Assembly: GCF_000971115.1 (NCBI RefSeq) | Contig: NZ_BBLV01000002.1 | Span: 124,001 to 188,000 of the forward strand | Origin: Demequina gelatinilytica | Lineage (GTDB): Bacteria; Actinomycetota; Actinomycetes; Actinomycetales; Demequinaceae | Reading direction: 5' to 3' | Length of the DNA stretch: 64,000 bases | In this document: piece after piece, positions 1-64,000 of the stretch | Layout: the number at the start of each line of letters is the position of its first letter | Position numbering within the stretch: position 1 is the stretch's first letter | Translations under genes and position numbers: made by a program | The notes under the pieces: generated by a model | Database searches by the model: none | The model's input: the letters and a program-made list of their open reading frames with translations, nothing else | Told to the model about the DNA's origin: nothing

Positions 1-435
1 GTCCATCGACGTGCCGGTGAAGGTCATCGCGGGGTGGATCGCGAGCGGCACGATCCCGGCGGCACCCGACTGCGCGAGCACGTCGATGCCGTGCCGGCCG
101 GACGTGTGCACCACCAGCTGGCCGGGGCGCCACGCCTCGACCTTCGCAAGGCCCGCGGCCACGGGCGCGATCGCATCGTCCGGGACGGTGAGGAGCACCA
201 GCTCGGCGGCGCGCACCACCTCGTCCGGGTCGGCCACCGGGACACCCGGCAGGAGCGCGTCGATGCGCGACAGCGTCGCATCCGAGACCCCGGATGCGGC
301 GACGATCTCATGGCCGGCCTCGCGCAGCGCGGCCGCGAGCACCGCTCCCACGCGGCCCGCCCCCACCACGCCGATGCGCAGGCGCCCGGGCCGTCGCGTG
401 TTGCCGTTGACCGCGTGTCCGCGGACGTCATCCAT
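1..435 (-). CDS. Rossmann-fold/DUF2520-type oxidoreductase-like protein, 5' part only
   Basis: The gene runs off the left edge of the window, so only the first 145 codons are present. The N-terminus carries a dinucleotide-binding loop (RIGVVGAGRVGAVLAAAL, about residues 20-37) and the alternating strand-helix pattern of a Rossmann fold. Next come VVLLTVPDDAI-like and HTSGRHGIDVL segments seen in ProC-like proteins with a DUF2520 C-terminus. In Micrococcales this family usually sits between PH-domain genes and panC; panC would lie outside the window. The ATG at 435-433 overlaps the stop of the upstream PH-domain gene by 8 bases, which suggests translational coupling. Substrate and reaction are unknown for the family; a role near pantothenate synthesis is inferred only from typical context. 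Confidence 0.8.
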   Translation of the reverse strand, partial: MDDVRGHAVNGNTRRPGRLRIGVVGAGRVGAVLAAALREAGHEIVAASGVSDATLSRIDALLPGVPVADPDEVVRAAELVLLTVPDDAIAPVAAGLAKVEAWRPGQLVVHTSGRHGIDVLAQSGAAGIVPLAIHPAMTFTGTSMD

Positions 436-2074
436 GCGGGTCTCCTTCGGGAGCGGAGGGAGCAGAGGAAGCTGAGGGGCCGGCGGGCGCCGCCGGCGCG
501 AGCCCGACCGCGGTCATCCACTGCTCGGGGGTCTGGCGCCTCCGGCCCTCGCCGGCCCTCGCCGCCTGCGCGTCGAGCAGCGCGATCGCGTCGTCGAGGT
601 CCAGGTGCGCCGCGACCGGCGTGACCGGCCCCGCGGTCGAGTGGACCTCGACGTTCGCGAGCCGCAGCGAGCGGCGCAGCGGGCCCTGGGTGAGCCCGAG
701 CGACTGGGTGCGCTCGTGGGGGACGATCATGAGCTCGCGCGACCACCGTCCGCGCCGGATCAGCAGCGCACGCTCGGTGGCGCGCACGCCGCGGAACCGC
801 CACTGGAAGGGGTCGAGGCGCCGCGCGCGCTCGGGGCTGGCGAGGAAGCCGCCCTCGGCCCCGGTGCCGTGGAGCGCGTAGCCCAAGGTGCCGTACGGGT
901 CGGGCTCGCCCAGGTCGGGAAGCACCAGCCACACGGCGGTGAGGGCCTCCTCGCGCGTCGCGACCGGGTGCAGCACCGAGACCGCCTCGTCCGTGGCGCC
1001 GTAGCCGGCGACGTTGAGCGTGATGCGCCACCAGTCCTGGCCGCGCCACAGCAGCGGCTGGTGCAGGCGGATGGCCTGCACGCGTCCCGGCGGCACGGTC
1101 TGGCGGCGCGTCTCCATGAGGCCGTGGCGCAGACGCAGCCCGTCCGCGGACAGCGCCGCGGTGAAGCCGAAGCCCCCGTTGATGCGCGTCCAGAAGAAGC
1201 CGAGCAGCGCGCCCAGCGCACCGATGATCGCGAACAGGCTGGTACCGATCGCGGCGAGGACCCCGCCGAGCACGTCGATCTTCAGGAACACGGTCGCAAG
1301 GATCCCCGTGAGCGGCGCGAGCACCACGAACACCGCCGGGCCCGAGAAGAGCGTCGAGAGCACGAGCCGCCCGAACGGCACGCGGTACACCTCGCGCTCC
1401 TCCGCCGCCGCGACGGCCGTCCGCACGCGCTCGCGTCCCGTCAGCACGTCCTCGGGGCGCTCGAACGCGCGTGCCCGGTCGGCCGCGAGATCGCGGAGGG
1501 ACGATGCCCCGGCACCACCCGCATCGTCCTCGCCCCCGGCGGGGGCGGGCGGCGCCTCGCCGGACCTGAGCCCGGCGGCGAGGTAGAGGATCTCGTTGCG
1601 CAGCGCCTCCGCGTCCCCGAGGCGCAGGAACTTGAGCTCGACGCTCGAGCCCTCGCCGCCCGCGACCTGGACCGAGAGCGCCGCGAAGCCGAACAGCCGC
1701 GCGAGCAGCGGCTGCACCACGTCGACGGCCTGGAGCCGGTCGAGCCGCGCCTGGCGCTGCTGCTGGGTGACGATGCCGTGGCGGAGGTAGACGGCATCGT
1801 CGCCGATGCGGAACTCGGTGCGCCGCCACTGCCACACCGAGATCGCGAGCGTCGCGGCGAAGCCGAGCGCGGCGGCGATGATGAGACCGAGCAGCGGGAA
1901 CTGGTCGAAGAAGTCCCAGCCACCCTCGTCGCCGGCCACCCAGTCGGGCAGGCGCTGATGGATGACGTAGGCGAGGACGATGCCGAGCACGGCCCATCCG
2001 CCCAGCAGCGGCGATACCGCGTGCAGGCGCGTCCACTCGCGAGGGGCCCGGTAGACCGGGCCGTCGCTGGTCAC
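428..2074 (-). CDS. Large membrane protein with repeated bacterial PH domains (YdbT-like)
   Basis: This 548-residue membrane protein resembles the YdbT family, which carries two or three bacterial PH domains (PF03703, formerly DUF304). Paired hydrophobic segments are visible near residues 23-40 and 48-70, and again around 230-300. Each pair is followed by a PH module with the family pattern (YLRHGIVTQQQRQARLDRLQAV, then LRLRHGLMETRRQTVPPGRVQAI, then ERALLIRRGRWSRELMIVPHERTQSL). The GTG start at 2074 overlaps the stop of the smaller PH gene as GTGA. The two PH proteins and the DUF2520 protein form one operon. Bacterial PH proteins of this type are thought to act at the membrane, but no reaction is established. 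The PH-pair reading is firm; function is open. Confidence 0.85.
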   Translation of the reverse strand: MTSDGPVYRAPREWTRLHAVSPLLGGWAVLGIVLAYVIHQRLPDWVAGDEGGWDFFDQFPLLGLIIAAALGFAATLAISVWQWRRTEFRIGDDAVYLRHGIVTQQQRQARLDRLQAVDVVQPLLARLFGFAALSVQVAGGEGSSVELKFLRLGDAEALRNEILYLAAGLRSGEAPPAPAGGEDDAGGAGASSLRDLAADRARAFERPEDVLTGRERVRTAVAAAEEREVYRVPFGRLVLSTLFSGPAVFVVLAPLTGILATVFLKIDVLGGVLAAIGTSLFAIIGALGALLGFFWTRINGGFGFTAALSADGLRLRHGLMETRRQTVPPGRVQAIRLHQPLLWRGQDWWRITLNVAGYGATDEAVSVLHPVATREEALTAVWLVLPDLGEPDPYGTLGYALHGTGAEGGFLASPERARRLDPFQWRFRGVRATERALLIRRGRWSRELMIVPHERTQSLGLTQGPLRRSLRLANVEVHSTAGPVTPVAAHLDLDDAIALLDAQAARAGEGRRRQTPEQWMTAVGLAPAAPAGPSASSAPSAPEGDPHG

Positions 2075-2553
2075 AGCCCCGCCAGCCGTGCCTCGCCGCG
2101 TGTGGTGAGGCGGTCACGGAGGCGCGCGGCCTCCTCCGCGGGCACGCCCGCGATCGAGGCGTCCGTGCCGGGCGAGGCGGTGTGCAGCTGCACCGTGGCG
2201 ATGCCGAGAGCCCGGTCCAGCGGGCCTGCCTTGACGTCGACGAACTGCATGCGGCCGTACGGCACCACGGTGACGGAGCGGAACATGCGTCCCTTGCGCA
2301 CCAGGAGGTCGTCCTCCCCTTCCGCCCATGCATGCGCGGTGACCTGACGGACGATCACCCAGGCGACCCACGCGCCGATCGCCAGGACCGCGACGGACAG
2401 GAGCAGCAGCCACGGCTCGCCGACCGCGAGCGCGACCACCAGGCTCGCGAGCACCAGCAGCCCGAAGACGATCCCCGCCGGCACCAGCCGAGCGGTGATG
2501 AGCCTGCGGGAGACCGGGACCCACGGAGCAGCGGCGTTCTCGTACCAGCTCAT
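2071..2553 (-). CDS. Small membrane protein with one bacterial PH domain (YdbS-like)
   Basis: The 160-residue protein has two adjacent membrane segments (about residues 22-40 and 44-63) followed by one PF03703-type PH domain (LLVRKGRMFRSVTVVPYGRMQFV, about 83-105). This is the YdbS layout, and YdbS typically pairs with a YdbT-like protein, as here. The ATG at 2553 overlaps the stop of the upstream glycosyltransferase by four bases (ATGA). Its own stop overlaps the GTG of the next gene. This chain of overlaps argues for one co-translated transcript of four genes. The biochemical role is unknown. Confidence 0.82.
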   Translation of the reverse strand: MSWYENAAAPWVPVSRRLITARLVPAGIVFGLLVLASLVVALAVGEPWLLLLSVAVLAIGAWVAWVIVRQVTAHAWAEGEDDLLVRKGRMFRSVTVVPYGRMQFVDVKAGPLDRALGIATVQLHTASPGTDASIAGVPAEEAARLRDRLTTRGEARLAGL

Positions 2554-3686
2554 GTCCTCAGTGTGCCAGGGGTGGCGGGCGCCCCGGCACCCGCGACGGC
2601 GGTCGCGTGGCGCACCAGCGCGTCCGCGAAGCCTTCGTAGTCGAAGCGCGCCGCGTTGCCCCGGGCACGCGCGCGTGCGGCGTCCCCCGTCAGGTGCGCC
2701 GCGACGGCGGGCCAGTCGACCGCATCGAGGTCGTCTCCGACGAACGTGCCCGCCGTCCCCGCGACCTCGCGGAAGACCGGCAGGTCCGCGCACAGCGCCG
2801 GCGTGCCATGCGCGTTCGCCTCGAGGATGGGCCACCCGAAGCCCTCGTGCCGCGAGGCCTGGATGAGGACGCTCGCGCCCGCGTACTCGTGCGACAGCGC
2901 GGCGTCCGAGACGTCGGTGACCGCGACCACCGCCGCCCGCTCCTCATCGTCCAGCAGGGCGCGCTCCTCCGGCGTGAGCGCCGGGCCCACCAAGCGCAGC
3001 CCCAGGCCCGCGAGGACGCCGTCGGCGCGCAGCCGCTGCCACACGCGGATCGCGTGGTCGCGGCGCTTGCGCCAGCCGACGGTGCTGACGATGAGCGCGT
3101 AGCCGGGGCCCGGCGCGGGCTCGTGGCTGGCGGTGCTCGCGGTGCTGGCGGCGCTCGCAAGCCGTCCGAGCTCCGGGGAGACGGGGTTGTGGAGCACCTG
3201 GGTCGCACGCGGCCGGACCAGCCGCCTGACGTCCCCCTCGGTCGCGGCGGACACGCATTCCACCAGATCCGCGCGCGCCAGACCGCGTCGCACCGCGCCT
3301 TGGTAGAGGCGCCCGCTCGCACGCGCCCGGTGCTCCTCGAGCTCGCCGAGCGCGGCGCGTACCGCCACGAGGTCGTGGCACGTCACCACCGTGCGCCGTC
3401 GCGCCAGGGGGCCCAGCAGCCACAGCGCGTTCGAGTGGTCGGCGAGATGCACCACATCGGTGTCGCCGGTGCATCCGAAGGCGATCGGCGGGAAGGCGAC
3501 CAGGCACTCGACGTACACCGCGAGCTTGCGCAAGGGCCCTCGGCGGAGGCGATGGCTCACCAGCCGCGCGGGCTCGACGAGCCGGACGTCGGCACCCGCA
3601 TGGCGGTACGCCGCCGCGAGCAGCGGACCGTAGCGGCGCATGCTCCAGCCGTCGTCCGGATGGTTCCCCAGCACCAGCACCCGCAT
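2550..3686 (-). CDS. Glycosyltransferase, GT4/GT-B family
   Basis: The 378-residue protein has the GT-B two-domain layout: an N-terminal acceptor half (starts MRVLVLGNHPDDGWSMRRYG) and a C-terminal nucleotide-sugar half. The diagnostic patch is HEGFGWPILEANAHGTPALC, with the E-x7-E signature of retaining GT4 enzymes. A short Ala/Ser/Thr triplet-type repeat lies in the middle. It is the first gene of the overlapping run with the two PH genes and the DUF2520 gene. A glycosyltransferase is not a standard member of that operon, so it may be a lineage-specific insertion. Donor and acceptor cannot be read from the sequence. A GTG nine bases upstream (3695) is an alternative start. Confidence 0.85.
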   Translation of the reverse strand: MRVLVLGNHPDDGWSMRRYGPLLAAAYRHAGADVRLVEPARLVSHRLRRGPLRKLAVYVECLVAFPPIAFGCTGDTDVVHLADHSNALWLLGPLARRRTVVTCHDLVAVRAALGELEEHRARASGRLYQGAVRRGLARADLVECVSAATEGDVRRLVRPRATQVLHNPVSPELGRLASAASTASTASHEPAPGPGYALIVSTVGWRKRRDHAIRVWQRLRADGVLAGLGLRLVGPALTPEERALLDDEERAAVVAVTDVSDAALSHEYAGASVLIQASRHEGFGWPILEANAHGTPALCADLPVFREVAGTAGTFVGDDLDAVDWPAVAAHLTGDAARARARGNAARFDYEGFADALVRHATAVAGAGAPATPGTLRT

Positions 3687-3808
3687 GTCGCTCACGCCCC
3701 CAGCACAGGCGCGGCAGGGCCGCGCGCGAAGCGGGGACTGTTCCGATGATGCCCCAGCCAGGCACGATGCGCCTAGGCGAAGCCGCGGTTCGCGGCCGAA
3801 CGCGGGTG

Positions 3809-4276
3809 TCAGGCCGGCGCCGAGCCGCCCTCGTTGTCGTCGTCGCGACCGTCCTTGCACCAGTGCTCCGCGATCAGCGCCGCGACGACGAGCACGAGCC
3901 CGCCGAGCACCGCCACGAAGGCGGAGATCGCGACCTCGCGCCGCGGCGCATGCGACCACTCGAGCGCGATCGCGAGGCCGTAGCCCGCGAAGGTGCCCGC
4001 GATGATGGATCCCGTGTACGCGCACGCCTGCGCGAGCACCGCGGTCCGCGCCGCGCGCAGCCCGCTGAGCCCCGGGTTCTTGCCGCGCCGGTACTGGCGC
4101 ACCGCCCAGCCGAGCCACAGGACCAGCACCCCCACCAGACCCGCGACCACCAGCACCGTCCAGGGCACCGCGAGGGGCGTCGAGCCGGAGGCGACCGCCA
4201 TGCGGGCGATCGCCCACGCCACCAGGCCCATGACGGCGGCGAGCACCACAAGGCGCGTGCGGCTCAGCGGGGTCAT
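3809..4276 (-). CDS. DUF3180 family membrane protein
   Basis: The 155-residue protein has four hydrophobic segments (about residues 9-28, 38-56, 82-105 and 115-135) and a charged C-terminal tail (CKDGRDDDNEGG). This matches the actinobacterial DUF3180 family, which is regularly found just downstream of the folate genes. Here it starts 34 bases beyond the folBK stop. No function is established for the family. The ATG at 4276 was chosen because the first membrane segment begins nine residues later. Confidence 0.8.
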   Translation of the reverse strand: MTPLSRTRLVVLAAVMGLVAWAIARMAVASGSTPLAVPWTVLVVAGLVGVLVLWLGWAVRQYRRGKNPGLSGLRAARTAVLAQACAYTGSIIAGTFAGYGLAIALEWSHAPRREVAISAFVAVLGGLVLVVAALIAEHWCKDGRDDDNEGGSAPA

Positions 4277-4310
4277 CGCGACCTCGCTGCGGCCCTGGCG
4301 CCCATGCCGC

Positions 4311-5345
4311 TCACGCCTGCGGGTTCGCGCTCTCCTGGGCCGCGGGCCAGCGCTCCGCCACCAGCTCGACGCCGTCGGTGCCGATCGCCGCGGCGAGGTC
4401 GCCGATGCGGCCCGCACCCGGGAGGTCGAAGTCGGGGGCGAGCGTCGCCCACGGCTGGAGCACGAAGGCCCGCTCGGAGGCGCGCGGATGCGGGACCACC
4501 AGGTCCTCGGTGTCGAGCGTCATCGCGTCGTACGCGAGCACGTCGATGTCGAGCGTGCGGGGGCCGTTCGCCTCGAGCCGCTCACGGCCGTGCAGGACCT
4601 CGACGCCCTGGCACGCGGCGAGCAGCGCGCGCGGAGCGAGCGAGGTCTCGACCGCGACCACGACGTTGAGGAAGTCGGCCTGCTCGGGCCCGCCCACCGG
4701 GCGGGTCCGGAAAAGCGAGGAGGCGCGCAGCACCTCGATGCCCGGGATGCGGTGCAGCTCCCACAGCGCCTCGCGGAACGAGGCGTCGACGTCGCCGATG
4801 TTGCCGCCCAGGCCCAGGAACGCGGTCACCGGCTGGAGGGGCTGAAGGTCCGCGGGGTCCCCGGTGCGCGGCCCGGGGGCGAACGGGTCGCCCGAGCCGC
4901 CCGCGGAGGAGCCGATGCGCTTGTCGGCCCACAGCGTGCCCGAGCGCAGATCGCGGCGGATCTTCACCATGACGTCGCGGAACTCGACATGCAGCGGGGC
5001 CTGCGGCTTGTGGACCGTGACGTCGACGGCCTGCACGCCGGGCATCTCGAGGATCGCGCGAGCGATGTGCTCGGCGACCGTCTCGAGCAGATCGGAGGGG
5101 TCGCCACCCAGCACCTCGGCGGTGCGGTCGGCGATCTCGGAGTAGTTGACGGTGCGGAGGAGGTCGTCCTTGTCGGCGGCGATGCGCGTGGACACGTGGG
5201 CCACCACATCGGCGAGGAACAGCTGCCCGGACTCCTTCTCCGGGGCGTACACCCCGTGGAAGCCCGTGACACGAATGCCCTGGACGATGATCTGGTCGAG
5301 CTCGATCCCGTCCTTGAGGTACGGGGTGATGGTCGGCGTCGTCAT
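4311..5345 (-). CDS. folK: Bifunctional dihydroneopterin aldolase / HPPK (FolB-FolK fusion)
   Basis: The 344-residue fusion catalyses two consecutive steps of tetrahydrofolate synthesis in the cytosol. FolB occupies about residues 1-120 (GFHGVYAPEKESGQLFLADV) and cleaves dihydroneopterin. FolK occupies about 170-335 and transfers pyrophosphate from ATP to 6-hydroxymethyl-dihydropterin. FolK hallmarks are AFLGLGGNIGDVDASFREAL, RTLDIDVLAYD and VPHPRASERAFVLQPWATLAP. A Gly/Pro/Ser-rich linker (about 140-165) joins them. The start at 5345 overlaps the folP stop as ATGA; an in-frame ATG at 5354 would add three residues. FolB-FolK fusions are common in Actinobacteria. Confidence 0.95.
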   Translation of the reverse strand: MTTPTITPYLKDGIELDQIIVQGIRVTGFHGVYAPEKESGQLFLADVVAHVSTRIAADKDDLLRTVNYSEIADRTAEVLGGDPSDLLETVAEHIARAILEMPGVQAVDVTVHKPQAPLHVEFRDVMVKIRRDLRSGTLWADKRIGSSAGGSGDPFAPGPRTGDPADLQPLQPVTAFLGLGGNIGDVDASFREALWELHRIPGIEVLRASSLFRTRPVGGPEQADFLNVVVAVETSLAPRALLAACQGVEVLHGRERLEANGPRTLDIDVLAYDAMTLDTEDLVVPHPRASERAFVLQPWATLAPDFDLPGAGRIGDLAAAIGTDGVELVAERWPAAQESANPQA

Positions 5346-6169
5346 GGGGCCCATCCTTCCGGTCGACGCGCGTTCTCCCAAGCCGACACGACGCGCGTCG
5401 CGTCGACGGCCGCCGCAGCATCGTGCACGCGCACCGCCCATACGCCGTGCGCGGCCGCCAGGGCCGTCACCGCGGTGGTGGCGTGCTCGCGCGCCGTCGG
5501 ATCGGCGGCGTCCACACCTGGCCGCGCGATCGCGGCACCGAGGAACCGCTTGCGGCTCGCGCCGACCAGCACACGGCGTCCGCGCGACCACGCCTCGAGG
5601 TTCGCCAGCAGCGGCCAGTTGGAGGCCGTCACCTTGGAGAAGCCCAGGCCGGGATCGAGCACGATGCGCTCCTCGCGGACGCCGGCCGCGACCAGGGCGT
5701 CGACGCGCGCGTCGAGCTCCCCCGCGACCTCGGCGACCACGTCCGCGTACGCGTCGAGGCTGTCCATCCGCGTCGAGTGGGCCCGCCAGTGCATCGCGAC
5801 GTAGTCGACGTCGAGATCCGCGACCGTGGCGGCCATCGCCGGGTCCGCGAGCCCGCCGGAGACGTCGTTGACGATGCTCGCGCCGGCCTCGACGGCGGCG
5901 CGCGCCGTCGCGGCATGCATCGTGTCGATGCTGGTCGCGATCCCCGCCTGCGCGAGGGCACGGATCACCGGCACCACGCGGCGGCGCTCCTCCTCGGGAG
6001 GCACGGGATCCGCGCCCGGACGCGTCGACTCGCCGCCCACGTCGACCAGGTGCGCGCCGTCGTGCGCGAGCTGGACACCGCGTGCGATCGCCGCGTCGAC
6101 CTCGGCGTACATCCCGCCGTCGCTGAAGCTGTCCGGCGTGACGTTGAGGATCCCCATGACGAGCGTCAT
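5342..6169 (-). CDS. folP: Dihydropteroate synthase
   Basis: The 275-residue TIM-barrel enzyme condenses 6-hydroxymethyl-dihydropterin pyrophosphate with p-aminobenzoate. Family hallmarks are present in order: MGILNVTPDSFSDGG near the start, VDVGGESTRPGA with the pterin-loop Arg, SIVNDVSGG, and LDPGLGFSK. Its length is normal for the family. It lies 13 bases after folE and overlaps folBK by four bases, so the three folate genes are read together downstream of ftsH. The target of sulfonamides is this enzyme; nothing unusual is visible in the two conserved loops. Confidence 0.96.
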   Translation of the reverse strand: MTLVMGILNVTPDSFSDGGMYAEVDAAIARGVQLAHDGAHLVDVGGESTRPGADPVPPEEERRRVVPVIRALAQAGIATSIDTMHAATARAAVEAGASIVNDVSGGLADPAMAATVADLDVDYVAMHWRAHSTRMDSLDAYADVVAEVAGELDARVDALVAAGVREERIVLDPGLGFSKVTASNWPLLANLEAWSRGRRVLVGASRKRFLGAAIARPGVDAADPTAREHATTAVTALAAAHGVWAVRVHDAAAAVDATRVVSAWENARRPEGWAP

Positions 6170-6182
6170 GCGCGCCGACCCC

Positions 6183-6755
6183 CTACTTGCCGACGATGAG
6201 GCTCATCGCCTCGGCACGCGTCGCGGCGTCCCTCATGATGCCGCGCACCGCGCTCGTGACCGTGCGGGAGCCGGGCTTGCGGACGCCGCGCATCGACATG
6301 CACAGGTGCTCGGCCTCGACCACGACGATCACGCCGCGCGCGCCGAGCTCGTCCACCAGCGCATCGGCCACCTGCGTGGTGAGCCGCTCCTGCACCTGGG
6401 GTCGCTTGGCGTAGACGTCGACCAGGCGCGCGAGCTTGGAGAGCCCCGTGATCCGGCCGTCGGTGCCGGGGATGTAGGCGACATGCGCCACACCGTGGAA
6501 CGGCACCAGATGGTGCTCGCACATCGAGTAGAGCTCGATGTCCTTGACCAGGATCATCTCCTCGTGGCCCAGCTCGAACACCGCGCTGAGCACGTCGGCG
6601 GGGTCCTCGTGGAGGCCCTTGAAGAACTCCTCGTACGCACGCGCCACCCGGCTGGGGGTGTCCTTGAGCCCGTCGCGGTCCGGGTCCTCACCGACGGCGG
6701 CCAGGATCTCCCTGACCGCGCTCTCGATCCGTGGCTTGTCGACCGGCACCGTCAC
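6183..6755 (-). CDS. folE: GTP cyclohydrolase I (FolE)
   Basis: The 190-residue enzyme opens the GTP ring to give 7,8-dihydroneopterin triphosphate, the first step of folate synthesis. Zinc ligands are visible in [12 protein letters not shown] and [14 protein letters not shown], and the conserved [20 protein letters not shown] helix is intact. The GTG at 6755 overlaps the ftsH stop as GTGA, which fixes the start without further N-terminal sequence. The ftsH-folE coupling is the normal arrangement in this group. Confidence 0.96.
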
Positions 6756-8803
6756 TCGTCCTTCGGCTCGACCAGGTCGGGCGCGGGAACGGCGTCCTCG
6801 TCGATCTCGGGGTCGCGCGCGGGGTCCTCGCCCTGCGCCGCATCGTCCGCGGCGGCCTCCTTGGCGGGGACCTCGATCGCGCTGCCCTTGGCGATCGCGG
6901 GCGCGGCCTCGATCCAGTGCCCGGAGATCCACTCGTCGCGCGCCGCGATGCGGTGCACGTCGGCGAAGATCTCCGCGAGCTCGGTCTCGCCCAGCGTCTC
7001 CTTCTCCAGGAGCGCCTCGGCGAGCGCGTCCAGGATCGCACGGTTCTGGGTGAGCGCGAGCGTGGCCTCGGCCATGGCGTTGTCCATGAGCTCGCGGACC
7101 TCCTGGTCCACGGTGGACGCCACGGACTCGGAGAACTCGCGTCCGTGCCCCATGTCGCGGCCCAGGAAGACCTCGCCGGAGCTGCCCGTGAGACGCACCG
7201 AGCCGATGCGGGTCGACATGCCGTACTCGGTCACCATCTGCTTGGCGATCTCGGTGGCCTGCGAGATGTCGTTCGACGCACCCGTCGACGGGTCGCCGAA
7301 CACGAGCTCCTCCGCGATCCGGCCGCCCATCGCGTACGCGAGGTTGTCGAGCAGCTGGTTGCGGGTCTTGGAGTACCGGTCCTCCTGCGGCATCACCATC
7401 GTGTAGCCGAGCGCACGACCGCGCGGAAGGATCGTCACCTTGGTGACGGGGTCGGTGTGGCGCATCGCGGCCGCCACGAGCGCGTGGCCGCCCTCGTGGT
7501 ACGCGGTCACCCGCTTGTCGTGGTCGTTCATCACGCGCGTGCGCTTCTGCGGGCCCGCGATGACGCGGTCGATCGCCTCGTCCATCTCGGACGGGCCGAT
7601 GAGCTGCTTCTCGCGGCGGGCCGTGAGCAGCGCGGCCTCGTTGAGCACGTTCGCGAGGTCCGCACCCGTGAAGCCGGGCGTGCGGCGCGCGAGCGCGTCC
7701 AGGTCGACCTCGGGCGAGATGGGCTTGCCCTTCGCGTGGACCTCGAGCACCTTGACGCGGCCCTTGAGGTCGGGCGCGTCGACGCCCACCTGACGGTCGA
7801 AGCGCCCGGGGCGCAGCAGCGCGGGGTCGAGGATGTCGGGGCGGTTGGTCGCCGCGATCATGATGATGTTGGTGTGGATGTCGAAGCCGTCCATCTCGAC
7901 CAGCATCTGGTTGAGCGTCTGCTCGCGCTCGTCGTGGCCGCCGCCCAGGCCGGCGCCGCGGTGGCGGCCGACCGCGTCGATCTCGTCGACGAAGATGATC
8001 GCGGGGCTGTTCTTCTTGGCCTGCTCGAAGAGGTCGCGGACACGGCTCGCTCCGACGCCGACGAACATCTCGACGAAGTCGGATCCGGAGATCGAGAAGA
8101 ACGGCACGCCCGCCTCACCCGCGACGGCGCGCGCGAGGAGGGTCTTGCCGGTGCCGGGAGGGCCGTACAGCAGGACGCCCTTGGGGATCTTGGCGCCCAC
8201 GGCCTGGAACTTGGCGGGGTTCTCGAGGAACTCCTCGATCTCCTTGAGCTCCTCGACGGCCTCGTCCACGCCCGCGACGTCCTCGAACTTCACGGTCGGG
8301 GTGTCGGGCGTCACCATCGACGCCTTCGACTTGCCGAAGCTCATGAGGCGGCCGCCCCCGCCGCCCTGCATGTTCGACATGAGGAACCAGAACAGGCCGA
8401 CGAGCAGCAGGATCGGGAGGAACGTGAACGCGATCGACGCCCAGATCGAGCTCTGCGGCACCTCGGAGTTGTAGCCCTGGGCGGGATCGGCGGCCTTGAC
8501 GGCGGCGACGATCTCCTCGCCCTGCGGCGCGACGTAGAAGAACTCCACCTTGCCGCGGTAGTCCGCCCACTCCTCGGGCGTGCCCTCCGGGAAGTCCTCG
8601 GAGTCGATCAGGGTGATCTCGACGCGCTGGTCGCCGTCGACGATCTTGACCTGGTCCGCGACCTGCTGCTCGAGCATGTCGAGGCCGACCGAGGTGTCGA
8701 CCTGCTGCGTGCGCGGCGACAGCAGCCCTGACACGACCCAGGCGACAAGCAGCGCCGCGGCGACATAGAAGATGATCAGGCGGATGTTGAGGACGTTCTT
8801 CAT
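6752..8803 (-). CDS. ftsH: ATP-dependent zinc metalloprotease FtsH
   Basis: The 683-residue membrane AAA+ protease degrades misassembled membrane proteins and some soluble regulators. It has an N-terminal membrane helix (about 9-28), an external domain and a second helix (about 122-145). Walker A is GPPGTGKT (214-221), Walker B is IIFVDEID (269-276), and the zinc site HEGGH is at 436-440. The last 50 residues are an acidic tail ([20 protein letters not shown]). The ATG at 8803 is preceded by a G-rich Shine-Dalgarno-like stretch (TCGGGGGCACG). Upstream lies a palindromic repeat and then a DUF559 gene, whereas related genomes usually have hpt directly upstream. Confidence 0.97.
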
Positions 8804-8870
8804 CGTGCCCCCGACTCTACGCGTTGGTTCAGACGGAACGTAAAGGTTTCGCTCACGGCTTGCCGTTCTC

Positions 8871-8967
8871 TGACAGCGGCAACGGAGTTGAGAACGACAC
8901 ACCGGAGTTCTGGGCCCATACCGGGCACAACGTCGGCGTGTCGAACCGAGTTCCGTTGCGGGTGTCA
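8871..8967. repeat. Palindromic intergenic repeat, family 1, copy A
   Basis: This imperfect palindrome of about 97 bases has outer arms TGACAGCGGCAACGGA and TTCCGTTGCGGGTGTCA. Inner arms are AACGACACACCGG and CGTCGGCGTGTCGAA. It ends 10 bases before the stop of the DUF559 gene (8978-8980) and lies between that gene and ftsH. Copy B is on the other side of the same DUF559 gene and copy C lies at 13.7 kb. It could fold as a long hairpin in RNA or single-stranded DNA. Confidence 0.75.
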
Positions 8968-8977
8968 CGGTGCCGGG

Positions 8978-9817
8978 TCAGCGGTTCGCCAGCCGCCACA
9001 AGGTCGCGCGCACGTCGGGCACGATCAGGTCGCGGTTCCACACGACGTCGTCGTACGTGTAGCGCAGCTCAGCACGTCCCCAGGTGGTCGCGGCGCGACC
9101 ACGATCGCGGTCCCTCCTGAACTGCGGCTTATCGCGGTGGTAGCTGAAGCCGTCGCACTCGACCACGACCACTCCCCCGACCACGAAGTCGACCCGTCCC
9201 ACCCCCTCGAGCTCGACCTGGGTCCTCACGTCGAGGCCCGCGTCGCGCATCGTCACCCGCGCCAGCGTCTCCGTGGGCGACTCGGACGAGAGGTCCAGCC
9301 GCGCGAGAAGCCAGGCCCGGCGCTCCTCGCTGCAGATCCTGAACCGCTCGATCACATCGGGCGCGGCCTTCTCACCGCGGATCGCACCCTCGATCGCTGC
9401 GAGGTGCTCAGCAGGCGGCAGGCAACGGGACGCCAGGTCGAGCGCGATGGGAACCTCGCGCATCCGCTCCAGCGGGTACCGGGTGGTCCGGTGGATCGCC
9501 ACCCGATCGAGCGGCCTGGCACCGAGGTTGGAGAGGCTCCGCGAGTCCGGCACCGCGATGTGGGCGATCATCGGTGCAGGCAGCACGGGCACGTCGTTGG
9601 CCGCCAGCACGCTCACGCACGCGGGCTCGCCGCGGAAGATCACGGCATCGACCTCTTCGTACGGCGCCTGCGGCAGCGCGAAGCAGCCACGATGCGGGCG
9701 GACCACCGTGCCCTCGGTCACCGCATGGAGCAGCGCGCCGCGCGACACCCCGGCATCCGCGAGATCGGTCCACCGCGCGGCGCCGCCGGCCATGAGAAGG
9801 GCGCGCACCGGATCCAT
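8978..9817 (-). CDS. DUF559 / AbiEi-antitoxin-like protein with Vsr-type nuclease fold (copy 1)
   Basis: The 279-residue protein has an N-terminal winged-helix-like region (WTDLADAGVSRGALLHAVTEG, then VVRPHRGCFALP) as in AbiEi-type antitoxins. The C-terminal DUF559 domain is related to Vsr/PD-(D/E)xK nucleases. The candidate catalytic set is D210 (GRVDFVV), E220 and D222 (VVECDGFSYH), followed by a basic helix (FRRDRDR). It has no promoter-proximal partner gene and stands alone between hpt and ftsH, two genes normally adjacent in this group. Palindromic repeats A and B bracket it. Such genes are numerous in actinobacteria and have no proven function. A second, divergent copy lies at 32.1-33.0 kb in the same kind of setting. 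The start ATG at 9817 is the first in frame giving the full winged helix. Confidence 0.75.
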   Translation of the reverse strand: MDPVRALLMAGGAARWTDLADAGVSRGALLHAVTEGTVVRPHRGCFALPQAPYEEVDAVIFRGEPACVSVLAANDVPVLPAPMIAHIAVPDSRSLSNLGARPLDRVAIHRTTRYPLERMREVPIALDLASRCLPPAEHLAAIEGAIRGEKAAPDVIERFRICSEERRAWLLARLDLSSESPTETLARVTMRDAGLDVRTQVELEGVGRVDFVVGGVVVVECDGFSYHRDKPQFRRDRDRGRAATTWGRAELRYTYDDVVWNRDLIVPDVRATLWRLANR

Positions 9818-9921
9818 GGATGGGACGGTCGCGCGCGGCGCTCCACGGCGCGACGCAGCGATCTCGATCGGGGGAGGACGCGCGGGCGCACGGGGGCCGT
9901 GGACCTCACGCCGTCCACCCG

Positions 9922-10019
9922 TGACAGCGGCAACGGATCTCAGACCGACACGCCGACGATCCTCAGCGAAACCCGCCCGACACGCCGCGCACCCGGGACT
10001 CGGTCCGTTGCGACTGTCA
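9922..10019. repeat. Palindromic intergenic repeat, family 1, copy B
   Basis: The outer arms TGACAGCGGCAACGGA and TCCGTTGCGACTGTCA match copy A almost exactly. The inner part differs: CGACACGCCG occurs twice as a direct repeat (9946-9955 and 9978-9987) instead of as inverted arms. It lies upstream of the DUF559 gene and seven bases past the hpt stop (10027). Together A and B frame a unit of about 1.15 kb. Confidence 0.75.
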
Positions 10020-10026
10020 GGGCGGG

Positions 10027-10584
10027 TTACTTGTCGCCGTAGACCTCGGGCTTGAGCACCGCCACGAACGGCAGCGTGCGGTAGTCCTCCGCGAAGTCGA
10101 GTCCGTAGCCGACCACGAACTGGTTCGGGATGTCGAAGCCCAGGTACTTGACGGGCACGTCCACCACGGCGGCCGCGGGCTTGCGCAGCAGCGCGGCGAC
10201 CTCGACCGAGGCCGCGCCGCGCGAGCGCAGGTTGCCGGTGAGCCACGACAGCGTGACGCCGGTGTCGATGATGTCCTCGACGATCAGGACGTGGCGGCCC
10301 GTGAGGTCCGCGTCGAGGTCCTTGAGGATGCGCACCACGCCCGAGGACTTGGTGCCCGAGCCGTAGGAGGACACCGCCATCCAGTCCATCTGCACGGCCG
10401 GCGGCATGCGCCGCGCGAGGTCCGCCATGACCATGACCGCACCCTTGAGGACGCCCACGAGCAGCAGGTCCTTGTCCGCGTAGTCGGCGCGGATCTCCGC
10501 CGCCATCTCGTCGAGCTTGCGCCCGATCGCGTTCTCGCTCACGAGCACCTCGGAGAAGTCGCTCATGTCGTACTGGAAGCTCAC
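10027..10584 (-). CDS. hpt: Hypoxanthine phosphoribosyltransferase
   Basis: The 185-residue cytosolic enzyme salvages hypoxanthine and guanine with PRPP. The PRPP-binding loop VLIVEDIIDTGVTLSWL is intact, as are LLVGVLKGAVMVMADL near the N-terminus and the C-terminal DIPNQFVVGYGLDFAEDYR segment. The GTG at 10584 overlaps the tilS stop as GTGA and has a strong Shine-Dalgarno sequence (AAGGAG, eight bases upstream) inside the end of tilS. The tilS-hpt pair is conserved widely. Confidence 0.95.
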   Translation of the reverse strand: MSFQYDMSDFSEVLVSENAIGRKLDEMAAEIRADYADKDLLLVGVLKGAVMVMADLARRMPPAVQMDWMAVSSYGSGTKSSGVVRILKDLDADLTGRHVLIVEDIIDTGVTLSWLTGNLRSRGAASVEVAALLRKPAAAVVDVPVKYLGFDIPNQFVVGYGLDFAEDYRTLPFVAVLKPEVYGDK

Positions 10585-11651
10585 GCTGGCCTCTCCTTAT
10601 GTCCCGGGTGGCTGATGACCAGCCTGCCATACTCGCGGCGGGCCTCGTATCCGCCGGGAAGCGAGATCGCGCCCTGCCCCTTCCACTGCATGACCAGCGA
10701 GTCGAGGGCCGCCACGTGGGTCGCGGTCAGGGGCCCGGCGCCCTTGTTCTCCGCCATCATCTTGAGCATGCGCGTGCGGATCGCATCGGGCAGGGCGGCG
10801 AGCATGTCGCAGCGCCACTCGTCCGCGCGTCCGGCCGCCGCGGAGGCCGCCGGGGCGGTCGCCCAGGACGATGCGGCGGCGGCGTGGGAGCGCGCCTGCC
10901 GGTCGAGCTCGTCCGCGTCGGCCTGGAGCAGCGCGGCCGAGCGGGCAAGCCCCGACACCACCCCGGGGCCCAGCACCTCGACGAGCGCGGGCATCACGCG
11001 GGTGCGCAGCGCGGAGCGCCGCGGGCCGTCCTCGCTGACGTTCGTGGGGTCGTGCCACGGGTCGAGGTCGAGCGCCTGGCACGCGGCCAGGGTGTCCTTG
11101 CGCCGCACCGTGAGGAAGGGGCGGACGATGCGCCCGCGGCGGGCGGGGATGCCCGACAGGGCGCGCGCACCCGAGCCGCGCGCGAGCGCGAGCAGGACGG
11201 TCTCCGCCTGGTCGTCCATGGTGTGGCCGGTCAGCAGGACGGGGTCGAGCCCGCCCTCGGCGTCGATGCGCGCCTCGAGCGCGGCGTAGCGGGCCTCGCG
11301 CGCGGCCGCCTCCATGCCTCCGGCGCGCCCGACCACCACCCGCTCGATGTGGACGGTGTGGATGCCGGCCCTGCGGACCTCATGCGCGGCGCGCTCCGCG
11401 ACCACGGCGGAGTCGGGCTGGAGACCGTGGTCGACGATGATCGCGCCGGCGAACAGCCCCTGCTTGCGCGCGACGAACGCGACGGCGGCGGCGAGCGCGA
11501 GCGAGTCGGGACCGCCGGAGCAGGCGACCCACACGCGGGTGCCGAGCTCGAGGTCGCCCAGGGCGTCGCGGACGGCGACCCTGCACGCCGCGACCGCGGG
11601 GTGCGGACCCGTCACCACGTGTCCCTGGTCCGGCCCGGCCTCATCCTGCAC
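10581..11651 (-). CDS. tilS: tRNA(Ile)-lysidine synthase
   Basis: The protein converts the wobble C of tRNA-Ile(CAU) to lysidine. The ATP pyrophosphatase P-loop SGGPDS lies at residues 45-50, followed by VDHGLQPDS and TGHTMDDQAETVLLALARGSG, which are typical of the family. The C-terminal half is Ala-rich but has the usual length for actinobacterial TilS (356 residues). The GTG at 11651 overlaps the dacB stop by 11 bases. A GTG at about 11618 (VVTGPHP) is a possible shorter start, since the first GTG has a weak ribosome site. Confidence 0.93.
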   Translation of the reverse strand: MQDEAGPDQGHVVTGPHPAVAACRVAVRDALGDLELGTRVWVACSGGPDSLALAAAVAFVARKQGLFAGAIIVDHGLQPDSAVVAERAAHEVRRAGIHTVHIERVVVGRAGGMEAAAREARYAALEARIDAEGGLDPVLLTGHTMDDQAETVLLALARGSGARALSGIPARRGRIVRPFLTVRRKDTLAACQALDLDPWHDPTNVSEDGPRRSALRTRVMPALVEVLGPGVVSGLARSAALLQADADELDRQARSHAAAASSWATAPAASAAAGRADEWRCDMLAALPDAIRTRMLKMMAENKGAGPLTATHVAALDSLVMQWKGQGAISLPGGYEARREYGRLVISHPGHKERPA

Positions 11652-13077
11652 AGCCGCATTCTGCCAGCGCGCCGAGCAGCACGTCGAACGCGGCCTTCGG
11701 CTCGACCTGCCCGTAGGGCATGCCGTCCGCGAGGATCGACACCGCCAGGGGACGGCCGTCCGCGGTCACGATCACGCCGGAGATCGCGGTGACGCCCGTG
11801 AGCGAACCGGTCTTCGCTCGCCAGTACCCGGCCGGAGAGGTGTCCGTGTAGCGCGTCTCGACGGTCCCCTCGAGGCCCGCGAGCGGGAGCCAGTCGAGCA
11901 GGCCCTCGAGCGCGGGAACGTCCCGCGCGGCGAGCAGCGCGCTCGTCATGGTCGCCGGGGAGATCTGGTTGCGGTCGGAGAAGCCGGCGCCGTCGTGGAG
12001 CTCGAGCCCCTCGATGTCGACCCCGATCTGGTCGAGCGCCCGGCGGATCGCCTTCGCCTCGCCCGTGGGCGTGGCCTTGTAGCCCATCTCGAGCGCGAGC
12101 ACCCGCGCGACCTGCTCCGCCACCGTGTTGTCGGACACCGACAGCAGGTGGCGGGAGACCTCGGACAGCGGCGCCGACTCGACGGCGGCGATCTCCTGGG
12201 CCCGCGCATCGTCCGCCACGGGGGACGAGGCGCGGGTCGCCTCCCCCTTCACGGTGAGGCCGCGCGCCTCGAGCGCGGTGACGAACAGGCCGCCCGCGTG
12301 CAGCGACGGGTCGGCGGCTCGCTGCGCGTAGTTGTCGTCGGTGAGGCGCGCTCCGTCGACCGCCAGCCCGGACACGGGTCCGGCGTACCCCATGTCGAAC
12401 GCGTACTGGGGCCACTCCTTGGGCCAGGCCGGTCCGGGGAAGTCCGAGTCGTCGACCTCGACCCGCACGGCGCCCGCCGCATCGTCCCCGAGGGACTCGA
12501 GCACCTGGTCGGCGAGGTCGCCGAGCCCGGCCCACCCCTGGGCCGCGTCCTCCGCATCGTCCACGTCGCCGTGGTGGCCCTGGTCCGCGGCGAGCAGCGA
12601 GTCGCCGCCCGCGACAAGGGTGAGCGTGCGCGACCTCGGGTTCCAGCGCACCGTGGTCGACGTGGTGAAGTCGGCGCCCAGCTGCGAGACCGCGGCGACC
12701 ACCGTGATGAGCTTGGTGGTGGACGCGGGCACCTGCGGGTCGGAGGCGTCGACGTCCGCATAGACGGTGCCGTCGAGGTAGTCGACCACGGAGATGTTGG
12801 TGGACTCGCCCGTGCGGGAGTCTGCCCGCACCGCCTCGGCGAGCTCCTGCACCTCGGCGGCCGAGGGGCGCGGCGCGTCGACGTCGAGGTCCGAGACCGC
12901 ATCGGTCCCCGCGGGGCTCTCCGCGGTCACGGGCTGCTGCGTGATGAACGGCGCCTGGGGCTCGTCCACGGGTGCGGCGGTGATCCAGCCCGGCACCCAG
13001 TCCTGCGCGTCGGCGTACAGGTAGCCGCCAGCCAGGACCAGCAGGGTGACCAGCACACCCGCGACGATTCTTCGCAC
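11641..13077 (-). CDS. dacB: D-alanyl-D-alanine carboxypeptidase / PBP4 type (peptidase S13)
   Basis: The 478-residue exported penicillin-binding protein trims or cleaves peptidoglycan peptides. An N-terminal membrane or signal segment (about 4-21) is followed by the three active-site boxes: S119-T-T-K122 (PASTTKLIT), S315-D-N and K422-T-G. I placed the start at the GTG at 13077 because a clear GGAGG lies six bases upstream and the hydrophobic segment begins directly after it. The gene diverges from ppa across 76 bases and is followed by tilS in an overlapping operon. Confidence 0.93.
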
Positions 13078-13153
13078 CCACGACCTCCGAACATGCGCCA
13101 CACTAGTACCGGACCGCACCAGGACCTCAGACCTAACGCTAAGGACGCCAGGC

Positions 13154-13675
13154 ATGGAATTCGACGTCACCATCGAGATCCCCAAGGGCTCGCGCAACAA
13201 GTACGAGGTGGATCACCACACCGGCCGCATCGTGCTCGACCGCATGCTGTTCACCTCGACGCGCTACCCGGACGATTATGGCTTCATCGACGGCACGCTC
13301 GGTGAGGACGGGGACCCGCTGGACGCGCTCGTGCTGCTCGAGGAGCCCACGTTCCCCGGCTGCCAGATCCGCTGCCGTGCGCTCGGGATGTTCCGCATGC
13401 GCGACGAGGCCGGCGGCGACGACAAGGTCCTGTGCGTGCCGGTCGGCGACCAGCGTCAGACCTGGCGCCAGGAGCTCACGGACGTCTCCGACTTCCACCG
13501 CCTCGAGGTCCAGCACTTCTTCGAGGTCTACAAGGACCTCGAGCCCGGCAAGTCCGTCGAGGGCGCCCACTGGGTGTCGCGCGAGGAGGCCGAGGAGGAG
13601 ATCCGCTCGTCGTTCGAGCGCGCCAAGGGCACGCCCTTCGCGACCCTCAACCCGCTGCACCCGCCGCAGCACTGA
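13154..13675 (+). CDS. ppa: Inorganic pyrophosphatase, soluble family I
   Basis: The 173-residue cytosolic enzyme hydrolyses pyrophosphate and so pulls biosynthetic reactions forward. The metal-binding signature [10 protein letters not shown] is present together with the N-terminal [13 protein letters not shown] and [12 protein letters not shown] segments. Length and sequence are typical. The ATG at 13154 aligns with the family N-terminus. A strong hairpin terminator follows the stop. Confidence 0.97.
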
Positions 13676-13680
13676 GCTCG

Positions 13681-13747
13681 CGCAGAAGCCCCCGACACTC
13701 CCAACGGAACCGATCCCGGTTCCGCGGCGTGTCGGGGGCTTCTTGCG
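13681..13747. terminator. Strong hairpin terminator after ppa, probably bidirectional
   Basis: The arms GCAGAAGCCCCCGACAC (13682-13698) and GTGTCGGGGGCTTCTTGC (13729-13746) pair almost perfectly. The loop can itself form a hairpin (AACGGAACCG with CGGTTCCG). It lies between ppa (+) and the convergent NlpC/P60 gene (-), and it contains part of repeat copy C. Confidence 0.75.
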
Positions 13748-13790
13748 TCCGATCCACGGCGTGTCGCGCCGAGATCCGTTGGGACTGTCG
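13692..13790. repeat. Palindromic intergenic repeat, family 1, copy C (solitary)
   Basis: Outer arms CGACACTCCCAACGGA and GATCCGTTGGGACTGTCG match the ends of copies A and B. CGGCGTGTCG occurs twice inside (13726-13735 and 13758-13767). It has no DUF559 gene beside it and is merged with the ppa terminator. Confidence 0.6.
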
Positions 13791-13798
13791 GACGGGGG

Positions 13799-15280
13799 TC
13801 AGGGGCGGCCGATGTACGGCATCATGTTCGACGCCATCCATGCGTAGAGGCCGCGGGTACCGGAGACCTTGGAGGGGTTCACCGCCTCCATCACCATGCC
13901 GTTGCCCACATACATGGCCACGTGGTAGATGGTCGACGGATCCGAGGTGTTGGTCGCGTAGAAGACCAGGTCTCCCGGGCGGATCTGCGAGTACGACAGG
14001 TGCGTGGTGTACGAGTACTGGCTCCGCGACGAGCGCGTGATCCAGTGCCCCGCGGAGGACCACGCCGTGGACGTGAGGCCCGAGCAGTCGAAGTACGTGG
14101 GACCCGAGGCGCCCAGCTGGTACGGCTTGCCGGACAGGCCCAGGGCGGCGTTGGACGCCGCGACACCCTGCGCGGCGGTCGACTTCCACGCGGTGGCCGG
14201 CGTCTCCGGCTCGCTCGTGGCGGTCGGCTTGGGGGTCGACGTCTCCTCGGGCTCCGAGGTCTGCGTCTCCTCGGGCTCGGAGGTCTCGGTCGGCTTGGGA
14301 GTCGAGGTCGTGGTGGGCTTGGGCGTCGACGTGGTCGTCGGCTTCGGGGACGATGTGGTGGTGGGCTTGGGCGTCGAGGTGGACGTCGCGGTCGAGGTGG
14401 GACGCGGGCGCGCCGTCTCCTCGGCCTGAGCGGCCTCCTCCGCGGCCCGCTGGCGCTCCTCGGCCTCGGCCTGCTCGCGCGCCGCGCGCTCCGCCTCGAG
14501 ACCGGCCTGCCGCTCCTCCTCGAGCGCGACGGTGACGCCACGCAGCTCGGCGAGGCGGGTCACGGCGTCGGCGCGCGTCGCGTCGGCCTCGGCCACCGCC
14601 TGCTCGGCGTGGTCCTGCGCGTCCTGCGCCTCCGCGTACGCGGAGCGCGCCTCCGTCGCGGCGGCATCGGCCTCGGTCGCGGCGTCGTCCGCGTACTCGC
14701 GCATCGTGCTCGCGACCAGCTCGGCCGCCTGCACGCGCTGCACCCACACATCCGCCTCGTCGGAGCCGCGCTCGAAGGCCTCGGTGCGCGCGATGACGTC
14801 GTCGACGGACTCCGCGCCCACGACGGCACCGATCTGGCTCATCGAGCCCGAGTCGCGGTACGCGGCCTGCGCGACGGCGGCGAGGTTCTCGCGTGCGACG
14901 GCGAGCTCCTTCTCCGCCTGCTCGGCGCGCTCGTTCGCGGCGGCGAGCGTGTCCTGGGCCGCATCGGCGGCATCCTGCGCCTCGATGTAGTCCTCGCCGG
15001 CCAGCAGGGCGTTCGCGGTGGCCTCGTCGCGCGCGGCCGCGAGCGCGGCGATCGCGTTGTCGAGCTCGTCGATGCCCGAGGCGAGGTCCTCCGCAGCGGC
15101 GCGCGCCGCGTCGATCTCCGCCTGGCCGGGGTAGTCCTCGGCGCGCGCACGATGCGTCGGGCCCGCCACCACCACGGCGCTGGCGATCGCGAACATCGTC
15201 ACAAGCGCGAGCGCCCGCCGAACCCCTGCCGTCACATCCACCGCCCTGGTCACGTTTGTCACATCAGTAACTTCCGCCAC
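13799..15280 (-). CDS. Secreted NlpC/P60 peptidoglycan endopeptidase with coiled coil and Thr/Pro linker
   Basis: This exported wall hydrolase is about 493 residues long. A signal segment (RALALVTMFAIASAVVVAG) is followed by a long Ala/Glu-rich coiled coil (about residues 40-290), as in RipA/P60-type cell-separation enzymes. Next is a low-complexity linker of STPKPTTT- and SEPEET-type repeats, and then a C-terminal NlpC/P60 domain. The catalytic pair is Cys in YFDCSGL (about 399) and His in YHVAMYVG (about 453). It probably cleaves stem peptides during daughter-cell separation, with the coiled coil acting as inhibitor or FtsX-binding part by analogy. The start is uncertain: GTG at 15280, 15262 and 15253 are all in frame ahead of the signal. 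Confidence 0.88.
   Translation of the reverse strand: MAEVTDVTNVTRAVDVTAGVRRALALVTMFAIASAVVVAGPTHRARAEDYPGQAEIDAARAAAEDLASGIDELDNAIAALAAARDEATANALLAGEDYIEAQDAADAAQDTLAAANERAEQAEKELAVARENLAAVAQAAYRDSGSMSQIGAVVGAESVDDVIARTEAFERGSDEADVWVQRVQAAELVASTMREYADDAATEADAAATEARSAYAEAQDAQDHAEQAVAEADATRADAVTRLAELRGVTVALEEERQAGLEAERAAREQAEAEERQRAAEEAAQAEETARPRPTSTATSTSTPKPTTTSSPKPTTTSTPKPTTTSTPKPTETSEPEETQTSEPEETSTPKPTATSEPETPATAWKSTAAQGVAASNAALGLSGKPYQLGASGPTYFDCSGLTSTAWSSAGHWITRSSRSQYSYTTHLSYSQIRPGDLVFYATNTSDPSTIYHVAMYVGNGMVMEAVNPSKVSGTRGLYAWMASNMMPYIGRP
14203..14402. repeat. In-gene tandem repeat encoding a Thr/Pro/Lys then Glu-rich linker
   Basis: About eight imperfect units code for STPKPTTT and SEPEETQT motifs between the coiled coil and the NlpC/P60 domain of the wall hydrolase. 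Such linkers commonly span the peptidoglycan layer. The near-identical units make the copy number prone to slippage. Confidence 0.7.
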
Positions 15281-15415
15281 TGATCCTAGGCCCGAGGGAC
15301 GGATTGCGGAACCCCGTGCCGCACACGCTTTCGGGCCTACCTCTGGCATCGGCACCTCCGGCGCCCGACATGAGGTGCCGCAGCGGCACCCCGCGCGCCC
15401 TCTAGGCTGAGCGCC

Positions 15416-16612
15416 ATGGACGACGACGGGATCGAGACCGACGCCAAGGCCGCGGACGAAGGCCCGGGCGCCGGCGCGCCCATCCCCGCCAGCGCCGCAT
15501 GGCGCGAGGGCGACCACCCGGGGCGCCGCATCTTCCTCCCGCTGGGCGACCTCCCGCTCGAGGCCGATCCGTCAGGCGTGCTCCCGGGCACGGTGCTCGC
15601 CTACGAGACGTGGGGCGAGCTCGCCCCCGACCGGAGCAACGCGGTGTACGTCGCGCACGCGCTCACGGGAGACAGCCACGTGTTCGGCCCGGCCGAGCCT
15701 GGCCACCATACCGGCGGCTGGTGGAACGCGATGGTGGGCCCGGGCAAGCCCATCGACCCCGCACGCCACTTCATCGTGTGCGCGAACGTCATCGGCGGCT
15801 GCCAGGGCTCGACGGGCCCGGCCAGCGCGCACCCCGAGGACGGTCGCCCGTGGGGCTCGCGGTTCCCCTACGTGACGATGCGCGATATGGCACGCGCCGA
15901 GATGCTCCTCGCGGACCACCTGGGGATCGACCGCTGGAAGCTCATGACCGGCCCGTCGATGGGCGGCATGCGTGCGCTCGAGTGGGTCGCGATGGCACCC
16001 GAGCGCGTGGGCGCGGTGGCCCCGGTGGGCTCGACGGGCGCGACCACGGCCGACCAGATCGCGTGGTCCACCGCTCAGCTCGCCGCGATCAAGGCGGATC
16101 CCCGGTTCCGCGACGGCGACTACTACGACGCGGCGGACGGCGACGGCCCGCACGTGGGCATCGGGATCGCGCGCATGATCGCGCACACCACCTACCGCAG
16201 CGCGGGGGAGCTCAACGAGCGCTTCGACCGCGGCTACCAGGGCGGCTCCGATCCGCTGGGCAAGGGCGGCCTGTTCTCGGTGCAGTCGTACCTCGAGCAC
16301 CACGCGCGCAAGCTCGCGCGGCGCTTCGACGCGAACACGTACGTGAGGCTCGCCCAGGCGATCCAGTCGCACGATGTGGGACGGGGCCGTGGCGGCGTCG
16401 AGACCGCGCTGGCGCGGTACACGGACCCGGCTCTGGTGATCGCGATCGACTCGGACCGCCTCTACCCGCTCGCGAACTCGCAGCGGCTCGACGCCGCGCT
16501 GTCGGGGTCTGAGGGGGTCAAGGTGGTGCACTCCCCCGTGGGCCACGACGGCTTCCTGGTCGAGACCGCGCAGATGAACGCCTTCATGGAGGAGTTCGAG
16601 CGGCGCCTGTGA
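15416..16612 (+). CDS. metX: Homoserine O-acetyltransferase family, first copy
   Basis: The 398-residue alpha/beta-hydrolase-fold enzyme of the MetX family activates homoserine for methionine synthesis. The nucleophile is S181 in GPSMGGMRALEW, with D347 (IDSDRLYP) and H377 (GHDGFL) completing the triad. The family segments NAVYVAHALTGDSHV and GGWWNAMVGPGKPID are intact. It stands alone, away from metY, while a second metX lies 5.5 kb downstream, fused by overlap to metY. The two copies agree closely throughout. MetX-fold enzymes may use acetyl- or succinyl-CoA, and some act on serine, so this separate copy could have a different substrate. The stretch before APIPASAAW is an acidic N-terminal extension. 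Confidence 0.9.
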   Translation: MDDDGIETDAKAADEGPGAGAPIPASAAWREGDHPGRRIFLPLGDLPLEADPSGVLPGTVLAYETWGELAPDRSNAVYVAHALTGDSHVFGPAEPGHHTGGWWNAMVGPGKPIDPARHFIVCANVIGGCQGSTGPASAHPEDGRPWGSRFPYVTMRDMARAEMLLADHLGIDRWKLMTGPSMGGMRALEWVAMAPERVGAVAPVGSTGATTADQIAWSTAQLAAIKADPRFRDGDYYDAADGDGPHVGIGIARMIAHTTYRSAGELNERFDRGYQGGSDPLGKGGLFSVQSYLEHHARKLARRFDANTYVRLAQAIQSHDVGRGRGGVETALARYTDPALVIAIDSDRLYPLANSQRLDAALSGSEGVKVVHSPVGHDGFLVETAQMNAFMEEFERRL

Positions 16613-16631
16613 GCCGCTGCCCGAGTGCGCG

Positions 16632-17426
16632 CTACGCGGCGACGCGTGCGCTCACCACGCGCGCGTAGAGCTCGCGGTCCAGGTCGCACCACTCGCGAAG
16701 GCGCGCCTTCTGCACGTCCGAGACCTCGGGGACGGGACGGAACTCCCGCATCGCGAGGTCCGTCCGGCCGCCGCGGGCGGACTTCACCGCACGCTTGAGG
16801 CGGGAGCTCCACCCCTGCCGATGCGGGTTGGCCTTCACGTCGGCGGGCTCCCATCCCAGCGTCTCGCAGATCTCGTCGACCCACCCGGACTGCTCCAGCA
16901 CCCCGACCACGTCCATCTGCTCGAGGCGCTGCTGAGCGACCGTCAGCAGCTCCTCCGGCTCGGCGTCCTCCTGCCAGTCCGCCCCGAGCAGCATCTTCGT
17001 GTAGTACGAGGTCGAGGTGTGCGGCGCGATGTGGTCGTCCACGTAGTCGATGATGTCGGTGTGCTCGGTGTAGCCGTTCGCGTAGTCGTAGCGGAAGTTG
17101 CTGATGAGGCGTGCGACGGGCTCCCGCATCACGGTGACGATCTGCACGTCCGGGCGCGCGCCGAGCACCTCGAGCGCCGGCACCGCCCACTCGGTCGCGA
17201 TGAAGGTGACGCCGGAGTCGAGGAGGTCGTCGACATACGCGTGGAGCGCCTCGGCGGAGAGGTCCCACGGACGATGCACCTTGCCGCGCTCGTCGAGCGG
17301 GTTGCCGTTCGCATGGCGCGGGTACAGCGTCTCGCCGTTGCGGTGGGCGAGCTCCACCACGCTTGTGCCTCCAGCCTTGTGGAAGTGCACGAAGAAGGCG
17401 AGGCGGCGGTCGGCTGAAGTCGTCAT
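16632..17426 (-). CDS. Sulfotransferase family 2-like protein
   Basis: The 264-residue protein carries the PAPS-binding 5'-phosphosulfate loop FFVHFHKAGGTSVVEL near the N-terminus, in the HxHKAGGTS form typical of Golgi-type family 2 enzymes. The 3'-phosphate motif is VTVMREPVARLISNFRYDY (about 95-113). It probably transfers sulfate from PAPS to a carbohydrate. No membrane segment is visible, so it would act in the cytosol on a lipid-linked or soluble sugar. GGAG lies six bases before the ATG at 17426. It is separated from the five clustered sulfotransferases at 33-37 kb and is divergently arranged with an acyltransferase gene, which suggests another surface-glycan modification pair. Confidence 0.8.
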   Translation of the reverse strand: MTTSADRRLAFFVHFHKAGGTSVVELAHRNGETLYPRHANGNPLDERGKVHRPWDLSAEALHAYVDDLLDSGVTFIATEWAVPALEVLGARPDVQIVTVMREPVARLISNFRYDYANGYTEHTDIIDYVDDHIAPHTSTSYYTKMLLGADWQEDAEPEELLTVAQQRLEQMDVVGVLEQSGWVDEICETLGWEPADVKANPHRQGWSSRLKRAVKSARGGRTDLAMREFRPVPEVSDVQKARLREWCDLDRELYARVVSARVAA

Positions 17427-17679
17427 CGGTGGCTCCACGGTCCGGGGTGTCCGTCTTGCTGCACTGCAAACATACAACTGCCTCGTAGGTCGGGCACAAG
17501 GGGCAAATAGGAAAAACTGGCGTGCAGGCGCTTCAGGACGCATCGATGGGCCGTCCCTGCGCCCGTCGACGCACGTCCACGTACGAATTGTCCCGATTTG
17601 TGTGACATCGCAACCGCCGCCGGGTTACGGTGAGCCCGAGGGTTCCTGCTTGCACGACACGACGCCAGGGGGGCGCGCC

Positions 17680-18675
17680 ATGGGCGGACGGGATACGAAT
17701 GTCGACTCGTTGCGAGGCATCGCCTGCATCCTGCTGGTGACCCTGCACGTCTCCCATAGCCAGTGGGGCGCCGCCGGCTGGCTCGAATGGTACGCGGACA
17801 CCTTCACGTACATCCGCATGCCGCTCTTCGCCTTCCTCGCGGGGCTGGTCTACGCATGGCGTCCGCTCACCGACCGCGCGCTCTACGGGCAGTTCCTGTC
17901 CAAGAAGGTGCGCCGCCTGCTGGTGCCCTATGCGATCTTCGTCCCCGCCGTCGGGCTTGCGGGGATCCTCATGGGCTCGCCGCCCGAGGCGGGCCCCCTG
18001 CACTGGCTGCTGTACTCGATCGCGCCGTACTGGTTCCTGCTGGCGAGCTTCTGGGTCTTCGCCGTGGTGGCGCTGCTGGATGCGTTCCACCTGATCGAGA
18101 CCCCCGCGCGGGTGGGGATCCTGATCGGCGCGCTGCTGCTGGTCAACGTGACGGTCGACCTCGAGGGGTCGAGCCACCTGCTCCAGCTCGCACAGGCCTG
18201 CTACCTGGGCCTCTTCTTCGTTGCAGGACTCGCGGCCACCCGGTTCGACTGGCGCCGCACGGGCCTGCGCGGCGGCATCGTGATGGCGATCGCGACGCTC
18301 GTGCTCTTCGCGTACACGCAGGTGCCGGTCAACGGCATCTGGTCCTACACGTCGCAGCGGATGGACATCCTGGGCATCGCGCTCGGAGTCGCCTTCCCGC
18401 TCGCCTTCCTCGCGTTGGGGCTCAGCTCGAGGTTCCTCGCCTGGGTGGGCGGCTACTCGTCGGGGATCTTCCTGCTGCACCCGTTCGCGATCCTCGCCTC
18501 GAGGTTCGTCCTCGACAAGGCCGGCGTCGACGCGCTGATCCCGAGCCTCCTGGTCACCGCCGCGCTCGGCATCTTCGGCTCGATCCTGGGGGTCGTGCTC
18601 CTGCGCACCTTCATGGCAGGACGGGTCGCGCTCGGCGAGAAGGCGCGCGCCCCGCGCGAGACCGTCGCAGCCTAG
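17680..18675 (+). CDS. Membrane acyltransferase, acyltransferase-3 family
   Basis: The 331-residue integral membrane protein has about ten hydrophobic segments. The family N-terminus is present (NVDSLRGIACILLVTLHVSH, with the catalytic-type R-x10-H spacing), followed by a re-entrant RMPLFAFLAGLVY stretch. Acyltransferase-3 proteins O-acylate surface polysaccharides or peptidoglycan at the membrane. The substrate cannot be read here. The 253-base gap to the divergent sulfotransferase is AT-richer than its surroundings and must hold both promoters. The ATG at 17680 follows a G-rich ribosome site. Confidence 0.85.
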   Translation: MGGRDTNVDSLRGIACILLVTLHVSHSQWGAAGWLEWYADTFTYIRMPLFAFLAGLVYAWRPLTDRALYGQFLSKKVRRLLVPYAIFVPAVGLAGILMGSPPEAGPLHWLLYSIAPYWFLLASFWVFAVVALLDAFHLIETPARVGILIGALLLVNVTVDLEGSSHLLQLAQACYLGLFFVAGLAATRFDWRRTGLRGGIVMAIATLVLFAYTQVPVNGIWSYTSQRMDILGIALGVAFPLAFLALGLSSRFLAWVGGYSSGIFLLHPFAILASRFVLDKAGVDALIPSLLVTAALGIFGSILGVVLLRTFMAGRVALGEKARAPRETVAA

Positions 18676-18698
18676 GCGCTCCCGCTACCGTCGCGTGG

Positions 18699-19205
18699 TC
18701 ACGGCGACGGCACGGTGACGGACGTGGGCCCGCCTGAGGCCGGGTTCGCCTGGTAGGTCACGCCGTCGCTGCCCACCACGGCGTCCGCGATGATCGAGTA
18801 GCTGACCTGGTACTCGCCCGGCGGGATGTCGTCGATGATGATCTGCACCGCCTGCCCCGAGCCGATGATGGTGATCGGCTGCGTGCTGGTGTAGGTCTCG
18901 TTCGGGTCGACGTCGGTGCGCACGGCGGTGATGGTCAGGGTCGCGGGGATCTCGGTGATCCCCGCCGCCGTCCAGTCCGCGTCGTACGCGAGGTAGTAGC
19001 TGATCTCCGCGCCCACGCTGTTGGGCGTGGCCCCCCACCCGACGCCGATGCTCACGCTCGAGATCACCGTGACGTCGCTGTTCACCACGTTCGACGTGGC
19101 CGCAGCCGGCGCGGAGGCTGCGATCACGATCGCGGGCGCGGCCCACGCGGCACCGATGATCACTCCCCGACGCGCCGGACCCGCGCCTCGACCCTGCTCG
19201 TGCAT
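18699..19205 (-). CDS. Exported beta-rich protein with RRG-GAAWAAPA signal (paralogue T1)
   Basis: The 168-residue protein starts with a twin-arginine-like signal: ARRGVIIGAAWAAPAIVIAA, then SAPAAATS as probable cleavage region. The mature part is rich in Thr/Val/Ser strands, has no Cys and has no C-terminal anchor, so it is predicted to be secreted and immunoglobulin- or fibronectin-like. It is the outlying member of six proteins in this window sharing the same signal. It is separated from the other five by metY-metX on the opposite strand. I do not recognise the mature domain and assign no function. Confidence 0.7.
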   Translation of the reverse strand: MHEQGRGAGPARRGVIIGAAWAAPAIVIAASAPAAATSNVVNSDVTVISSVSIGVGWGATPNSVGAEISYYLAYDADWTAAGITEIPATLTITAVRTDVDPNETYTSTQPITIIGSGQAVQIIIDDIPPGEYQVSYSIIADAVVGSDGVTYQANPASGGPTSVTVPSP

Positions 19206-19554
19206 GCCGCCCCCAGACGTCACCCTTCCCGCCAGCGTATGTCCGGCGATGCGCATCGGCATGTCGAGCGATCCTGGGTTGACCGCGGCCGGATCGCCCC
19301 CTACAGTCGCTCCCATGCTCCGTCGAATGTGCCGCTGACCAGCGCACGTTCGGCGTGCGCCCGTGAGGGCGCCGCTCGCGAGAAGGCCTGAGCCCCGCGA
19401 GCCGTAGCACCTCCGGGCCCACACGCCACGTGTCGCACCGCGCCCCCAGGGTCGCGGGCGGTCGGCGCGCTTGCACGCCCGATGGCCGGTGGCACCAGAC
19501 CTGGGGCCGCGGATCCGCCTCATCCCCGAGAACGATCCCGACACAGGAGCCACC
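19206..19554. other. 349-base gene-free region: metY leader and T1 promoter region
   Basis: No convincing gene is present. Two successive hairpins lie in the part that would lead into metY: GCGCACG-TTCGG-CGTGCGC (19342-19360), and GCTCGCG (19374-19380) pairing with CGCGAGC (19396-19402). I looked for SAM riboswitch cores and did not find one. The hairpins could be attenuator-like. A Shine-Dalgarno AGGAG sits directly before the metY ATG. Confidence 0.4.
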
Positions 19555-20910
19555 ATGACCACCACCCCCACCTGGGCCTTCGAGACGCTGCAGGTCCACG
19601 CCGGCCAGACCCCCGACGCCGAGACCGGCGCCCGCGCGCTGCCGATCTACCAGACCACGTCCTTCGTGTTCGAGGACACCACCCAGGCTGCCGCCCGCTT
19701 CGCGCTCGGCGAGCTGGGCCCCATCTACACGCGCCTGGGCAACCCCACCACCGAGGCCGTCGAGACCCGTATCGCGGCGCTCGAGGGCGGCGTAGGCGCG
19801 CTGCTGGTGAGCTCCGGCTCCGCGGCGAACACGCTCGCGATCCAGAACCTCGCGCACGCCGGCGACCACATCGTCGCCTCTCCGTCGCTCTACGGCGGCA
19901 CGTCGAACCTGTTCCGCCACACGCTTCCCCGCTTCGGCATCGAGGTCACCTTCGTGGAGGACCCGGACGACCCGGAGAGCTGGCGCGCGGCCGTCCGCCC
20001 CACCACCAAGGCGTTCTTCGGCGAGTCGATCTCCAACCCCAAGCAGGACCTCCTCGACATCGAGGCCGTGGCGGCCGTCGCGCATGAGGTGGGCGTACCG
20101 CTCATCGTGGACAACACTGTCGCGTCGCCCTACCTGGTCAACCCGCTCGCATGGGGCGCGGACATCGTCACCCACTCGGCCACCAAGTACCTGGGCGGCC
20201 ACGGCACCGCGATCGGCGGCGTCATCGTCGACGGCGGCGCGTTCGACTATGCGCTCCACCCCGACCGCTTCCCGGGCTTCAACTCCCCCGATCCCAGCTA
20301 CAACGGCCTGGTCTACGCGCGCGACCTGGGCGTGGGCTCGCCGCTCGGCGCGAACCTGGCCTTCATCCTCAAGGCCCGCGTCCAGCTCCTGCGGGACACC
20401 GGCGCCGCGATCAGCCCCTTCAACGCGTTCCTCATCGCCCAGGGCATCGAGACCCTGAGCCTGCGCGTCGAGCGCCACGTCGAGAACGCCGTGCGCGTCG
20501 CGGACTTCCTCGAGGGGCACCCGCAGGTGCTCGCGGTCGCCTACAGCGGCCTCGCGAGCAGCCCGTGGCACCACCTTCAGCGCAAGTACGCTCCGCGCGG
20601 CGGCGGCGCCGTCCTCGCGTTCGAGATCGCGGGCGGCAAGGACGCAGGTCAGGCGTTCGTCGACGCGCTCGAGCTCCACTCCCTGGTGGCGAACATCGGC
20701 GACGTGCGCTCGCTCGCGATCCACCCGGCGACCACCACGCACTCGCAGCTCACCCCCGAGGAGCAGGCCGAGGCGGGCGTCACCCCCGGGCTGGTCCGGC
20801 TCTCCGTGGGGATCGAGCACATCGACGACATCCTCACGGACCTGGGTCGCGGCTTCGAGGCCGCCGCCCGCGTCGCCACCACGGACGATGCGGAGGTCGC
20901 GCACGCATGA
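19555..20910 (+). CDS. metY: O-acetylhomoserine sulfhydrylase (Cys/Met PLP family)
   Basis: The 451-residue PLP enzyme makes homocysteine from O-acetylhomoserine and sulfide. The PLP lysine is K211 in HSATKYLGGHGT. The N-terminal FETLQVHAGQTPD, GPIYTRLGNPTTEAVE and SSGSAANTLAIQNL segments match the MetY group rather than cystathionine gamma-synthase, as does the length. It shares four bases with metX (ATGA), so enzyme and substrate supplier are co-translated. The start ATG has AGGAG upstream. Confidence 0.94.
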   Translation: MTTTPTWAFETLQVHAGQTPDAETGARALPIYQTTSFVFEDTTQAAARFALGELGPIYTRLGNPTTEAVETRIAALEGGVGALLVSSGSAANTLAIQNLAHAGDHIVASPSLYGGTSNLFRHTLPRFGIEVTFVEDPDDPESWRAAVRPTTKAFFGESISNPKQDLLDIEAVAAVAHEVGVPLIVDNTVASPYLVNPLAWGADIVTHSATKYLGGHGTAIGGVIVDGGAFDYALHPDRFPGFNSPDPSYNGLVYARDLGVGSPLGANLAFILKARVQLLRDTGAAISPFNAFLIAQGIETLSLRVERHVENAVRVADFLEGHPQVLAVAYSGLASSPWHHLQRKYAPRGGGAVLAFEIAGGKDAGQAFVDALELHSLVANIGDVRSLAIHPATTTHSQLTPEEQAEAGVTPGLVRLSVGIEHIDDILTDLGRGFEAAARVATTDDAEVAHA

Positions 20911-22133
20911 GCGGCGACCACGTCGAGACCGGCTGGGCGCCGGGCTCGACCCCGACACGCGCGGAGAGCCGCGCCGCGCTGGGCCCGATCCCCGCATCGG
21001 CCGCGTGGAGACCCGGCGACCACCCCGGCGAGCGGCGGTTCGTCGACATCGGCTGGCTGCCGCTCGAGGCCGACCCGCGAGGCGGGCTGGACGTCACGCT
21101 CGCGTACGAGACCTGGGGGACGCTCAACGCGGAACGGGACAACGCGGTGTACGTCGCGCACGCGTTCACGGGCGACAGCCACGTGCTCGGCGACGCAGGC
21201 GAGGGCCATCTCACCGGCGGCTGGTGGAACGGGCTCGTGGGCCCGGGCCACCCCATCGACACCGACCGCTGGTTCGTGGTGAGCGCGAACGTGGTGGGCG
21301 GGTGCCAGGGCAGCACCGGGCCGGCTCATCCGCATCCGTCCGACGGCCACCCGTGGGGGTCCGAGTTCCCGTACGTCACGCTGCACGACATGGTGATCGC
21401 GGAGTCCCGTCTCGCGGACCACCTGGGGATCGACGCGTGGGCGCTGGTGATCGGGCCGAGCATGGGCGGGATGCGTGCGGTCGAGTGGGCCGCGACGTTC
21501 CCCGAGCGGGTGCGTGCGATCGGCGCGATCGGGTCCACGGCGGCGACCACGGCGGACCAGATCGCGTGGCACGCGACCCAGGGGGCCGCCATCCGGCTCG
21601 ACCCGGCGTTCCGCGGCGGCGACTACTACGACGCGGCCGCCGGCGAGGGGCCGCACACGGGCCTAGGCATCGCGCGCGCGATCGCGCACACCACGTACCG
21701 CTCCGGACCGGAGCTCAACGGGCGCTTCGGGCGCGGCGCGCAGGAGGGCGACGTGCTGCGGCCGGGGGGCGTGTTCGCGGTGGAGTCCTACCTGGACCAC
21801 CACGCGGAGAAGCTCGCGCGGCGCTTCGACGCCAACACGTACCTGCGCATGCTCCATGCGATCAACACGCACGACGTGGGGCGCGGGCGAGGAGGCGTCG
21901 AGGCGGCTCTGGCCGAGTACCAGGGCGAGGCGCTGGTGGTCGCGATCGACTCCGACCGGCTCTACCCGCTCTCCGACTCCGAGCGGCTCGCCGCTGCCCT
22001 GCCGCGCTGCGAGGGCGTCACGCTGCTCCACTCGGAGGTGGGCCACGACGGCTTCCTGGTGGAGGGCTCTGGGCTGGACGATGCGGTGCGCGACATCCTC
22101 GCCCGGGTCGAGGCGCCCGCGCCTACCAGGTGA
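20907..22133 (+). CDS. metX: Homoserine O-acetyltransferase, second copy (operon with metY)
   Basis: The 408-residue MetX has its nucleophile S185 in GPSMGGMRAVEW and the same DSDRLYP and GHDGFL triad segments as the first copy. Co-translation with metY makes this the likely methionine-pathway enzyme. Differences from the first copy cluster in the N-terminal 25 residues and around the lid (GAQEGDVLRPGGVF against GYQGGSDPLGKGGLF). The stop overlaps the convergent gene T2 by 11 bases. Confidence 0.92.
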   Translation: MSGDHVETGWAPGSTPTRAESRAALGPIPASAAWRPGDHPGERRFVDIGWLPLEADPRGGLDVTLAYETWGTLNAERDNAVYVAHAFTGDSHVLGDAGEGHLTGGWWNGLVGPGHPIDTDRWFVVSANVVGGCQGSTGPAHPHPSDGHPWGSEFPYVTLHDMVIAESRLADHLGIDAWALVIGPSMGGMRAVEWAATFPERVRAIGAIGSTAATTADQIAWHATQGAAIRLDPAFRGGDYYDAAAGEGPHTGLGIARAIAHTTYRSGPELNGRFGRGAQEGDVLRPGGVFAVESYLDHHAEKLARRFDANTYLRMLHAINTHDVGRGRGGVEAALAEYQGEALVVAIDSDRLYPLSDSERLAAALPRCEGVTLLHSEVGHDGFLVEGSGLDDAVRDILARVEAPAPTR

Positions 22134-22629
22134 GGCGGTCCACCCTGATGGTGACCGGCTGCTCGCTCATGAGGTCGTCGGGCTTGTAGGTCACACCGTC
22201 GACCGTGGCCGAGCCGGAGGTGACCAGGTAGGTCGCGGAGTAGGTGCCGGTCGCCGTGACAGACAGCGTGGTGCGGACCTGGGCGGCGGCGGTCTGGCTC
22301 ACCGCGGCCGTGCCGGTCGCCGAGCCGACCACCGCACCGGCGGCGTTGCGCAGCGTGATGACCCACGTGGTCGGCACCACGAGCGTCGCCGGCCAGCCGG
22401 CCATGTACTTGAGCGCGTACTGGAGCTGGAAGGTGAGGGCCGACGGCTGCCCGTCCCAGCCCGACCCACCTCCGAAGTGGTGCTGCGTCAGGGCGGCGCC
22501 GGTCACCGGCGGCGTGGTGCTGCTCGCGCCGCCGGACGCCGCGGCGGGCGGCGAGCTGGTCGCGACAAGAATCGCCGGGGTGGCCCAGGCCGCCCCGGCG
22601 ATCACGCGCCTCCGTGAGATCTCCGTCAC
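22123..22629 (-). CDS. Exported protein with RRR-GAAWATPA signal (paralogue T2)
   Basis: The 168-residue protein begins VTEISRRRVIAGAAWATPAI, the same signal as T3, followed by VATSSPPAAASGG. The mature part has an aromatic stretch (HHFGGGSGWDGQPS) and then beta-strand-like Thr/Val repeats. It contains no Cys, membrane anchor or sorting signal. GTG at 22629 is chosen because the twin-arginine motif follows at residue 6. The 3' end overlaps metX tail-to-tail. Function is unknown; shared signals suggest a common export and maturation route. Confidence 0.7.
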   Translation of the reverse strand: MTEISRRRVIAGAAWATPAILVATSSPPAAASGGASSTTPPVTGAALTQHHFGGGSGWDGQPSALTFQLQYALKYMAGWPATLVVPTTWVITLRNAAGAVVGSATGTAAVSQTAAAQVRTTLSVTATGTYSATYLVTSGSATVDGVTYKPDDLMSEQPVTIRVDRLTW

Positions 22630-22720
22630 ACAGATCAGTATGCGGCACGTTCGGACCGTTCGAGAACCTTCTCCCACGTCCGTACGAAAGGTCCGATTCG
22701 CCCCCGGACCTGCGGCGACG

Positions 22721-23479
22721 TCAGGATGCGCAGGCGACCTGCGTGACCGTGGGCAGCGACACCCAGATGTCGTCGCTGACGGGGTTCGCCTCGCCGGTCG
22801 CGATCGGCTCGACGGTGAACGTGAAGGTGAGGACCGCCTGACCACCGTTGCCTGTCACCTGCACGGAGCGCGCCCTGCTGCTCTCATGCGCCTGGAGGTC
22901 GTACCCGGCCTCCGCCATCTGGGCATCAGAGGTGTTCCCGGGAGGCATGGCCCTCCAGCCGCCGTAAGCGCTGGTGTGGGGGATCGAGAGCTTGGTCAGC
23001 GTCGAGGATCCCGCCGCATCGTCCACGGTGAGCACCATGCTCTGGCGCGAGCTGGAGTTGCTGCCGCCGCCGTACTGCACCTTCGAGGTGAAGTCGACGG
23101 TGTACACCGCCCCACGAACAGCGGTGAAGGCGTAGCGAGCGACCAGCACGGCGGGCGTGGTGGTGGTCGCATTGTCGTCCATCGACTTGAAGCCCTCGGC
23201 GGTCCCGATGCCCATCCAGTCGTTGGTGATGGTCATGCTGTCCCCGGCGACGGCGGGCGTCCATCCGTTGGTGCCGTACTGCGCGTCGACGCTGCCGCTC
23301 TTGACCTCCCAGCCGAGCGCGGTCACCACTGCGGCGGTGCCGTTGTCCGCGTCCGAGCATGCGGAGGTCGCGGGCGCGCCGCCCGAGGCGGCCGCCGGAG
23401 GGGAGCTGGTCGCGACCAGGATCGCCGGCGTGGCCCACGCCGCACCGACCACCACACGTCGCCTCGAGATGTCCGTCAC
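22721..23479 (-). CDS. Exported protein with RRR-GAAWATPA signal (paralogue T3)
   Basis: The 252-residue protein has a signal nearly identical to T2 (VTDISRRRVVVGAAWATPAI). The mature part holds two Cys residues, one near the N-terminus (ATSACSD) and one at the very end (TQVACAS), which could form a disulfide closing the domain. The remainder looks like a carbohydrate-binding-module style beta sandwich (YTVDFTSKVQYGGGSNSSSR), but I cannot name a family. It is the only member with a perfect CRP-type operator directly upstream (23541-23556), 62 bases before the GTG start. Confidence 0.7.
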   Translation of the reverse strand: MTDISRRRVVVGAAWATPAILVATSSPPAAASGGAPATSACSDADNGTAAVVTALGWEVKSGSVDAQYGTNGWTPAVAGDSMTITNDWMGIGTAEGFKSMDDNATTTTPAVLVARYAFTAVRGAVYTVDFTSKVQYGGGSNSSSRQSMVLTVDDAAGSSTLTKLSIPHTSAYGGWRAMPPGNTSDAQMAEAGYDLQAHESSRARSVQVTGNGGQAVLTFTFTVEPIATGEANPVSDDIWVSLPTVTQVACAS

Positions 23480-23540
23480 ACCGTGACGTTACGGGCCAAG
23501 GTCCCGCATCCGGGCCGGAATGTCACCTGGTGCGAAGCGG

Positions 23541-23556
23541 TGTGACGCACCTCACA
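23541..23556. promoter_or_regulatory. Perfect CRP/GlxR-type operator TGTGA-N6-TCACA
   Basis: The sequence is TGTGACGCACCTCACA with one further matching G/C pair outside. This is the consensus bound by CRP-family regulators, including actinobacterial GlxR and Mycobacterium CRP. It sits upstream of gene T3 and downstream of T4 (both minus strand), so T3 is the likely target. A second perfect site is at 61703-61718. Confidence 0.65.
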
Positions 23557-23598
23557 CGAGCAATCGCGGACGAACCTCGCAAACCTCGCGCGCGACGC

Positions 23599-24066
23599 CT
23601 ACGGGATGGTGACCGGGGTGGACGCGAGGTCGCTGCCGTCGACCGTCCCGTGGGCGGTGATGGTCACCGTGTCCCCCGCCGCGACACCGTTGAGGTAGAA
23701 GAGGCAGAACAGCGTCGCCCCGTTGTTCGACAGGTCGCCGTCGGAGAACACCCAGGCGGGGCTCGACCCGCTCACGGTCCACGGATCGCCCGGCTCCTCG
23801 AGCGTGGGGCTGCCGCTGCCGTTGTAGACCACCTCGACGTAGACGTTCTCGATCGGGGTGTCGGGCGTGCTGAAGTTCTGGACCAGGAACTGGATCTGCG
23901 CGCGGTCGCCACCCACGTCGTTGAGCTGGGCGTTGACGAACTCGAGCACCACCGAGCTCGCGGCGATCGCCGGGGAGGCGCTCGCGATCAGCACCGCCGG
24001 AGCGGTCCAGGCGGCGCCCTGCAGGACGCGTCGGCGGTTCATCCCATCGATGTTGGACTCGGCCAT
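23599..24066 (-). CDS. Exported protein with RRR-GAAWTAPA signal (paralogue T4)
   Basis: The 155-residue protein has the signal MNRRRVLQGAAWTAPAVLIA preceded by an eight-residue polar stretch. The mature part has a single Cys (ATLFCLFYLNG) and alternating hydrophobic strands reminiscent of DUF11-like or fibronectin-type domains. The ATG at 24066 is fixed by a near-perfect GAGGAGG ribosome site. Neighbours T3 and T5 are on the same strand with gaps of about 100 bases, so each gene may have its own promoter. Confidence 0.7.
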   Translation of the reverse strand: MAESNIDGMNRRRVLQGAAWTAPAVLIASASPAIAASSVVLEFVNAQLNDVGGDRAQIQFLVQNFSTPDTPIENVYVEVVYNGSGSPTLEEPGDPWTVSGSSPAWVFSDGDLSNNGATLFCLFYLNGVAAGDTVTITAHGTVDGSDLASTPVTIP

Positions 24067-24161
24067 GGCATCCTCCTCGGTCAGGAGCGGAGCGGTCACG
24101 TACGCCTCAGGCTAAGCGCAGATTGTCGCGATTGCACGGTTTCGCGCAACAACCGTGCGTC

Positions 24162-24635
24162 TCAGAGCTCGCCGACGAAGGTCACCGACGCATCGTCCTC
24201 GCCCACGGTCCCCGACAGCGTCGCCGTGAAGGTCGACCCGTTGACCCCCTTATTGAACGCGACCACGAACTGGTCGGAGTCGGAGATGGGACCGGGAGCG
24301 ACGAACACCACGTCCGCGTCACCCGTGGCGCCCGGGCTCCACGCGCTGCCGCCGGTGCTGACCTCGACCGAGGCGTCGGGCGCGTTCGTGGGCTCCCAAT
24401 GGATGGCGAGGGTGGCGTTCTCGAGCACCACGCCCTCGGGCAGGTGCACCGTGACGCGGTAGAGGTCGTCGTTGCCGGACTCGAGGTTCTCGATGAACGA
24501 GCCGTCGAGAGGGTTCTCCGGGGAGGTCGCCGCCGCGGGGGACGATGCCGCGATCACGATGGCGGGCGCCGTCCATGCGGCAGCGATCAGTGCGCCTCGA
24601 CGGGACGGCCCGTCGCGATCACGCTCTGCACCCAT
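24162..24635 (-). CDS. Exported protein with RRG-AAAWTAPA signal (paralogue T5)
   Basis: The 157-residue protein has a hydrophilic start (GAERDRDGPS), the signal SRRGALIAAAWTAPAIVIAA and SSPAAATS. Its mature part is acidic, Cys-free and predicted all-beta. In the signal it most resembles T1 (RRG instead of RRR). GAAGG lies upstream of the ATG at 24635. No anchor is visible and no function is assigned. Confidence 0.68.
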   Translation of the reverse strand: MGAERDRDGPSRRGALIAAAWTAPAIVIAASSPAAATSPENPLDGSFIENLESGNDDLYRVTVHLPEGVVLENATLAIHWEPTNAPDASVEVSTGGSAWSPGATGDADVVFVAPGPISDSDQFVVAFNKGVNGSTFTATLSGTVGEDDASVTFVGEL

Positions 24636-24751
24636 GCCGCACCTTCACCTTCGGACATTCCGCACCTTCAGGATAGGTGCGGCGTCCGTCGGCTGCGAGG
24701 GCCCAGGCACGGCGCCCCGCGATCACCGGTGCCGGTGCGTGACGGCGAGGC

Positions 24752-25633
24752 TCAGTGGAACTGGCCGCCCACGGTGCGCGTGAAGACCGTGGTGGAGGTG
24801 ACCTCGGTGCCGGTCGCGACGAGCGTGAAGGTGCTCCCGACCTTGGGCTTCTTGAACGACAGCACGATGGCGCCGGGGGCGAGCGTCCCCGTGTACGTGA
24901 AGGTGGTGGTGCGCATGCCGGTCGACGGCGAGTCGTTGACTGCGGAGGCCTTGGTCCACCCGGAGATGTCGACGGTCGAGCTCTGGCCCTGGAGCCCCTC
25001 GGGCGTCCACGTCACCACGATCTTGGCGTTGGTGACGGACGCGCTCGACGTGACCTGGTAGGAGTACGAGCTGCCGGTCCCGGCAACCGGGTCGGCGACG
25101 GTCGCGCTGAACGCGTTGACGCTGCCGGCACGGGTCACCGTGCGGCTCCCGGTCACGGTCGCACCGTTCGACGTGGCGGACGCCGCGAGCGCCGCGTTGA
25201 GCGGGTACGGGTCCTCGCCTGCCGGGGCGAGCGTGAGCGCGAACGCGGTCGACGAGGTCGACGTCGCGATCGAGGCCGCGTACGTGGCGGTGTAGATGAC
25301 CGACGTGCCGCTGGTGGTGGGGCCGGTGAGGACCCAGCCGGAACCCGAGGAGGACACGGGCGCCGCGGTCACCTGCGACGCGGGGACGGTGACCGTCACC
25401 TGCGTGCCCGTGAGCGGCTCGGAGCCGGCGACGCCGGAATTGGTCACCACAAGCGTGAGGACGCTGTTGACGCCGCTTGCGACGAAGGTCGAGGTCGCGA
25501 GCGAGACCGCACCGGGCGTCTGCGATGCCGCGGCCGGCGGCGAGGCCGTCGCGATCAGGACCGCGGGCGTGGCCCACGCCGCTCCCTGGACAATGCGGCG
25601 GCGCGATACACCGCTCTCAGCAACGCTCATCAT
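24752..25633 (-). CDS. Exported beta-rich protein with RRR-GAAWATPA signal (paralogue T6)
   Basis: At 293 residues this is the largest of the six. The signal is SRRRIVQGAAWATPAVLIAT followed by ASPPAAAS. The mature part appears to hold two beta-sandwich units: one near residues 45-135 with a DUF11-like pattern (LTLVVTNSGVAGSEPLTGTQ), and a second near 180-290. It contains no Cys and no sorting signal. Two adjacent in-frame ATGs (25633, 25630) follow a GAGGGG ribosome site. The HprK/PqqD operon begins beyond its 5' side. Confidence 0.7.
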   Translation of the reverse strand: MMSVAESGVSRRRIVQGAAWATPAVLIATASPPAAASQTPGAVSLATSTFVASGVNSVLTLVVTNSGVAGSEPLTGTQVTVTVPASQVTAAPVSSSGSGWVLTGPTTSGTSVIYTATYAASIATSTSSTAFALTLAPAGEDPYPLNAALAASATSNGATVTGSRTVTRAGSVNAFSATVADPVAGTGSSYSYQVTSSASVTNAKIVVTWTPEGLQGQSSTVDISGWTKASAVNDSPSTGMRTTTFTYTGTLAPGAIVLSFKKPKVGSTFTLVATGTEVTSTTVFTRTVGGQFH

Positions 25634-25764
25634 GAACCCCTCAGCTCATACGCGCCGGGCCCTCCCCCAACGCGGGATCAGGGTACGGCCGCCCGGGGAT
25701 CCTCGTAAAGCGAGGACCGGTCCGACCCGCCGTCATACCGGGACGAACAGGGACGAACCCGGCA

Positions 25765-26064
25765 TCAGTCGACCTCGATGACGCCTCTCTGCAGCAGGGC
25801 CGCGAGGAACTCTCGGACGGCCGCCGCGGGGTCCTGTCCCGGCGGCGCACCGAAGACCTCGGCCAGGTGCTCGCCCAGCTCCGCGACCGTGATGTCCTCG
25901 CGGGCCGCGCGTACCAGCTCGGTGGCGACCGGGGACAGCAGCGACACCTCGTTGCCCGCGAGCACCAGCATCTGGCCGTCGCGCTCGATCGCGTCGTCCC
26001 ACACGGACCTCACGCGCGCATCGTCCATGAGGGCCGGCACCGGGGGGACCTCGGCCGGGCTCAC
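25765..26064 (-). CDS. PqqD-like small protein (first)
   Basis: The 99-residue protein matches the PqqD fold (PF05402): a short beta region (DGQMLVLAGNEVSLLSPVATELVRA) followed by two helices with TVAELGEHLAEVFG and VREFLAALLQRGVIEVD. PqqD relatives bind peptide substrates for modifying enzymes. In HprK-related gene sets a PqqD-type protein is a standard companion. The GTG at 26064 overlaps the stop of the HprK-like gene as GTGA, so the two are made together. No precursor peptide gene is recognisable next to it. Confidence 0.75.
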   Translation of the reverse strand: MSPAEVPPVPALMDDARVRSVWDDAIERDGQMLVLAGNEVSLLSPVATELVRAAREDITVAELGEHLAEVFGAPPGQDPAAAVREFLAALLQRGVIEVD

Positions 26065-27455
26065 GCGGTCGCCCCGAGCAGGCGAGGCATGAGCGGGATC
26101 ACGTCCCGCGCCTCCCGGTACCGCAGGCGTGAGACGCCGCCCACGGACTCGACCAGGTCCGCGAGCGTGTGGAGCTTGCGGGGCAGGCGCGCGAGGAAGG
26201 AGATCTGCTCGGCCAGGTGCGCGAGGCCCTCGAGGAGCGGCAGCTCCTCGATCACGGGCCTGTCGGCGTAGATGTCGCGCTCGATCAGCATCAGGCGGAC
26301 GAGCCTCAGCGGCGCGCCCGGCACCGGCACCAGGTCGAGCGACTCGGGCCCCCACTCCTCCTTGAGGCCACCCGCCTTGCGCTCGAGGATCGACAGCGGC
26401 TTCGGGTACGGGAGGACGCGGCGGTCGGCGTCGACCGCCAGCGTCTCGTCGGTGACGTAGCCGTAGTGCGCGCCGAGCGTGCGTGCGAGCGTGGTCTTCC
26501 CCGTACCGGAGGGCGCGATGAAGCCGACCACCTCCCCGGTGGGTGCCGCGATCCCGGCGGCGTGCAGCATCACCATCCCGCCCACGCGCTGCTCGATGGC
26601 CCGCACGGTGATGGCGCTCGTGAGGAAGTGGATCGCGTGGGACGGGTCGCCGTACGCGAGGCCGCCCGCCACGCGCGCGGCCGCGATCACGGCAGGGTCG
26701 GGATCCACCGTGACCTCGATCGCGGACTCGACCGGCGCATCGTCCGCCCCCGGCACCAGGCAGCGGCTCCACATGCGCCGCGCCGCGGCGGCGACAGGTG
26801 CCACCCCGGCGCCCGCGAAGTCCACCGCGAGGCGCACGCCGAAGGCGTCGAGCCGCATCGCGTCCTCGCTCGGCTCCGGGTGGGAGGATGCCGGCAGCAG
26901 CGCCGCCCACACCGCCGCCATCCACGCGCACGCGGCGTCGATGCGGTCGCCCAGCTGGTGGACATGCTCCTCGATGGCCTCGAGGGGCGGGAGCTCGAAG
27001 TCGAGCGGGATCCGGGTGGCGGCATCGCGGCGGCGGCCGAGCAGCGCCGGATGCTCCGCGAGCGGCGCCGCGCGCACGGCGCCGTCGTACAGGAAGGCGA
27101 GCTCCGAGAGGGTGAAGGCCCGGCGCGCGACGTGGGGATGGCGCTGCACCAGCGTCTCCCACTCGGCCTTGGTGCCCGTCACGATGAGGTCCGCGGCGTC
27201 GACGATCGCCGCGCTGAGCGACCGCGTGCGGAAGCCCGCCGGGTTCGCCCCCTTGCGCTCGATCTCGGCGCGCGCCAGATCGAGCATCGGCTCGCCGTCC
27301 GCGGCGTCGAGACCCGCGCTGGTGACGCGGATCGCCTCCGCGCTCACGCCATGGCTCGCGAGATGGCGCCGGAGCATGCGCTCCCCCGCCGCGGAGCGGC
27401 CCGCGTTGTCGGAGTCGACGATGAGCACGCGCAGGCGTGCCGGGACCTCCCGCAT
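26061..27455 (-). CDS. HPr-kinase-like protein fused to a catalytically altered low-molecular-weight phosphatase domain
   Basis: The 464-residue protein has two parts. Residues 8 to about 185 follow the low-molecular-weight tyrosine phosphatase pattern (VLIVDSDNAGRSAAGE, then TRSLSAAIVDAADLIVTGTKAEW). The catalytic C-x5-R loop reads D14-SDNAG-R20, so the nucleophilic Cys is gone and the domain should lack ordinary phosphatase activity. Residues about 200-464 match HPr-kinase-related proteins: P-loop IAPSGTGKTTLARTLG (313-328) and the acidic motif YVTDETLAVD (333-342). The neighbours are a tyrosine autokinase gene four bases upstream and a PqqD-like gene overlapping downstream. The N-terminal domain could be a phosphotyrosine-binding adaptor for the kinase's Tyr-rich tail; that is inference. 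Whether the C-terminal part phosphorylates a protein, peptide or sugar is unknown. Confidence 0.82.
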   Translation of the reverse strand: MREVPARLRVLIVDSDNAGRSAAGERMLRRHLASHGVSAEAIRVTSAGLDAADGEPMLDLARAEIERKGANPAGFRTRSLSAAIVDAADLIVTGTKAEWETLVQRHPHVARRAFTLSELAFLYDGAVRAAPLAEHPALLGRRRDAATRIPLDFELPPLEAIEEHVHQLGDRIDAACAWMAAVWAALLPASSHPEPSEDAMRLDAFGVRLAVDFAGAGVAPVAAAARRMWSRCLVPGADDAPVESAIEVTVDPDPAVIAAARVAGGLAYGDPSHAIHFLTSAITVRAIEQRVGGMVMLHAAGIAAPTGEVVGFIAPSGTGKTTLARTLGAHYGYVTDETLAVDADRRVLPYPKPLSILERKAGGLKEEWGPESLDLVPVPGAPLRLVRLMLIERDIYADRPVIEELPLLEGLAHLAEQISFLARLPRKLHTLADLVESVGGVSRLRYREARDVIPLMPRLLGATA

Positions 27456-27459
27456 CGCG

Positions 27460-29016
27460 TCAGGCCTCGCCGGGCGTGCGCGCCCCCGACTCCCCGCTGA
27501 CCACGTGGTCCCAGTCGAGGATGCCCTCGGGGCGGCCCTCGCGCCGCTGGTCGGACGGCCGGCCTGCCGCGGCATGCTTGGGTCCGCCCGTGCCGGCCGC
27601 GCGCGGTGCCGCGACGGATTCCGCCGGGGCAGCCTTCGCCTCGCCCCGGCCCTGCTTGTGCTGGTACTCGTACGCGTAGGCGTAGCGGTCCTTGTGCGCC
27701 CCGCGGCGCGGGACCGAGTTGAGGATCACGCCGAGCGCGCGTCCCTTGACCTTGTCGAGGTTCTGGAAGGCGCGGTCGAGCACGTCGATGGTGGTCTTGC
27801 CGGACCGGGCGACCACGAGCGCGCCGTCGGTGCGCGCCGTCAGCACCGCGGCGTCCGTCACCGGGATCAGCGGCGGGGTGTCGATGATCACCATCGCGTG
27901 CTCGGGGAACCCGTAGAGCAGGGTCTTCATCGCGTCGGAGGCGAGCAGCTCGGACGGGTTGGGCGGGATGACGCCCGAGGCGAGCACGAACAGGTGGCCC
28001 GTCTCGCCGTAGGCCTGCAGCACGTCGCGCGTCGAGGCGCGGCCCACGAGCACGTCGGTGAGGCCCGCGCCCTCGACCAGGCCCAGCTTCTTGGCGATCA
28101 CCGGCCGGCGCAGGTCGGCGTCGACGAGCACCACGTCGTGGCCGGAGTCCGCGATCGCCTCTGCGAGCGTGATCGCCGCGGTGGACTTGCCGTCGCCGGG
28201 CAGCGCGGAGGTCACCACGATGACGCGCGGCGGGTTGTCGACGTCCATGAACTGGAGGTTGGTGCGCAGCTGGCGGACCGCCTCCTTCATGGCGAAGTCG
28301 CTCGTGTCCACCTTCATCGCCGAGCGCGCGAAGGACGGGTCGAAGGGCAGCGCGCCCACGACCGGCGCGTCGAACTCCCGCTCCACGTCCTCGGTCTTGC
28401 GCAGCCGGCGGTCGAGCGCGGCCTTGACCAGCGCGTAGCCGATGCCGAGCGCGAGGCCCACGAGCACGCCCAGCACCACCGCGAGCTTGACGTTCGGGGA
28501 GGTGGGAGCGGACGGCAGCACCGCGCTGTCGAGGGTCTGGAGGCTCACCACCGAGGTGGTCTCACCGTCCGCGGAGCCCTCGTTCTCGAGGTCCGAGACC
28601 ACCGCGGTCATGCCCGCGATCCAGGCCTCGGCAAGGTCGCGCGCGGCCTCGGGCGTGGGCCCGTTCGCGGCGACGCGCAGCACGGCCGTGTCGAGCGGAT
28701 TCGTGACGGACACGCGGGCGACCAGCGCATCCGCGCTCGAGGACAGGCCCAGCTCCTCCGCGGCATGCTCCGCGACCTTGCGGGACTTCGCGATGTCCAG
28801 GTAGCTCTTCACGCGGGACTTCGCGTAGTTGTCGCCCACCAGCGCGCTGCCCAGGTCCTGGCTCGCGCCCGTGGTGATGATCGCGGAGCCGGTGGCCGTG
28901 TAGACCTTCGGCTGCGTGAGGGTCCACCCGAATGCGAGCAGGCCGCCCAGCACGGTGACCATGACGATCACGATCCAGTGTGCGCGGAACACCCGCAGGT
29001 AGTCCTGGAGCTCCAT
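27460..29016 (-). CDS. Wzz/BY-kinase-type polysaccharide co-polymerase and tyrosine autokinase (first)
   Basis: The 518-residue membrane protein controls polysaccharide chain length. Two membrane helices (about 15-33 and 178-198) flank an external Wzz domain, and the cytosolic C-terminus is a BY-kinase. Walker A is LPGDGKST (272-279), Walker A' is VVLVDADLRRP (295-305) with both Asp residues present, and Walker B is MVIIDTPPL. Two Tyr-rich sites are visible: RYAYAYEYQHKQ, and then a long basic, Ala/Gly-rich tail of about 60 residues not seen in the other two copies. It is the most divergent of the three kinases here and the only one with a complete Walker A'. It is co-transcribed with the HprK-like, PqqD and nucleotidyltransferase genes. 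Confidence 0.9.
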   Translation of the reverse strand: MELQDYLRVFRAHWIVIVMVTVLGGLLAFGWTLTQPKVYTATGSAIITTGASQDLGSALVGDNYAKSRVKSYLDIAKSRKVAEHAAEELGLSSSADALVARVSVTNPLDTAVLRVAANGPTPEAARDLAEAWIAGMTAVVSDLENEGSADGETTSVVSLQTLDSAVLPSAPTSPNVKLAVVLGVLVGLALGIGYALVKAALDRRLRKTEDVEREFDAPVVGALPFDPSFARSAMKVDTSDFAMKEAVRQLRTNLQFMDVDNPPRVIVVTSALPGDGKSTAAITLAEAIADSGHDVVLVDADLRRPVIAKKLGLVEGAGLTDVLVGRASTRDVLQAYGETGHLFVLASGVIPPNPSELLASDAMKTLLYGFPEHAMVIIDTPPLIPVTDAAVLTARTDGALVVARSGKTTIDVLDRAFQNLDKVKGRALGVILNSVPRRGAHKDRYAYAYEYQHKQGRGEAKAAPAESVAAPRAAGTGGPKHAAAGRPSDQRREGRPEGILDWDHVVSGESGARTPGEA

Positions 29017-29044
29017 GGATCCCTCTTTCCTGTCCCTCGTCTGG

Positions 29045-29341
29045 TCAGTTTAGGGGCGCGACCCTCTCCACCAGTCCCAGCGCGGTCAACTCGGCCACGA
29101 ACGCGGCGACCGCCTCAGTGATCTCCTCGGCACCGCCACCGTGCGCCGCGGCGAGCTCCCCGGCCACGTCGTCGATGGTCCGCGCGCCGTCGATGCGGGT
29201 CCAGATCTCGAAGGCCACGCCCTCGAACAGGTACGGCGACTGCTGCTGCTCGACCCGCGGCAGGTTGAGCACCACGGCGTGGTCGGCGTGCCTGACCTCT
29301 GCGAGCCCTGGCGCCTGACGCAGGGACGATGCGCGGGTCAC
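29045..29341 (-). CDS. PqqD-like small protein (second)
   Basis: The 98-residue protein has the PqqD pattern: VVLNLPRVEQQQSPYLFEGVAFEIWTRI, then ARTIDDVAGELAAAHG and AVAAFVAELTALGLVERV. It differs clearly from the first PqqD protein, so the operon encodes two non-identical members. The GTG at 29341 overlaps the nucleotidyltransferase stop as GTGA. Its position before the tyrosine kinase suggests a partner role in the same pathway. Confidence 0.72.
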   Translation of the reverse strand: MTRASSLRQAPGLAEVRHADHAVVLNLPRVEQQQSPYLFEGVAFEIWTRIDGARTIDDVAGELAAAHGGGAEEITEAVAAFVAELTALGLVERVAPLN

Positions 29342-30309
29342 GGCGCGCCGTCCTTGTCGGGGCGGGTGAGGGTGCGGTCCGTCTCGCCGCGGCGCGCGCG
29401 GGCCAACGAGGACACCACCCCGGGCGCGGCTCGAAGCCCGCGGCCCCAGCGCTCGAAGCGTGCCCGCACCAGCGCGGCTCGACCGGGACGGATCTCCGGA
29501 TGGTCGCGCCGCAGGTCCTGCTCGGAGCGCCAGAACGCGTTCCAGATCAGTCGCGGACGGCGCCGCAGCGGCGAGCCCGCGATGATCTGCCAGTGCTGGA
29601 CCGTCGACGAGCCCTGCGCGCCCGTGCGCACCCGCCACGCGTCGAGGTCAGGGTCCACGCGCGCGGGCGTCGGGGGCGGGAGCGCGACGAAGCGCTCGAG
29701 CACCGGTCGCGCGGTGTCCTGGCACCCGGTGAGGGAGGCGAGGCTCGCGAGGTCCGCGCGCTCCGTCTCCGAGAGCGACGGCAGGACGGTGTCGAGCAGC
29801 ATCCGGACCTCGATGGCGTGACGCGTGGTCTGCGCGGGCGTGCGCAGGCTGTGCAGCGCGGCGATGAGGATGGCGCCGATGCGGTCGGGGATGCACACCT
29901 CGACGCCGGCCAGGGTGAGCGGGACGCGGCGCTCCCACAGCGCCTCGAACACGTCCGCGGGCTCCCGGAGGAATCCCGGGAAGCGCACGTGCACGTCGAT
30001 GTCGCACGGCCAGGAGTCGTGGATGAGCGTCACGGAGTGCGTCGCGAACAGATGGGCGAGGTCGGAGTGCTCGCGCTCGTGCCAGCCGGCCGCGGCGAGG
30101 CCGTCGAGCATCGCGGCGAGGTCCTGGGGCGCCACCATCGCATCGGCATCGGCGCTGACCCGCGCGGGTCGCAGGCCGTGGTGGGCGGAGCCAGGTCCCT
30201 TGAGGAACAGCACGCGGATGCCGCGCGCACGCCCCACGCTGTCCACGAGGGCGTGGGCGAGCTCCACCGCATCCGCCGCGGCCAGCGCGCTGGGCTCCAC
30301 GCGCGCCAC
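29338..30309 (-). CDS. Nucleotidyltransferase-family protein (PF14907-like)
   Basis: The protein is about 323 residues and matches the uncharacterised nucleotidyltransferase family often found with HprK- and PqqD-like proteins. The polymerase-beta-like core is visible as FLKGPGSAHHGLRPARVSADADAMV, with the metal-binding D-x-D in SADADAMV, and WPCDIDVHVRFPGF supplying a third Asp. The C-terminal 100 residues are Arg-rich. The start is uncertain between GTG at 30309 and 30300; neither has a good ribosome site. As the first gene of the minus-strand operon (nucleotidyltransferase, PqqD, tyrosine kinase, HprK fusion, PqqD) it diverges from the flippase gene. Substrate is unknown. Confidence 0.75.
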   Translation of the reverse strand: MARVEPSALAAADAVELAHALVDSVGRARGIRVLFLKGPGSAHHGLRPARVSADADAMVAPQDLAAMLDGLAAAGWHEREHSDLAHLFATHSVTLIHDSWPCDIDVHVRFPGFLREPADVFEALWERRVPLTLAGVEVCIPDRIGAILIAALHSLRTPAQTTRHAIEVRMLLDTVLPSLSETERADLASLASLTGCQDTARPVLERFVALPPPTPARVDPDLDAWRVRTGAQGSSTVQHWQIIAGSPLRRRPRLIWNAFWRSEQDLRRDHPEIRPGRAALVRARFERWGRGLRAAPGVVSSLARARRGETDRTLTRPDKDGAP

Positions 30310-30460
30310 ACTATCGCCCGCGCGTGCGCTCCCCGGGGACGCGAGCGGCCCGCCAGGTAGAGTGCGAGCACATGTGATCGCACCCGGGGGTGAGGATGGC
30401 AGGTCGGCTCGCGCACCGCATCGCACCGCCCCGCATCGTCCCCGTAAGCCGGGTCCCGGC

Positions 30461-31927
30461 ATGACGGACCTGGCGCGCGTCGGCGCGCGCGGCGGCGTGG
30501 TCGCGATCGTCACGCAGGCGGTCACCATGGCCGCCCGCCTGGTCTCGGTGATCCTGCTGGCGCGGTGGATCGCGCCGGAGTACTTCGGCCTGGTCGCGAT
30601 CGTGGTGAGCCTGTCCGACATCGCGGTCGCGATCATCGGGCTCGGGCTGCCGATGGCGGTCGCGCAGGCGCCCGGGCTGTCGCACAAGGCGCGCAGCTCG
30701 CTGTTCGCGGTCAACGCGGGGCTGGGCGTGGTGTTCGCGCTCGCCTTCTTCCTGGGCGCGGACGCGATCGCCGCGCTCTACGACGAGCCGCGCATCGTGC
30801 CCCTCACCCGCTGGCTCGCCCTGGTGCCGCTGCTCGCGGGGCTCACCGCGCAGTTCCGCGGGCAGCTCATGGTGGATCTCAAGGCGGCGTCCTCGCAGGC
30901 GATCGTGGCGGCCACGCGCGTGATCGGCGTGGGCGCGGCGGTCGCCTTCGCCGCGGCGACCGGCAGCCCGTACGCGCTGGTGGTGCTCGCGGTGGTGCCG
31001 CAGGCGCTGCAGCTGCCGTGGCTCGCCTTCGCCGCGCGGTGGCGCCCCGGGCTGCCAGGCGAGTGGCGCGAGGCCGGGGGGCTGATCCGCGTAGGCGCGC
31101 ACATCTTCGGGCTCACCATGGTCCGCAGCCTCACGCGCAGCATCCTGGTGCCGGTGATGGGCCTGTTCCAGCCTGCCGCGATGGTGGGCCAGTACGACCG
31201 CGCATCGCAGCTGTCCGCCACGCCCGTCAACTCGCTCACCGACGGCCTCCAGCAGGTCGCGATCCCCCTGCTCGCGCGGGTCCGCGACGACCGCGAGCGC
31301 ATGATGCGCGCCTTCGACAGCCTCCAGGTCGCGATAGTGATGTCGATGGTCTCCGCCATGTGGCTCGCGGCTGCGATAGGCGAGCCGCTGGTGGTGGTGC
31401 TGCTGGGCGAGGACTGGCAGGTCGCCGGCATGGTCTTCCAGCTGGTCACCATCGGGGCCGGCTTCCGGCTGGTCGCGACGGTCCAGCAGTGGCTGTTCAT
31501 CGCGGGCGAGGCCACGGCCGCGGGGCTGCGCTTCAGCCTCTGGAGCCAGCCGGCGGTGGTCGCGCTGTCGCTCGCGGGGCTGCCGTGGGGCGTGGTCGGG
31601 GTGTCGGTGATGAACGCGGCGGCGTGGCTGGTGTTCTGGCCGGTAGGCGCGGTGTTCGCCGGGAGGGCCGTGGGGGTGTCGGCACGGTCCGTGCTGGGCG
31701 GGACGGCCTATGCGACGGCGCTGTTCGCGGCGCCCATCGCGGTCGCGGCGGCGCTGCCGCGGCTCTGGGTCGACGGGAACGTGCCGCAGATCCTCGCGGG
31801 TACCGCCGCCGGGCTGGCGGTAGCGGGCCTGATGCTCGCCGTCAACGGACGCCTGCGGCGGACCTTCATGCGATTCGTGAGGCAGGTGACGGGCTCGCTG
31901 CGGCGGTCCTCCTCTTCGCCCCGCTGA
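30461..31927 (+). CDS. Polysaccharide flippase, Wzx/MOP superfamily (first)
   Basis: The 488-residue integral membrane protein has 12 to 14 hydrophobic helices and the MOP-type N-terminus (GARGGVVAIVTQAVTMAARLVSVILLARWIAPEYFGL region), with SQLSATPVNSLTDGLQQVAIP in the middle. It should move undecaprenyl-linked repeat units to the outer face of the membrane. The TGA stop (31925-31927) lies inside palindromic repeat D. The C-terminal tail is basic. This is one of two flippases in the window. Confidence 0.88.
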   Translation: MTDLARVGARGGVVAIVTQAVTMAARLVSVILLARWIAPEYFGLVAIVVSLSDIAVAIIGLGLPMAVAQAPGLSHKARSSLFAVNAGLGVVFALAFFLGADAIAALYDEPRIVPLTRWLALVPLLAGLTAQFRGQLMVDLKAASSQAIVAATRVIGVGAAVAFAAATGSPYALVVLAVVPQALQLPWLAFAARWRPGLPGEWREAGGLIRVGAHIFGLTMVRSLTRSILVPVMGLFQPAAMVGQYDRASQLSATPVNSLTDGLQQVAIPLLARVRDDRERMMRAFDSLQVAIVMSMVSAMWLAAAIGEPLVVVLLGEDWQVAGMVFQLVTIGAGFRLVATVQQWLFIAGEATAAGLRFSLWSQPAVVALSLAGLPWGVVGVSVMNAAAWLVFWPVGAVFAGRAVGVSARSVLGGTAYATALFAAPIAVAAALPRLWVDGNVPQILAGTAAGLAVAGLMLAVNGRLRRTFMRFVRQVTGSLRRSSSSPR

Positions 31928-31976
31928 CACATGAAGGTGCGCACAGGGACGTGTGCGAGCACCCGTGTGTCAGCGG
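31921..31976. repeat. Palindromic repeat, family 2, copy D
   Basis: The 56-base hairpin has ends CCGCTGACAC and GTGTCAGCGG and inner arms GGTGCGCACAG and GTGTGCGAGCACC. The flippase stop codon is the TGA of CGCTGACAC. A near-identical copy (E) lies 1.07 kb downstream on the other side of a DUF559 gene. Confidence 0.8.
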
Positions 31977-32063
31977 GGCGCACGGTCCCTCACGCCCGCC
32001 CTCCCTTCCACAGGTCGAGGCCCGCCGCGACGCTCGTCCTCGCAGGCGAGGCACGATGCGCGA

Positions 32064-32993
32064 GTGCCCCGGTCCCTCGAGCTCGATCGTCGCGTGGACC
32101 AGCTGGTCACGCGGCTCGAGTGGCGTGCGCCGGGAGCCATGACTCGCAGCGCGGTGCTCACGGCCGTCGGACGACGCGGGCTGGAGAACGCTGCGCGGCG
32201 GGGACGCATCGTCGCGCTGCTCCCCGGCGTCTACGTCGCGGCGGCGTGCGCCGATTCCCACGCGGTGCGGTGCGAGGCGGTGCAGGCGTGGTCGAAGGGG
32301 CGCGTGCTGATCGCGGGAGAGTCAGCGCTGCACCTGCTCGACACCCGCTACCCGGCTCCCGACACGGTCCGCTGCCTCGGTCCGTCGTCCTGGAACGCAC
32401 GCGCTCCCGCATGGGTGGACCTCACGCGCACGCGGCTCCCGCGCGTGACGTCATCCCGCGGCGGAGTGCGATGCCTCCCGGCAGAGGCGGCGCTGCTCGA
32501 CGCCTGGGCGTGCGCCCCAAGGTGGCGTCGCAAGGACGTGCTCTACCGCGCGCTGTGGCTCAGGATCGCGGGACCCCGGCGCCTGATCGATGCGGCGAAG
32601 CGACGTTCGCGCCTGCCGGATCGCCGGGTGTTCGACGGGATCATGGGCGAGTTCGTGACCGGGGCGACCTCGCCGACCGAGGTGATGGCACGGCGTGAGG
32701 TGTTCGTCGGACCGGAGTTCGCGGAGCTCGAGTGGCAGGTCGCGATGGTCGTCGAGGGACGGGACCGCACCGCCGATGCCGTTCATCGGAGCTCGCGCAC
32801 CGTGATCGAGTGCGACGGCGAGGCGTATCACGGCAGCCGCGCCGGTAGGAGGCGTGATCGCGAGCGCGATACCGAGTTCGGCTCGGCGGGATGGCACACG
32901 GTCAGGTTCTCGTTCCAGGACCTGAGCGGGCGACCAGCGTGGTGCCGCCGCATGCTGCGGCTCACCATCGGCGCCCGGCTCGCGCCTCGCTGA
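32064..32993 (+). CDS. DUF559 / AbiEi-antitoxin-like protein with Vsr-type nuclease fold (copy 2)
   Basis: The protein is about 309 residues, with a winged-helix-like N-terminus (RSAVLTAVGRRGLENAARRGRIVALLPGVYV) and a C-terminal DUF559 domain. The candidate catalytic residues are the Asp of TADAVH and Glu/Asp of TVIECDGEAYHGS, followed by a basic helix (RRRDRERDTEFG). It shares architecture but little sequence with the copy at 9 kb. Family-2 palindromes D and E bracket it, and its own stop codon lies inside E exactly where the flippase stop lies inside D. The GTG at 32064 is chosen because it includes the full first helix (LDRRVDQLVTRLEW); ATG at 32139 is the alternative. Confidence 0.72.
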   Translation: MPRSLELDRRVDQLVTRLEWRAPGAMTRSAVLTAVGRRGLENAARRGRIVALLPGVYVAAACADSHAVRCEAVQAWSKGRVLIAGESALHLLDTRYPAPDTVRCLGPSSWNARAPAWVDLTRTRLPRVTSSRGGVRCLPAEAALLDAWACAPRWRRKDVLYRALWLRIAGPRRLIDAAKRRSRLPDRRVFDGIMGEFVTGATSPTEVMARREVFVGPEFAELEWQVAMVVEGRDRTADAVHRSSRTVIECDGEAYHGSRAGRRRDRERDTEFGSAGWHTVRFSFQDLSGRPAWCRRMLRLTIGARLAPR

Positions 32994-33041
32994 CACATGG
33001 AGGTGCGCACAGGTCCGTGTGCGAGCATCCATGTGTCAGCG
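32988..33041. repeat. Palindromic repeat, family 2, copy E
   Basis: The 54-base hairpin has ends CGCTGACACATGGA and TCCATGTGTCAGCG, which pair perfectly over 14 bases, and inner arms GGTGCGCAC and GTGTGCGAGC. It matches copy D with compensating changes in the stem (TGGA/TCCA against TGAA/CCCG), which suggests selection for pairing. The DUF559 stop TGA (32991-32993) is inside it. Confidence 0.82.
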
Positions 33042-33085
33042 GGACGCAAGGGGGCGGGACGCAAGGGGGCGGGGCGCAAGGGGGG
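33040..33085. repeat. Three tandem 15-base units
   Basis: The unit GGGACGCAAGGGGGC occurs three times with one change (GGGGCGCAAGGGGGC in the third), directly between repeat E and the stop of the sulfotransferase gene. It is probably a slippage product. Confidence 0.7.
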
Positions 33086-33802
33086 CTAGAACCCGGCGCG
33101 CTCCAGGATCCGCGCGTGGAGCTCCTCGCAACCGCTGCCCGCGAGCGCCGCGACCGCCTGGTCCTCGAGCTCGCGGCGGCGCGCCTTCTTCTCCTCCGTG
33201 GGCACCGGCACCAGCCCGGCCATGCCCTTGCGCTGGTAGCCCGGGGTCTCGAGCAGGCGGGCGCGGATGCGCTCCTGCAGCTCCTCGTCGTACGGCTCCG
33301 CGTGGAGGTCGAGCCCGTAGCGCTGCTCGATCGCGTGGGCGGCGCCCTCGGGGTCCGCCGTGAATCGCTCGAACGGCAGCACCATCACCTGGTCCAGGTA
33401 CGGGAGCATCCGCTGGTGGTAGAAGCGCCACCACTCGACCGCCAGCGCCGCATCCATGCGCGGGTCCGCGACCAGGAGCGACAGCACCGCGTCCAGCGGT
33501 CGGCGCACCACCAGCACGGCGGGCACGTCCCACCGGGCGGCGCGCGCGTACTGGCCCACCACGTGGAGGTGGTGGCCCAGCCGGAGCTCCGGATCGCAGG
33601 TCCGCAGGTACCGCACCAGGAAGGAGTTGCCCGAGCGCGGGAAGCCCTCGACCACCAGCGCCGTGTCGCGCATCGTCAGCCCCCGCGTGTGGCGGCGCAG
33701 GCGCGCGATCGCGCCGGTCCCCCACGCGGTGGCGCCGATGCGCCACTTGAGACGGCGCGCGGGAGGCAGCACCCGCGCGGTCACCGAGGTCTCCACAGCC
33801 AC
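33086..33802 (-). CDS. Sulfotransferase-like P-loop protein (cluster member 1)
   Basis: The protein has 238 residues. The 5'-phosphosulfate loop is VEGFPRSGNSFLVRYL and the 3'-phosphate motif is VLVVRRPLDAVLSLLV, with the usual spacing of about 45 residues. The basic C-terminal helix (EEKKARRRELEDQAVAAL) resembles others of this group. The GTG at 33802 begins one base after the stop of the upstream sulfotransferase gene and has GGGGAG at good spacing. It is the last of five tandem sulfotransferase genes that appear to share one transcript. Confidence 0.78.
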   Translation of the reverse strand: MAVETSVTARVLPPARRLKWRIGATAWGTGAIARLRRHTRGLTMRDTALVVEGFPRSGNSFLVRYLRTCDPELRLGHHLHVVGQYARAARWDVPAVLVVRRPLDAVLSLLVADPRMDAALAVEWWRFYHQRMLPYLDQVMVLPFERFTADPEGAAHAIEQRYGLDLHAEPYDEELQERIRARLLETPGYQRKGMAGLVPVPTEEKKARRRELEDQAVAALAGSGCEELHARILERAGF

Positions 33803-33803
33803 G

Positions 33804-34712
33804 TCAGCTCCCCACGAACTCGCGGACGTCGTCGAGGTCATGCATCGAGTAGCCGAGCGCGCGCGCCCGGTCCTCGTAGCGCTCGGCGATGCGCGTGTAC
33901 CGCCCGGTGAGGGAGTCGACGCGGCTCACCACGGCCCAGCTCGAGCCGTACATCGACCACTTGAGGCCGGAACGCTGGCGCGTGGGCGACATCACGGGCG
34001 GGTGCGGACCCCAGCGGCGTGTGCGCTGGCTCTCCACGAACCCCCGGTAGGCGTCGGAGCGTGCCGCGTCGATCATCGAGGCGTCCAGCGGCTCGGAGAG
34101 CCCCAGGAACTCGGAGACCTTGCCCAGCTCCCGTGCGGGATCGCGCATGAGGTGCTCGTAGCGCAGGACCAGGAGGTTGCGGATCCCCGGGGCGTCGGCC
34201 GCGAGCCCCTCGTGGATGGCGAACCAGTTGTCGAGCGTGCCCTCGAACCGCAGCCCGAGCGTGGGAAGCAGCATCGGCAGCGACCGGTCCCACTTGTGCA
34301 CCGCGAGCGCCTGGATGAGCGGATGGCGCGTGATGACGATGAACCGCGCATCCGGCCACACCGACTGGAGGAACGGCAGCCTCGCGACGTTGGGCGGCGA
34401 CTTCTCCACCCTGAGCGAGGCATCGGAGGACCAGTACGGCTCCCACGCCTCCTCGATGGTCCGGCGCATGTCCTCGCGCATCGGCTCGGGCGCCGCGTCC
34501 TCGTGGGCCTCGGGATGGAGCGCCCAGCGCGTGGGGCCTCCCAGCTCCATCGCGATCGGCAGGACGGTCTGGAGGTGCTGGCCCTCGTCCTCCGGGACCC
34601 CGGTGCCCACCAGGCCCGCGATCTCGGACGATGCCGCCATCACCTTGGCGAGCACCGTGGTGCCCGAGCGGTGCGCGCCGCCCACGAACACCATCCGGTG
34701 CGGATCGCTCAC
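33804..34712 (-). CDS. Sulfotransferase (cluster member 2)
   Basis: The 302-residue protein has a PAPS-binding loop FVGGAHRSGTTVLAKVM at the N-terminus and a 3'-phosphate motif FIVITRHPLIQALAVHKW. The conserved LVLRYEHLMRDP segment near the middle is typical of sulfotransferase family PF13469. GTG at 34712 overlaps the upstream stop as GTGA. The acceptor is presumably a sugar of the exopolysaccharide made by neighbouring genes; this is inferred from location. Confidence 0.85.
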   Translation of the reverse strand: MSDPHRMVFVGGAHRSGTTVLAKVMAASSEIAGLVGTGVPEDEGQHLQTVLPIAMELGGPTRWALHPEAHEDAAPEPMREDMRRTIEEAWEPYWSSDASLRVEKSPPNVARLPFLQSVWPDARFIVITRHPLIQALAVHKWDRSLPMLLPTLGLRFEGTLDNWFAIHEGLAADAPGIRNLLVLRYEHLMRDPARELGKVSEFLGLSEPLDASMIDAARSDAYRGFVESQRTRRWGPHPPVMSPTRQRSGLKWSMYGSSWAVVSRVDSLTGRYTRIAERYEDRARALGYSMHDLDDVREFVGS

Positions 34713-35527
34713 GCCCACGGGATCTCCCTGCCGAGCAGCTGCGCGAGCTCGGCTGCATCCTGCTCGAACATCGGTCGCACGTACGCGACGTCCTCCTCGG
34801 GGATCCCCTTGTACTGGCGTGCGTTGCGCGGTGCGAGGTCGAGGCCCGCGAGGCTCGCCCCGCCCAGGCCCAGGAAGCCGGTCACCTCGGTGAGGAAGCC
34901 GGCGGGGTCCGCGAACATGTCGCTCGAGAGCCCCACGAACACCTGCTCGCGCGGGTAGCTCGCGAGCCAGCGGCGCAGCTGCGGGGCGTAGAGGCCGCGG
35001 CGCACGTAGCTGCATCGCTCGGCGACCACGCGGCGCTGAGCGCCGGCCGCGAGCGCCTCCCACGCGGCGGCGGTGCGCTCCTCCTCGCGGTCGACCGCCT
35101 CGCGGAAGGTCTCGACGTCCTCATGCCCGAGCGCACGCTCGTGATGGAAGTGCGAGAACGCGCGCTCGACGGGGTCTCGCAGCAGCGCGACGATGCGCGC
35201 GTCCGGCAGGAGCGCCGCGGCGCGCTCGGGCGCCTTCGGATGCGCGAGGTAGAACGGCGAGGCGTCTCCGGCGAGCCAGTCGCGGGACTCCCCCGCGCGT
35301 GGGAAGTGCGCGCGGTACCAGGCCTCGCCGCGCGTGTGGTGGTGGTCGAAGTAGTGGACCTCCTTGCGGAAGGCCGGGCGCACCGCGTCGAGCTGCTCGA
35401 GGTACTCGCTCAGGGACGTGGTGCCGGCCTTCTGCGCGCCGATGATGAGGAAGTCCGGCAGGACGCGCGCGCCGGAGGTCGCGCTGCGCGCCATGAACTC
35501 CGTGGTACTCCTCAGCCCGTCGAGCAT
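34709..35527 (-). CDS. Sulfotransferase, NST-like (cluster member 3)
   Basis: The 272-residue protein has FLIIGAQKAGTTSLSEYL as 5'-phosphosulfate loop, VHYFDHHH (as in heparan-sulfate N-/O-sulfotransferases), and IVALLRDPVERAFSHFHHE as 3'-phosphate motif. A conserved YVRRGLYAPQLRRWLASYP segment follows. This is the most canonical sugar sulfotransferase of the set (PF00685). It has overlapping translation with the next gene downstream. Confidence 0.88.
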   Translation of the reverse strand: MLDGLRSTTEFMARSATSGARVLPDFLIIGAQKAGTTSLSEYLEQLDAVRPAFRKEVHYFDHHHTRGEAWYRAHFPRAGESRDWLAGDASPFYLAHPKAPERAAALLPDARIVALLRDPVERAFSHFHHERALGHEDVETFREAVDREEERTAAAWEALAAGAQRRVVAERCSYVRRGLYAPQLRRWLASYPREQVFVGLSSDMFADPAGFLTEVTGFLGLGGASLAGLDLAPRNARQYKGIPEEDVAYVRPMFEQDAAELAQLLGREIPWA

Positions 35528-35570
35528 GGCGCCACCATATAACAGTGCAATCCCGGCATACCGGACGCGC

Positions 35571-36494
35571 TCACGGGAGCCCCGAACGCGAGGCGGGCAC
35601 CCCCACGCGCACGTCCGCGGTGAGCGCGTCGACGGCGGCGTTCTCCTCCTCCGTGAGGCTTCCGTGCCAGTAGGTGGCGACGGCGCCCACGTCACGATGC
35701 CGGTCGTGGGTGCGCGTGGGCGTCTCGCGCCCGCCGGCGCGGTACTTGTCCTCGAGCGCGCGCACGGCGTCCTCGGAGAGCTCGAGCCCGCAGAACTCGT
35801 AGAGCCGCTCGTAGACCGCGCGCGGCTGCTCGAGCACGTCCTCGACGGACACCCATGCGATGTTGGCCAGCCCCGCGGTGGTCGCGCTCGCGTGGCCGTA
35901 GCCGAGCCTCCACAGCGCGGCGCCCGTGGCCGCGGAGCCCGACTCGGCGAGCGTGAGCGCGTCCTCGGACAGCGCCCAGGGGGCGTCGCCCCCGGGGTCC
36001 AGGCGTCGCTGGATCCCACGGATGTCGAAGCTCCACCCGAGCCGCTTGAAGCTGGCCGCTACGGCGTGCGGGTCGCGCATCGTGATGACGGTGGGCACCG
36101 CGAAGCGCGTCGCGATGCGCGCGACCAGGAAGATCGCGAACGGGTCCTTCCAGATCACATGATCGGGCGTGGGCCCCCAGCGCAGCGCGCGTGCCGAGAC
36201 ACGGCTCTGCCCCCCGACCACGTACTTGCCCAGACGCCGCAGCCCGCGGTCCTCCGGGAACACCCCGCTGCGCAGGCGCAGCCGGAGGTCGAGGATCGCC
36301 TGGATGTCCTCGTCGTGGTCGCGGGTGTCGCCCACCGTGGGGAAGTAAGCCTCGATGGAGCGCAGCCCCGACTCGTAGTTGAGCGGCTCGTAGAGGAACC
36401 GCGTGCTGGGCGCGAAGCCGAGCACCTCGCCGATGGGCGTGGTGCCCGAGCGCGGCACCCCGGTCACCAGGATGGTCCGATGCGCACGCGCCAT
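35571..36494 (-). CDS. Sulfotransferase-like protein (cluster member 4)
   Basis: The 307-residue protein has the loop ILVTGVPRSGTTPIGEVL at the N-terminus and TVITMRDPHAVAASFKRLGW as 3'-phosphate motif. ATG at 36494 lies directly after the upstream stop. The C-terminal RAGGRETPTRTHDRHRDVG stretch is basic. It is clearly a paralogue of the neighbouring genes in layout but not close in sequence, which suggests different acceptors. Confidence 0.82.
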   Translation of the reverse strand: MARAHRTILVTGVPRSGTTPIGEVLGFAPSTRFLYEPLNYESGLRSIEAYFPTVGDTRDHDEDIQAILDLRLRLRSGVFPEDRGLRRLGKYVVGGQSRVSARALRWGPTPDHVIWKDPFAIFLVARIATRFAVPTVITMRDPHAVAASFKRLGWSFDIRGIQRRLDPGGDAPWALSEDALTLAESGSAATGAALWRLGYGHASATTAGLANIAWVSVEDVLEQPRAVYERLYEFCGLELSEDAVRALEDKYRAGGRETPTRTHDRHRDVGAVATYWHGSLTEEENAAVDALTADVRVGVPASRSGLP

Positions 36495-36495
36495 C

Positions 36496-37434
36496 TCAGT
36501 ACCCGTAGCGCTTCCGCAGGGGCGCGGTGACCAGGCCGACGCGGCGCCGCGTCCCCGCCGGCAGCGCGGTGCGCCACTCCGAGTCGAGCCGCAGCCGCGT
36601 CGCGCCCACCCGCATGCGGGAGGGGTTGCCGGCCACCGTGTGGCAGGCCGCGAGGTCGATCTCCCCGGCGGGGCCGATGCCCGGCACGCCGTCGCTCGGC
36701 AGCCCGAGCCGCTCGAGCGCGCCCCCGAGCACCCCGGCGGGATCCGCCACGGCATCCTCGTAGCGGACGCGGACGTAGCCCGAGGCCTTGCGGGCGAGCG
36801 ACCCCGCGACGGCGTTCATGCGCAGCCAGATCCACCCGCTGCGCTCGGGCACCAGGCGCGTGATCTCCTCATGCGAGCCGGCACCCGCATCGGTCCGCGT
36901 CACGGCCTTGGTCCACGAGTACGCGACGCCCCGCGGATCGCGGACCACGTGCAGCACGCGCACGTCGAGCCGCTCGGAGCGCGCGAGCACGCTCGCGACG
37001 GTGGGGTGCTTGCTCGAGTCGATAGGGATGCGCCCGCTCTCCTGATGCGCCGCGACCAGCACCGCGGTGTAGAAGTCGAGGTACTCGCGCACCCGCTCCA
37101 GGTAGTCGCCGCGCTCGACCAGGAATCGTGGCAGCAGGTCGTGGCGCACGCGGCCCAGGTCGTGGAACAGCACCTTCATCCGGGGCGCGTCGACCTGGTC
37201 CCAGCCGCCGAAGGCGCGCTCCCCGACCGCGGTCCAGAATGGGCAGCCCTGGAACGCGAGCCCGCATCCGCAGAGCTCGCCGCCCATGATCCCGCGCTCG
37301 GGCAGCAGCCCCACCTCGCCCAGCGACATGAGATCGGGCGACTGGCCCAGGATGCGGTCGATGAGCGTGGTCCCGCTGCGGCCCCACCCGGCGACGTACA
37401 CGACCGGCACCTTGTCCACCACGCGCGGATCCAC
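36496..37434 (-). CDS. Sulfotransferase (cluster member 5)
   Basis: The 312-residue protein is the first gene of the five-gene run. The 5'-phosphosulfate loop is YVAGWGRSGTTLIDRIL and the 3'-phosphate motif is LHVVRDPRGVAYSWTKAV. A Cys-rich stretch (GGELCGCGLAFQGCPFW) is unusual. Start choice is uncertain: GTG at 37434 sits inside its own GGAGG, and GTG at 37422 would have that GGAGG at useful spacing. The gene diverges from a glycosyltransferase across 119 bases. Confidence 0.83.
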   Translation of the reverse strand: MDPRVVDKVPVVYVAGWGRSGTTLIDRILGQSPDLMSLGEVGLLPERGIMGGELCGCGLAFQGCPFWTAVGERAFGGWDQVDAPRMKVLFHDLGRVRHDLLPRFLVERGDYLERVREYLDFYTAVLVAAHQESGRIPIDSSKHPTVASVLARSERLDVRVLHVVRDPRGVAYSWTKAVTRTDAGAGSHEEITRLVPERSGWIWLRMNAVAGSLARKASGYVRVRYEDAVADPAGVLGGALERLGLPSDGVPGIGPAGEIDLAACHTVAGNPSRMRVGATRLRLDSEWRTALPAGTRRRVGLVTAPLRKRYGY

Positions 37435-37553
37435 CTCCAGTCGCGCCCGGTGCGGGCGTCGGTTCGTCCCCTTCGTCCCGACTCTAGCCAGCCCGCGACG
37501 CGCGTGGCTAGACTGCCGATGCCCGTCAGCCCAGGCACGTCAGCGAGGGACCG

Positions 37554-38717
37554 ATGCGGATCATCCACGTCGCGAGCAGCCTCCGCGCGCCGCTGGGCGG
37601 CGCCGAGCTCTACTGCGTCGAGCTCGCGATCGCGCAGGCGCGCGTGGCCGACGTCGCGGTGGCGACGCCGACCATCGACCAGGCGACCCGGGACCGGCTC
37701 GAGGCCGCGGATGTACGCGTCGAGGTCCGGCCCGTCTGGCGCCCGTACCCGTCCGACGGCCGCGGACCCCACCCCGCCGCCCGGGCGCTGTTCCACGCGC
37801 TCGACACCTGGGCGGCGGTGCGCGCGCCGCGGGGCTACCGGCGCGGCGCGCTCGACGCCGATGTGGTCCACGTCCATCGCTTCCAGGGCGTGGGCGCCGG
37901 GGTGCTCCGCGCGCTCCCCGGACGGCCGGTGCTCCACACGGTGCACGACTACGCGCTGGTGGACACGCGCGCGACCGGGGCGCGCGGCGGCGTCGCGGTC
38001 GACCGGCTCGGGGCGCTCCAACGCCTCCGGACGGCGGTGCACTCGCGTGCCGCGGCACGCGCGTCCCTGCTGATCTTCCCGTCTGCCCGGACGCGGGACC
38101 GCAACCTCGCGCTCGGGCTCGACGTGCCTCCCGAGCGCGTCGCGGTGATCCCCCACGGTTGGCCATGGTCGGCACGCGCGCAGGAGGGTCCACGCGATGG
38201 CGGGCTGCTGTTCCTGGGCAAGCTCTCCGAGCGCAAGGGCGTCGCGGAGCTGCTCGAGGCGTGGGGCGACGGGATCGGCGACGCACGCCTCGCGATCGCG
38301 GGCGCGGGCCCGCTCGAGCCCCGCGTGCGGGAGGCCGATGCGGGGGTCACGGCGCTCGGCTGGCTGGACGGGGCGGCCAAGGAGGAGGCGGTCGCGCACG
38401 CCCAGGCGCTGGTGATGCCGTCGACGTGGCCGGAGAACTTCCCGCTCGTCACGGCCGAGGCGATGCTCGCGGGCACGCCCGTGCTCACCAACGCGCTCGC
38501 CGCCGGGCCGCTCATCGAGGACGGCGTCAACGGGCTCGTGGCGCCCGACCCGAGCCCCGCGGCGCTGCGCGCGATCCTCACGTGCTTCCTCGCGGACCCG
38601 GCGCTCCAGGACCGGCTCGCGGCCGGGGCCCGCGCGACCGCCGCACAGCTCGACATGGACGCGCACGTCGAGGCGCTGCTCGACCGCTACCGGGAGGCGC
38701 TGGGCGTCGAGGCCTGA
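37554..38717 (+). CDS. Glycosyltransferase, GT4 family
   Basis: The 387-residue GT-B enzyme starts MRIIHVASSLRAPLGGAELY, with GGAE as acceptor-side loop. The donor half carries LLFLGKLSERKGVAELLEAW and WPENFPLVTAEAMLAGTPVL, the E-x7-E equivalent of GT4 enzymes. It is on the plus strand between two minus-strand blocks, and its end overlaps the next gene tail-to-tail by 31 bases. It probably builds part of the repeat unit. Confidence 0.86.
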   Translation: MRIIHVASSLRAPLGGAELYCVELAIAQARVADVAVATPTIDQATRDRLEAADVRVEVRPVWRPYPSDGRGPHPAARALFHALDTWAAVRAPRGYRRGALDADVVHVHRFQGVGAGVLRALPGRPVLHTVHDYALVDTRATGARGGVAVDRLGALQRLRTAVHSRAAARASLLIFPSARTRDRNLALGLDVPPERVAVIPHGWPWSARAQEGPRDGGLLFLGKLSERKGVAELLEAWGDGIGDARLAIAGAGPLEPRVREADAGVTALGWLDGAAKEEAVAHAQALVMPSTWPENFPLVTAEAMLAGTPVLTNALAAGPLIEDGVNGLVAPDPSPAALRAILTCFLADPALQDRLAAGARATAAQLDMDAHVEALLDRYREALGVEA

Positions 38718-39787
38718 GCGGGGACCTGATCCTCCTCGGTCAGCAGCGCCTCGCCGACGGCGTGCGCGCTGCGGGTCCACGAGAACCGCAGCTGGAAGGC
38801 GTGGATGGTCTCGACGTTCGGGCGCGGAAGGCGCCCCGCGGCGGCATCCACGAGCGCCGCCGCCCAACCCCGCGCATCGTCCGGTGCGACGTAGGTCGCG
38901 TCCTCGCCGCAGACCCAGCGGAACACGGGGATGTCGGAGACCACCAGGGGCGCACCGCATGCGAGGGCCTCGACCGCGGGCAGCCCGAAGCCCTCGTCGA
39001 GGCTGGGGAACGCGACCGCGCCGGCGTGGGCGTAGAGCGCCGCGAGGTCGTCGTCGCTCACGTACCCGGTCGCGACGGCGCAGCCGCGGGCGTCCGTGAC
39101 GTCGCCGGAGGACGCGTAGACCGAGCCGTCCCCGCTGCCCACGAGCGCGAGCATGCCGGGCCGCACCGCATCGTCCGGAAGGGAGGCGAGCGCCTCGAGC
39201 AGGACGGCCACGTTCTTGCGGGGGTCGCGCGAGCCGACCGCGAGCGCATACGCGCCTGGGACCAGCCCGAGCGCCTCGACCCGCGCGACCGTCGCGTCCG
39301 ACGGCAGGTGGCGCAGGAACACGTCGGCAGCGGCGTTGGGGGCGACGATGACGGGCGTGCCCTCGGGCGCCAGCGCCCGGACCTGAGCGGCGACAGGCTC
39401 GCTCACGGTGACGATGGCGGCGCTGCGGCGCAGGTGGAGGCGCAGCACGGCGCGGTGCAGGATGCCGTACAGCGCCGTGTACCACTCGGGGTGGTCGAGC
39501 GGGAAGAGGTCGTGGACCACCACCACGTGGCGCCGCGCGAGCACCGGCCCGCGGCTGGTCAGGGACAGCAGCGCCGCGCCACGTCCCGCGCGCAGCCCGA
39601 GCGACTGCACCCACAGCCACGCCCCCACCTTGCTCCCGCCCACCCAGCCAGGAGGCCGCGCGACCGTGACGCGCCCGGGGTACTCGCGCTGGAGCGCGCG
39701 CAGGAGCTCATGCGCGTAGCGCTGCTGGCCGGTGACCTTCTGTGCGAGGAAGGCGCCGTTGACCACCAGGCGCCGCACGGGCCTCAT
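38687..39787 (-). CDS. Glycosyltransferase, GT4 family
   Basis: The 366-residue GT-B enzyme has AVGSRDPRKNVAVLLEALAS and PSLDEGFGLPAVEALACGAP as donor-binding and E-x7-E motifs. The N-terminus (VVNGAFLAQKVTGQQRYAHEL) is typical of mannosyltransferase-like WbaZ/MtfB relatives. It is co-translated with the next glycosyltransferase upstream (ATGA overlap at 39784-39787). Confidence 0.87.
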   Translation of the reverse strand: MRPVRRLVVNGAFLAQKVTGQQRYAHELLRALQREYPGRVTVARPPGWVGGSKVGAWLWVQSLGLRAGRGAALLSLTSRGPVLARRHVVVVHDLFPLDHPEWYTALYGILHRAVLRLHLRRSAAIVTVSEPVAAQVRALAPEGTPVIVAPNAAADVFLRHLPSDATVARVEALGLVPGAYALAVGSRDPRKNVAVLLEALASLPDDAVRPGMLALVGSGDGSVYASSGDVTDARGCAVATGYVSDDDLAALYAHAGAVAFPSLDEGFGLPAVEALACGAPLVVSDIPVFRWVCGEDATYVAPDDARGWAAALVDAAAGRLPRPNVETIHAFQLRFSWTRSAHAVGEALLTEEDQVPAQASTPSASR

Positions 39788-40896
39788 GCCACCACCCTCT
39801 CGCCCACCCAGCCCTCGATGCGCTGGTGGAACACCGCGGTGTCGAAGCGGCGCGCGGAGGCGGCGATCGCGACGCGGTCCAGCGTGCCCGCGGCGTCGAG
39901 CGCGGCCACCACCTCCGCCGTGTCGTCGGGGTCCACCAGGAACCCGCTCACCCCGTGCTCGACGGACTCACCGGTCCCGCCCACACGGTTCGCGATCACC
40001 GGGGTGCCCACCGCCATGGCCTCCACGGGGACGATGCCGAAGTCCTCCACCGCGGGGAACACCAGCGCCGCGGCACGCGCGAAGAGCCCGTAGAGCATCG
40101 CGTCGGAGGGCGCGATCACCACCCGCACGGGCACCGCGGCCGCGCGCGCCTGCGCCTCGAGGGCAGCGCGGTTGGGCCCGTCCCCCGCGATGACGGCGGG
40201 CATGCCGGCGGCCTCCGCGATCTCGATGACGCGGTCGAGCCGCTTGTAGTCGATGAAGCGGGACATGCCCAGCACGAACGGCCCGGGCAGCGCCGCGAGC
40301 GCGCGGGCCTCGCCCTCGCTCAGCCGCGCGTCCCAGTCCGTGCCCTGGATGCGCGCGACCGCGACGGGCGGGTAGATGACGCCGGACTCGCGCTGCCAGG
40401 CATGCTGGATGCGCTCGCTCACGAACCTGCTGTTGGCGACGATGGACGTGGCCTCCTGGGCGCGGGCGCGGTCGAGCGCCTTGAGCGGCGGGGCGAGCGT
40501 GCGTGCCACCAGGCCGCTGCCGCGGGGGTCCAGCTCGGGGACCCACAGGTAGCGCGCGGGACTGTGCACGTAGACCAGCTTGGGCACGCCGTCGGGCACC
40601 TTGATGTGGTGAGCGAAGGCGTGCGTGCTCACCAGCACCCAGTCGTAGTCGCGCCGGCGGGCGCCCATGCGCCACACCGCGGGCATCGCGAGCACCGAGG
40701 CCGCCTTCGAGCGTCGCAGCGGCGTGCGCGCGAGGGGGCTCTCGACGATGCGGCCCTGGACGCCTGCGAGCGCGCCAGGGTCGTCCACCCACAGGACCTC
40801 GACGTCGGAGCCGGGGCGCATCGCGACCAGCTCGGAGACCACCTTCTCGGAGCCGCCGAGCCGTGCGATCCACTCATGGACGATGAGACCGGTCAT
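39784..40896 (-). CDS. Glycosyltransferase, GT4 family
   Basis: The 370-residue GT-B enzyme starts MTGLIVHEWIARLGGSEKVV and has FVLGMSRFIDYKRLDRVIEI and PAVEDFGIVPVEAMAVGTPV in the donor half. The KLVYVHSPARYLWVPELDPR segment is characteristic of WbaZ/GtfA-type mannosyl- or related transferases acting on lipid-linked sugars. It is the first gene of a two-gene overlapping pair, divergent from the polymerase gene. Confidence 0.87.
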   Translation of the reverse strand: MTGLIVHEWIARLGGSEKVVSELVAMRPGSDVEVLWVDDPGALAGVQGRIVESPLARTPLRRSKAASVLAMPAVWRMGARRRDYDWVLVSTHAFAHHIKVPDGVPKLVYVHSPARYLWVPELDPRGSGLVARTLAPPLKALDRARAQEATSIVANSRFVSERIQHAWQRESGVIYPPVAVARIQGTDWDARLSEGEARALAALPGPFVLGMSRFIDYKRLDRVIEIAEAAGMPAVIAGDGPNRAALEAQARAAAVPVRVVIAPSDAMLYGLFARAAALVFPAVEDFGIVPVEAMAVGTPVIANRVGGTGESVEHGVSGFLVDPDDTAEVVAALDAAGTLDRVAIAASARRFDTAVFHQRIEGWVGERVVA

Positions 40897-41052
40897 CGCT
40901 CGCGCCTCCGTTCCGTCCCGCCCATGCTAGTCACATACGTGCGCAAACCAGCCCAAACCAGGATGACGGACGCACCGTTCGCGGCTAGCCTGACCGCATG
41001 GCCGGATGCCCCCTGGATCGCACCGTCACCGCGCGTGGGCGTGCCCGGGGCG

Positions 41053-42414
41053 ATGGGTAGCCGCGCCGCCACCCGCCGCGAGCGCGCCGCCGCGCTCACC
41101 CGTTCACGCGCTCGCCGCGCCCCCGGCGCGGACTCGCTGCGCCCGGTCGACCACGTGATGTCGCACCTGTTCTTCTTCCTCTTCGTCGCGCAGATCTTCT
41201 CCCCGCTGTTCGGCGGAGTGACGCTGTACCTCGAGGTGGTGGTCGCGGTGCTCCACCCGAGGTTCGTGCGCTGGGTGTGGAACCTCAAGCCCGCGCCCTA
41301 CCCGCTCGCGATCACGGTCGTGACGGCTGCAGTGCTGTCCGTGCACTCCCTGTCCAACCTGGTCAAGGTGGCGGCCCTGATCATCAGCGTGCTCTACCTG
41401 GTGTTCGCGCATCGCAGCGGGCTGTTCCACCTGTACCGCTGGATCACGGTGAGCGTCGCGCTCGCCGTGGTGCAGTGGACGCTGGTCACCATCGGCACCG
41501 CGGGCTCGCGCGAGCTCGCACGCACGCTTGGCCCCAAGGCGCTGTCGGAGGCCGTGTGGGGCGAGCACGCGACGCAGACGTTCACCAACTTCTACGCCGT
41601 GATCGGCGACAGCGTCCGCGTCTCCGGGCTGTCGCGCGAGGGCGGGTTCTTCGCGTCGCTCCTGGTGGGCACGCTCATGGTGATCTACCTCGATCCGCGC
41701 AGCAGGTACCGCACGCGGCACGCCCTCACCGCGGGGCTGGGCATCATGCTGTCGCTGTCGAAGACCACCTTCGTGCTGCCCGGCCTCTACCTCCTGGTGC
41801 GCGCGCGGCGGCTCATCAACCACATCCCGTCGGGGCTCGCCGTCCTCGCGTTCTTCGCGGTGAGCGCCGGGTGGGCCGTCACCAACGAGTCGACGCTGGT
41901 CGAGCAGGGCAACAGATCCTTCCTGCACCGCTTCGGGGCGTACACCGTGGTGTCCCAGATGGACCCCGGCCAGCTGCTGTGGGGCGAGGGGTCGATCAGC
42001 GCGTACAGCGGCGATGTCGCGACCACCGCCGGCGTCCGCTTCGAGGAGTTCGCCGGCACCGGCGGGTTCCTGCTCGCGCACGGCATCGTGGGCGTCGCGC
42101 TGTGGCTGCTCGCGGTGCATGCGCTCGGGGGCTCGACCACCTCGGTGGTGTACATCCTCGGGGCCACGGTCGCGGTCTCCCCCACCACCAACCAGAACTT
42201 CGTGGTGCTCGCCTACTTCGCGGCGCTGTACCTGCTGCCGCGCTTCGATGTCGAGCAGGCCCTGGCCGCCGTCGAGCGCAAGGCGCGGGACGATGCGCGG
42301 ACGGGCCCACGTCGGGGACGGCGCCTCGCGCTCGCCGCGGGAGGCGCCGGGGGCGCGGGGAGACGAGGCAGGGCCGGTGCGCCCGCCTCCACGCACCGCG
42401 TGGGGCACGGCTGA
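41053..42414 (+). CDS. Putative polysaccharide polymerase, Wzy / O-antigen-ligase-like (first)
   Basis: The protein has about 453 residues with 10 to 12 hydrophobic helices and a large external loop (about residues 210-300). This topology is typical of Wzy polymerases, whose sequences are poorly conserved. GEGSISAYSGD and the following FAGTGGFLLAHGIVGV resemble the family's periplasmic-loop end. The basic, low-complexity C-terminal tail (RGRRLALAAGGAGGAGRRGR) is unusual. The start is uncertain: ATG at 41053 and at 40963 are both in frame. The neighbours, a sugar transferase and a tyrosine kinase, support the call. Confidence 0.7.
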   Translation: MGSRAATRRERAAALTRSRARRAPGADSLRPVDHVMSHLFFFLFVAQIFSPLFGGVTLYLEVVVAVLHPRFVRWVWNLKPAPYPLAITVVTAAVLSVHSLSNLVKVAALIISVLYLVFAHRSGLFHLYRWITVSVALAVVQWTLVTIGTAGSRELARTLGPKALSEAVWGEHATQTFTNFYAVIGDSVRVSGLSREGGFFASLLVGTLMVIYLDPRSRYRTRHALTAGLGIMLSLSKTTFVLPGLYLLVRARRLINHIPSGLAVLAFFAVSAGWAVTNESTLVEQGNRSFLHRFGAYTVVSQMDPGQLLWGEGSISAYSGDVATTAGVRFEEFAGTGGFLLAHGIVGVALWLLAVHALGGSTTSVVYILGATVAVSPTTNQNFVVLAYFAALYLLPRFDVEQALAAVERKARDDARTGPRRGRRLALAAGGAGGAGRRGRAGAPASTHRVGHG

Positions 42415-42420
42415 CCGGGA

Positions 42421-42454
42421 CGCCGCGCATCGTGCCCCTCCGGGTCGCGCGGCG
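42421..42454. terminator. Hairpin between convergent wzy and sugar-transferase genes
   Basis: CGCCGCGC (42421-42428) pairs with GCGCGGCG (42447-42454) across an 18-base loop, inside the 54-base gap between two convergent genes. No T-tract follows, so this is only a candidate terminator. Confidence 0.4.
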
Positions 42455-42468
42455 GCCGGCGCGACGGT

Positions 42469-43944
42469 TCAGTACGCCCCGGACTTGCCCAGGACCGCCG
42501 CGACCGTGCGCAGGATGATGATCGCGTCGCCGCCGATCGACCAGTTCTCCGCGTAGTAGGCGTCGAGCCGGATCGACTCGGCCGGCGTGAGCGAGGACCG
42601 GCCCGACACCTGCCACAGCCCCGTCATGCCGGGCTTGACCAGCAGGCGGCGGCGCTCGAGGTCGCCGTAGTGCGCCACCTCCGCCGCGACCTGGGGGCGA
42701 GGCCCGACCATCGACATGTCGCCCTTGAGGACGTTGATCAGCTGCGGGAGCTCGTCGACCGAGTAGCGGCGCATGAAGCGGCCCAGCGGCGTGATGCGGG
42801 GGTCGTCCTCGTTCTTGTAGAAGGGCGTGAGCTCGCCACCCATGACGTCCGCCGCCTTGGCCTCGGCATCGGCCACCATCGAGCGGAACTTGTACATGCC
42901 GAACGGCGAGCCGTCCTTCCCGATGCGCTGCTGGATGAAGAGGACGGGACCGGGGCTGGTGACCTTGATCGCGATCGCGACCGCGAGCATCGGCAAGGAG
43001 ATGGCAGCGAGGAGCAGCGCGGCGGAGACACGGTCGTAGATGGTCTTGGCGATGTACTTGGCACCGCGGAACTGCGCGGTGTCCACGTGGAGCAGAGGGA
43101 GGCCCTCGACGGGGCTCATGAGCACGCGCGGGCCGGCGACGTCCACCATCGCGGGGGCCACGATGAGCCCGATGCCGGTGTTCTCGAGCTGCCAGCCGAT
43201 GCGGCGCGCGTCCCCGAGCGACACCTGATCCGTCCCGGAGATCAGCACGAACTCCGCGTTCATGCGCTTGGCGACGTCGACCGCCTCGCCCACGAAGCCC
43301 AGCACCGGCACGCCGCCCACCTCCTCGACGGACGGCTCGGTGCCGTCGGGGACGCACGCGCCGATCACGGCGTAGCCGGCGCGGGGCTTGCGGCGCAGGC
43401 GCGCGATCATCTGCTCGGACATCTTCACGGGCCCGACCACCAGCACCTGCGCCCGGAGGTTCCCCAGGTCGCGTTGCGCGTGGATCCACTTGCGCCACAC
43501 CAGACGGTAGATGAGCAGGATCACGGTGCCCACGGGGATCGCGAAGACCAGGTACCCGCGGCTCACGTCCCATTGGGTGAGGAAGCCCACGATCGCCACC
43601 ACCGCGAAGGTCCACCAGCCGGCGGCGACCACCCGCTGGAACTCCTGGGGCCCGTGGCCGAGCACGCGCGGCTCGCGGGACTTGGTGGAACCGAGCGCGA
43701 CCACCCACAGCGTCGCGATCACCAGGCTCACCACGCCGTACGCGGGGGCGGAGGGTCCGGCGACGCGGTAGAGCGGGTCCCAGCCGAACCGGGCGGCGTG
43801 CGCGCCGACCATGACCAGCGCGACCACGAAGACATCCGAGACGAACAGCCGGCGCTGGTACCTGCCCGCCCAGCCGTGACCGCCGTACATGCGTTCGGCG
43901 GCGTCTACCCGGTGAGATGCACCCGTCGTCACAAACCTCACCAT
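42469..43944 (-). CDS. Polyprenyl-phosphate sugar-1-phosphate transferase, WbaP/CpsE type (first)
   Basis: The 491-residue initiating transferase places the first sugar phosphate on undecaprenyl phosphate. Four or five N-terminal helices are followed by a Rossmann-like middle part (QVLVVGPVKMSEQMIARLRR) and the C-terminal bacterial sugar transferase domain. There, FGMYKFRSM, YSVDELPQLINVLKGDMSMV and the VGPRP motif are all present. It is a close paralogue of the gene at 60-61.7 kb. It diverges from a tyrosine kinase gene over 107 bases, as the second copy does. Start: ATG 43944; the GTG at 43932 aligns better with the second copy. Confidence 0.92.
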   Translation of the reverse strand: MVRFVTTGASHRVDAAERMYGGHGWAGRYQRRLFVSDVFVVALVMVGAHAARFGWDPLYRVAGPSAPAYGVVSLVIATLWVVALGSTKSREPRVLGHGPQEFQRVVAAGWWTFAVVAIVGFLTQWDVSRGYLVFAIPVGTVILLIYRLVWRKWIHAQRDLGNLRAQVLVVGPVKMSEQMIARLRRKPRAGYAVIGACVPDGTEPSVEEVGGVPVLGFVGEAVDVAKRMNAEFVLISGTDQVSLGDARRIGWQLENTGIGLIVAPAMVDVAGPRVLMSPVEGLPLLHVDTAQFRGAKYIAKTIYDRVSAALLLAAISLPMLAVAIAIKVTSPGPVLFIQQRIGKDGSPFGMYKFRSMVADAEAKAADVMGGELTPFYKNEDDPRITPLGRFMRRYSVDELPQLINVLKGDMSMVGPRPQVAAEVAHYGDLERRRLLVKPGMTGLWQVSGRSSLTPAESIRLDAYYAENWSIGGDAIIILRTVAAVLGKSGAY

Positions 43945-44010
43945 ACCTGGATGAATCGGAACGACCACCGGAACGGCCCCGCTCCTCCCGCATCGGCCCG
44001 CCACGTGTGA

Positions 44011-44028
44011 CAATTGCCGCAATTGCCA
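44011..44028. promoter_or_regulatory. Adjacent direct 9-base repeats CAATTGCCG/CAATTGCCA in a divergent promoter
   Basis: Two 9-mers follow each other directly, 24 bases before the kinase start, in the AT-richest part of the gap between the sugar transferase and the kinase. Each contains the palindrome CAATTG. They could be an operator, but I know of no regulator with this site. Confidence 0.35.
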
Positions 44029-44051
44029 CCAACCGGCCCCGGGAGGCACGC

Positions 44052-45428
44052 GTGGAGCTCGGCGACTACATCCGCATCCTGCGCAAGAACTGGGTGCTGC
44101 TCGTGGTGCTGACGGTGCTCGGCGGCGGCGTGGGCCTCACCTACGCGCTGCTCGCGACGCCCACCTACGGCGCCACAGCGACGGTGTTCGTCTCGACCTC
44201 GGACTCGGAGAGCATCGGCGACCTGGCGCAGGGCAACTCCTTCACGCAGCAGCGGGTGAAGACGTATGCGGACCTGGTGAAGACCTCGGCCGTGCTGCAG
44301 CCCGTGATCGACGACCTCGCGCTGCACTGGCCGGTCTCGAAGGCGCGCGCGCAGGTGAGCGCGAGCGCACCGCTGGACACGACGGTGATCGACGTGACGG
44401 CCGTCGACGCGGATCCCGTGTTCGCGGCCTCGCTCGCGACGGCCACCGCCAACCAGCTCATCGAGACGGTCCAGGAGATCGAGACCACCGACGCCGAGGC
44501 GGGATCACCCGTGCGCCTCACCGTGGTGCAGGAGGCCGAGGTCCCCGTGCACCCGCAGTCGCCCAAGAAGTCGCTCAACGTGGCCCTGGGCCTGGTGATC
44601 GGGATCGCGATCGGTGTGGGCGTGGCGCTGCTGCGGGCCGCGCTCGACACGCGCGTGCGCAACGAACGCGACCTCGAGCGCATCACCGATGCTCCGGTGC
44701 TGGGCGGCATCGCCTTCGATCCGAGGGCACGGCAGCGGCCGCTCATCGTGCATGAGGACGCGCTGAGCATCCGCGCCGAGTCCTTCCGCACGTTGCGGAC
44801 CAACCTCCAGTTCCTGGACGCCGACCGCGCGGAGAAGAGGTTCGTGCTGACGTCCTCCGTGCCCTCGGAGGGGAAGTCGACCACCGCGGCCAACCTGGCG
44901 ATCACGCTCGCCGATGCGGGGGCCCGGGTGCTCCTGGTGGGCGCCGACCTGCGCCGCCCCAAGATCGCGAGCTACATGGGCGTCGAGGACGCGGTGGGGC
45001 TCACGGACGTGCTCATCGGCCGCGTGGACCTCGCCACCGCCGTGCAGCGGTGGGGGCACTCCGACCTCTACCTGCTTCCGGCAGGCTCGATCCCGCCCAA
45101 CCCGTCGGAGCTGCTGGGCAGCTCGCTCATGGAGCGGCTGGTGGACCGGCTCGACGCGGACTACGACTACGTGCTCTACGACGCCCCTCCGCTGCTCCCC
45201 GTCACCGACGCGGCCGTGCTCGCGCGGCTGGTGGGGTCGACGGTGCTGGTGGTGGCCGCGGGGCGTACCCACACGCATCAGGTGGACAACGCGATCGCCT
45301 CGCTCGAGACGGTGGGCGCGCCGCTGTCGGGACTGGTGCTCACGATGCTCGCGACCAAGGGACCGGACGCGTACGGCTACGGGCGGTACGGGTACCGCTA
45401 CGAGAACACCACCGAGAAGGCGCGCTAG
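44052..45428 (+). CDS. Wzz/BY-kinase polysaccharide co-polymerase (second)
   Basis: The 458-residue membrane kinase has helices at about 13-33 and 176-196. Walker A is PSEGKSTT (271-278), Walker B VLYDAPP (374-380), and a Tyr-rich tail YGYGRYGYRYE (441-451) is the expected autophosphorylation cluster. Walker A' reads VLLVGADLRRP (293-303), with Gly where the first of two metal-binding Asp residues normally stands; the third kinase has the same change. GTG at 44052 has GGGAGG at good spacing. It is nearly the same length as the third copy and very similar in sequence. Confidence 0.92.
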   Translation: MELGDYIRILRKNWVLLVVLTVLGGGVGLTYALLATPTYGATATVFVSTSDSESIGDLAQGNSFTQQRVKTYADLVKTSAVLQPVIDDLALHWPVSKARAQVSASAPLDTTVIDVTAVDADPVFAASLATATANQLIETVQEIETTDAEAGSPVRLTVVQEAEVPVHPQSPKKSLNVALGLVIGIAIGVGVALLRAALDTRVRNERDLERITDAPVLGGIAFDPRARQRPLIVHEDALSIRAESFRTLRTNLQFLDADRAEKRFVLTSSVPSEGKSTTAANLAITLADAGARVLLVGADLRRPKIASYMGVEDAVGLTDVLIGRVDLATAVQRWGHSDLYLLPAGSIPPNPSELLGSSLMERLVDRLDADYDYVLYDAPPLLPVTDAAVLARLVGSTVLVVAAGRTHTHQVDNAIASLETVGAPLSGLVLTMLATKGPDAYGYGRYGYRYENTTEKAR

Positions 45429-46546
45429 TCGGCCTGGGCCGCGGCCTTCTCAGCCTTCTCGGCCTTCTCGGCGGCGGCATGGGCGGCCTGCGCCGACTCG
45501 AGGAGGATCTCGAACCTGGTCCCGGCGCCATCCAGGGCCAGCTCCACCGAGGCGAGCCGCGCCGCGCGGTTCTCCACGTCCTCGCCTTCGGCCGGCGCGA
45601 AGCCTGAGGCGAACTCGCTCACCCATGCGCATCCGGCGTCGGCGACCTGGACCGCGCCGTCCCGGTAGGCCTTCTCCCTGGGATGCCACACGAACCCGTC
45701 CCGGGAGTCGAAGCGCGCCTCGGCAACCCCGTTGAGCAGCAGCGAGTACCCGACGTCGGTGCCGTCGGCGAGGTCGATGTAGCGGAGCAGACGGCCGTAC
45801 TTGTCGGTGTCCTCGACCGCCTGCGGGTTCACCAGCGTGACGATGGTGCCGGCGGGTGCGATCTGCTCGACGGCGGCAAGCGCATCGTCCGCGGTCGAGC
45901 AGCCCTCGCCGAGCGTGGGCGTGTCGATCCCGATGAGGCGTACGGTTCCCAGGCTGGTCTCCACCGTGTCAGCGTCGAGCCATCGCTCGACGGTCGCGGA
46001 GTTGGTCCATGCCGCGTCCGTGTCGAAGGCCTGACCCGATAGGCGATACCCCGACTCGCGCTCCGCGCGCTCGAAGTCCTCGACTATCCGGGCACCCAAG
46101 CCATCGAGGTCGGTCGCGGCGGCCTCGAACCATCGGGCCGCCCTCGCCTCTGCGGGGGCGCCGCGGTCGAGAGCGCGGTAGGCCGGCGCCAGGTCATCTG
46201 CCGCAGCCGCCAGCGCGGTCGCGTTCGCCTGGCTGCCCGGGTAGGAGGCGGCGAGCGCCTCGAACTGCGCGACCACCGCATCCCCGCCGCCCTCGACGTA
46301 CTCGGTGGGGATGGCCAGGTCCTCTGCGCTGTCGAGCCATTCCGCCCACTCGCGCATCTCGGTCCGCGCCTCCGCGGTGAGCTCCGCAGGCACGCCGGTC
46401 TCGAAGACCCGCTCGTCGGGCTGCGCCGCGGTCGCGGACGGCGCCGCGCTCGAGGGCGCCGCCGCCGACCCGCCGTCGGCATCACGGAGGGACGTGAGAC
46501 CGAGCGCGATGCACGCGAGCGCGATGATCCACGCGAAAGTCTTCAC
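45425..46546 (-). CDS. Exported thermonuclease-like protein (SNase domain) with altered active site
   Basis: The 373-residue protein has an N-terminal hydrophobic signal (FAWIIALACIALGL) and an acidic, Ala-rich middle. The staphylococcal-nuclease-like domain spans about residues 186-300. Active-site equivalents are D191/D193 (WLDADT), R203, D208 and T209 (RLIGIDTPT) and R252 (DTDKYGRLLRYI). The general-base Glu of the family (E43 in staphylococcal nuclease) is replaced by T211. It therefore may bind nucleic acid with weak or no cleavage. The Lys/Ala/Glu-rich end (AAEKAEKAEKAAAQ) looks helical. The stop overlaps the convergent kinase by four bases. GTG at 46546 has GAGGGG upstream. Confidence 0.8.
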   Translation of the reverse strand: MKTFAWIIALACIALGLTSLRDADGGSAAAPSSAAPSATAAQPDERVFETGVPAELTAEARTEMREWAEWLDSAEDLAIPTEYVEGGGDAVVAQFEALAASYPGSQANATALAAAADDLAPAYRALDRGAPAEARAARWFEAAATDLDGLGARIVEDFERAERESGYRLSGQAFDTDAAWTNSATVERWLDADTVETSLGTVRLIGIDTPTLGEGCSTADDALAAVEQIAPAGTIVTLVNPQAVEDTDKYGRLLRYIDLADGTDVGYSLLLNGVAEARFDSRDGFVWHPREKAYRDGAVQVADAGCAWVSEFASGFAPAEGEDVENRAARLASVELALDGAGTRFEILLESAQAAHAAAEKAEKAEKAAAQAD

Positions 46547-46636
46547 TGCCTGCCCCTCAGAAGTCCGGCCGACCATCCTACGACGATCGGACGGCCCTGT
46601 TCGGGGCCTTTGTGACTAGAAGGACCAGGCTTGAGC

Positions 46637-46667
46637 CGGCCCGCCCGCGCCGTGCGCGAGCGGGCCG
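46637..46667 (-). terminator. Hairpin terminator downstream of the LSxTG protein gene
   Basis: GGCCCGCCCGCGC (46638-46650) pairs with GCGCGAGCGGGCC (46654-46666) around a three-base loop, 20 bases beyond the stop at 46689. No clear T-run follows, as is usual in this GC-rich genome. Confidence 0.6.
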
Positions 46668-46688
46668 ACTACCCGAGATCGGGTGCCG

Positions 46689-47216
46689 TCAGTGGTTCCC
46701 GGCGGAGCGGCGACGTGCCGCGATGTAGACCGTCGCGGCGCCGGCGACCAGCAGGACGCCCGCACCGATCGCGAGGCCCTGGTTCTCGAAGCCGGTGCCG
46801 GAGAGGCCACCGCCGGAGCCGGTGGTGCCGCCACCGCCGGCGACGTCGGATGCGACCACCTCGACCGAGGCGGTGTCGACGGCGGTGCCGTCGACGATGC
46901 CCGTGATGCCGATGGTGCCGACGATGCTGGGCGCGGTGACGGTGAAGTCGGACGCCCCGTCGACGAGCGGGACCTCCGAGGAGGTCACGGTGCCGGCGAT
47001 GGTGGCGTCATCGCCCGCGAAGACGGTCTGAAGCTGTGCATTCGTGCCGGTGTCGGACGTCACCGTGCACGTGAACACGGTGTCGACGGGGACCTGGGTC
47101 ACGCTGCACGTGAGCGCACCCTCGGGAGCCGGGTAGAGCTCTGCAGACGCCGCGAGCGCGGGACCGAGCGCGAGCGCGGTTCCCAGTGCGGCGGTGGCGA
47201 GAGTACGCACGATCAT
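46689..47216 (-). CDS. Cell-wall-anchored beta-rich protein with LSGTG sorting signal
   Basis: The 175-residue exported protein has a signal peptide (ATAALGTALALGPALAASA) and a mature domain with two Cys (C37, C50) likely bridged. A Gly-rich spacer is followed by a C-terminal sorting signal: LSGTG (138-142), a hydrophobic stretch (LAIGAGVLLVAGAATVYIAA) and RRR. This is an LPxTG-type sortase substrate with Ser in the second position. No sortase gene is in the window. A clear GGAGG lies before the ATG at 47216. The protein at 63.3-63.9 kb is a paralogue with the same Cys spacing and anchor. Confidence 0.8.
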   Translation of the reverse strand: MIVRTLATAALGTALALGPALAASAELYPAPEGALTCSVTQVPVDTVFTCTVTSDTGTNAQLQTVFAGDDATIAGTVTSSEVPLVDGASDFTVTAPSIVGTIGITGIVDGTAVDTASVEVVASDVAGGGGTTGSGGGLSGTGFENQGLAIGAGVLLVAGAATVYIAARRRSAGNH

Positions 47217-47269
47217 TGTTACCTCCAAGGTTGCGGCGCAAAAGACCCGCGTTGGCGGACTCGGCCACT

Positions 47270-49033
47270 TTAACATTTGTCCGGAATGTCGTCCTTGGAG
47301 AGCGTGTAAACATTGGGTTTCGGACCGGGTGTGGAAACAAAATGGGGGCGTAGCAGGCTGTTTACCTCGGTGCCAATATCAAATTGGAATTCCGTGGAAG
47401 CCCCCGGGGATATCTCGACGCGCACTTCGACCATGCGCCTGCCCTCGTGTATCTCGGGGGTCGCGTCAACCTTTTCCCCGTCCCGTCGGACCTCGGTGAC
47501 CACGGTTCCGCCGGCGGGATAGAGAAGGATGTTGGCCGCGAAATCGCCTTTGTCCACCGACTTGCCGTTGCCGGTCACCCACGGGGGCAGCGCCGCGACG
47601 TCGCCGTCGAACGTGTGGGTCAGCGTGAGGGTGACGGCCTGCCCCCCGAGGGTCCCGTCGGAGCACACGCGGTCGGCCACGGACGTCTCGGTGTCGATGT
47701 AGTACCCGATCTTCGCCCCGGAGCCGTCGTTGATGAAGACGCCCAGCGCATCGTCCGTCTCCAGGAAGGCCCCGCCGATGTCCGTGCCCGCGAGCGCCGA
47801 CTGCTCCCCCGCATCGGCCGACCACACGCGGAGGCGACCCTCCTCGACTGCGCGCTCGACGCCGCCCAACGCCGTCGCCTCGCCCGAGACGATGCTGGCG
47901 AACAGCGCCGCGGACGCCTGGGCGAAGAAGCGGTCCTGCTCCTTGGGATCGGGGTACTTGAGATAGGCCTCGTTGAGCAGGATCCGCGCAGCGTTGCCCG
48001 TGCGGAGCACGAAGTCGCCCACCTTGACGGGCTCCGCGCCCTTGAGCATCCAGCCGAGCGCGACCGGGTCGACGGACACGACGCCATCCACCGGGTCGCG
48101 GCCGTCGGCCTCCCAGAAGCGCGTGAGCATCTCCGCCGCGCGCGGGTACTCGGGGGTGAAGGTGACGTCCTGGGGGAACATCTGCATGCGGTCGGTGAAG
48201 ATCCGTGCCTCGTCGTCGGTGAGGCCGCCCACCCCGTCGCGGTTGACCAGCTGCGAGGCGGCGACATAGTCGCCCAGCGCGAAGCGGCCGTCGTCGACGG
48301 TGAGCTCGAGGACGGCGCCGGGGATGCCGCCGGTGGCACGCGGCTCCGCGTTGTTCTGGACCATGACCAGATAGGTGCGGGGCTCGTCGGCGCCCAGCAT
48401 CGCGGGGAGCAGCTCGGTGGCGACGCGGCCGCCGTGCACCAGGTCCCCGAGCGTGCGCATCTGTGTGCGCAGGTCGACCACGCGCGCGGCGATGAGGTCT
48501 GTGGTGGAGGCGAGGTCGAGGGCAGCCAAGGCGTCCTCCTGGGCGCTCAGCGCGTCATCGGCCTCTTGTAGAGGTGCGGTCGCCGCGTCGAAGAGGTGCG
48601 GGTCGATGCGCCCGTCCGCGAAGGCGGGCACGTCGAGCGCGTCCATGACGCCGGGCTGCGACAGCGGCTCGAGGACGTCGTCGGCGAGTACGGTCGCCGC
48701 CTCCCCCACGGCGACGATGGGCGCGGCCTGGTTCCTCACCCACGGCAGGTGCGCGGCGATCCACCAGTGCGGGCCATCGGTCGCGCCGGCGAGGTCATGG
48801 GCGGACTGCTGGAGGGCCTGGACCTCTTCGCTCAGAGCCGCTGCGTCGCGGTCGCTCAGTGCTTCTTGTGCCGCGGTCGCATGCTGGTCGACCTCCCGGG
48901 CGGCACCCGCGAGCGCAAGGGCGTCCCACGCGAGCGCGACCGCCCAGACGAGGATCGCGACGATGAGGCCGGTGATCAGCCAGGGCCAGACGCGGTGGCG
49001 TGACTTCCGGTCAGCCCTGGGGGTGTCGCTCAT
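47270..49033 (-). CDS. DUF4012 family membrane-attached exported protein
   Basis: The 587-residue protein has one N-terminal membrane helix (WPWLITGLIVAILVWAVALAW, about 16-36), and the rest should be outside the cell. The middle matches DUF4012, a family that occurs in actinobacterial polysaccharide loci (TYLVMVQNNAEPRATGGIPG is the diagnostic segment). Two Cys are visible, one near VADRVCSDG and one at the end (DDIPDKC). The last 60 codons are noticeably AT-richer than the rest. Function is not established; a role in attaching or transporting polysaccharide at the surface has been guessed for the family from context. Confidence 0.82.
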   Translation of the reverse strand: MSDTPRADRKSRHRVWPWLITGLIVAILVWAVALAWDALALAGAAREVDQHATAAQEALSDRDAAALSEEVQALQQSAHDLAGATDGPHWWIAAHLPWVRNQAAPIVAVGEAATVLADDVLEPLSQPGVMDALDVPAFADGRIDPHLFDAATAPLQEADDALSAQEDALAALDLASTTDLIAARVVDLRTQMRTLGDLVHGGRVATELLPAMLGADEPRTYLVMVQNNAEPRATGGIPGAVLELTVDDGRFALGDYVAASQLVNRDGVGGLTDDEARIFTDRMQMFPQDVTFTPEYPRAAEMLTRFWEADGRDPVDGVVSVDPVALGWMLKGAEPVKVGDFVLRTGNAARILLNEAYLKYPDPKEQDRFFAQASAALFASIVSGEATALGGVERAVEEGRLRVWSADAGEQSALAGTDIGGAFLETDDALGVFINDGSGAKIGYYIDTETSVADRVCSDGTLGGQAVTLTLTHTFDGDVAALPPWVTGNGKSVDKGDFAANILLYPAGGTVVTEVRRDGEKVDATPEIHEGRRMVEVRVEISPGASTEFQFDIGTEVNSLLRPHFVSTPGPKPNVYTLSKDDIPDKC

Positions 49034-49114
49034 CCTCAGCCCGACCTCCGCGGTATCCCTGTGCCAACCGGACGTTGAGGTCAGACTAACCGGACGTTTT
49101 GGAAAGCAGCGCTG

Positions 49115-50116
49115 CTACCGGACGCGGCGTCGCACCGCCCCGGCGACATCCGACACCCACTTCTTGGGCGAGTTGCGGGGGACCCCCAGGCGAGAACCAA
49201 GATGCGCAACCCACGCGGAGTCCTCATAATTCGCGAGTGCGAGCGCCTTCGACTCACTGGTCAGGTCTCCGTAGAGCCGGCGAAGCCCATACCTCTTCTC
49301 CGCTGGGACGTGCCACAGGGCTCGCCCGAGGTCGACCTCGCCGACGTTGCGGAACTTGAGGGGCTGAGTCCACATGCGGCGCACCGCCTGGGGATCCGCG
49401 AGAGGCCCCGCTCCGAGTTGCGCGTAGGCCGCGCTCAGCACGTGCGCCTCCTCGAACGCAAGCGAGTTGTCGGCGCGGTGTGCCTCCATCAGGCGGGCAT
49501 ACACGTCCTCGGCAGCCTCAACGAGCTCCGGCAATCGACCGGTCATCGCCGCGACAAACTCACCACCGCAGTAGTCGAACGTCTCTTGGCCCAGAAGGTC
49601 GGCCAGCTCCTCGGTGCTGAGCCCGTTCACCCGGTGCGCGTGCTCATATCCGACGGGCATAGTCACCACGCCGGCCTCCTCGATCTCCCGCCAAAGCCCA
49701 TCAGCCGCGCCGGCAGTCGACCAGGCGATATCGCTGTCAAGAACAACAAAGGGCTCATCGGCGTCCGAAGTGCTTGCGATATGCGCCAGAACATCGAGGA
49801 CGAAGAACTGGTTGCGCCATCGATCTGTGAACGTCGACGGGGGCTCGTGCTCATATTCGATCACCGAGATGGAAACGCCCGCATCGGCAAGCATCGCGGA
49901 CACCTGCGCGGCAACCTGGGAAGCATCCGCATCCCACTCCCGGTTGAGTACCAACTCGAGCCGCGCGTCCGGGTTCGCCCGTCGCGCAGTCGCGAAGAAC
50001 ACCCCGATGCAGCGACGGTAAACGTCCCGAAACGACTCGTCCCGAGTATCGCCAGAGACTTGCGCATAGTTGCCGACACCGCTGTCGTCGGTATGGAACC
50101 AACTCAGAATTCGCAA
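49115..50116 (-). CDS. Putative GT-A-type glycosyltransferase
   Basis: The 333-residue protein starts MRILSWFHTDDSGVGNYAQV. The key motif is FVVLDSDIAW, a D-x-D that in GT-A enzymes holds the metal and nucleotide sugar, preceded by RWRNQFFVLDVL. FDYCGGEFVAAMTGRLPELV and AQPLKFRNVG-like segments follow. I cannot name the family, but the layout fits a cytosolic sugar transferase of the repeat unit. It is the last gene of the long minus-strand run and has lower GC than the core genes. Confidence 0.6.
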   Translation of the reverse strand: MRILSWFHTDDSGVGNYAQVSGDTRDESFRDVYRRCIGVFFATARRANPDARLELVLNREWDADASQVAAQVSAMLADAGVSISVIEYEHEPPSTFTDRWRNQFFVLDVLAHIASTSDADEPFVVLDSDIAWSTAGAADGLWREIEEAGVVTMPVGYEHAHRVNGLSTEELADLLGQETFDYCGGEFVAAMTGRLPELVEAAEDVYARLMEAHRADNSLAFEEAHVLSAAYAQLGAGPLADPQAVRRMWTQPLKFRNVGEVDLGRALWHVPAEKRYGLRRLYGDLTSESKALALANYEDSAWVAHLGSRLGVPRNSPKKWVSDVAGAVRRRVR

Positions 50117-50189
50117 TGCTCAGCCCTCTTGTTGCGGGCGCGACTGCGAAGATCGACTAGCACTGCATACCCCACTTGCTCCCGCCGCA

Positions 50190-51173
50190 CTAGGAAGCGA
50201 CCGTCGAGTTCATCGCCCGCGCCAGGGCAGCCGCTTCGTAGTCGCCACCGGATGTGAGCGGCACCCACCTTCCGGCATCGGGGATCTCGTGCCACCAGGG
50301 CGAGCGCGCCAACACTGCCCCGCGCGACGCCAGGGCCGCGGTGAAAGAGAATGACGACGGCGCCGGGACCAGAAGACGCGCGGCGACCATGTGCGCGAAA
50401 TCTGACTCGCGCGTTCCATCACCGATGACTTCTACGCCCCCGGGGAGCGCATCTCGCAGTTCTTCCGCCGCCTGCGCACCTTGAGTGAAGACCAAGTACC
50501 TCGTGGCGGCAACCGCCTTGTCACTTTGTAGCTTCGCGATCACTTCCGCGTACCACTCAGGAAGGACCCAGCGCGCCGCATGCGCATTGGGGTCGATGTC
50601 GCCCCGCCGCATGTGGAGAGCAACGTACGGCGGCTCAGATTCGAGCCTGCGGATACGGTCACCTGCCACGCCATTGAGTGCACCTTGGCGCAATGCTTCC
50701 GACGCCGGCGTCTGGTCGTAGCGCAGCTGATCAAGCGCGAACATGAAGGAGCACGGGCCGCGCCTGCGCCTGACGGCGGAAGTCACCGCGTTGGCAAGAA
50801 TCACCGCAGACCCAGGGTCGCGCTCGTCTCGTACCGCCGGTAGACGTACGGTGCGCCCCAGCGCAGCACCCGGCTCCACCGGCAAGCGCAGCAGCTCGGG
50901 GTCATTCTGCGTCATCGTGCCGCCTAAATAGCGACCGCCAAGGTCGCGCGTCCAGAGCAGCCCGCTCAACCAGGATGAGACCTGGTGGCCCAGCATCGCG
51001 AAAGGGTGCGGCTCCGAGATGAAGGTCGATTCCGCGATCCACTCGCTCTCACGGGGGGTCCGCTCGAGCAAAAGCGGCGCGGGTCCCTGCTGCGCGCGCG
51101 CGCGCGAATTGCTGTGCACTTGCGCTCGCACTCGGATCCTGGTGGGCAGCGTCTCTAGCCGGTGTTTTCGCAT
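50190..51173 (-). CDS. Putative fucosyltransferase-like glycosyltransferase (HxRRGD motif)
   Basis: The 327-residue protein contains YVALHMRRGDIDPN, the hallmark of alpha-1,2/alpha-1,6-fucosyltransferase folds (GT11 and relatives). It is followed by a typical Rossmann half with RYLVFTQGAQAAEELRDAL and SFSFTAALASRGAV near the end. Donor and linkage are not certain because HxRRGD is shared by several families. It has an Arg-rich N-terminus before QGPAPLLLERTP. AAGG lies before the ATG at 51173. GC is lower than in core genes. Confidence 0.65.
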   Translation of the reverse strand: MRKHRLETLPTRIRVRAQVHSNSRARAQQGPAPLLLERTPRESEWIAESTFISEPHPFAMLGHQVSSWLSGLLWTRDLGGRYLGGTMTQNDPELLRLPVEPGAALGRTVRLPAVRDERDPGSAVILANAVTSAVRRRRGPCSFMFALDQLRYDQTPASEALRQGALNGVAGDRIRRLESEPPYVALHMRRGDIDPNAHAARWVLPEWYAEVIAKLQSDKAVAATRYLVFTQGAQAAEELRDALPGGVEVIGDGTRESDFAHMVAARLLVPAPSSFSFTAALASRGAVLARSPWWHEIPDAGRWVPLTSGGDYEAAALARAMNSTVAS

Positions 51174-51231
51174 CTACCTTCCACTTCCCTTTCTGAACAT
51201 ACGTGCGTGGCGCCAGCCCGAGTGAGGCTGC

Positions 51232-52719
51232 TCACGCGATCGTCTTCCCCATGACTCCATAGCGCTTCGCAATCTGATAAGGCGGCAAGCGATGGCGGAA
51301 GGTCCAACACACTCCGATCGTGGCGGCGAACATCGATCCCAGAGCGACAATCGTGGCGCCGGCGCCGTAGTCCCCGAAGGCTCGCCATAGACCGAATGCC
51401 GCGCCGCCTGTCAACGCCGCGGCGCTCGCCGCGCCTAGATACCTCACCGCAAGGGGCCTCAACGGTAGGTATCCACCTCGGCTAGCAAAATAGATGTCCA
51501 CCGTGTGCTGACCAGCGAACGCGGCCGGGATCGCAAGAACAGCGGGCCATACGCTGCCGACTACGACCGCGGTTCCTGCTCCGGCCACTTGGATGCTGAG
51601 CCCGGTCAGCTGCTCAGAAAGGATCCACCTGCGATTGCCGATGGCCTCAGCAGCTGCAGCCAGCACCATCGTTGATATCTGCAACCCGCCAGATACGACA
51701 AGCACGGCTGCGATCGGTTGCGCCGCGTCCCATCCATCACCCAGAAGTAGCGGCATCGCCACAACGACTCCAACGGCCGCAAACGACATCACCGGCCAGA
51801 GCAGCCACGAGATCAGCGCGAGCATGTCGACCCACACCCGTCTCGCACGTTCCGGCGACGCAATATCGTGCCGGAACTCCGGGTAGACCGACTGAACGAT
51901 CGCGCTCTGGAGTTGCTGGATCGGCACACTTGAGACGACGTCTGCTCGGTTCCAGTAGCCCAAAGCGGCGACGCTTGATGCGTGACCAGCCGCGAACTTG
52001 CCGATGAAGCCCGAGACGAACCCGATCATCCGGCTCGAGACGATTGTCGCTCCATACTGCGCAAACGCCGATATCCGTACTGGCGCGCCAGGCACGCGCC
52101 AGTACGGCCGGAGAATAACCGCAAAGACCAGAAGCGATATCACCTGCGCTGCGAGTGCGGATACGGCGAGCGCTAGGGCCTGATGCCAATGCAGCACGGC
52201 GGACACGCCGACAACCATGCCGATCGCATTCGCCGCCACCATTCCAATAGCAAGCGAACCGAAATGCCCTATACGTCTGACCAGCGCGGCTGCGACCCCA
52301 CTCAACGGTCCGATTGCAACGTTGAGCGAGACGAACCTCAGCACAGGCTCAGCCTCTGGCGCATCCCACAGCCAGGCCCAGAACGGCGCGCTCGCGTACA
52401 TCGCTGCACCAGCGATCGCTCCGACCACCGCGGCACCACGCCACAAAGCACCCAACGCCGGCCTTGTCACACTCTCCGTGCGCCCGGCGAGTGCAACCAC
52501 GGGACCGGTCGCAACCGTGCTGAACAGCACTGCCGAGGAGAGCGCAATGGCGTAGGCACCAAACGCATCCGGACCGAGAGCTCGCGATGTGATCGCCGCA
52601 TAACCAAGCTGCAGAAGCGCGGACACCAGGGTCGCGCCGTAGATGCTGGAGGCGCCTCTCGCGATGCGCTTGGCGGTCGACGCCGTCGAGGCCGTGGACG
52701 CCGCATTGCGACTAGACAT
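51232..52719 (-). CDS. Polysaccharide flippase, Wzx/MOP superfamily (second)
   Basis: The 495-residue integral membrane protein has about 12 to 14 helices and the N-terminal MOP pattern (RIARGASSIYGATLVSALLQ, then AAITSRALGPDAFGAYAI). It is only distantly related to the first flippase. A short STASTAST repeat precedes the first helix. It overlaps the upstream glycosyltransferase by eight bases. It has AT-richer codon usage than the first flippase, consistent with a recently acquired module. Confidence 0.85.
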   Translation of the reverse strand: MSSRNAASTASTASTAKRIARGASSIYGATLVSALLQLGYAAITSRALGPDAFGAYAIALSSAVLFSTVATGPVVALAGRTESVTRPALGALWRGAAVVGAIAGAAMYASAPFWAWLWDAPEAEPVLRFVSLNVAIGPLSGVAAALVRRIGHFGSLAIGMVAANAIGMVVGVSAVLHWHQALALAVSALAAQVISLLVFAVILRPYWRVPGAPVRISAFAQYGATIVSSRMIGFVSGFIGKFAAGHASSVAALGYWNRADVVSSVPIQQLQSAIVQSVYPEFRHDIASPERARRVWVDMLALISWLLWPVMSFAAVGVVVAMPLLLGDGWDAAQPIAAVLVVSGGLQISTMVLAAAAEAIGNRRWILSEQLTGLSIQVAGAGTAVVVGSVWPAVLAIPAAFAGQHTVDIYFASRGGYLPLRPLAVRYLGAASAAALTGGAAFGLWRAFGDYGAGATIVALGSMFAATIGVCWTFRHRLPPYQIAKRYGVMGKTIA

Positions 52720-53794
52720 GAACGTCCACGGGAGTGCGCACAGACCAGATTCGAGCCGCAGAAGCGACGTCGATCGAGGCCCCCGCTGCGTTGAGCATGT
52801 GGACGAACTGATCGTCGAAACGCAGATGCGTCCATGCGTGGCTTCGGCCCACAGCCATGGCACGAAGCCGATCCTGCGGGCCGGTTCGCTCGAGGTAATC
52901 GACGATCGACCGCACCAGTTGCGACGGCGACGTCGCGAGAACCATCGCTTCTCTGACCGGGTCCGAGAAGATCTCGTCGAAACCTGGGTGGAGAGTCGTC
53001 GCATGGACGGAGCCTGCCGCAAGCGAGATCGCCAGCCGATCCGAGTGGTAAGAGTGCTCGCTTGCGAAGTGGTCCCAATTCGCGGAGATCCAAGCTGAGC
53101 GGATGGCTCTCTGCTGGTGATCGAATGGCAACGGCCCGAGGGCACCCGGTCCGGACCAGCCTCTGCCATAAATGGCGCATTGGTCGCCGAGAGCATCTTG
53201 AAGTGCGTCCACGAACGCGATGCGGTCGCGCCAATCGGGTAGGCCGCGGAGCCTCGGAGTGTTGCGGTGGGCGATCACGACGACGTCATGGTCCCGGCCT
53301 GCCGAAGCAGGAGCTCCTTCATCAGGGAACCGGTCGGGGTCGAATCCCCACTCCAGGTACCGCACGTCGCGGACGCCGATCCTGGTGAAGTTCTTGGGGA
53401 AAGTGGAGCGGCCTGAGACGAACACGACGTCCGCTACACGACCGATCGCTCGAGCTTCGCGTGGCAGCGCGTGCAACGGCCACCGAAAAGGATCACCTTC
53501 GTGGTAGACGAGGACAAAGTCGGCAAGTGATCGGAGTTGGCGCATCGCGTCACGATCAAGTCCCGTGCCACCAAGATGCTGCATAAGAACGATCGTCGGC
53601 CTGAACTCTCGGACAACGCTCGCGAGTGCGGCGAACGCGGCGCTTGGGCTTTCTCCCCCGCGAACGCGGTGAAGGAGGCTGAAAACCTCGCCAGCCTCGA
53701 TCCGGCCGGACGCTGCCAACTCCCTCAGCGCTCGCCGCTGGGCAAGCTGCCGCCACGACCCGACTTCATTCGGTACGTATAGAACGCGTGCCAC
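52712..53794 (-). CDS. Glycosyltransferase-like protein (CgeB/YkvP-like)
   Basis: The 360-residue protein has N-terminal VLYVPNEVGSWRQLAQRRAL, then PTIVLMQHLGG and a donor-half segment (DRLAISLAAGSVHATTLHPGFDEIF) that resembles the CgeB/spore-coat glycosyltransferase C-terminal domain (PF13524). GTG at 53794 comes one base after the polymerase stop (TGACGTG) and has GGGGAG eight bases upstream. No catalytic residue can be assigned with confidence. Confidence 0.65.
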   Translation of the reverse strand: MARVLYVPNEVGSWRQLAQRRALRELAASGRIEAGEVFSLLHRVRGGESPSAAFAALASVVREFRPTIVLMQHLGGTGLDRDAMRQLRSLADFVLVYHEGDPFRWPLHALPREARAIGRVADVVFVSGRSTFPKNFTRIGVRDVRYLEWGFDPDRFPDEGAPASAGRDHDVVVIAHRNTPRLRGLPDWRDRIAFVDALQDALGDQCAIYGRGWSGPGALGPLPFDHQQRAIRSAWISANWDHFASEHSYHSDRLAISLAAGSVHATTLHPGFDEIFSDPVREAMVLATSPSQLVRSIVDYLERTGPQDRLRAMAVGRSHAWTHLRFDDQFVHMLNAAGASIDVASAARIWSVRTPVDVHV

Positions 53795-53795
53795 G

Positions 53796-55139
53796 TCAAT
53801 GACTCCCCACCAGGCGCCGACTTCCCGGCAGCTTTCGATATGTGCTTGCCGTGCGCGAAGAACCCAAGTGGTCCGAGACGAAGGGCGCCGCCAATCCGCA
53901 CACCAGCAGCGGCAGCACGTACCAAGGCCAGGAATACGCCCAGCCGAAAACGGTGACGGCAACCCACGCGCCTGGAAGCCACGGGGCGACTCCGGCTCGC
54001 AATGCGAGTCGCAATGCCGCGACGAGGAGCCAGAACAGCAGGATCAGTCCGATCAGCCCAGCGCGCAGGAACACTGAGACGTACCAATTATGCGGAGAGA
54101 ACTCGACCCATCGTCCATTCCCCTCGAAACGCCCGAATCCCGAACCGAACGGGCGCCCGAACATGACTACCGAAGCACCCCGCGAGAACGCGTCAGAAAC
54201 AAGTGCGCTCCAGCTGGCCGTGCGGCCCTCGTAAGTCCCCGAGCTAGTAGCCGACTGAACGAGCTGCTCCGGGAGGCTGCCAAGTGACCCCGCCGCATAC
54301 GCAATCGCCAGCGTAAGCGCGCCCACGCTGGCGCTCGCGATCGCTGTCGCCCTCTGCTTCGCGCCCAGGCGGACGAAGATGACCACAAGGCCCGCGACGA
54401 TGGCGACAGTCGCGGTTCGTTGCTGCGACAACACCAGGGTAGCGAGCCCCAAGCATGCAACGACGCGGGTCCACCGCGATGACGGGACGTCGCCGGGTGT
54501 GAGGAGCGCCAGCGCCGAGATGCCGAGGATAAGCGCCTGGCCGGAAGTGAGAATGCGCCCCGTCTGGACCACTTCTCCAGAATCGCTGATCAAGAGCGCA
54601 TCTGCGCCGCCCAACCCATAGCGAGCGCCGTGGTAAATCGCGATCACAATGAGTCCGACGACAACCCACGTGGCGTAGCGGCGCATGAGCCACCCGAGCG
54701 CCTTCCCATCCTGGTAGCGGATCGAAGCGGCCCAAAGGAGCGCAATCGGCACCGCGACGAAGCCTCGCGCTTCGACCACCACAGTTCCGAGGTCGCCACC
54801 GACTGCACCTGCAAGGAAGCTGCCAACGAACGCAAGCAACAGGAGTGCGGTCGCAACGTGGAAACTGCGCGGTACAAGACGCCCCCGCGTCGCGGCTACC
54901 GCCAGCGCTCCCGCCAGCACCAGGACGATCACGTCATCGAGGTAGATGGTGAAGCCAAGGACCCCCGCGACCCGCGGCGCCTGCGGCGATTCCCAGATGA
55001 TGGCAGGAATCACCGCGGTGAGCGCAAGCCCGAGGCCGGGGTAACGCACGACTGCCGCCACCGCGATGCAATACATCGCCAGCGCCCCCATCGCTAGCAT
55101 GCCCAACCACGCCTGCCCTGCCAGGGCCGCGCCGTTCAC
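53796..55139 (-). CDS. Putative polysaccharide polymerase, Wzy / O-antigen-ligase family (second)
   Basis: The 447-residue integral membrane protein has about 11 helices and a large external loop near residues 290-345, where FGRPFGSGFGRFEGNGRWVEFSPHNWY matches the conserved SPHNxYL region of the family. The GTG at 55139 overlaps the upstream glycosyltransferase as GTGA. It pairs with the second flippase two genes away, making a complete second Wzx/Wzy system. Confidence 0.82.
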   Translation of the reverse strand: MNGAALAGQAWLGMLAMGALAMYCIAVAAVVRYPGLGLALTAVIPAIIWESPQAPRVAGVLGFTIYLDDVIVLVLAGALAVAATRGRLVPRSFHVATALLLLAFVGSFLAGAVGGDLGTVVVEARGFVAVPIALLWAASIRYQDGKALGWLMRRYATWVVVGLIVIAIYHGARYGLGGADALLISDSGEVVQTGRILTSGQALILGISALALLTPGDVPSSRWTRVVACLGLATLVLSQQRTATVAIVAGLVVIFVRLGAKQRATAIASASVGALTLAIAYAAGSLGSLPEQLVQSATSSGTYEGRTASWSALVSDAFSRGASVVMFGRPFGSGFGRFEGNGRWVEFSPHNWYVSVFLRAGLIGLILLFWLLVAALRLALRAGVAPWLPGAWVAVTVFGWAYSWPWYVLPLLVCGLAAPFVSDHLGSSRTASTYRKLPGSRRLVGSH

Positions 55140-56275
55140 GCTGATGCCGCCGATCGTGCGCCACCGACTACACGCGCGTAGACGCCGGCATACTCGCGCG
55201 CACCCCGCGATGCGGAGAAGTCAGGGTGCGCGCGATCGTGCGTGCGCCCCTGCGCCAGCGCCAGTGTCAGGGCCTGCCGCCATCGTCGGACATCGAGCGG
55301 GAGCGAGGTGACGCCAACGAGGTCTGCCGCCCAGCGCAGTCCGGGCACATCCGAGATCACGCATGGCACGCCGACCGTCAAGGCCTCAGCCAAAGCGACT
55401 CCCATGCCTTCGTGGCGCGAGGGCATGAGGTAGACACCTGCTCCAGACAACCAAGGGATGGGGTCACCGGGCCCACAGTGAAGGAGAAGACCGTCACGAT
55501 CCAGTTGCGCGAGGAGTTCCTGTTCGCGCGGCGACGCGCCAGAAGTGTCTCCGACGAGCGCCAGCGGGATGCCGCTCCCCACCAGTGCTTCGAGCGCGAG
55601 CACATGGTTCTTGATAGGTGACATGTTGCCGACGATGACCGCGTGGCGAGTCGGCGACTGCACATCTGCGACGTCTGAAAAGTCGTCGGCGACCCAGTTG
55701 TAGACGACTTCGCACTCACGTCCGAGAGCGCGCTCCTGCGACGCGACGTCAGGTGATGGCGCGACCAACGCCTCGACGCGGCGGTCCCCCAGCAACGCCT
55801 GCGCTCGCCGCGACCAGCTTGCCTTCCCCGTCACGGGAAAGACATTGTGGATGGTCCTGACGATGGCGCTCGCATCACGGGAGCCACGTACCGCGTTGAT
55901 GTAAGCGCCCTCGGTGTGGATGTGCACCACGTCCGCCCGGTGGTTCGCGACGGCACGGCGAAGCGCATCCACGCCGGCCCGGACACGGATCGAGGGAATC
56001 GTGTCGAGTTCGTAGCCCGCGGCCTCGAGCTCGGGAGCGAACGGGTGATCATCGCCTTGGCCCACCACGACGTGCGCTGTATGCGCCGGCCAATACGGCG
56101 CCGCGGACACGAGCATCCGCTCCATTCCGCTCGGGCGCAGTGGCCCCATCAGATGCAGGATGCGCAACGGGGCGTCCTGCATGCCGTGGACCATGGGCGA
56201 AAGCCTATTGCCGGTCGTCCACCGCATAGTTTCGTCGGCCCTTTCGCTCTCGTGATCAGAAGACGTCGCCGTCAC
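55136..56275 (-). CDS. Glycosyltransferase, GT4 family
   Basis: This is a GT-B enzyme of about 379 residues. APLRILHLMGPLRPSGMERM begins the fold, then AVIVGNMSPIKNHVLALEAL and MPSRHEGMGVALAEALTVGVP give the E-x7-E donor motif. The first 35 residues are polar and variable. GTG at 56275 overlaps the upstream stop as GTGA, but ATG at 56227, 56194 or 56182 could also be used. Confidence 0.83.
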   Translation of the reverse strand: MTATSSDHESERADETMRWTTGNRLSPMVHGMQDAPLRILHLMGPLRPSGMERMLVSAAPYWPAHTAHVVVGQGDDHPFAPELEAAGYELDTIPSIRVRAGVDALRRAVANHRADVVHIHTEGAYINAVRGSRDASAIVRTIHNVFPVTGKASWSRRAQALLGDRRVEALVAPSPDVASQERALGRECEVVYNWVADDFSDVADVQSPTRHAVIVGNMSPIKNHVLALEALVGSGIPLALVGDTSGASPREQELLAQLDRDGLLLHCGPGDPIPWLSGAGVYLMPSRHEGMGVALAEALTVGVPCVISDVPGLRWAADLVGVTSLPLDVRRWRQALTLALAQGRTHDRAHPDFSASRGAREYAGVYARVVGGARSAASA

Positions 56276-57171
56276 GCTCGATCCTCCGACGGTGCGCCAA
56301 GGGCAGCCGGCCGAGCGGCTCCGAAGCGACTTCCCGCCCGCATGCACCACTTGGCGTAAGTCGCAGACCACCAGAACGGCCATGCGATCGGAGCCAAGCG
56401 TCGAAGGATCCGAGCCGTTGAGCGCGGATTGCCTCCGCCCTTGACTCCCGTGAAGCCGCGCCACGCCTCCGACGCACTCCGATAGTGCGGCTCAGGGTTG
56501 CGCGCACATGTGCCGTAGGTGCCAGGCGCGAGGAGCGCCGGGACCCCGGCGCGCGCCGCGCGCGTCGCGAGATCGATGTCCGCGAGCGCATGGGAGAAGC
56601 CGCCATCGAGCCCGCCAAGCGCAGCGACGACGGTATCCGGCACGAGCACGACGTTGCCGTTCATGGCATCGACAGGCTCCGGATCCGTAGCCGGCTCCAC
56701 GAGCGCGAAGGCGAGCGGGTGCGCTCCGGACCGTCGCATCCCCCCATAGGTGACCTCCCCCGATTCTGGATCGCGGGTCGAGCCGACGAGGATCCGGTCC
56801 GGGTTATCGGATTGCACCTTCAGGAGCCGAACCAGCGCATCGGCATCCGCATCCACGTCGTCGTTGAGCCAGAACAGCGTGTAGCGACGTGCGTCGAGCT
56901 CCTTCGCCAGGGCGATCGCCCGCGCCTCGGACGCCTGCATCGATGCGGCCCAGAACTTGGAGCCGTCGCCACGCAGCACCTCCGTGCGCGCGCCGAACTG
57001 GCCCTCAACCGCATCCGCTGTGCCGTCGGCTGAGCCGTCGTCGAACAGGACGGCTCGAGCGTTGAGGCCGCCGGCGTCGGCCGCCACGAAGAATCTCTCG
57101 AGCGCGCGCAGCGTGAGCGCACGCCTGTTGTAGGAGGCCAGGATGGCGATGAGGACATGGTCAGGACGCAT
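56272..57171 (-). CDS. Glycosyltransferase, GT2 family (rhamnosyltransferase-like)
   Basis: The 299-residue GT-A enzyme has AILASYNRRALTLRALERFF, the nucleotide-binding DDGSADGT and the metal-binding LFWLNDDVDADADALVRLL. MNGNVVLVPDTVVAALGGLD and HALADIDLATRAARAG match the GT2 acceptor end. Substrate is unknown; rhamnosyltransferases often look like this. It overlaps both neighbours, so it is part of one co-translated run. Confidence 0.86.
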   Translation of the reverse strand: MRPDHVLIAILASYNRRALTLRALERFFVAADAGGLNARAVLFDDGSADGTADAVEGQFGARTEVLRGDGSKFWAASMQASEARAIALAKELDARRYTLFWLNDDVDADADALVRLLKVQSDNPDRILVGSTRDPESGEVTYGGMRRSGAHPLAFALVEPATDPEPVDAMNGNVVLVPDTVVAALGGLDGGFSHALADIDLATRAARAGVPALLAPGTYGTCARNPEPHYRSASEAWRGFTGVKGGGNPRSTARILRRLAPIAWPFWWSATYAKWCMRAGSRFGAARPAALGAPSEDRA

Positions 57172-58279
57172 CGAGAGCTCCTTCTATGCCGCTCATGAAC
57201 CGCGCGGCCATCGCCTCGATGCTCAGGAGATCGTCGCTTCCCTCGCACGCGGCCCGCAGCCGGGCGTTCAGTGCGCGGTCAGAGAGCACCGCGCTCAGCG
57301 CTTCGGCGTACGCGGACGGCGAGTCGTGAGAGGTGACCGAGTTCTCCGAGGTGAGGTACGCCCGTTCCGGCGCATGGCCGTGCCAGTCGGTGGTCACCAC
57401 CGGAACGCGCGCAGCCAGCGCATCGACTGCAATCAGACCCACCCGGCCGGGCATGGCGAGTGCATCCGCGGAGGCGAATGCGATCGCGAGCTCGCGCCCG
57501 AACGCCGGAGGCCGCACGTGCATCCAGGGGCGCTCGGCAGCGAGTGCCTGGAGGTCCGGCCCTGCCGGACCCGCGCCTAGTACCACCAGGGAGAAGCCTT
57601 CGACCTTCGGCGCGACCTCCTCGCACGCCCGGACAAGGAAGTCGAGGCGCTTGGACGAGTCGAGGCCCCCGATGAAGACAGCAACAGGGCCCACGCCCAG
57701 GCCCTCTCGGAAGCGAGCCACCTCATCCGGCGTGAGGTCGCTCAGATCTGAGCGCAGGGAACGTGTGTCGGTGGTGTTCCACAGGACCGTGCACCGGCCC
57801 TCCGGCACGCCGGCGCGTGCCGCAGCCTCGACACTGTCTTCCGTGTACCCGAAGAACCAGGTCGCACGCCGCGTCAGCGCGTCCAGCACCCCGCGAGAGA
57901 CGCGGCCGGAGGCTCGCGTGAAGTCACGGCCGTGCCCCCACATGGCGATGTTGCGTCTGCCGCGCAACACCGCCGCGTAGACATCGAGATTCCTCCGCGC
58001 CTGCTCGACCACCACCAGGTCGGATTCGGCGAAGTGCCGCGAGGTGCGTCTCATCCCGATCCGGCGACCCGCGATGCGGATCTCGCGCTGACGCAGCTCC
58101 TCGTCAACCTGGAACCCGTCACCGTCTCGGCGCGCCGCCTGCGCGCCCTGCGGCGTGCCGGCGACGATGCGCAGGTCGATTCCGCGTTCCGCCGCCAGCC
58201 GACGCATCTCCCGGAACAGGGGCGCCCGATACCTCGGAACGTACTCCTGGATGATGGTGACGATCGCAGGTGTGTTCAC
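57161..58279 (-). CDS. Glycosyltransferase, GT4 family
   Basis: The 372-residue GT-B enzyme has VTIIQEYVPRYRAPLFREMR, a common start of exopolysaccharide GT4 enzymes. It also has VAVFIGGLDSSKRLDFLVRA and FASADALAMPGRVGLIAVDALAA in the donor half. IAMWGHGRDF and GYTEDSVEAAARAGVPEGR fit the same subfamily. GTG at 58279 overlaps the upstream stop as GTGA. Confidence 0.86.
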   Translation of the reverse strand: MNTPAIVTIIQEYVPRYRAPLFREMRRLAAERGIDLRIVAGTPQGAQAARRDGDGFQVDEELRQREIRIAGRRIGMRRTSRHFAESDLVVVEQARRNLDVYAAVLRGRRNIAMWGHGRDFTRASGRVSRGVLDALTRRATWFFGYTEDSVEAAARAGVPEGRCTVLWNTTDTRSLRSDLSDLTPDEVARFREGLGVGPVAVFIGGLDSSKRLDFLVRACEEVAPKVEGFSLVVLGAGPAGPDLQALAAERPWMHVRPPAFGRELAIAFASADALAMPGRVGLIAVDALAARVPVVTTDWHGHAPERAYLTSENSVTSHDSPSAYAEALSAVLSDRALNARLRAACEGSDDLLSIEAMAARFMSGIEGALDAS

Positions 58280-59358
58280 GCTCGCACCCCTGCAACCTCT
58301 GCCCAGGCCCTTCCGAAGACCGCAGGAGAGTGCGCGGCGGCGAACGAGTTTTTTGCCGCCTCACCGAAGGCCGTTTGCTGCTCGGCATCGGCGAGGAGGG
58401 TTCGCACCGCGGCGACCAGCGCTGCAGCGTCACCCGCGCGCACAAGGCGGCCGTTCTCCCCGTCGACGATCAGATCGCGGATCCCACCGACGTCGTATGC
58501 GACCACCGGCACACCGTAGGACATGGCCTCGACGATGGCGAGGGGCTGGGCCTCGAACGCATACGTGCTGGGGAACACCATCACCCGACTCTGAGAGAGC
58601 AGAAGGTCACGCTGCTCGGCATCGATGGGGCCGAGGATGGAGAGGCCGCGCAGCCCCTCTTGGCTCGCGCGTGCTCGGAGCTCCTCGAGCTGGCCGTCGT
58701 AGGACGGCGCCCCGCCCAGCGAGAACTCGACGTCCGTGAACTCGGGGCCAAGCTCCCGGACCACCTGGAGGTAGTCGTCGAAGCCCTTGTCAGGGATCAG
58801 GTTGCCAAGGAAGATCACCTGCGCGCGTGGCTGCGCCTCGGACTTGGTCGGATCAGGCATGGGCGCAGAGTTGGCGATCACCTCGATGCCCCCCGCGCCA
58901 GCGCTGCGGGCATCGTCCGCCAGCGATTCCCCGAGCACCACCGTCCGACGTGCGGCACCGAGCAGGAAGCGTACGGCCCGTCGGTGGAGCGGGCTCCTTG
59001 CCGCCAGCGCCGCCCAGCCGTTCGTGTGGAGGTAGTTCACCACGTCTGCTCGCCGTGCTCGCAGCACGGCGGCGAGCACCACGTCGACCATGAAGGAGAA
59101 GGACCGGTTGGTGGCGAAGAACACCACCGCATCGGCGCGCGACGGGGCCCCAGCCTTCCACACCTTGGCCACCAACCTGATGGCGGCCCCCACCTTCCTG
59201 AGCTCGAAGCGCCCGACCTGAGACACGCTCGAGGAGAACTCTCGGCCGACGACGGCGACCTGGGCACCGTGGGACTCAAGAGCATCGACCAACCGCTGCG
59301 TCATGATCGTGGATCCATGCACCGGGGGCGGAAGCTGCGAGATGACGACTACCTTCAA
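58276..59358 (-). CDS. Glycosyltransferase, GT4 family, TTG start
   Basis: The 360-residue GT-B enzyme starts LKVVVISQLPPPVHGSTIMT and has VIFLGNLIPDKGFDDYLQVV and FPSTYAFEAQPLAIVEAMSYG with the E-x7-E donor motif. The start is TTG at 59358, which overlaps the WecG-like stop as TTGA and has an AGGGGG ribosome site. The alternative starts are far inside the fold. GC rises again here toward the genomic norm. Confidence 0.85.
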   Translation of the reverse strand: MKVVVISQLPPPVHGSTIMTQRLVDALESHGAQVAVVGREFSSSVSQVGRFELRKVGAAIRLVAKVWKAGAPSRADAVVFFATNRSFSFMVDVVLAAVLRARRADVVNYLHTNGWAALAARSPLHRRAVRFLLGAARRTVVLGESLADDARSAGAGGIEVIANSAPMPDPTKSEAQPRAQVIFLGNLIPDKGFDDYLQVVRELGPEFTDVEFSLGGAPSYDGQLEELRARASQEGLRGLSILGPIDAEQRDLLLSQSRVMVFPSTYAFEAQPLAIVEAMSYGVPVVAYDVGGIRDLIVDGENGRLVRAGDAAALVAAVRTLLADAEQQTAFGEAAKNSFAAAHSPAVFGRAWAEVAGVRA

Positions 59359-60134
59359 CGCTCGCGCGCCCCCTGGCTCACCACGCGCACAAACTTCGCG
59401 TTCCCGATGAGATACCGCCGCCACAACCGCCGCGGCTCGGAGGCCAGGCGGAACAACCACTCGAGGTGCACCCGGCGCATCCACCTCGGCGCCTCACGCA
59501 CGGTACCGGCGACGAAGTCGAAGGCCGCGCCCACGGCGGCGCACGTGAGCCCCGTGCGCGCGGCGAGTTCCACCGCCGCATAGTCCTGCTTCGGGGTTCC
59601 GAGCCCCACCCAGACCACATCGGCCTCGGCGTCCGCGACGCGCGCCGTCGCCTCGCTGAGCATCGCCTCATCGACGGGCCCGAACGGCGGCGACCACACG
59701 CCGGCGATCTCGACGCCCGGATAGCGAGCCTCGAGCTCCCTAGCAAGCGCGGACAGCGTCTCCTCGGTGGCGCCCAGGAAGAAGTGGCGGGTGCCGGCGA
59801 CACGTCCGGCGTCGATCACGCCTTCGAACAGCGACGGCCCGCGCACCTGCTCCGAGGCAGGCGCCTCGCGCCGGATCGCGCGCGCCACGGGCGCGCCATC
59901 CGCATACGTGAACCCGGGCGAGTTCAGCAGCGAGGCGTACTCGGCGTCCTCGCTCGCGAGCACCACGCACCACGCGTTCGCGAGGCGGATAGAGACCCCG
60001 CGACGAGCAGCGACGGTCTCGAGCACCTCCGCGACGGCCTGGTCGAAGCCGCGCGCGTGGAAGCCGACGGGGCCCACCTTGACGCGCACGTCGTCGGGCA
60101 CGCTCGACACGTCCGAATAGGTCGCCTCAGTCAA
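59355..60134 (-). CDS. WecG/TagA/CpsF family glycosyltransferase
   Basis: The 259-residue enzyme adds the second sugar (often an aminosugar such as N-acetylmannosamine derivatives) to the undecaprenyl-linked first sugar. Hallmarks are IRLANAWCVVLASED, the catalytic-type Asp in TYADGAPVARAI, RHFFLGATEETL and WVGLGTPKQDYAAVEL. TTG at 60134 is the only in-frame start that keeps the full N-terminus. It directly follows the sugar transferase gene in the run and probably acts on its product. Confidence 0.88.
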   Translation of the reverse strand: MTEATYSDVSSVPDDVRVKVGPVGFHARGFDQAVAEVLETVAARRGVSIRLANAWCVVLASEDAEYASLLNSPGFTYADGAPVARAIRREAPASEQVRGPSLFEGVIDAGRVAGTRHFFLGATEETLSALARELEARYPGVEIAGVWSPPFGPVDEAMLSEATARVADAEADVVWVGLGTPKQDYAAVELAARTGLTCAAVGAAFDFVAGTVREAPRWMRRVHLEWLFRLASEPRRLWRRYLIGNAKFVRVVSQGARER

Positions 60135-60196
60135 CCTGCGTCACTCTCCCTCAGCCCCTCAACTTCGCGGCGCGCCATGCGCGCCACGCACTTCCC

Positions 60197-61678
60197 TCAG
60201 TACGCGCCCTTGCCCGCCACCACGGCCCACGCCGTCTTCGCGACGATGAGCGCATCCATGCCCAGGCTCCAGTTCTCCGTGTAGTAGAGATCCAGACGCA
60301 CCGACTGCTCCCACGTGAGATCCGAGCGGCCGCTCACCTGCCACAGGCCCGTGAGACCCGGCCGCACCAGCTGGCGGCGCGCCACGCGCTCGTCCCACGC
60401 CTCCGTCTCGCTGAGCAGCGGCGGGCGCGGTCCCACGATCGACATCTCGCCCCGCAGCACGTTGAACAGCTGCGGCAGCTCGTCCAGCGAGTAGCGGCGC
60501 AGCACCTTGCCCACGCGCGTCACGCGCGGGTCGTCGTGCATCTTGAACAGGACGCCGTTGCCGTCGCTGTCGAGCTGGAGCTCAGCGAGCCGCGACTCGG
60601 CGTCCGTGTACATCGAGCGGAACTTGAGCATCTCGAACAGCTGGTGGTCGCGACCCACGCGCGCCTGCCTGAACAGCACCGGTCCGGGGCTGGTGAGCTT
60701 GATCGCCAGCGCGATCACGGCCATCGGGACCGCGAGCACCACCACCGCGAGGAACGCGCCCACGCGATCCGCGACGGTCTTGAGCGCCAGCTTGGGACCG
60801 CTGAACTGCGGCTCCTCGACGTGAAGGAGCGGCAGGCCCTCGACCGGCGACATCTGCACGCGCGGGCCGGCGACGTCCACCATGGAGGGCACCACGATCA
60901 GCCCGATGCCCGAGCCCTCGAGCGACCACCCGAGCGAGCGCGCCTCGCGCAGGGACATCGCGTCGTTACCGGAGAGCAGGATGTACTCGGCGCCGATCGC
61001 GCCCGCCTGGACCACCGCATCGTCCAGCGGCCCCAGCACGGGCACGCCGTCGACCTCGAGCACCTCGGAAGGCACGGTCCCCGGCGGGGTGCACACGCCC
61101 ACCACGTGGTAGCCGGCGCGGCGCGCGCCGTTGAGGCGACGCACCATCTGCTCGGAGGTCCGCAGCGGCCCCACTACCAGCACCTGCGCCTGCAGGTGCC
61201 CGGCGTCGCGTTGCGCGTGGATCCAGAGCCGCCACGCGCCGCGGTAGACCAGCAGCACCAGCGTCCCGAGGGGGATCGCGAAGAAGAGGTAGCCGCGGCT
61301 GATGTCGAGCTTCAGCACGAACGCAACGGTCGCGACGATCCCGAAGGTCCAGAAGCCCGCCGCGAGCACACGCTGGAACTCCTGCGGGCCGTGGCCCAGG
61401 ATGCGCGGCGAGCGCGAGCGGGTCGCGGACAGCTGGACCATCCACAGCAAGCCGATCGCGATGGTCACCAGCAGGTAGGGCGGCGCCAGGTCTCCCGAGA
61501 CCCGCTCGAGAGGGTTCCAGCCGAAGCGGGCCGCCTGGGCCATGGTCATGACGAGCGCGACCACAAAGAAATCGGAGAACACAAGCCGCAAAAGGTACTT
61601 CCGTGACCATCCGGTGCGGCCGTGCATCCGTTCCGCCGATGCGCGCGGAAGTGCGGTGGCCCCCAGCGTCACGGGCAC
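60197..61678 (-). CDS. Polyprenyl-phosphate sugar-1-phosphate transferase, WbaP/CpsE type (second)
   Basis: The 493-residue initiating transferase is closely similar to the first copy along its length: QVLVVGPLRTSEQMVRRLNG, FEMLKFRSM, YSLDELPQLFNVLRGEMSIV and VGPRP. It is the first gene of the long run reaching down to 49.1 kb. Starts at GTG 61678 or GTG 61672 are both plausible. A perfect CRP-type operator lies 25 bases upstream in the gap shared with the divergent kinase gene. Confidence 0.92.
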   Translation of the reverse strand: MPVTLGATALPRASAERMHGRTGWSRKYLLRLVFSDFFVVALVMTMAQAARFGWNPLERVSGDLAPPYLLVTIAIGLLWMVQLSATRSRSPRILGHGPQEFQRVLAAGFWTFGIVATVAFVLKLDISRGYLFFAIPLGTLVLLVYRGAWRLWIHAQRDAGHLQAQVLVVGPLRTSEQMVRRLNGARRAGYHVVGVCTPPGTVPSEVLEVDGVPVLGPLDDAVVQAGAIGAEYILLSGNDAMSLREARSLGWSLEGSGIGLIVVPSMVDVAGPRVQMSPVEGLPLLHVEEPQFSGPKLALKTVADRVGAFLAVVVLAVPMAVIALAIKLTSPGPVLFRQARVGRDHQLFEMLKFRSMYTDAESRLAELQLDSDGNGVLFKMHDDPRVTRVGKVLRRYSLDELPQLFNVLRGEMSIVGPRPPLLSETEAWDERVARRQLVRPGLTGLWQVSGRSDLTWEQSVRLDLYYTENWSLGMDALIVAKTAWAVVAGKGAY

Positions 61679-61702
61679 AGGTTATCGGCAAACTTCGCCT
61701 TG

Positions 61703-61718
61703 TGTGAAGCAGGTCACA
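61703..61718. promoter_or_regulatory. Perfect CRP/GlxR-type operator TGTGA-N6-TCACA in divergent promoter
   Basis: The sequence TGTGAAGCAGGTCACA extends by one further G/C match on each side. It sits in the 140-base gap between the sugar transferase (-) and the tyrosine kinase (+), nearer the transferase. It is a good candidate for cAMP- or CRP-family control of polysaccharide initiation. Confidence 0.7.
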
Positions 61719-61818
61719 CCTATGTCCCAAATGTGCTTGTAGACGTGCAACAAAGCCGTGAGATGCGCATGGAACAATGCACCCGGCGGCGCCGGAGGTG
61801 CGCCGGCTGGGGAGAGCT

Positions 61819-63204
61819 GTGGAACTTCAGGACTATCTTCGTATCCTTCGCAAGCATTGGTTCGCGATCCTCGCGCTGACGGTGCTCGGCACCGGTGCGG
61901 GCGTCGCCTACTCGATGCTCGCGACGCCCGTCTACACGGCCTCCGCGAAGGTCTTCGTGTCCACCAGCGGCTCCAGCTCCGTCGCGGACCTGGCACAGGG
62001 CAACTCCTTCACCCAGCAGCGCGTCAAGACGTACGCGGACCTGGTCACCACCTCCGCGGTGCTCCAGCCGACCATCGACGCGCTCGAGCTGCCCATGTCG
62101 GTGAGCGAGCTGCGCGGCAGCCTCTCCGCCTCGACGCCGCTCAACACCACCGTGATCGACGTGACCGTCACCAACGCGGACCCCGTGTTCGCCGCGGTGC
62201 TCGCGGGCGCGACCTCCGAGCAGCTCATCGAGACCGTCGAGGAGATCGAGACCACCGACCCGCTCGAGGGCTCCCCCGTGCGCCTGTCCGTGGTGCAGGA
62301 GCCCGAGGTCCCCACGGTCCCCACCTCCCCCAACAGCAAGCTCAACGCCGCGCTGGGCCTCATGCTGGGCCTCGCGCTCGGCGTGGGCTACGCGCTGCTG
62401 CGCTCCGCCCTCGACACCAAGATCCGGGGCGAGCGCGACATCGAGCGCATCACCGACGCCCCCGTGCTGGGCGGCATCGTCTTCGACCCCAAGGCCAAGC
62501 AGCGCCCGCTGATCGTCCACCAGGACGCCACGAGCCCGCGCGCCGAGTCCTTCCGCACGCTGCGCACCAACCTCCAGTTCCTGGACGCGGGTCGCACCGA
62601 GCGGTCCTTCGTCATCACCTCCTCCATCCAGTCCGAGGGCAAGTCGACCACCGCGGCCAACCTGGCGATCACGCTGGCGGACGCCGGCGCGCGCGTGCTC
62701 CTGGTCGGCGCGGACCTGCGCCGCCCCAAGGCGGGCAAGTACCTGGGCATCGAGAGCGCCGTGGGCCTCACCGACGTGCTGATCGGCCGCGTGGACCTCG
62801 AGACCGCCGTGCAGCGCTGGGGTCGCTCCGAGCTGTTCGTGCTGCCCGCGGGCGCCATCCCGCCCAACCCGTCGGAGCTCCTGGGCAGCTCGCTCATGGA
62901 GTCGCTCATCGCGCGCCTCGACAGCGAGTTCGACATCGTGCTCTACGACGCTCCCCCGCTGCTGCCCGTCACCGACGCCGCGGTCCTCGCGCGCCTGGTG
63001 GGCGGCACGGTGCTGATCGTCGCTGCGGGCCGCGCGCACGGCCCGCAGGTCGAGAGCGCCATCCAGGCCCTCGAGACCGTCGGCGCCCCGCTCTCCGGCG
63101 TGGTCCTCACCATGCTGCCCTCGAAGGGCCCTGACGCGTACGGCTACGGCCGCTACGGCTACAGCTACCAGTACAGCGAGGACGGCGCGAAGGCGAAGGC
63201 GTGA
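61819..63204 (+). CDS. Wzz/BY-kinase polysaccharide co-polymerase (third)
   Basis: The 461-residue membrane kinase is nearly the same as the second copy. It has two membrane helices, Walker A QSEGKSTT, Walker A' VLLVGADLRRP with the same Gly replacing the first Asp, Walker B VLYDAPP and the tail YGYGRYGYSYQY. DNA around Walker A is almost identical in the two copies (AAGTCGACCACCGCGGCCAA is shared exactly). GTG at 61819 has GGGGAG upstream. It diverges from the sugar transferase gene exactly as in the first block. Confidence 0.92.
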   Translation: MELQDYLRILRKHWFAILALTVLGTGAGVAYSMLATPVYTASAKVFVSTSGSSSVADLAQGNSFTQQRVKTYADLVTTSAVLQPTIDALELPMSVSELRGSLSASTPLNTTVIDVTVTNADPVFAAVLAGATSEQLIETVEEIETTDPLEGSPVRLSVVQEPEVPTVPTSPNSKLNAALGLMLGLALGVGYALLRSALDTKIRGERDIERITDAPVLGGIVFDPKAKQRPLIVHQDATSPRAESFRTLRTNLQFLDAGRTERSFVITSSIQSEGKSTTAANLAITLADAGARVLLVGADLRRPKAGKYLGIESAVGLTDVLIGRVDLETAVQRWGRSELFVLPAGAIPPNPSELLGSSLMESLIARLDSEFDIVLYDAPPLLPVTDAAVLARLVGGTVLIVAAGRAHGPQVESAIQALETVGAPLSGVVLTMLPSKGPDAYGYGRYGYSYQYSEDGAKAKA

Positions 63205-63222
63205 CGCCACGCCGCCCCGACC

Positions 63223-63252
63223 GGGCCTCGCACCCTCCCGGGTGCGGGGCCC
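63223..63252. terminator. Hairpin after the third kinase gene
   Basis: The arms GGGCCTCGCACCC and GGGTGCGGGGCCC pair with a short CTCCC-type loop, 19 bases past the stop codon. No strong T-run follows. Confidence 0.6.
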
Positions 63253-63303
63253 GCGGCGTCTCCGGCGCATCGTGACCGGACGATGCGCTGCCCGGGAACG
63301 CAG

Positions 63304-63331
63304 AACGCCCCCGCCATCCGGCGGGGGCGTT
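63304..63331. terminator. Strong hairpin terminator between convergent genes
   Basis: AACGCCCCCGCC and GGCGGGGGCGTT form a perfect 12-base stem with loop ATCC, followed by TCCTGT. It sits 18 bases from the stop of the minus-strand LSSTG gene and 100 bases past the kinase stop, and could serve both. Confidence 0.75.
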
Positions 63332-63348
63332 CCTGTGAAGCGGAAGTC

Positions 63349-63912
63349 CTAGACGTTGGTACGGCGACGGGCCGCGAACGCGACCGCGCCGGCACCCACG
63401 ACCAGCAGCGCGCCCGCGCCGATGACCAGGCCGGCGTTGTCGAAGCCGGTGCTCGACAGCTCATCGTCGCTGCCCGAGGCCGAGCTGTCCGAGCCGGTGC
63501 CCGAGTCGGTGCCCGAACCGGAGCCCGCGCCCTCGGTGTCGTCCGCCGCGACCACGGTGATGGTCGCGGTATCCACCGGCTCGCCGTCGACGATCGCGAT
63601 GACACCGATGGTGCCGGCGGCGTCGGGGGCGTCGAAGGTCAGCACCGAGGTGCCGCCCACGATGTCCTGGGCGGCCGTCGACACGGTGCCGGCGACGCTG
63701 ACCAGGGTGACGTCGTCACCGCTCGTGGTGACCTGCCACACGACGGACACGCCGTCGCTGGTGAGCGTGCAGGTCGCCTGCGCGCCGGCCTCGACGGTGA
63801 GCGGGTTGCACTCCATGGAGCTGACGGTGCCGTAGTCCTCGGCAGAGGCGGCGGTCGGAGCGAGCGCGAGCGCCGTGCCGGCGGCAAGCGTCGCGAAGGT
63901 ACGGATCTTCAT
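63349..63912 (-). CDS. Cell-wall-anchored beta-rich protein with LSSTG sorting signal
   Basis: The 187-residue exported protein has a signal peptide (FATLAAGTALALAPTAASA), a beta-rich domain with Cys at 35 and 48 (13 apart, as in the first copy), and a Ser/Gly/Asp spacer of about 25 residues. The sorting signal is LSSTG (152-156) with hydrophobic stretch GLVIGAGALLVVGAGAVAFAA and RRR. GGGAGGG lies seven bases before the ATG. It follows the third kinase gene just as the first copy follows the second kinase after the thermonuclease gene. It may tether the polysaccharide or its assembly machinery to the wall; this is inference from repeated co-location. Confidence 0.82.
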   Translation of the reverse strand: MKIRTFATLAAGTALALAPTAASAEDYGTVSSMECNPLTVEAGAQATCTLTSDGVSVVWQVTTSGDDVTLVSVAGTVSTAAQDIVGGTSVLTFDAPDAAGTIGVIAIVDGEPVDTATITVVAADDTEGAGSGSGTDSGTGSDSSASGSDDELSSTGFDNAGLVIGAGALLVVGAGAVAFAARRRTNV

Positions 63913-64000
63913 GGCAGTGCCCTCCCAGTGTTGGCGCCCTCAGCGGCAGCCACAGTTGCGTCTCCGCAAGATTAACAGCCTTCTACCAGGTATTCGACAC

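Follow-up and report, generated by a model that had tools for sequence, protein, structure and literature searches.

The hpt-ftsH junction of Demequina gelatinilytica holds a single nuclease-fold gene framed by two dyad repeats, and this repeat-gene-repeat architecture recurs across the genus and the order. The arms of the repeats co-vary with the protein, the repeats have dispersed within particular lineages, whole blocks have been exchanged exactly, and the catalytic residues are conserved. In dozens of related bacteria gene and repeats change together, suggesting a type of small mobile or self-spreading DNA system that has not been described before. We read it as a module that resembles a REPtron but relies on a different enzyme, and that would recognize the arms, cut and spread by repair copying; we give this reading a probability of roughly 60%.

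The window analyzed here is the whole 64,000-nucleotide stretch (positions 124,001 to 188,000 of contig NZ_BBLV01000002.1). The relevant features, in window coordinates, are as follows:

6752-8803, minus strand: ftsH, the downstream neighbor at the fixed site
8865-10015: block swapped whole between sister genomes, with homology picking up at 8864 and 10016
8871-8967: unit A, the downstream flanking dyad repeat, 97 bp; matches repeat model R1 (E 4e-20, R1 being partly built from this unit)
8978-9817, minus strand: nuclease gene, 279 aa; predicted AbiEi-like part (residues 1-175) and EDxHD/Vsr-like nuclease part (176-279)
9922-10019: unit B, the upstream flanking dyad repeat, 98 bp; matches R1 and is also among the R1 training copies
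10027-10584, minus strand: hpt, the upstream neighbor at the fixed site
13694-13789: solo copy of the same unit type as A and B; matches R1 (E 7e-17, this copy being outside the R1 training set)

A preliminary description of this DNA had reported repeats A and B on both sides of a DUF559-type gene, in a unit with no other gene. Both points hold: positions and arms are as described, and the gene at 9817-8978 (minus) is the only one between the repeats. It lies on one strand with hpt and ftsH throughout, and unit B ends about 100 nt ahead of its start codon. Unit A has outer arms TGACAGCGGCAACGGA / TCCGTTGCGGGTGTCA and inner arms CGACACACCG / CGGCGTGTCG. The outer left arm TGACAGCGGCAACGGA is identical in A and B, the right arms are two mismatches apart, and both units contain the inner motif CGACACGCCG/CGGCGTGTCG. 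The two have 40 bp in common at 85% identity, and the arm pattern occurs 46 times genome-wide with up to two mismatches, versus once for the reversed pattern; the pairing of A and B is therefore far beyond chance. In this genome by itself, about 47 units placed at random over about 3000 gaps would be expected to give about one adjacent pair, but the idea that A and B are chance neighbors was rejected because many genomes show the same framing with arms of unrelated sequence. Another ORF of the DUF559 type, only distantly related, lies at window 31953-32993 (plus strand) and has no A-type units around it. The solo unit at 13694-13789 has a counterpart at the orthologous position in the sister genome G011.

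Every one of the 44 same-genus genomes has a homologue of the nuclease gene, as do 183 of the 297 genomes examined from the order. When flanks were compared with each other, 43 of 70 loci shared a repeat at 31.9 bits or more (cross-locus control: about 17-29 bits, apart from one unexplained outlier out of 125). A four-arm test was passed by 39 of 109 loci at the 99th percentile of the cross-locus null, where about one is expected. A control set of 159 other genes from the same contig contained none that reached 36. About 60% of loci fail this strict test; some are visibly decayed or overlap the gene end. The geometry is kept: as a rule, one unit lies about 100 nt ahead of the start codon and the other 5-45 nt past the stop. 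The arms vary by locus (CCGCACGG, GTACCGCTCAACACACGG, GACTCCCACTGGTCGATG, CGTCGTTCCTGGTT and others), and an inner GACACGCCG motif recurs at 32 of 110 loci versus 8 in larger background stretches. Outside the genus, flank pairs of 121 bp at 99%, 85 bp at 98% and 121 bp at 86% identity were seen; by their similarity, such units can be of very recent origin.

The same units are dispersed through the genome. Arm occurrences are mostly paired, about 81 bp apart, and a sequence model of 24 units gave at least 94 strand-wise matches, corresponding to at least 47 units, almost all without a gene. Repeats lying mostly without DUF559 genes had been proposed as an observation that would count against a link between the two. 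With one cognate gene for at least 47 units this is literally the situation here, but REPs behave likewise and the link is not refuted by it. Siting was assessed for 22 solo units with a crude gene call: of the 18 that were classified, 16 had tandem or convergent neighbors and 2 had divergent ones, and 2 more units overlapped called ORFs. Most of the 16 are within about 50 nt of a gene end.

Amplification is confined to particular lineages. The TGACAGCGGCAACGGA arm is present in 46 copies in G000 (the genome of the window), 50 in G002 and 41 in G011, versus 0-10 in other genomes. Likewise, the CGGCTCCGCCACACGG arm reaches 202 copies in G026 and 92 in G011 over a background of 1-20, and the GTACCGCTCAACACACGG arm has 6-26 copies in six genomes, three of them with a cognate gene, and 0-2 elsewhere. 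Lineage-limited arm amplification on a small scale was also seen in two genomes of other families. G002 and G011 carry many A-type units with no cognate gene now identified, so the units need no gene to persist, a point against the REPtron-like reading. A RAYT encoded elsewhere in the genome was excluded as the mobilizer, since the Y1/RAYT transposase domain (PF01797) has no match in any of the 44 same-genus genomes (5 of 14 control genomes match). At the hpt-ftsH site of G026 (L179), the genome with 202 CGGCTCCGCCACACGG arms, the family gene is in two pieces in different ORFs.

Comparison of sister genomes reveals how the hpt-ftsH site behaves. The preliminary description took hpt and ftsH to be normally adjacent, which is wrong for this genus: the junction is usually occupied, with a family gene in at least 29 genus genomes and, in another family, one in reverse orientation. 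Its suggestion of a packaged-module insertion survives in part. A recent insertion into an intact junction was rejected, most congeners holding a family gene there, but the block itself is discrete. Between G000 and G011, Hpt is 98.4% identical, the nuclease 34% identical and the arms unrelated. DNA homology between the two (93-94%) breaks off at window 10016 and is regained at 8864, that is, at the outer repeat edges; because homology ends there, the swapped block is exactly repeat-gene-repeat, and because the sisters can be aligned up to these edges with a different module inside, the module is a discrete one. Seven other genomes have the same homology borders to within about 25 bp. G000, G011 and G002 are sisters by Hpt, and their nucleases belong to three different clades. 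Truly empty or scar-only sites occur in three genomes, the truly empty ones too diverged to show a target-site duplication; G037 has no gene and a degenerate A-like unit at hpt-ftsH, and in G035 and G042 the two genes are no more than about 90 bp apart.

Unit replacement was also seen away from the gene. Nine solo sites were compared between the sisters G000 and G011. At two of them, G000 has an A-type unit and G011 a B-type unit, the latter with the arms of G011's own gene; the other sites are shared or, once, occupied in one genome only. No clean target-site duplication was seen, the flanks of the single presence/absence site having diverged. Separate insertions into hotspots could also account for these A-to-B differences. 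In another family, two genomes (L146, L148) share flanking genes around modules with different arms, which makes this a second fixed site with exchange. G011 also contains another palindromic repeat family with arms GGGACACTGAGCACTCC (contig C16, 138981-139152 and, within L221, 129980-130189), which is absent from the matching G000 sites and for which no cognate gene was identified.

We next consider the encoded protein. Its Pfam matches are AbiEi_4 above cutoff and MTES_1575 and DUF559 below theirs. In an AlphaFold model (pLDDT 94), residues 1-175 are predicted to adopt an AbiEi antitoxin fold (6y8q, VIA; Z 8.2 over 170 residues, rmsd 4.3) and residues 176-279 an EDxHD/Vsr-like nuclease fold (I-Bth0305I, 3r3p, Z 12.1; Vsr, 1cw0, Z 11.2). 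An alignment of 31 divergent homologues, comprising the window protein and others 30-65% identical to it, shows no variation at E183, D210, D222, H227 and D236. The protein thus combines a Vsr-like fold with the conserved E, D, H and D that define EDxHD/Vsr-like nucleases, and the invariance of five catalytic residues across divergent homologues suggests that the active site is kept by selection. Carriage on a phage or plasmid was considered and rejected, with no phage match and one plasmid match at 35%.

The AbiEi relationship raises the alternative that survives best, namely that this is an AbiEi-descended defense or regulatory protein whose flanking units are autoregulatory operators or terminators, whose dispersed copies are extra sites with a host role, and whose exchange reflects ordinary recombination of a diversifying defense locus. 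AbiEi proteins do bind their own promoters at paired 23-bp inverted repeats (PMC7319586), yet the module has an equally conserved second unit past the stop codon, where an operator is superfluous, and its solo units lie mainly by gene 3' ends, as the tandem or convergent siting indicates. The window protein weakly matches PADLOC AbiEi profiles, and MTES_1575 domains are found in predicted defense giants (PMC3710099); no AbiEii (DUF1814)-type toxin gene, however, adjoins the nuclease gene, whose neighbors are hpt and ftsH. Module alleles are swapped as defense genes are, but tens of copies in one lineage with none in its neighbors are typical of dispersal. We consider this alternative unlikely, if the most serious of the three. 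The module resembles AbiEi antitoxins (S. agalactiae AbiEi, Mtb Rv2827c) in the fold of residues 1-175 and in the inverted repeats that AbiEi binds, and differs from them in its nuclease fusion, the lack of an adjoining toxin gene, and repeats that lie on both sides of the gene and are dispersed.

Arms and protein are related across 40 loci: the higher the protein identity of two loci, the more similar their arms tend to be (Mantel r 0.48, a value reached in 0 of 2000 permutations). By part, r is about 0.48 for residues 1-50 and for residues 51-175, and 0.27 for the nuclease part. The stronger correlation with residues 1-175 than with the nuclease suggests that the AbiEi-like part reads the arms. 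This co-variation also bears on the possibility that the units are MITEs whose transposase is unrelated or lost and which tend to insert close together, with the nuclease gene as a passenger. As short dyads of about 100 bp that are intergenic, dispersed and mostly without a gene, the units do look like MITEs or the enterobacterial 127-bp repeat units. Unlike MITEs, they are linked to a specific resident nuclease gene, and no target-site duplication was seen at the one presence/absence site, whose flanks have diverged; arm type follows protein identity, many unrelated arm families frame the same gene family in different genera, and other genes are not framed. A MITE origin is thus improbable.

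The 24 aligned units are 96-99 bp long, with conserved arm blocks GACA and (C)AACGGA between which positions mismatch freely. Arm base pairs in these 24 copies show no covariation beyond shuffles. As single-stranded DNA, unit A folds well (z -4.1 and -3.3 for the two strands) and unit B no better than shuffles (z -0.9 and -1.0). The preliminary description's word hairpin therefore holds only in part, for unit A and not for unit B, and hairpins as the feature under maintenance find no support in arms that do not covary. Given the lack of covariation and the conserved blocks with free mismatch between them, a dyad read by a protein fits better than a selected hairpin, and the arms look like candidate protein-binding sites. 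That the units are structured RNA elements or terminators kept for an RNA-level function is very improbable: their starts are often within about 50 nt of a stop codon and unit A has a stable fold, but an Rfam search of the region gave no match, covariation is missing, the length is near-constant while the core is variable, and unit B does not fold.

For the REPtron-like reading, we propose that the AbiEi-like N-terminal part would recognize the arms of its own repeat family, in this genome a bipartite ~GACA-N5/6-CAACGGA, with two subunits probably sitting on the two arms of one ~97-bp unit. The EDxHD nuclease part would nick or cut either these units or target sites. Copying during repair, in the manner of homing or gene conversion, could then seed solo units in intergenic DNA and let one module take the place of another at a fixed position, hpt-ftsH being an example. 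We infer arm binding, cleavage and protein-driven spread of the units.

Known REPtrons have cognate framing repeats, gene-free dispersed copies and repeat-class switching at one chromosomal site (PMC3686654, PMC8266576). The analogy to REP/RAYT systems drawn in the preliminary description fits, extending to cognate flanking repeats, dispersed copies and co-diversification. As in REP/REPIN-RAYT (TnpA-REP) systems, a single chromosomal nuclease gene lies between cognate palindromic repeats, of which many gene-free copies occur elsewhere in intergenic DNA, the repeat class is tied to the enzyme, and different classes frame the gene at one site in relatives. Unlike in those systems, the enzyme is an AbiEi-EDxHD nuclease with no HUH/Y1 domain, modules are exchanged whole between sisters, and the units are ~97-bp dyads, whereas a REP is a 20-50 nt palindrome with a GTAG/CGTC tag; no tag of this type is conserved at the ends of the 24 aligned units. 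The module thus works like REP/RAYT and is not a member, because its enzyme is unrelated and its repeats lack the REP tag. With I-Bth0305I, which dimerizes on a target of about 60 bp (PMC3943268), and with Vsr it has in common the catalytic domain fold and the conserved E/D/H/D residues, but it lies outside any intron or phage and is framed by its own repeat family. A free-standing homing endonuclease cuts an allele without the gene, into which the gene is then copied; of this behavior the outcome alone is seen here, as exchange exactly at the module borders.

DUF559/MTES_1575 proteins of this type are common in the order, with no assigned role found, and the openly accessible literature on DUF559 with repeats, AbiEi with DUF559, and MTES_1575 contains no account of such a system. 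These proteins appear to be tied to specific DNA repeats that are directly usable as candidate substrates, and the module offers an explanation for one class of the intergenic repeats found here. Should the link prove causal, REP-like elements would have originated twice, the second time with an unrelated nuclease. We extend the reading further only tentatively, at somewhat less than an even chance, to a widespread actinobacterial repeat-plus-nuclease class in which an AbiEi-EDxHD protein would recognize, spread and rewrite its own ~100-bp dyads, with homing-like replacement of whole modules and solo repeats; this would be the first REPtron-like system without an HUH enzyme. Dozens of natural protein/DNA-site pairs are available for studying the joint evolution of recognition specificity and targets.

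Two further features of the units are worth recording. In some solo units (L007, L011, L023 (1420-1597)) the core is a long, perfect palindrome of unrelated sequence, a possible sign of hairpin-templated correction. In several G011 units (the upstream unit of L083; C16 127540-127660), the outer arms are tandemly duplicated with a 21-bp step.

Follow-up and report, generated by a model that had tools for sequence, protein, structure and literature searches.

In the window that we analysed, a 64,000-nucleotide stretch of the Demequina gelatinilytica genome, one gene joins an HprK-like kinase to the fold of a low-molecular-weight phosphatase (LMWP) that lacks its catalytic Cys. Two questions follow from such an arrangement: what is a phosphatase domain of this kind retained for, and on what does the attached kinase act? 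A sequence-only reading of the stretch had answered the first by proposing a phosphotyrosine reader.

The fusion gene and its phosphatase domain

The fusion is real: Pfam, AlphaFold2, Foldseek and the Walker A motif all bear out an HprK-like kinase joined to a phosphatase fold without catalytic Cys. Its strand, however, had to be corrected to minus; the same frame on the plus strand contains a stop. Residues 10–108 match the Pfam LMWPc model (PF01451; E 3.6e-7, 30.9 bits against a curated cut-off of 23.2). AlphaFold2 modelled the full-length fusion, from 52 sequences, with pLDDT 91.7 and pTM 0.85, and the first 191 residues alone with pLDDT 91.3 and pTM 0.88. Structural comparison of the N-terminal domain with Wzb, a check that the sequence-only reading had suggested, recovered a phosphatase fold: the best Foldseek matches were YwlE, LMWP tyrosine phosphatases and Wzb, with TM-scores normalised by target of 0.80–0.85 (∼0.84–0.85 for YwlE and LMWPTP and 0.82–0.84 for Wzb; structures 4etn, 4egs and 2wmy at 0.82–0.85). 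With a profile match above the cut-off and an LMWP fold, the N-terminal domain is an LMWP by descent.

The replacement of C-x5-R by D14-x5-R20 had been read correctly. Residues 14–21 are D-S-D-N-A-G-R-S, and the phosphate loop V-D14-S-D-N-A-G-R20-S stands against V-C-x-G-N-x-C-R-S in LMWPs. The general-acid Asp (DP[FYWM]) is missing as well, an ELPP-type sequence aligning with the DVPDPM/DPY of intact LMWPs in a loop where the alignment contains gaps. Judged by these residues, the domain is no longer equipped for phosphoester hydrolysis.

Table 1. Features of the fusion locus and its surroundings; positions are those of the window unless a contig is named.
Feature	Position	Strand	Remark
Sixth, separate Tat-like-signal protein	18699..19571	minus	start codon uncertain
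Tat-like-signal secreted protein	22123..22845	minus	true start probably closer to RRR motif
Tat-like-signal secreted protein	22721..23479	minus	
Tat-like-signal secreted protein	23599..24099	minus	
Tat-like-signal secreted protein	24162..24635	minus	
Tat-like-signal secreted protein (RRRIVQGAAWATPAVLIATASPPAAAS), probable substrate	24752..25633	minus	
PqqD-like protein 2 (PqqD2)	25765..26064	minus	overlaps kinase stop codon
Fusion gene, 464 aa + stop	26061..27455	minus	reads 27455 to 26061; pseudophosphatase, linker and kinase
HprK-like P-loop kinase region	26064..26858	minus	residues 200–464
Short variable linker of fusion protein		minus	residues 187–199
LMWP (Wzb/YwlE-fold) pseudophosphatase domain	26898..27434	minus	residues ∼8–186; Pfam, model, Foldseek, alignment
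BY-kinase (Wzc-like), first tyrosine autokinase	27460..29016	minus	Tyr-rich tail DRYAYAYEYQH; ends 4 bases before fusion start codon
PqqD-like protein 1 (PqqD1)	29045..29341	minus	module member
NTP_transf_5 nucleotidyltransferase	29338..30300	minus	4-base overlap with PqqD1
Three neighbouring sulfotransferase-family genes	33086..36755	minus	beside polysaccharide genes
Second tyrosine autokinase	43815..45425	plus	
Third tyrosine autokinase	61762..63201	plus	
Cys-intact Wzb-like LMWPs beyond window	C31:189913 and 200971		same contig

Conservation and selection across Demequina

A search for homologous fusions, which had also been suggested, covered 44 Demequina genomes and yielded 21 full-length fusions, none of them with an intact Cys. 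Position 14 is occupied by D in 18, G in two, S in one and C in none of these orthologs. Asp is thus not fixed there, and we reject Asp14 as a fixed functional residue on the evidence of the three orthologs with G or S. At position 20, exactly the 18 orthologs that have D14 carry R; the remaining three have M, T or C. When the tree is rooted with Nocardioides, the S ortholog branches at the base and both G orthologs fall inside the D group.

Old structural positions that are invariant in the fusion comprise E25, S46-A47-G48, P107, F114 and E118, and to these are added the new invariant residues P131, H135, L139 and W183. For ortholog pairs of more than 72% identity, dN/dS was 0.12–0.44 in the pseudophosphatase domain, compared with 0.09–0.43 in the N-terminal part of the kinase and 0.04–0.31 in the kinase core; the pseudophosphatase domain is under purifying selection. 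One changed Cys codon in a single genome could give the appearance of a dead domain through pseudogene formation, sequencing error or local mutation, but we give this explanation practically no weight, because 21 of 21 orthologs, each from a different species, lack the Cys while keeping intact frames and a dN/dS well below 1, which already refutes it.

Compared with Wzb-type LMWPs (PF01451, YwlE being the closest fold), the domain shares the fold, the SAG motif, the loop Arg in most orthologs and a BY-kinase neighbour, but it has neither the catalytic Cys nor the general-acid Asp, is joined to a kinase, and carries a new invariant motif of the PxxEH type.

The kinase half

H298, the Walker A motif APSGTGKTT (residues 314–322) and the pair D336-E337, which we take to be equivalent to the corresponding HprK positions, show little or no variation within Demequina and among 34 relatives; R393 of the kinase region is also invariant. 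With a Walker A motif, a preceding His and a following acidic pair all present, the kinase region can be assigned by its motifs to the HprK-like P-loop kinase superfamily.

The HprK-related kinase A model (TIGR04352, HprK_rel_A) matches the kinase region in 33 of 34 family members (best E 7.6e-9). On the kinase itself, however, it scores 20.5–21.6 bits against a curated cut-off of 200, and at a score so far under the cut-off we class the kinase as a distant relative of TIGR04352 and not as a member. The likeness to TIGR04352 and the PqqD protein of its system (TIGR04353) extends to the pairing with a PqqD-like protein; the further differences are the fusions with LMWP or PqqD found here and an actinobacterial neighbourhood containing a BY-kinase and Tat-like-signal proteins.

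We also reject the kinase as a true HPr kinase/phosphorylase. The two have in common a P-loop kinase and structural matches to PEPCK, which Foldseek returned for the full-length model, but PF07475 does not match the fusion gene in its own genome even at E ≤ 10. The PEPCK-type fold is common to HprK/P as well. When the kinase profile was searched against PDB sequences, only generic Walker A matches came up.

The module around the fusion gene

The order of transcription on the minus strand is NTP_transf_5, PqqD1, BY-kinase, fusion and PqqD2, and then the secreted proteins (25633–22123). Gaps or overlaps of 4 to 28 bases as far as PqqD2 suggest a single operon. The sequence-only reading was right to place the fusion gene four bases after a tyrosine autokinase and to count three such autokinases in the window (Table 1). 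Its description of the fusion as the only phosphatase-fold gene holds inside the window but not beyond: past its right edge, at distances of ∼1.9 kb and 13 kb, come two Wzb-like LMWPs with an intact Cys, and the apparent uniqueness is due to where the window ends.

In HMM scans of loci L033–L085, every locus of the actinobacterial type had a PqqD2-type gene immediately following the kinase, with NTP_transf_5, PqqD1, BY-kinase and LMWP less constant than PqqD2. The nucleotidyltransferase family (PF14907, NTP_transf_5) is present in 68 of 86 kinase-bearing genomes. Many kinase loci of other genera have neither a BY-kinase nor an LMWP within ∼10 kb, and we therefore regard the link to the BY-kinase as accessory. 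There is, then, a conserved actinobacterial module of an HprK-like kinase, a PqqD-like protein, NTP_transf_5, a second PqqD and a BY-kinase, with an LMWP in some members.

Several features of these loci deserve separate mention. In other genera, and in one Demequina genome (G040), the C-terminus of the kinase is joined to a PqqD-like protein in one open frame (L143, L144, L145, L122, L123). Two module genes of Demequina sediminis (L043), those for the BY-kinase and NTP_transf_5, appear broken up into overlapping frames, possibly through frameshifts, sequencing errors or decay. The sulfotransferase trio of the window suggests a sulfated exopolysaccharide or a sulfated surface protein.

Origin of the phosphatase domain

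Kinases outside Demequina have no phosphatase domain, and their matches begin near residue 173–190 or later. A module LMWP in other genera is a separate gene with a Cys-intact C-x-G-N-x-C-R-S loop and a DP motif (L051–L056, L059, L060 and L082); in three Nocardioides it sits between the BY-kinase and kinase genes. Because the module of other genera may carry such a separate, Cys-intact LMWP, fusion and inactivation probably took place in Demequina. The AU test did not reject the dead domain in one clade with the Nocardioides module LMWPs (p 0.455), and it mildly rejected derivation from Demequina's own Wzb-like LMWPs (p 0.037). All Demequina with the fusion encode additional LMWP-family genes elsewhere. 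The likely history, as these sequences portray it, is one of a separate active LMWP gene, followed by fusion and loss of catalysis in either order.

The module LMWPs of a Sporosarcina beigongshangi contig (L054, labelled as Firmicute) and of Arthrobacter silviterrae (L056) group very closely (100/100), which reflects either recent transfer or assembly contamination.

Eukaryotic dead phosphatases have received much study; for a dead LMWP in bacteria, our literature search found no example. The eukaryotic STYX pseudophosphatases are likewise phosphatase folds without the catalytic Cys that evolution has retained, but they belong to another phosphatase class, whereas the Demequina domain is fused to a kinase and its loop Arg is not universal.

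An export signal inherited with the kinase

The secreted proteins adjacent to the module begin alike, with a Tat-like N-terminus of the consensus GxSRRRxxxGAAWATPAILxATAxPAAAAS, and their mature parts are unrelated; those in the window have no meaningful match in Pfam or NCBIfam. The signal motif is RRRxxxGAAWxxPAxxxAxxxPAxAxS. From Demequina copies only we built a signal profile of 30 columns, and signal copies are recorded in loci L033–L050 and L128–L147.

The signal is present in 23 of the 44 Demequina genomes, namely in 22 of 22 with the kinase as against 1 of 22 without it (Fisher p 2e-11), and among 396 genomes of the order (Actinomycetales) the kinase occurs in 86 and the signal in 86, with both in 79 and neither in 303 (Fisher p ∼6e-66), although these p-values overstate the evidence because the sampled genomes are related. 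The discordant genomes of the order sample are seven with the kinase only and seven with the signal only. Outside Demequina, 59 genomes have both, seven only one of the two, six only the other and approximately 289 neither; counted by genus, kinase and signal are shared in 24 and stand alone in two and one. The scattered distribution, within Demequina as well as across genera, speaks against pure common descent.

Of the 84 signal copies in Demequina, 76 are no more than 20 kb away from the kinase. In other genera many copies sit at a great distance from the kinase, and the proteins that bear them vary in make-up. The signal-bearing proteins, secreted and roughly 140–600 aa in length, are probably substrates or clients of the kinase; co-occurrence alone is no proof of this.

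We considered whether the signal tracks the nucleotidyltransferase and not the kinase, and reject this, as the signal is found in 1 of 33 genomes that have PF14907 without the kinase; it is found in 14 of 18 that have the kinase without a PF14907 match. Separately, one kinase-less Demequina encodes a single signal-bearing protein (G017:C8:68134, L146), possibly a remnant. Literature searches on an HprK-related kinase, on PqqD with HPr kinase and exopolysaccharide, and on PqqD with twin-arginine found nothing.

Possible roles of the dead domain and the kinase

Our preferred reading, to which we assign a probability of about 0.45, is that the LMWP of the module was fused and inactivated to become a docking or regulatory domain near the BY-kinase, and that the kinase phosphorylates the Tat-like-signal proteins. 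In a Demequina ancestor, the module's own once-active LMWP gene would have joined the kinase gene, with loss of both catalytic residues. The dead domain would have been kept as a non-catalytic docking or regulatory part, most likely holding the kinase near the BY-kinase encoded in this operon, for which a domain of Wzb-like descent could have preserved an affinity and thereby serve as a tether. Docking would involve surfaces other than the phosphate loop, a step that we infer, adjacency not being equal to contact. The kinase, guided by the PqqD proteins, would most likely phosphorylate secreted proteins marked by the Tat-like RRRxxxGAAWxxPA signal, and the nucleotidyltransferase may decorate that phosphate, much as happens in the lasso peptide pseudomycoidin.

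Lasso-peptide clusters furnish a precedent: their RRE protein brings the peptide forward, their HPr-kinase homolog places a phosphate on a Ser, and their nucleotidyltransferase extends this phosphate with hexoses (PMC8498205). As in the tailoring sets of paeninodin and pseudomycoidin, genes for an HPr-kinase homolog, a nucleotidyltransferase and RRE/PqqD-like proteins occur together in the module (PMC8498205). Unlike those sets, the genes identified here include no lasso-peptide synthetase, and the candidate substrates are secreted proteins, often encoded far off in other genera.

The alternative that survives best, though we think it unlikely, is that the dead domain serves the kinase alone, as a structural element contributing stability, oligomerisation or intramolecular autoregulation without a partner in the polysaccharide machinery. 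Consistent with this, the invariant W183 ends the long last helix leading into the linker, and the purifying selection on the domain resembles that on the N-terminal subdomain of the kinase. However, the linker is variable, homologous kinases of other genera do without such a domain, and since an LMWP is what a BY-kinase ordinarily works with, the fusion suggests that the partnership was retained.

The proposal of the sequence-only reading, that the domain is a phosphotyrosine reader taking the HprK-like kinase to the phosphorylated BY-kinase tail, would have to work through what is left of the phosphate loop; it emerges weakened, and we now consider it improbable. It draws on the retention of Arg20 in 18 of 21 orthologs, on the adjoining BY-kinase with its conserved Tyr tail in Demequina loci, and on STYX-type dead phosphatases, which are known from eukaryotes. 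It also draws on E. coli, where Wzb acts on the tyrosine-rich tail of Wzc and, in Wzc systems, Wzc/Wzb cycling of tail phosphorylation controls polymerisation (PMC8285477). Yet the three orthologs in which M, T or C replaces the loop Arg have BY-kinases that keep tyrosine-rich tails (YYGYSYEY, for example), making us sceptical of a reader as a family-wide function. The loop residues Asn17 and Ser21 are not conserved among the orthologs, and an acidic Asp at the Cys position, where phosphate would bind, should repel it. Furthermore, no ortholog has only one of D14 and R20, a pattern that suggests an internal salt bridge and fits it better than a phosphotyrosine pocket. A non-catalytic docking or regulatory domain is more likely than a phosphotyrosine reader, and recruitment to the autokinase through another surface is possible.

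A domain with a new activity, such as phosphoryl transfer via Asp14 or His135, seems to us very improbable: in its favour, the fusion always has His135, which the aligned intact LMWPs lack, but Asp14 is not conserved, and no LMWP-fold enzyme working through Asp is known to us, nor is any partner residue.

A parallel to the preferred docking domain comes from Myxococcus, where EcpK is reported to be a tyrosine pseudokinase in exopolysaccharide synthesis (PMC12004946). A dead member of a phospho-regulation pair is kept in polysaccharide synthesis in both cases, but the dead partner is the kinase in Myxococcus and the phosphatase in Demequina (PMC12004946).

Implications

Demequina offers a bacterial dead LMWP with a readable history, from an active separate gene in related taxa to a fusion in which both catalytic residues are lost and which selection has kept. 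The link between kinase and signal is the weightier result than the phosphatase domain. Near-perfect co-inheritance with one export signal now makes it directly testable what HprK-like/PqqD pairs do outside lasso peptides. In a wider and more tentative proposal, the kinase and PqqD, often with NTP_transf_5, would form an undescribed actinobacterial protein-marking system, encoded in Demequina next to sugar genes of the capsule type, that modifies dispersed, signal-bearing secreted proteins, with the Demequina kinase tethered to the exopolysaccharide autokinase by a phosphatase-derived docking domain. If this is true, the export or decoration of surface proteins would be coupled to polysaccharide assembly in Demequina.

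Follow-up and report, generated by a model that had tools for sequence, protein, structure and literature searches.

Organisation of the block 2 promoter region

The 64-kb stretch of Demequina gelatinilytica DNA analysed here (the window) carries two duplicated surface-polymer blocks, in each of which an initiating sugar transferase gene and a Wzz/BY-type tyrosine kinase gene are divergently arranged. In block 2 these are a polyprenyl glycosylphosphotransferase (60197–61672, minus strand; Pfam Bac_transf PF02397, E 4e-66, and CoA_binding_3) and a kinase (61819–63204, plus strand; Pfam Wzz, E 1e-14, GNVR and AAA_31), the latter with a GTG start codon after GGGGAG and a tyrosine-rich tail. The transferase gene is followed by a run of same-strand genes (49115–60134, minus strand), which according to Pfam encode a WecG-type glycosyltransferase, several GT4 and GT2 glycosyltransferases, Wzy_C and Wzx, with two members lacking a Pfam family. 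A first-pass annotation of this DNA had named a glycosyltransferase operon of roughly 12 kb; same-strand polysaccharide genes do extend over about that length, whereas their status as an operon is presumed from the layout. A fourth copy of the Wzz/BY-type kinase lies approximately 14 kb past the end of the window (G000:C31:201797-203122), which gives four copies in about 51 kb.

The divergent gap of block 2 contains the GlxR/CRP operator palindrome GTGTGA-N6-TCACAC (no strand assigned), with TGTGAAGCAGGTCACA as core (61703–61718) and GTGTGAAGCAGGTCACAC as extended palindrome (61702–61719), which was characterised by pattern scan, sequence shuffles and comparison with D. subtropica. Both arms, of 6 bp each, are perfect, the symmetry does not continue into the spacer (AGCAGG, 6 bp), and the site has the TGTGA-N6-TCACA palindrome by which CRP and GlxR sites are recognised. 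The window holds two perfect cores, against a mean of 0.02 in 200 dinucleotide-preserving shuffles, and within the 149-bp gap a perfect core arose in 3 of 20,000 shuffles. With up to three mismatches allowed, the window gave 11 matches against a shuffle mean of 23.5, hence fewer than expected by chance, so that only perfect matches are unusual and the three-mismatch scan was discarded as uninformative. Coordinates, arms and shuffles thus all agree with the earlier description of a CRP-type palindrome between the Bac_transf transferase and the Wzz/BY-kinase, and we regard it as a genuine GlxR-type operator, sensibly placed at one promoter; taken as an operator alone, it is an ordinary GlxR site.

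The promoter concerned is predicted to be that of the transferase. A putative −10 element (TAACCT, 61679–61684, minus strand) is located 6–7 nt before a predicted leaderless GTG start codon (61670–61672, minus strand), with the ORF call beginning earlier, at a GTG at 61678. A TANNNT sequence at 6–7 nt before an in-frame ATG or GTG has a chance of 0.013 per start, and was found at both transferase copies of the window (61670–61684 and 43930–43945) and at 12 of 15 other Demequina loci (L016-L027), giving 14/17, with the layout absent from the remaining three (L028, L034 and L036). The initiating transferase genes of Demequina therefore appear to be leaderless, as this layout is that of leaderless genes, and the true start of the block 2 gene is most likely the GTG at 61672. 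Counted from this predicted start, the operator is centred at −38.5, and one of its arms forms a −35-like hexamer (TTCACA, 61703–61708, minus strand) at 18 bp from the −10 element, a position which suggests a functional meaning.

On the other side, the kinase has a predicted extended −10 element (TGGAACAAT, 61770–61778, plus strand) with a predicted transcription start at about 61785. This extended −10 word is present in 20/26 Demequina kinase promoters compared to 0.31 in shuffles, a contrast to be read with the fact that the pattern was derived from these same promoters. The operator lies about 75 bp upstream of the predicted kinase start, which would be an unpromising position for control. 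The proposal that the site drives both genes is thus not supported by the geometry, which places the operator over the −35 position of the transferase promoter only.

Comparison of the two blocks

The block 1 transferase has a similar promoter and start (43930–43945, minus strand), with a −10 element TATGGT at 43940–43945 and a leaderless GTG at 43930–43932. There is no operator in the block 1 gap, where the best match (44005–44022) has three mismatches, and the absence of the palindrome from the first block, as previously noted, was thereby confirmed. The sequence CAATTGCC does occur twice in this gap (44011–44018 and 44020–44027), as had also been reported, but the suggestion that this direct repeat takes the place of the palindrome did not hold up equally well: its first copy overlaps the predicted extended −10 element of the block 1 kinase (TGTGACAAT, 44006–44014, plus strand), which follows the kinase-promoter pattern, and the repeat need therefore not be a replacement operator. 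The TGTGACAAT word is shared with D. subtropica and D. iriomotensis; the CAATTGCC repeat is exact in D. subtropica, with an imperfect second copy in D. iriomotensis. We also considered the GTGTGA at 44005 as the remaining half of a decayed operator, a reading rejected because these bases fall on the recurrent −10 word of Demequina kinase promoters. Between the blocks, the kinases share 75% identity over 442 residues and the transferases 58% over 494 aligned columns. With the operator present in block 2 and absent from block 1, it is plausible that the duplicated blocks are regulated differently, as was originally proposed.

Distribution of the operator in the genome and the genus

The 3.23-Mb D. 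gelatinilytica genome contains 10 perfect cores, compared to none for a reversed-pattern control, and 38 matches with at most one mismatch, compared to 4 for the control. Placed with a simple gene caller, most of the 10 perfect sites are intergenic or at gene edges: they precede genes for a small protein, a T2SSE-type pilus ATPase (this site overlapping the end of the preceding gene), an FN3 protein and a G5/transglycosylase protein resembling resuscitation factors, or are located between a protein kinase and a histidine kinase gene and at the start of a TPR-like ORF, while one site each is found within a zinc-type dehydrogenase gene and a DtxR-like gene. The other two are those in the window (61702–61719 and 23540–23557). 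Over 44 Demequina genomes we counted 219 perfect sites (summed by hand) against 10 controls. The sole genome of the 44 with no perfect site is G040, in which the GlxR match is only 33%.

The second site in the window, absent from the first-pass annotation, is likewise a perfect extended operator (GTGTGACGCACCTCACAC, 23540–23557, no strand assigned). Its centre lies 69.5 bp before the leaderless start at 23479 (minus strand), a spacing shared by D. subtropica (L203), and the product of the downstream gene (22721–23479, minus strand) is a small exported protein that begins with a twin-arginine-like sequence and has no Pfam family. This gene belongs to a tandem array of four (22721–25633), all encoding small exported proteins whose twin-arginine-like N-termini resemble one another, and no Pfam family was found in the two of the four that were scanned.

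All six perfect sites of D. iriomotensis are in neighbourhoods matching those of D. gelatinilytica sites, and four D. gelatinilytica sites, including both in the window, lack a perfect equivalent in that species. In D. mangrovi, the neighbourhoods match for four of the eight sites, and one more (L198) is probably the counterpart of the site at 23540. In D. subtropica, where the comparison covered only the two window sites, both are present (L016 and L203). The closest relatives of the block 2 transferase are found in D. subtropica (94% identity) and D. iriomotensis (84%), with others lower. At the block 2 site of D. subtropica all 12 arm bases and four of the six spacer bases are kept, and the −38.5 spacing is identical. 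The flanks are identical at 150 of 170 positions as well, so that conservation of this one site is weak evidence by itself. D. iriomotensis lacks the block 2 site, which is also not perfect at the other Demequina transferase loci examined; a long-established operator in the transferase promoter was rejected on this basis, since among these loci the site is perfect only in D. subtropica.

A GlxR ortholog with a conserved recognition helix

A search for GlxR returned one CRP-family protein in the D. gelatinilytica genome, containing the cNMP-binding domain PF00027 (E 7e-24) and the Crp-type HTH domain PF13545 (E 1e-16). Its best match in the PDB is M. tuberculosis CRP (3i54 and 3d0s); the entries 4byy and 4cyd, of C. 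glutamicum GlxR, match with E values of around 2e-66. The recognition helix (RETVNKAL) is letter-identical to that of M. tuberculosis CRP, and the RETVNK helix is present in at least 103 of the 104 GlxR sequences aligned. The neighbouring gene at L013 reads as endonuclease III-like, named by eye from its sequence rather than by family search; nth is the neighbour of glxR/crp in corynebacteria and mycobacteria. A further candidate, C23, which matches PF00325, was rejected as a CRP protein, as by eye it reads as a ROK-type protein. We assign the D. gelatinilytica protein as a GlxR/Crp ortholog with a standard recognition helix. A GlxR match was obtained in all 44 Demequina genomes, including a split gene in G010 (50% complete) and the partial match in G040.

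Adenylate cyclase and the cAMP pocket

The earlier label of the site as CRP-type was apt for the kind of operator, but less so for the control by cAMP that it implies, since no class III adenylate cyclase was detectable and the cAMP pocket is altered. Class III cyclase (PF00211) was found in none of the 44 Demequina genomes, with C. glutamicum as positive control; across the order, 263 of 396 genomes have it. A tailored profile of 12 actinobacterial cyclase domains, run on 61 chosen genomes, identified cyclases at 148 bits or more in nine, all outside Demequina, and three of these had been missed by Pfam. The 44 Demequina genomes and the family neighbour G178 gave nothing better than E 0.12, and seven further Pfam-negative genomes were also negative. 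As PF00211 alone is incomplete (it missed G137, G267 and G053, which the tailored profile scored as positive), counts of cyclase-negative genomes were restricted to those tested with both searches. CYTH proteins are present in seven of the 44 Demequina genomes, and D. gelatinilytica has none; the searches covered class III cyclases and CYTH proteins.

The residue T90 of M. tuberculosis CRP is the equivalent of E. coli Ser83, which contacts the cAMP phosphate, as given in PMC11253593. This position is Leu, Met or Val in all 43 Demequinaceae GlxR sequences (those of Demequina at L070-L104 and L134-L141), in place of the polar residue of cAMP-dependent CRPs, and Thr, Asn or Ser in all 22 sequences from cyclase-positive genomes. 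In the C-helix, the T134-N135 pair reads T, Q, L, I or M followed by S or T in Demequinaceae, with T134 kept in 16/43, compared to 21/22 for each of T134 and N135 in the cyclase-positive set. Nearly all sequences retain the pocket residues Arg89 and Glu80, one Demequina protein (G005) also lacking Arg89; with these two mostly retained and T134 in 16/43, the pocket may still accommodate some ligand. Leu at T90 is also found in both genomes of a second cyclase-negative lineage (f14 g80), and on a quick tree built without the pocket columns the T90 change has two origins. Five of the 50 doubly tested negatives (f12, f4 and f8-g9) have no detected cyclase yet retain Thr90, and a paired comparison of lineages, relating pocket change to cyclase loss, yielded two firm pairs, too few for significance. 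The GlxR proteins of f12 (L123 and L124) have the full canonical cAMP pocket, with no cyclase by PF00211 or the tailored profile in the two genomes searched with both, and an unrecognised cyclase may thus exist there. The block 2 operator probably belongs to a GlxR that is uncoupled from cAMP. We found no report in the open-licence literature of a cyclase-less Demequina, or of a GlxR-controlled exopolysaccharide operon in this genus.

Proposed regulation of block 2

We propose that a GlxR dimer would bind at 61702–61719 and cover the −35 position of the transferase promoter, thus lowering transcription of the block 2 glycosyltransferase operon, with the kinase promoter touched little or indirectly. 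Binding would not need cAMP. As this nucleotide is probably not produced, occupancy of the site would likely be set by the amount of GlxR, another ligand or a partner protein, acting as the trigger. Block 1, having no site, would be outside GlxR control, which would allow the cell to shift the polymer output of block 2 relative to that of block 1. Taken as a whole, we give this reading a probability of roughly 0.6.

Repression is favoured over activation by analogy with M. tuberculosis CRP, for which PMC4117774 associates start-proximal sites with repression and sites further upstream with activation. GlxR could instead activate the transferase promoter from a near-class II position, its protein contacts replacing a poor −35 element, since, like a class II site, the operator overlaps the −35 position; this seems rather unlikely to us. 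Class II sites of E. coli CRP are centred at −41.5 with strict spacing, and the block 2 operator, at −38.5, is three bases nearer to the start, with the −35-like hexamer formed by the operator arm itself. In favour of activation, the M. tuberculosis gene PE22, whose site is at −44.5, has lower expression in a crp mutant (PMC4117774, Table 2), and a site at −38.5 could thus also activate.

It is unlikely, though by no means negligible, that GlxR still responds to cAMP, supplied by an unrecognised cyclase or from outside the cell. The retention of Arg89 and Glu80, the CYTH proteins of seven genomes, the limitation of the cyclase searches to class III and CYTH, and the intact pocket of f12 are all consistent with such a response; against it stand the negative outcome of both searches in 44/44 genomes, the hydrophobic residue at T90 throughout the Demequinaceae (with Arg89 also lost in G005) and the absence of a CYTH match from the D. 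gelatinilytica genome itself. We consider it quite improbable that the palindrome arose by chance or is in decay and has no function at the transferase promoter: its patchy occurrence among Demequina transferase loci and the near-equal conservation of flanks and arms in D. subtropica would fit, as would the statement in PMC4117774 that just a subset of M. tuberculosis CRP sites affects transcription, but the rarity of the core in shuffles of the gap, the exact promoter spacing kept while spacer bases changed, and the strong enrichment of the motif in the genus, with no sites in the ortholog-less G040, argue for a functional operator. Binding by another regulator is very improbable, for while the site is assigned to GlxR from its sequence, the GlxR search gave a single CRP-family protein in the genome, the other Crp-domain match being ROK-like by eye, and the motif is the GlxR/CRP consensus TGTGA-N6-TCACA given in PMC7999487 and PMC4117774.

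Relation to known CRP systems

The C. glutamicum GlxR is of the same protein family as Demequina GlxR and has the same motif (PMC7999487). There, cAMP is made by CyaB (PMC7026483), whereas in Demequina no such cyclase was detected and the T90-type residue is lost. M. tuberculosis CRP (Rv3676), the best PDB match with the identical recognition helix, differs similarly: 16 cyclases are listed for M. tuberculosis (PMC4005916, Table 1) compared to none of class III detected in Demequina, and Demequina GlxR has other residues at the pocket positions T90 and N135, and often at T134. The DNA affinity of M. tuberculosis CRP is described as similar with and without cAMP (PMC8026907).

CRPs independent of cAMP have been described elsewhere. 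In Deinococcus DdrI the Glu and Arg are kept and the equivalents of Ser83, Thr127 and Ser128 are changed (PMC11253593), and PMC12040651 presents Crp-Pg of Porphyromonas, and by citation Crp-Gv of Gardnerella, as cAMP-independent. All three combine an altered cAMP pocket with retained DNA binding, a likeness to Demequina GlxR that we draw from sequence comparison. Unlike these, Demequina GlxR is a close ortholog within the GlxR clade, in which recognition helix and operator are fully kept, and its change is a hydrophobic residue at T90 rather than the Tyr113 of DdrI, the Glu142 of Crp-Pg or the N-terminal plug of Crp-Gv.

On balance we lean towards a GlxR regulon that has been uncoupled from cAMP in the Demequinaceae: the cyclase would be gone and T90 made hydrophobic, while the recognition helix and active operators were kept, some of the latter recently acquired on surface-polymer promoters, and GlxR would be constitutive or differently triggered. 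The two surface-polymer blocks also provide a simple case of duplicates diverging through the gain of one operator. The part worth following, over the operator itself, is the cyclase-less genus with its remodelled cAMP pocket, and the main interest lies in a whole genus seemingly running a canonical actinobacterial CRP regulon without cyclic AMP. If true, Demequina would be a natural test of CRP function after loss of its signal, and the species that differ in pocket residues would form a set for asking how GlxR stays active.
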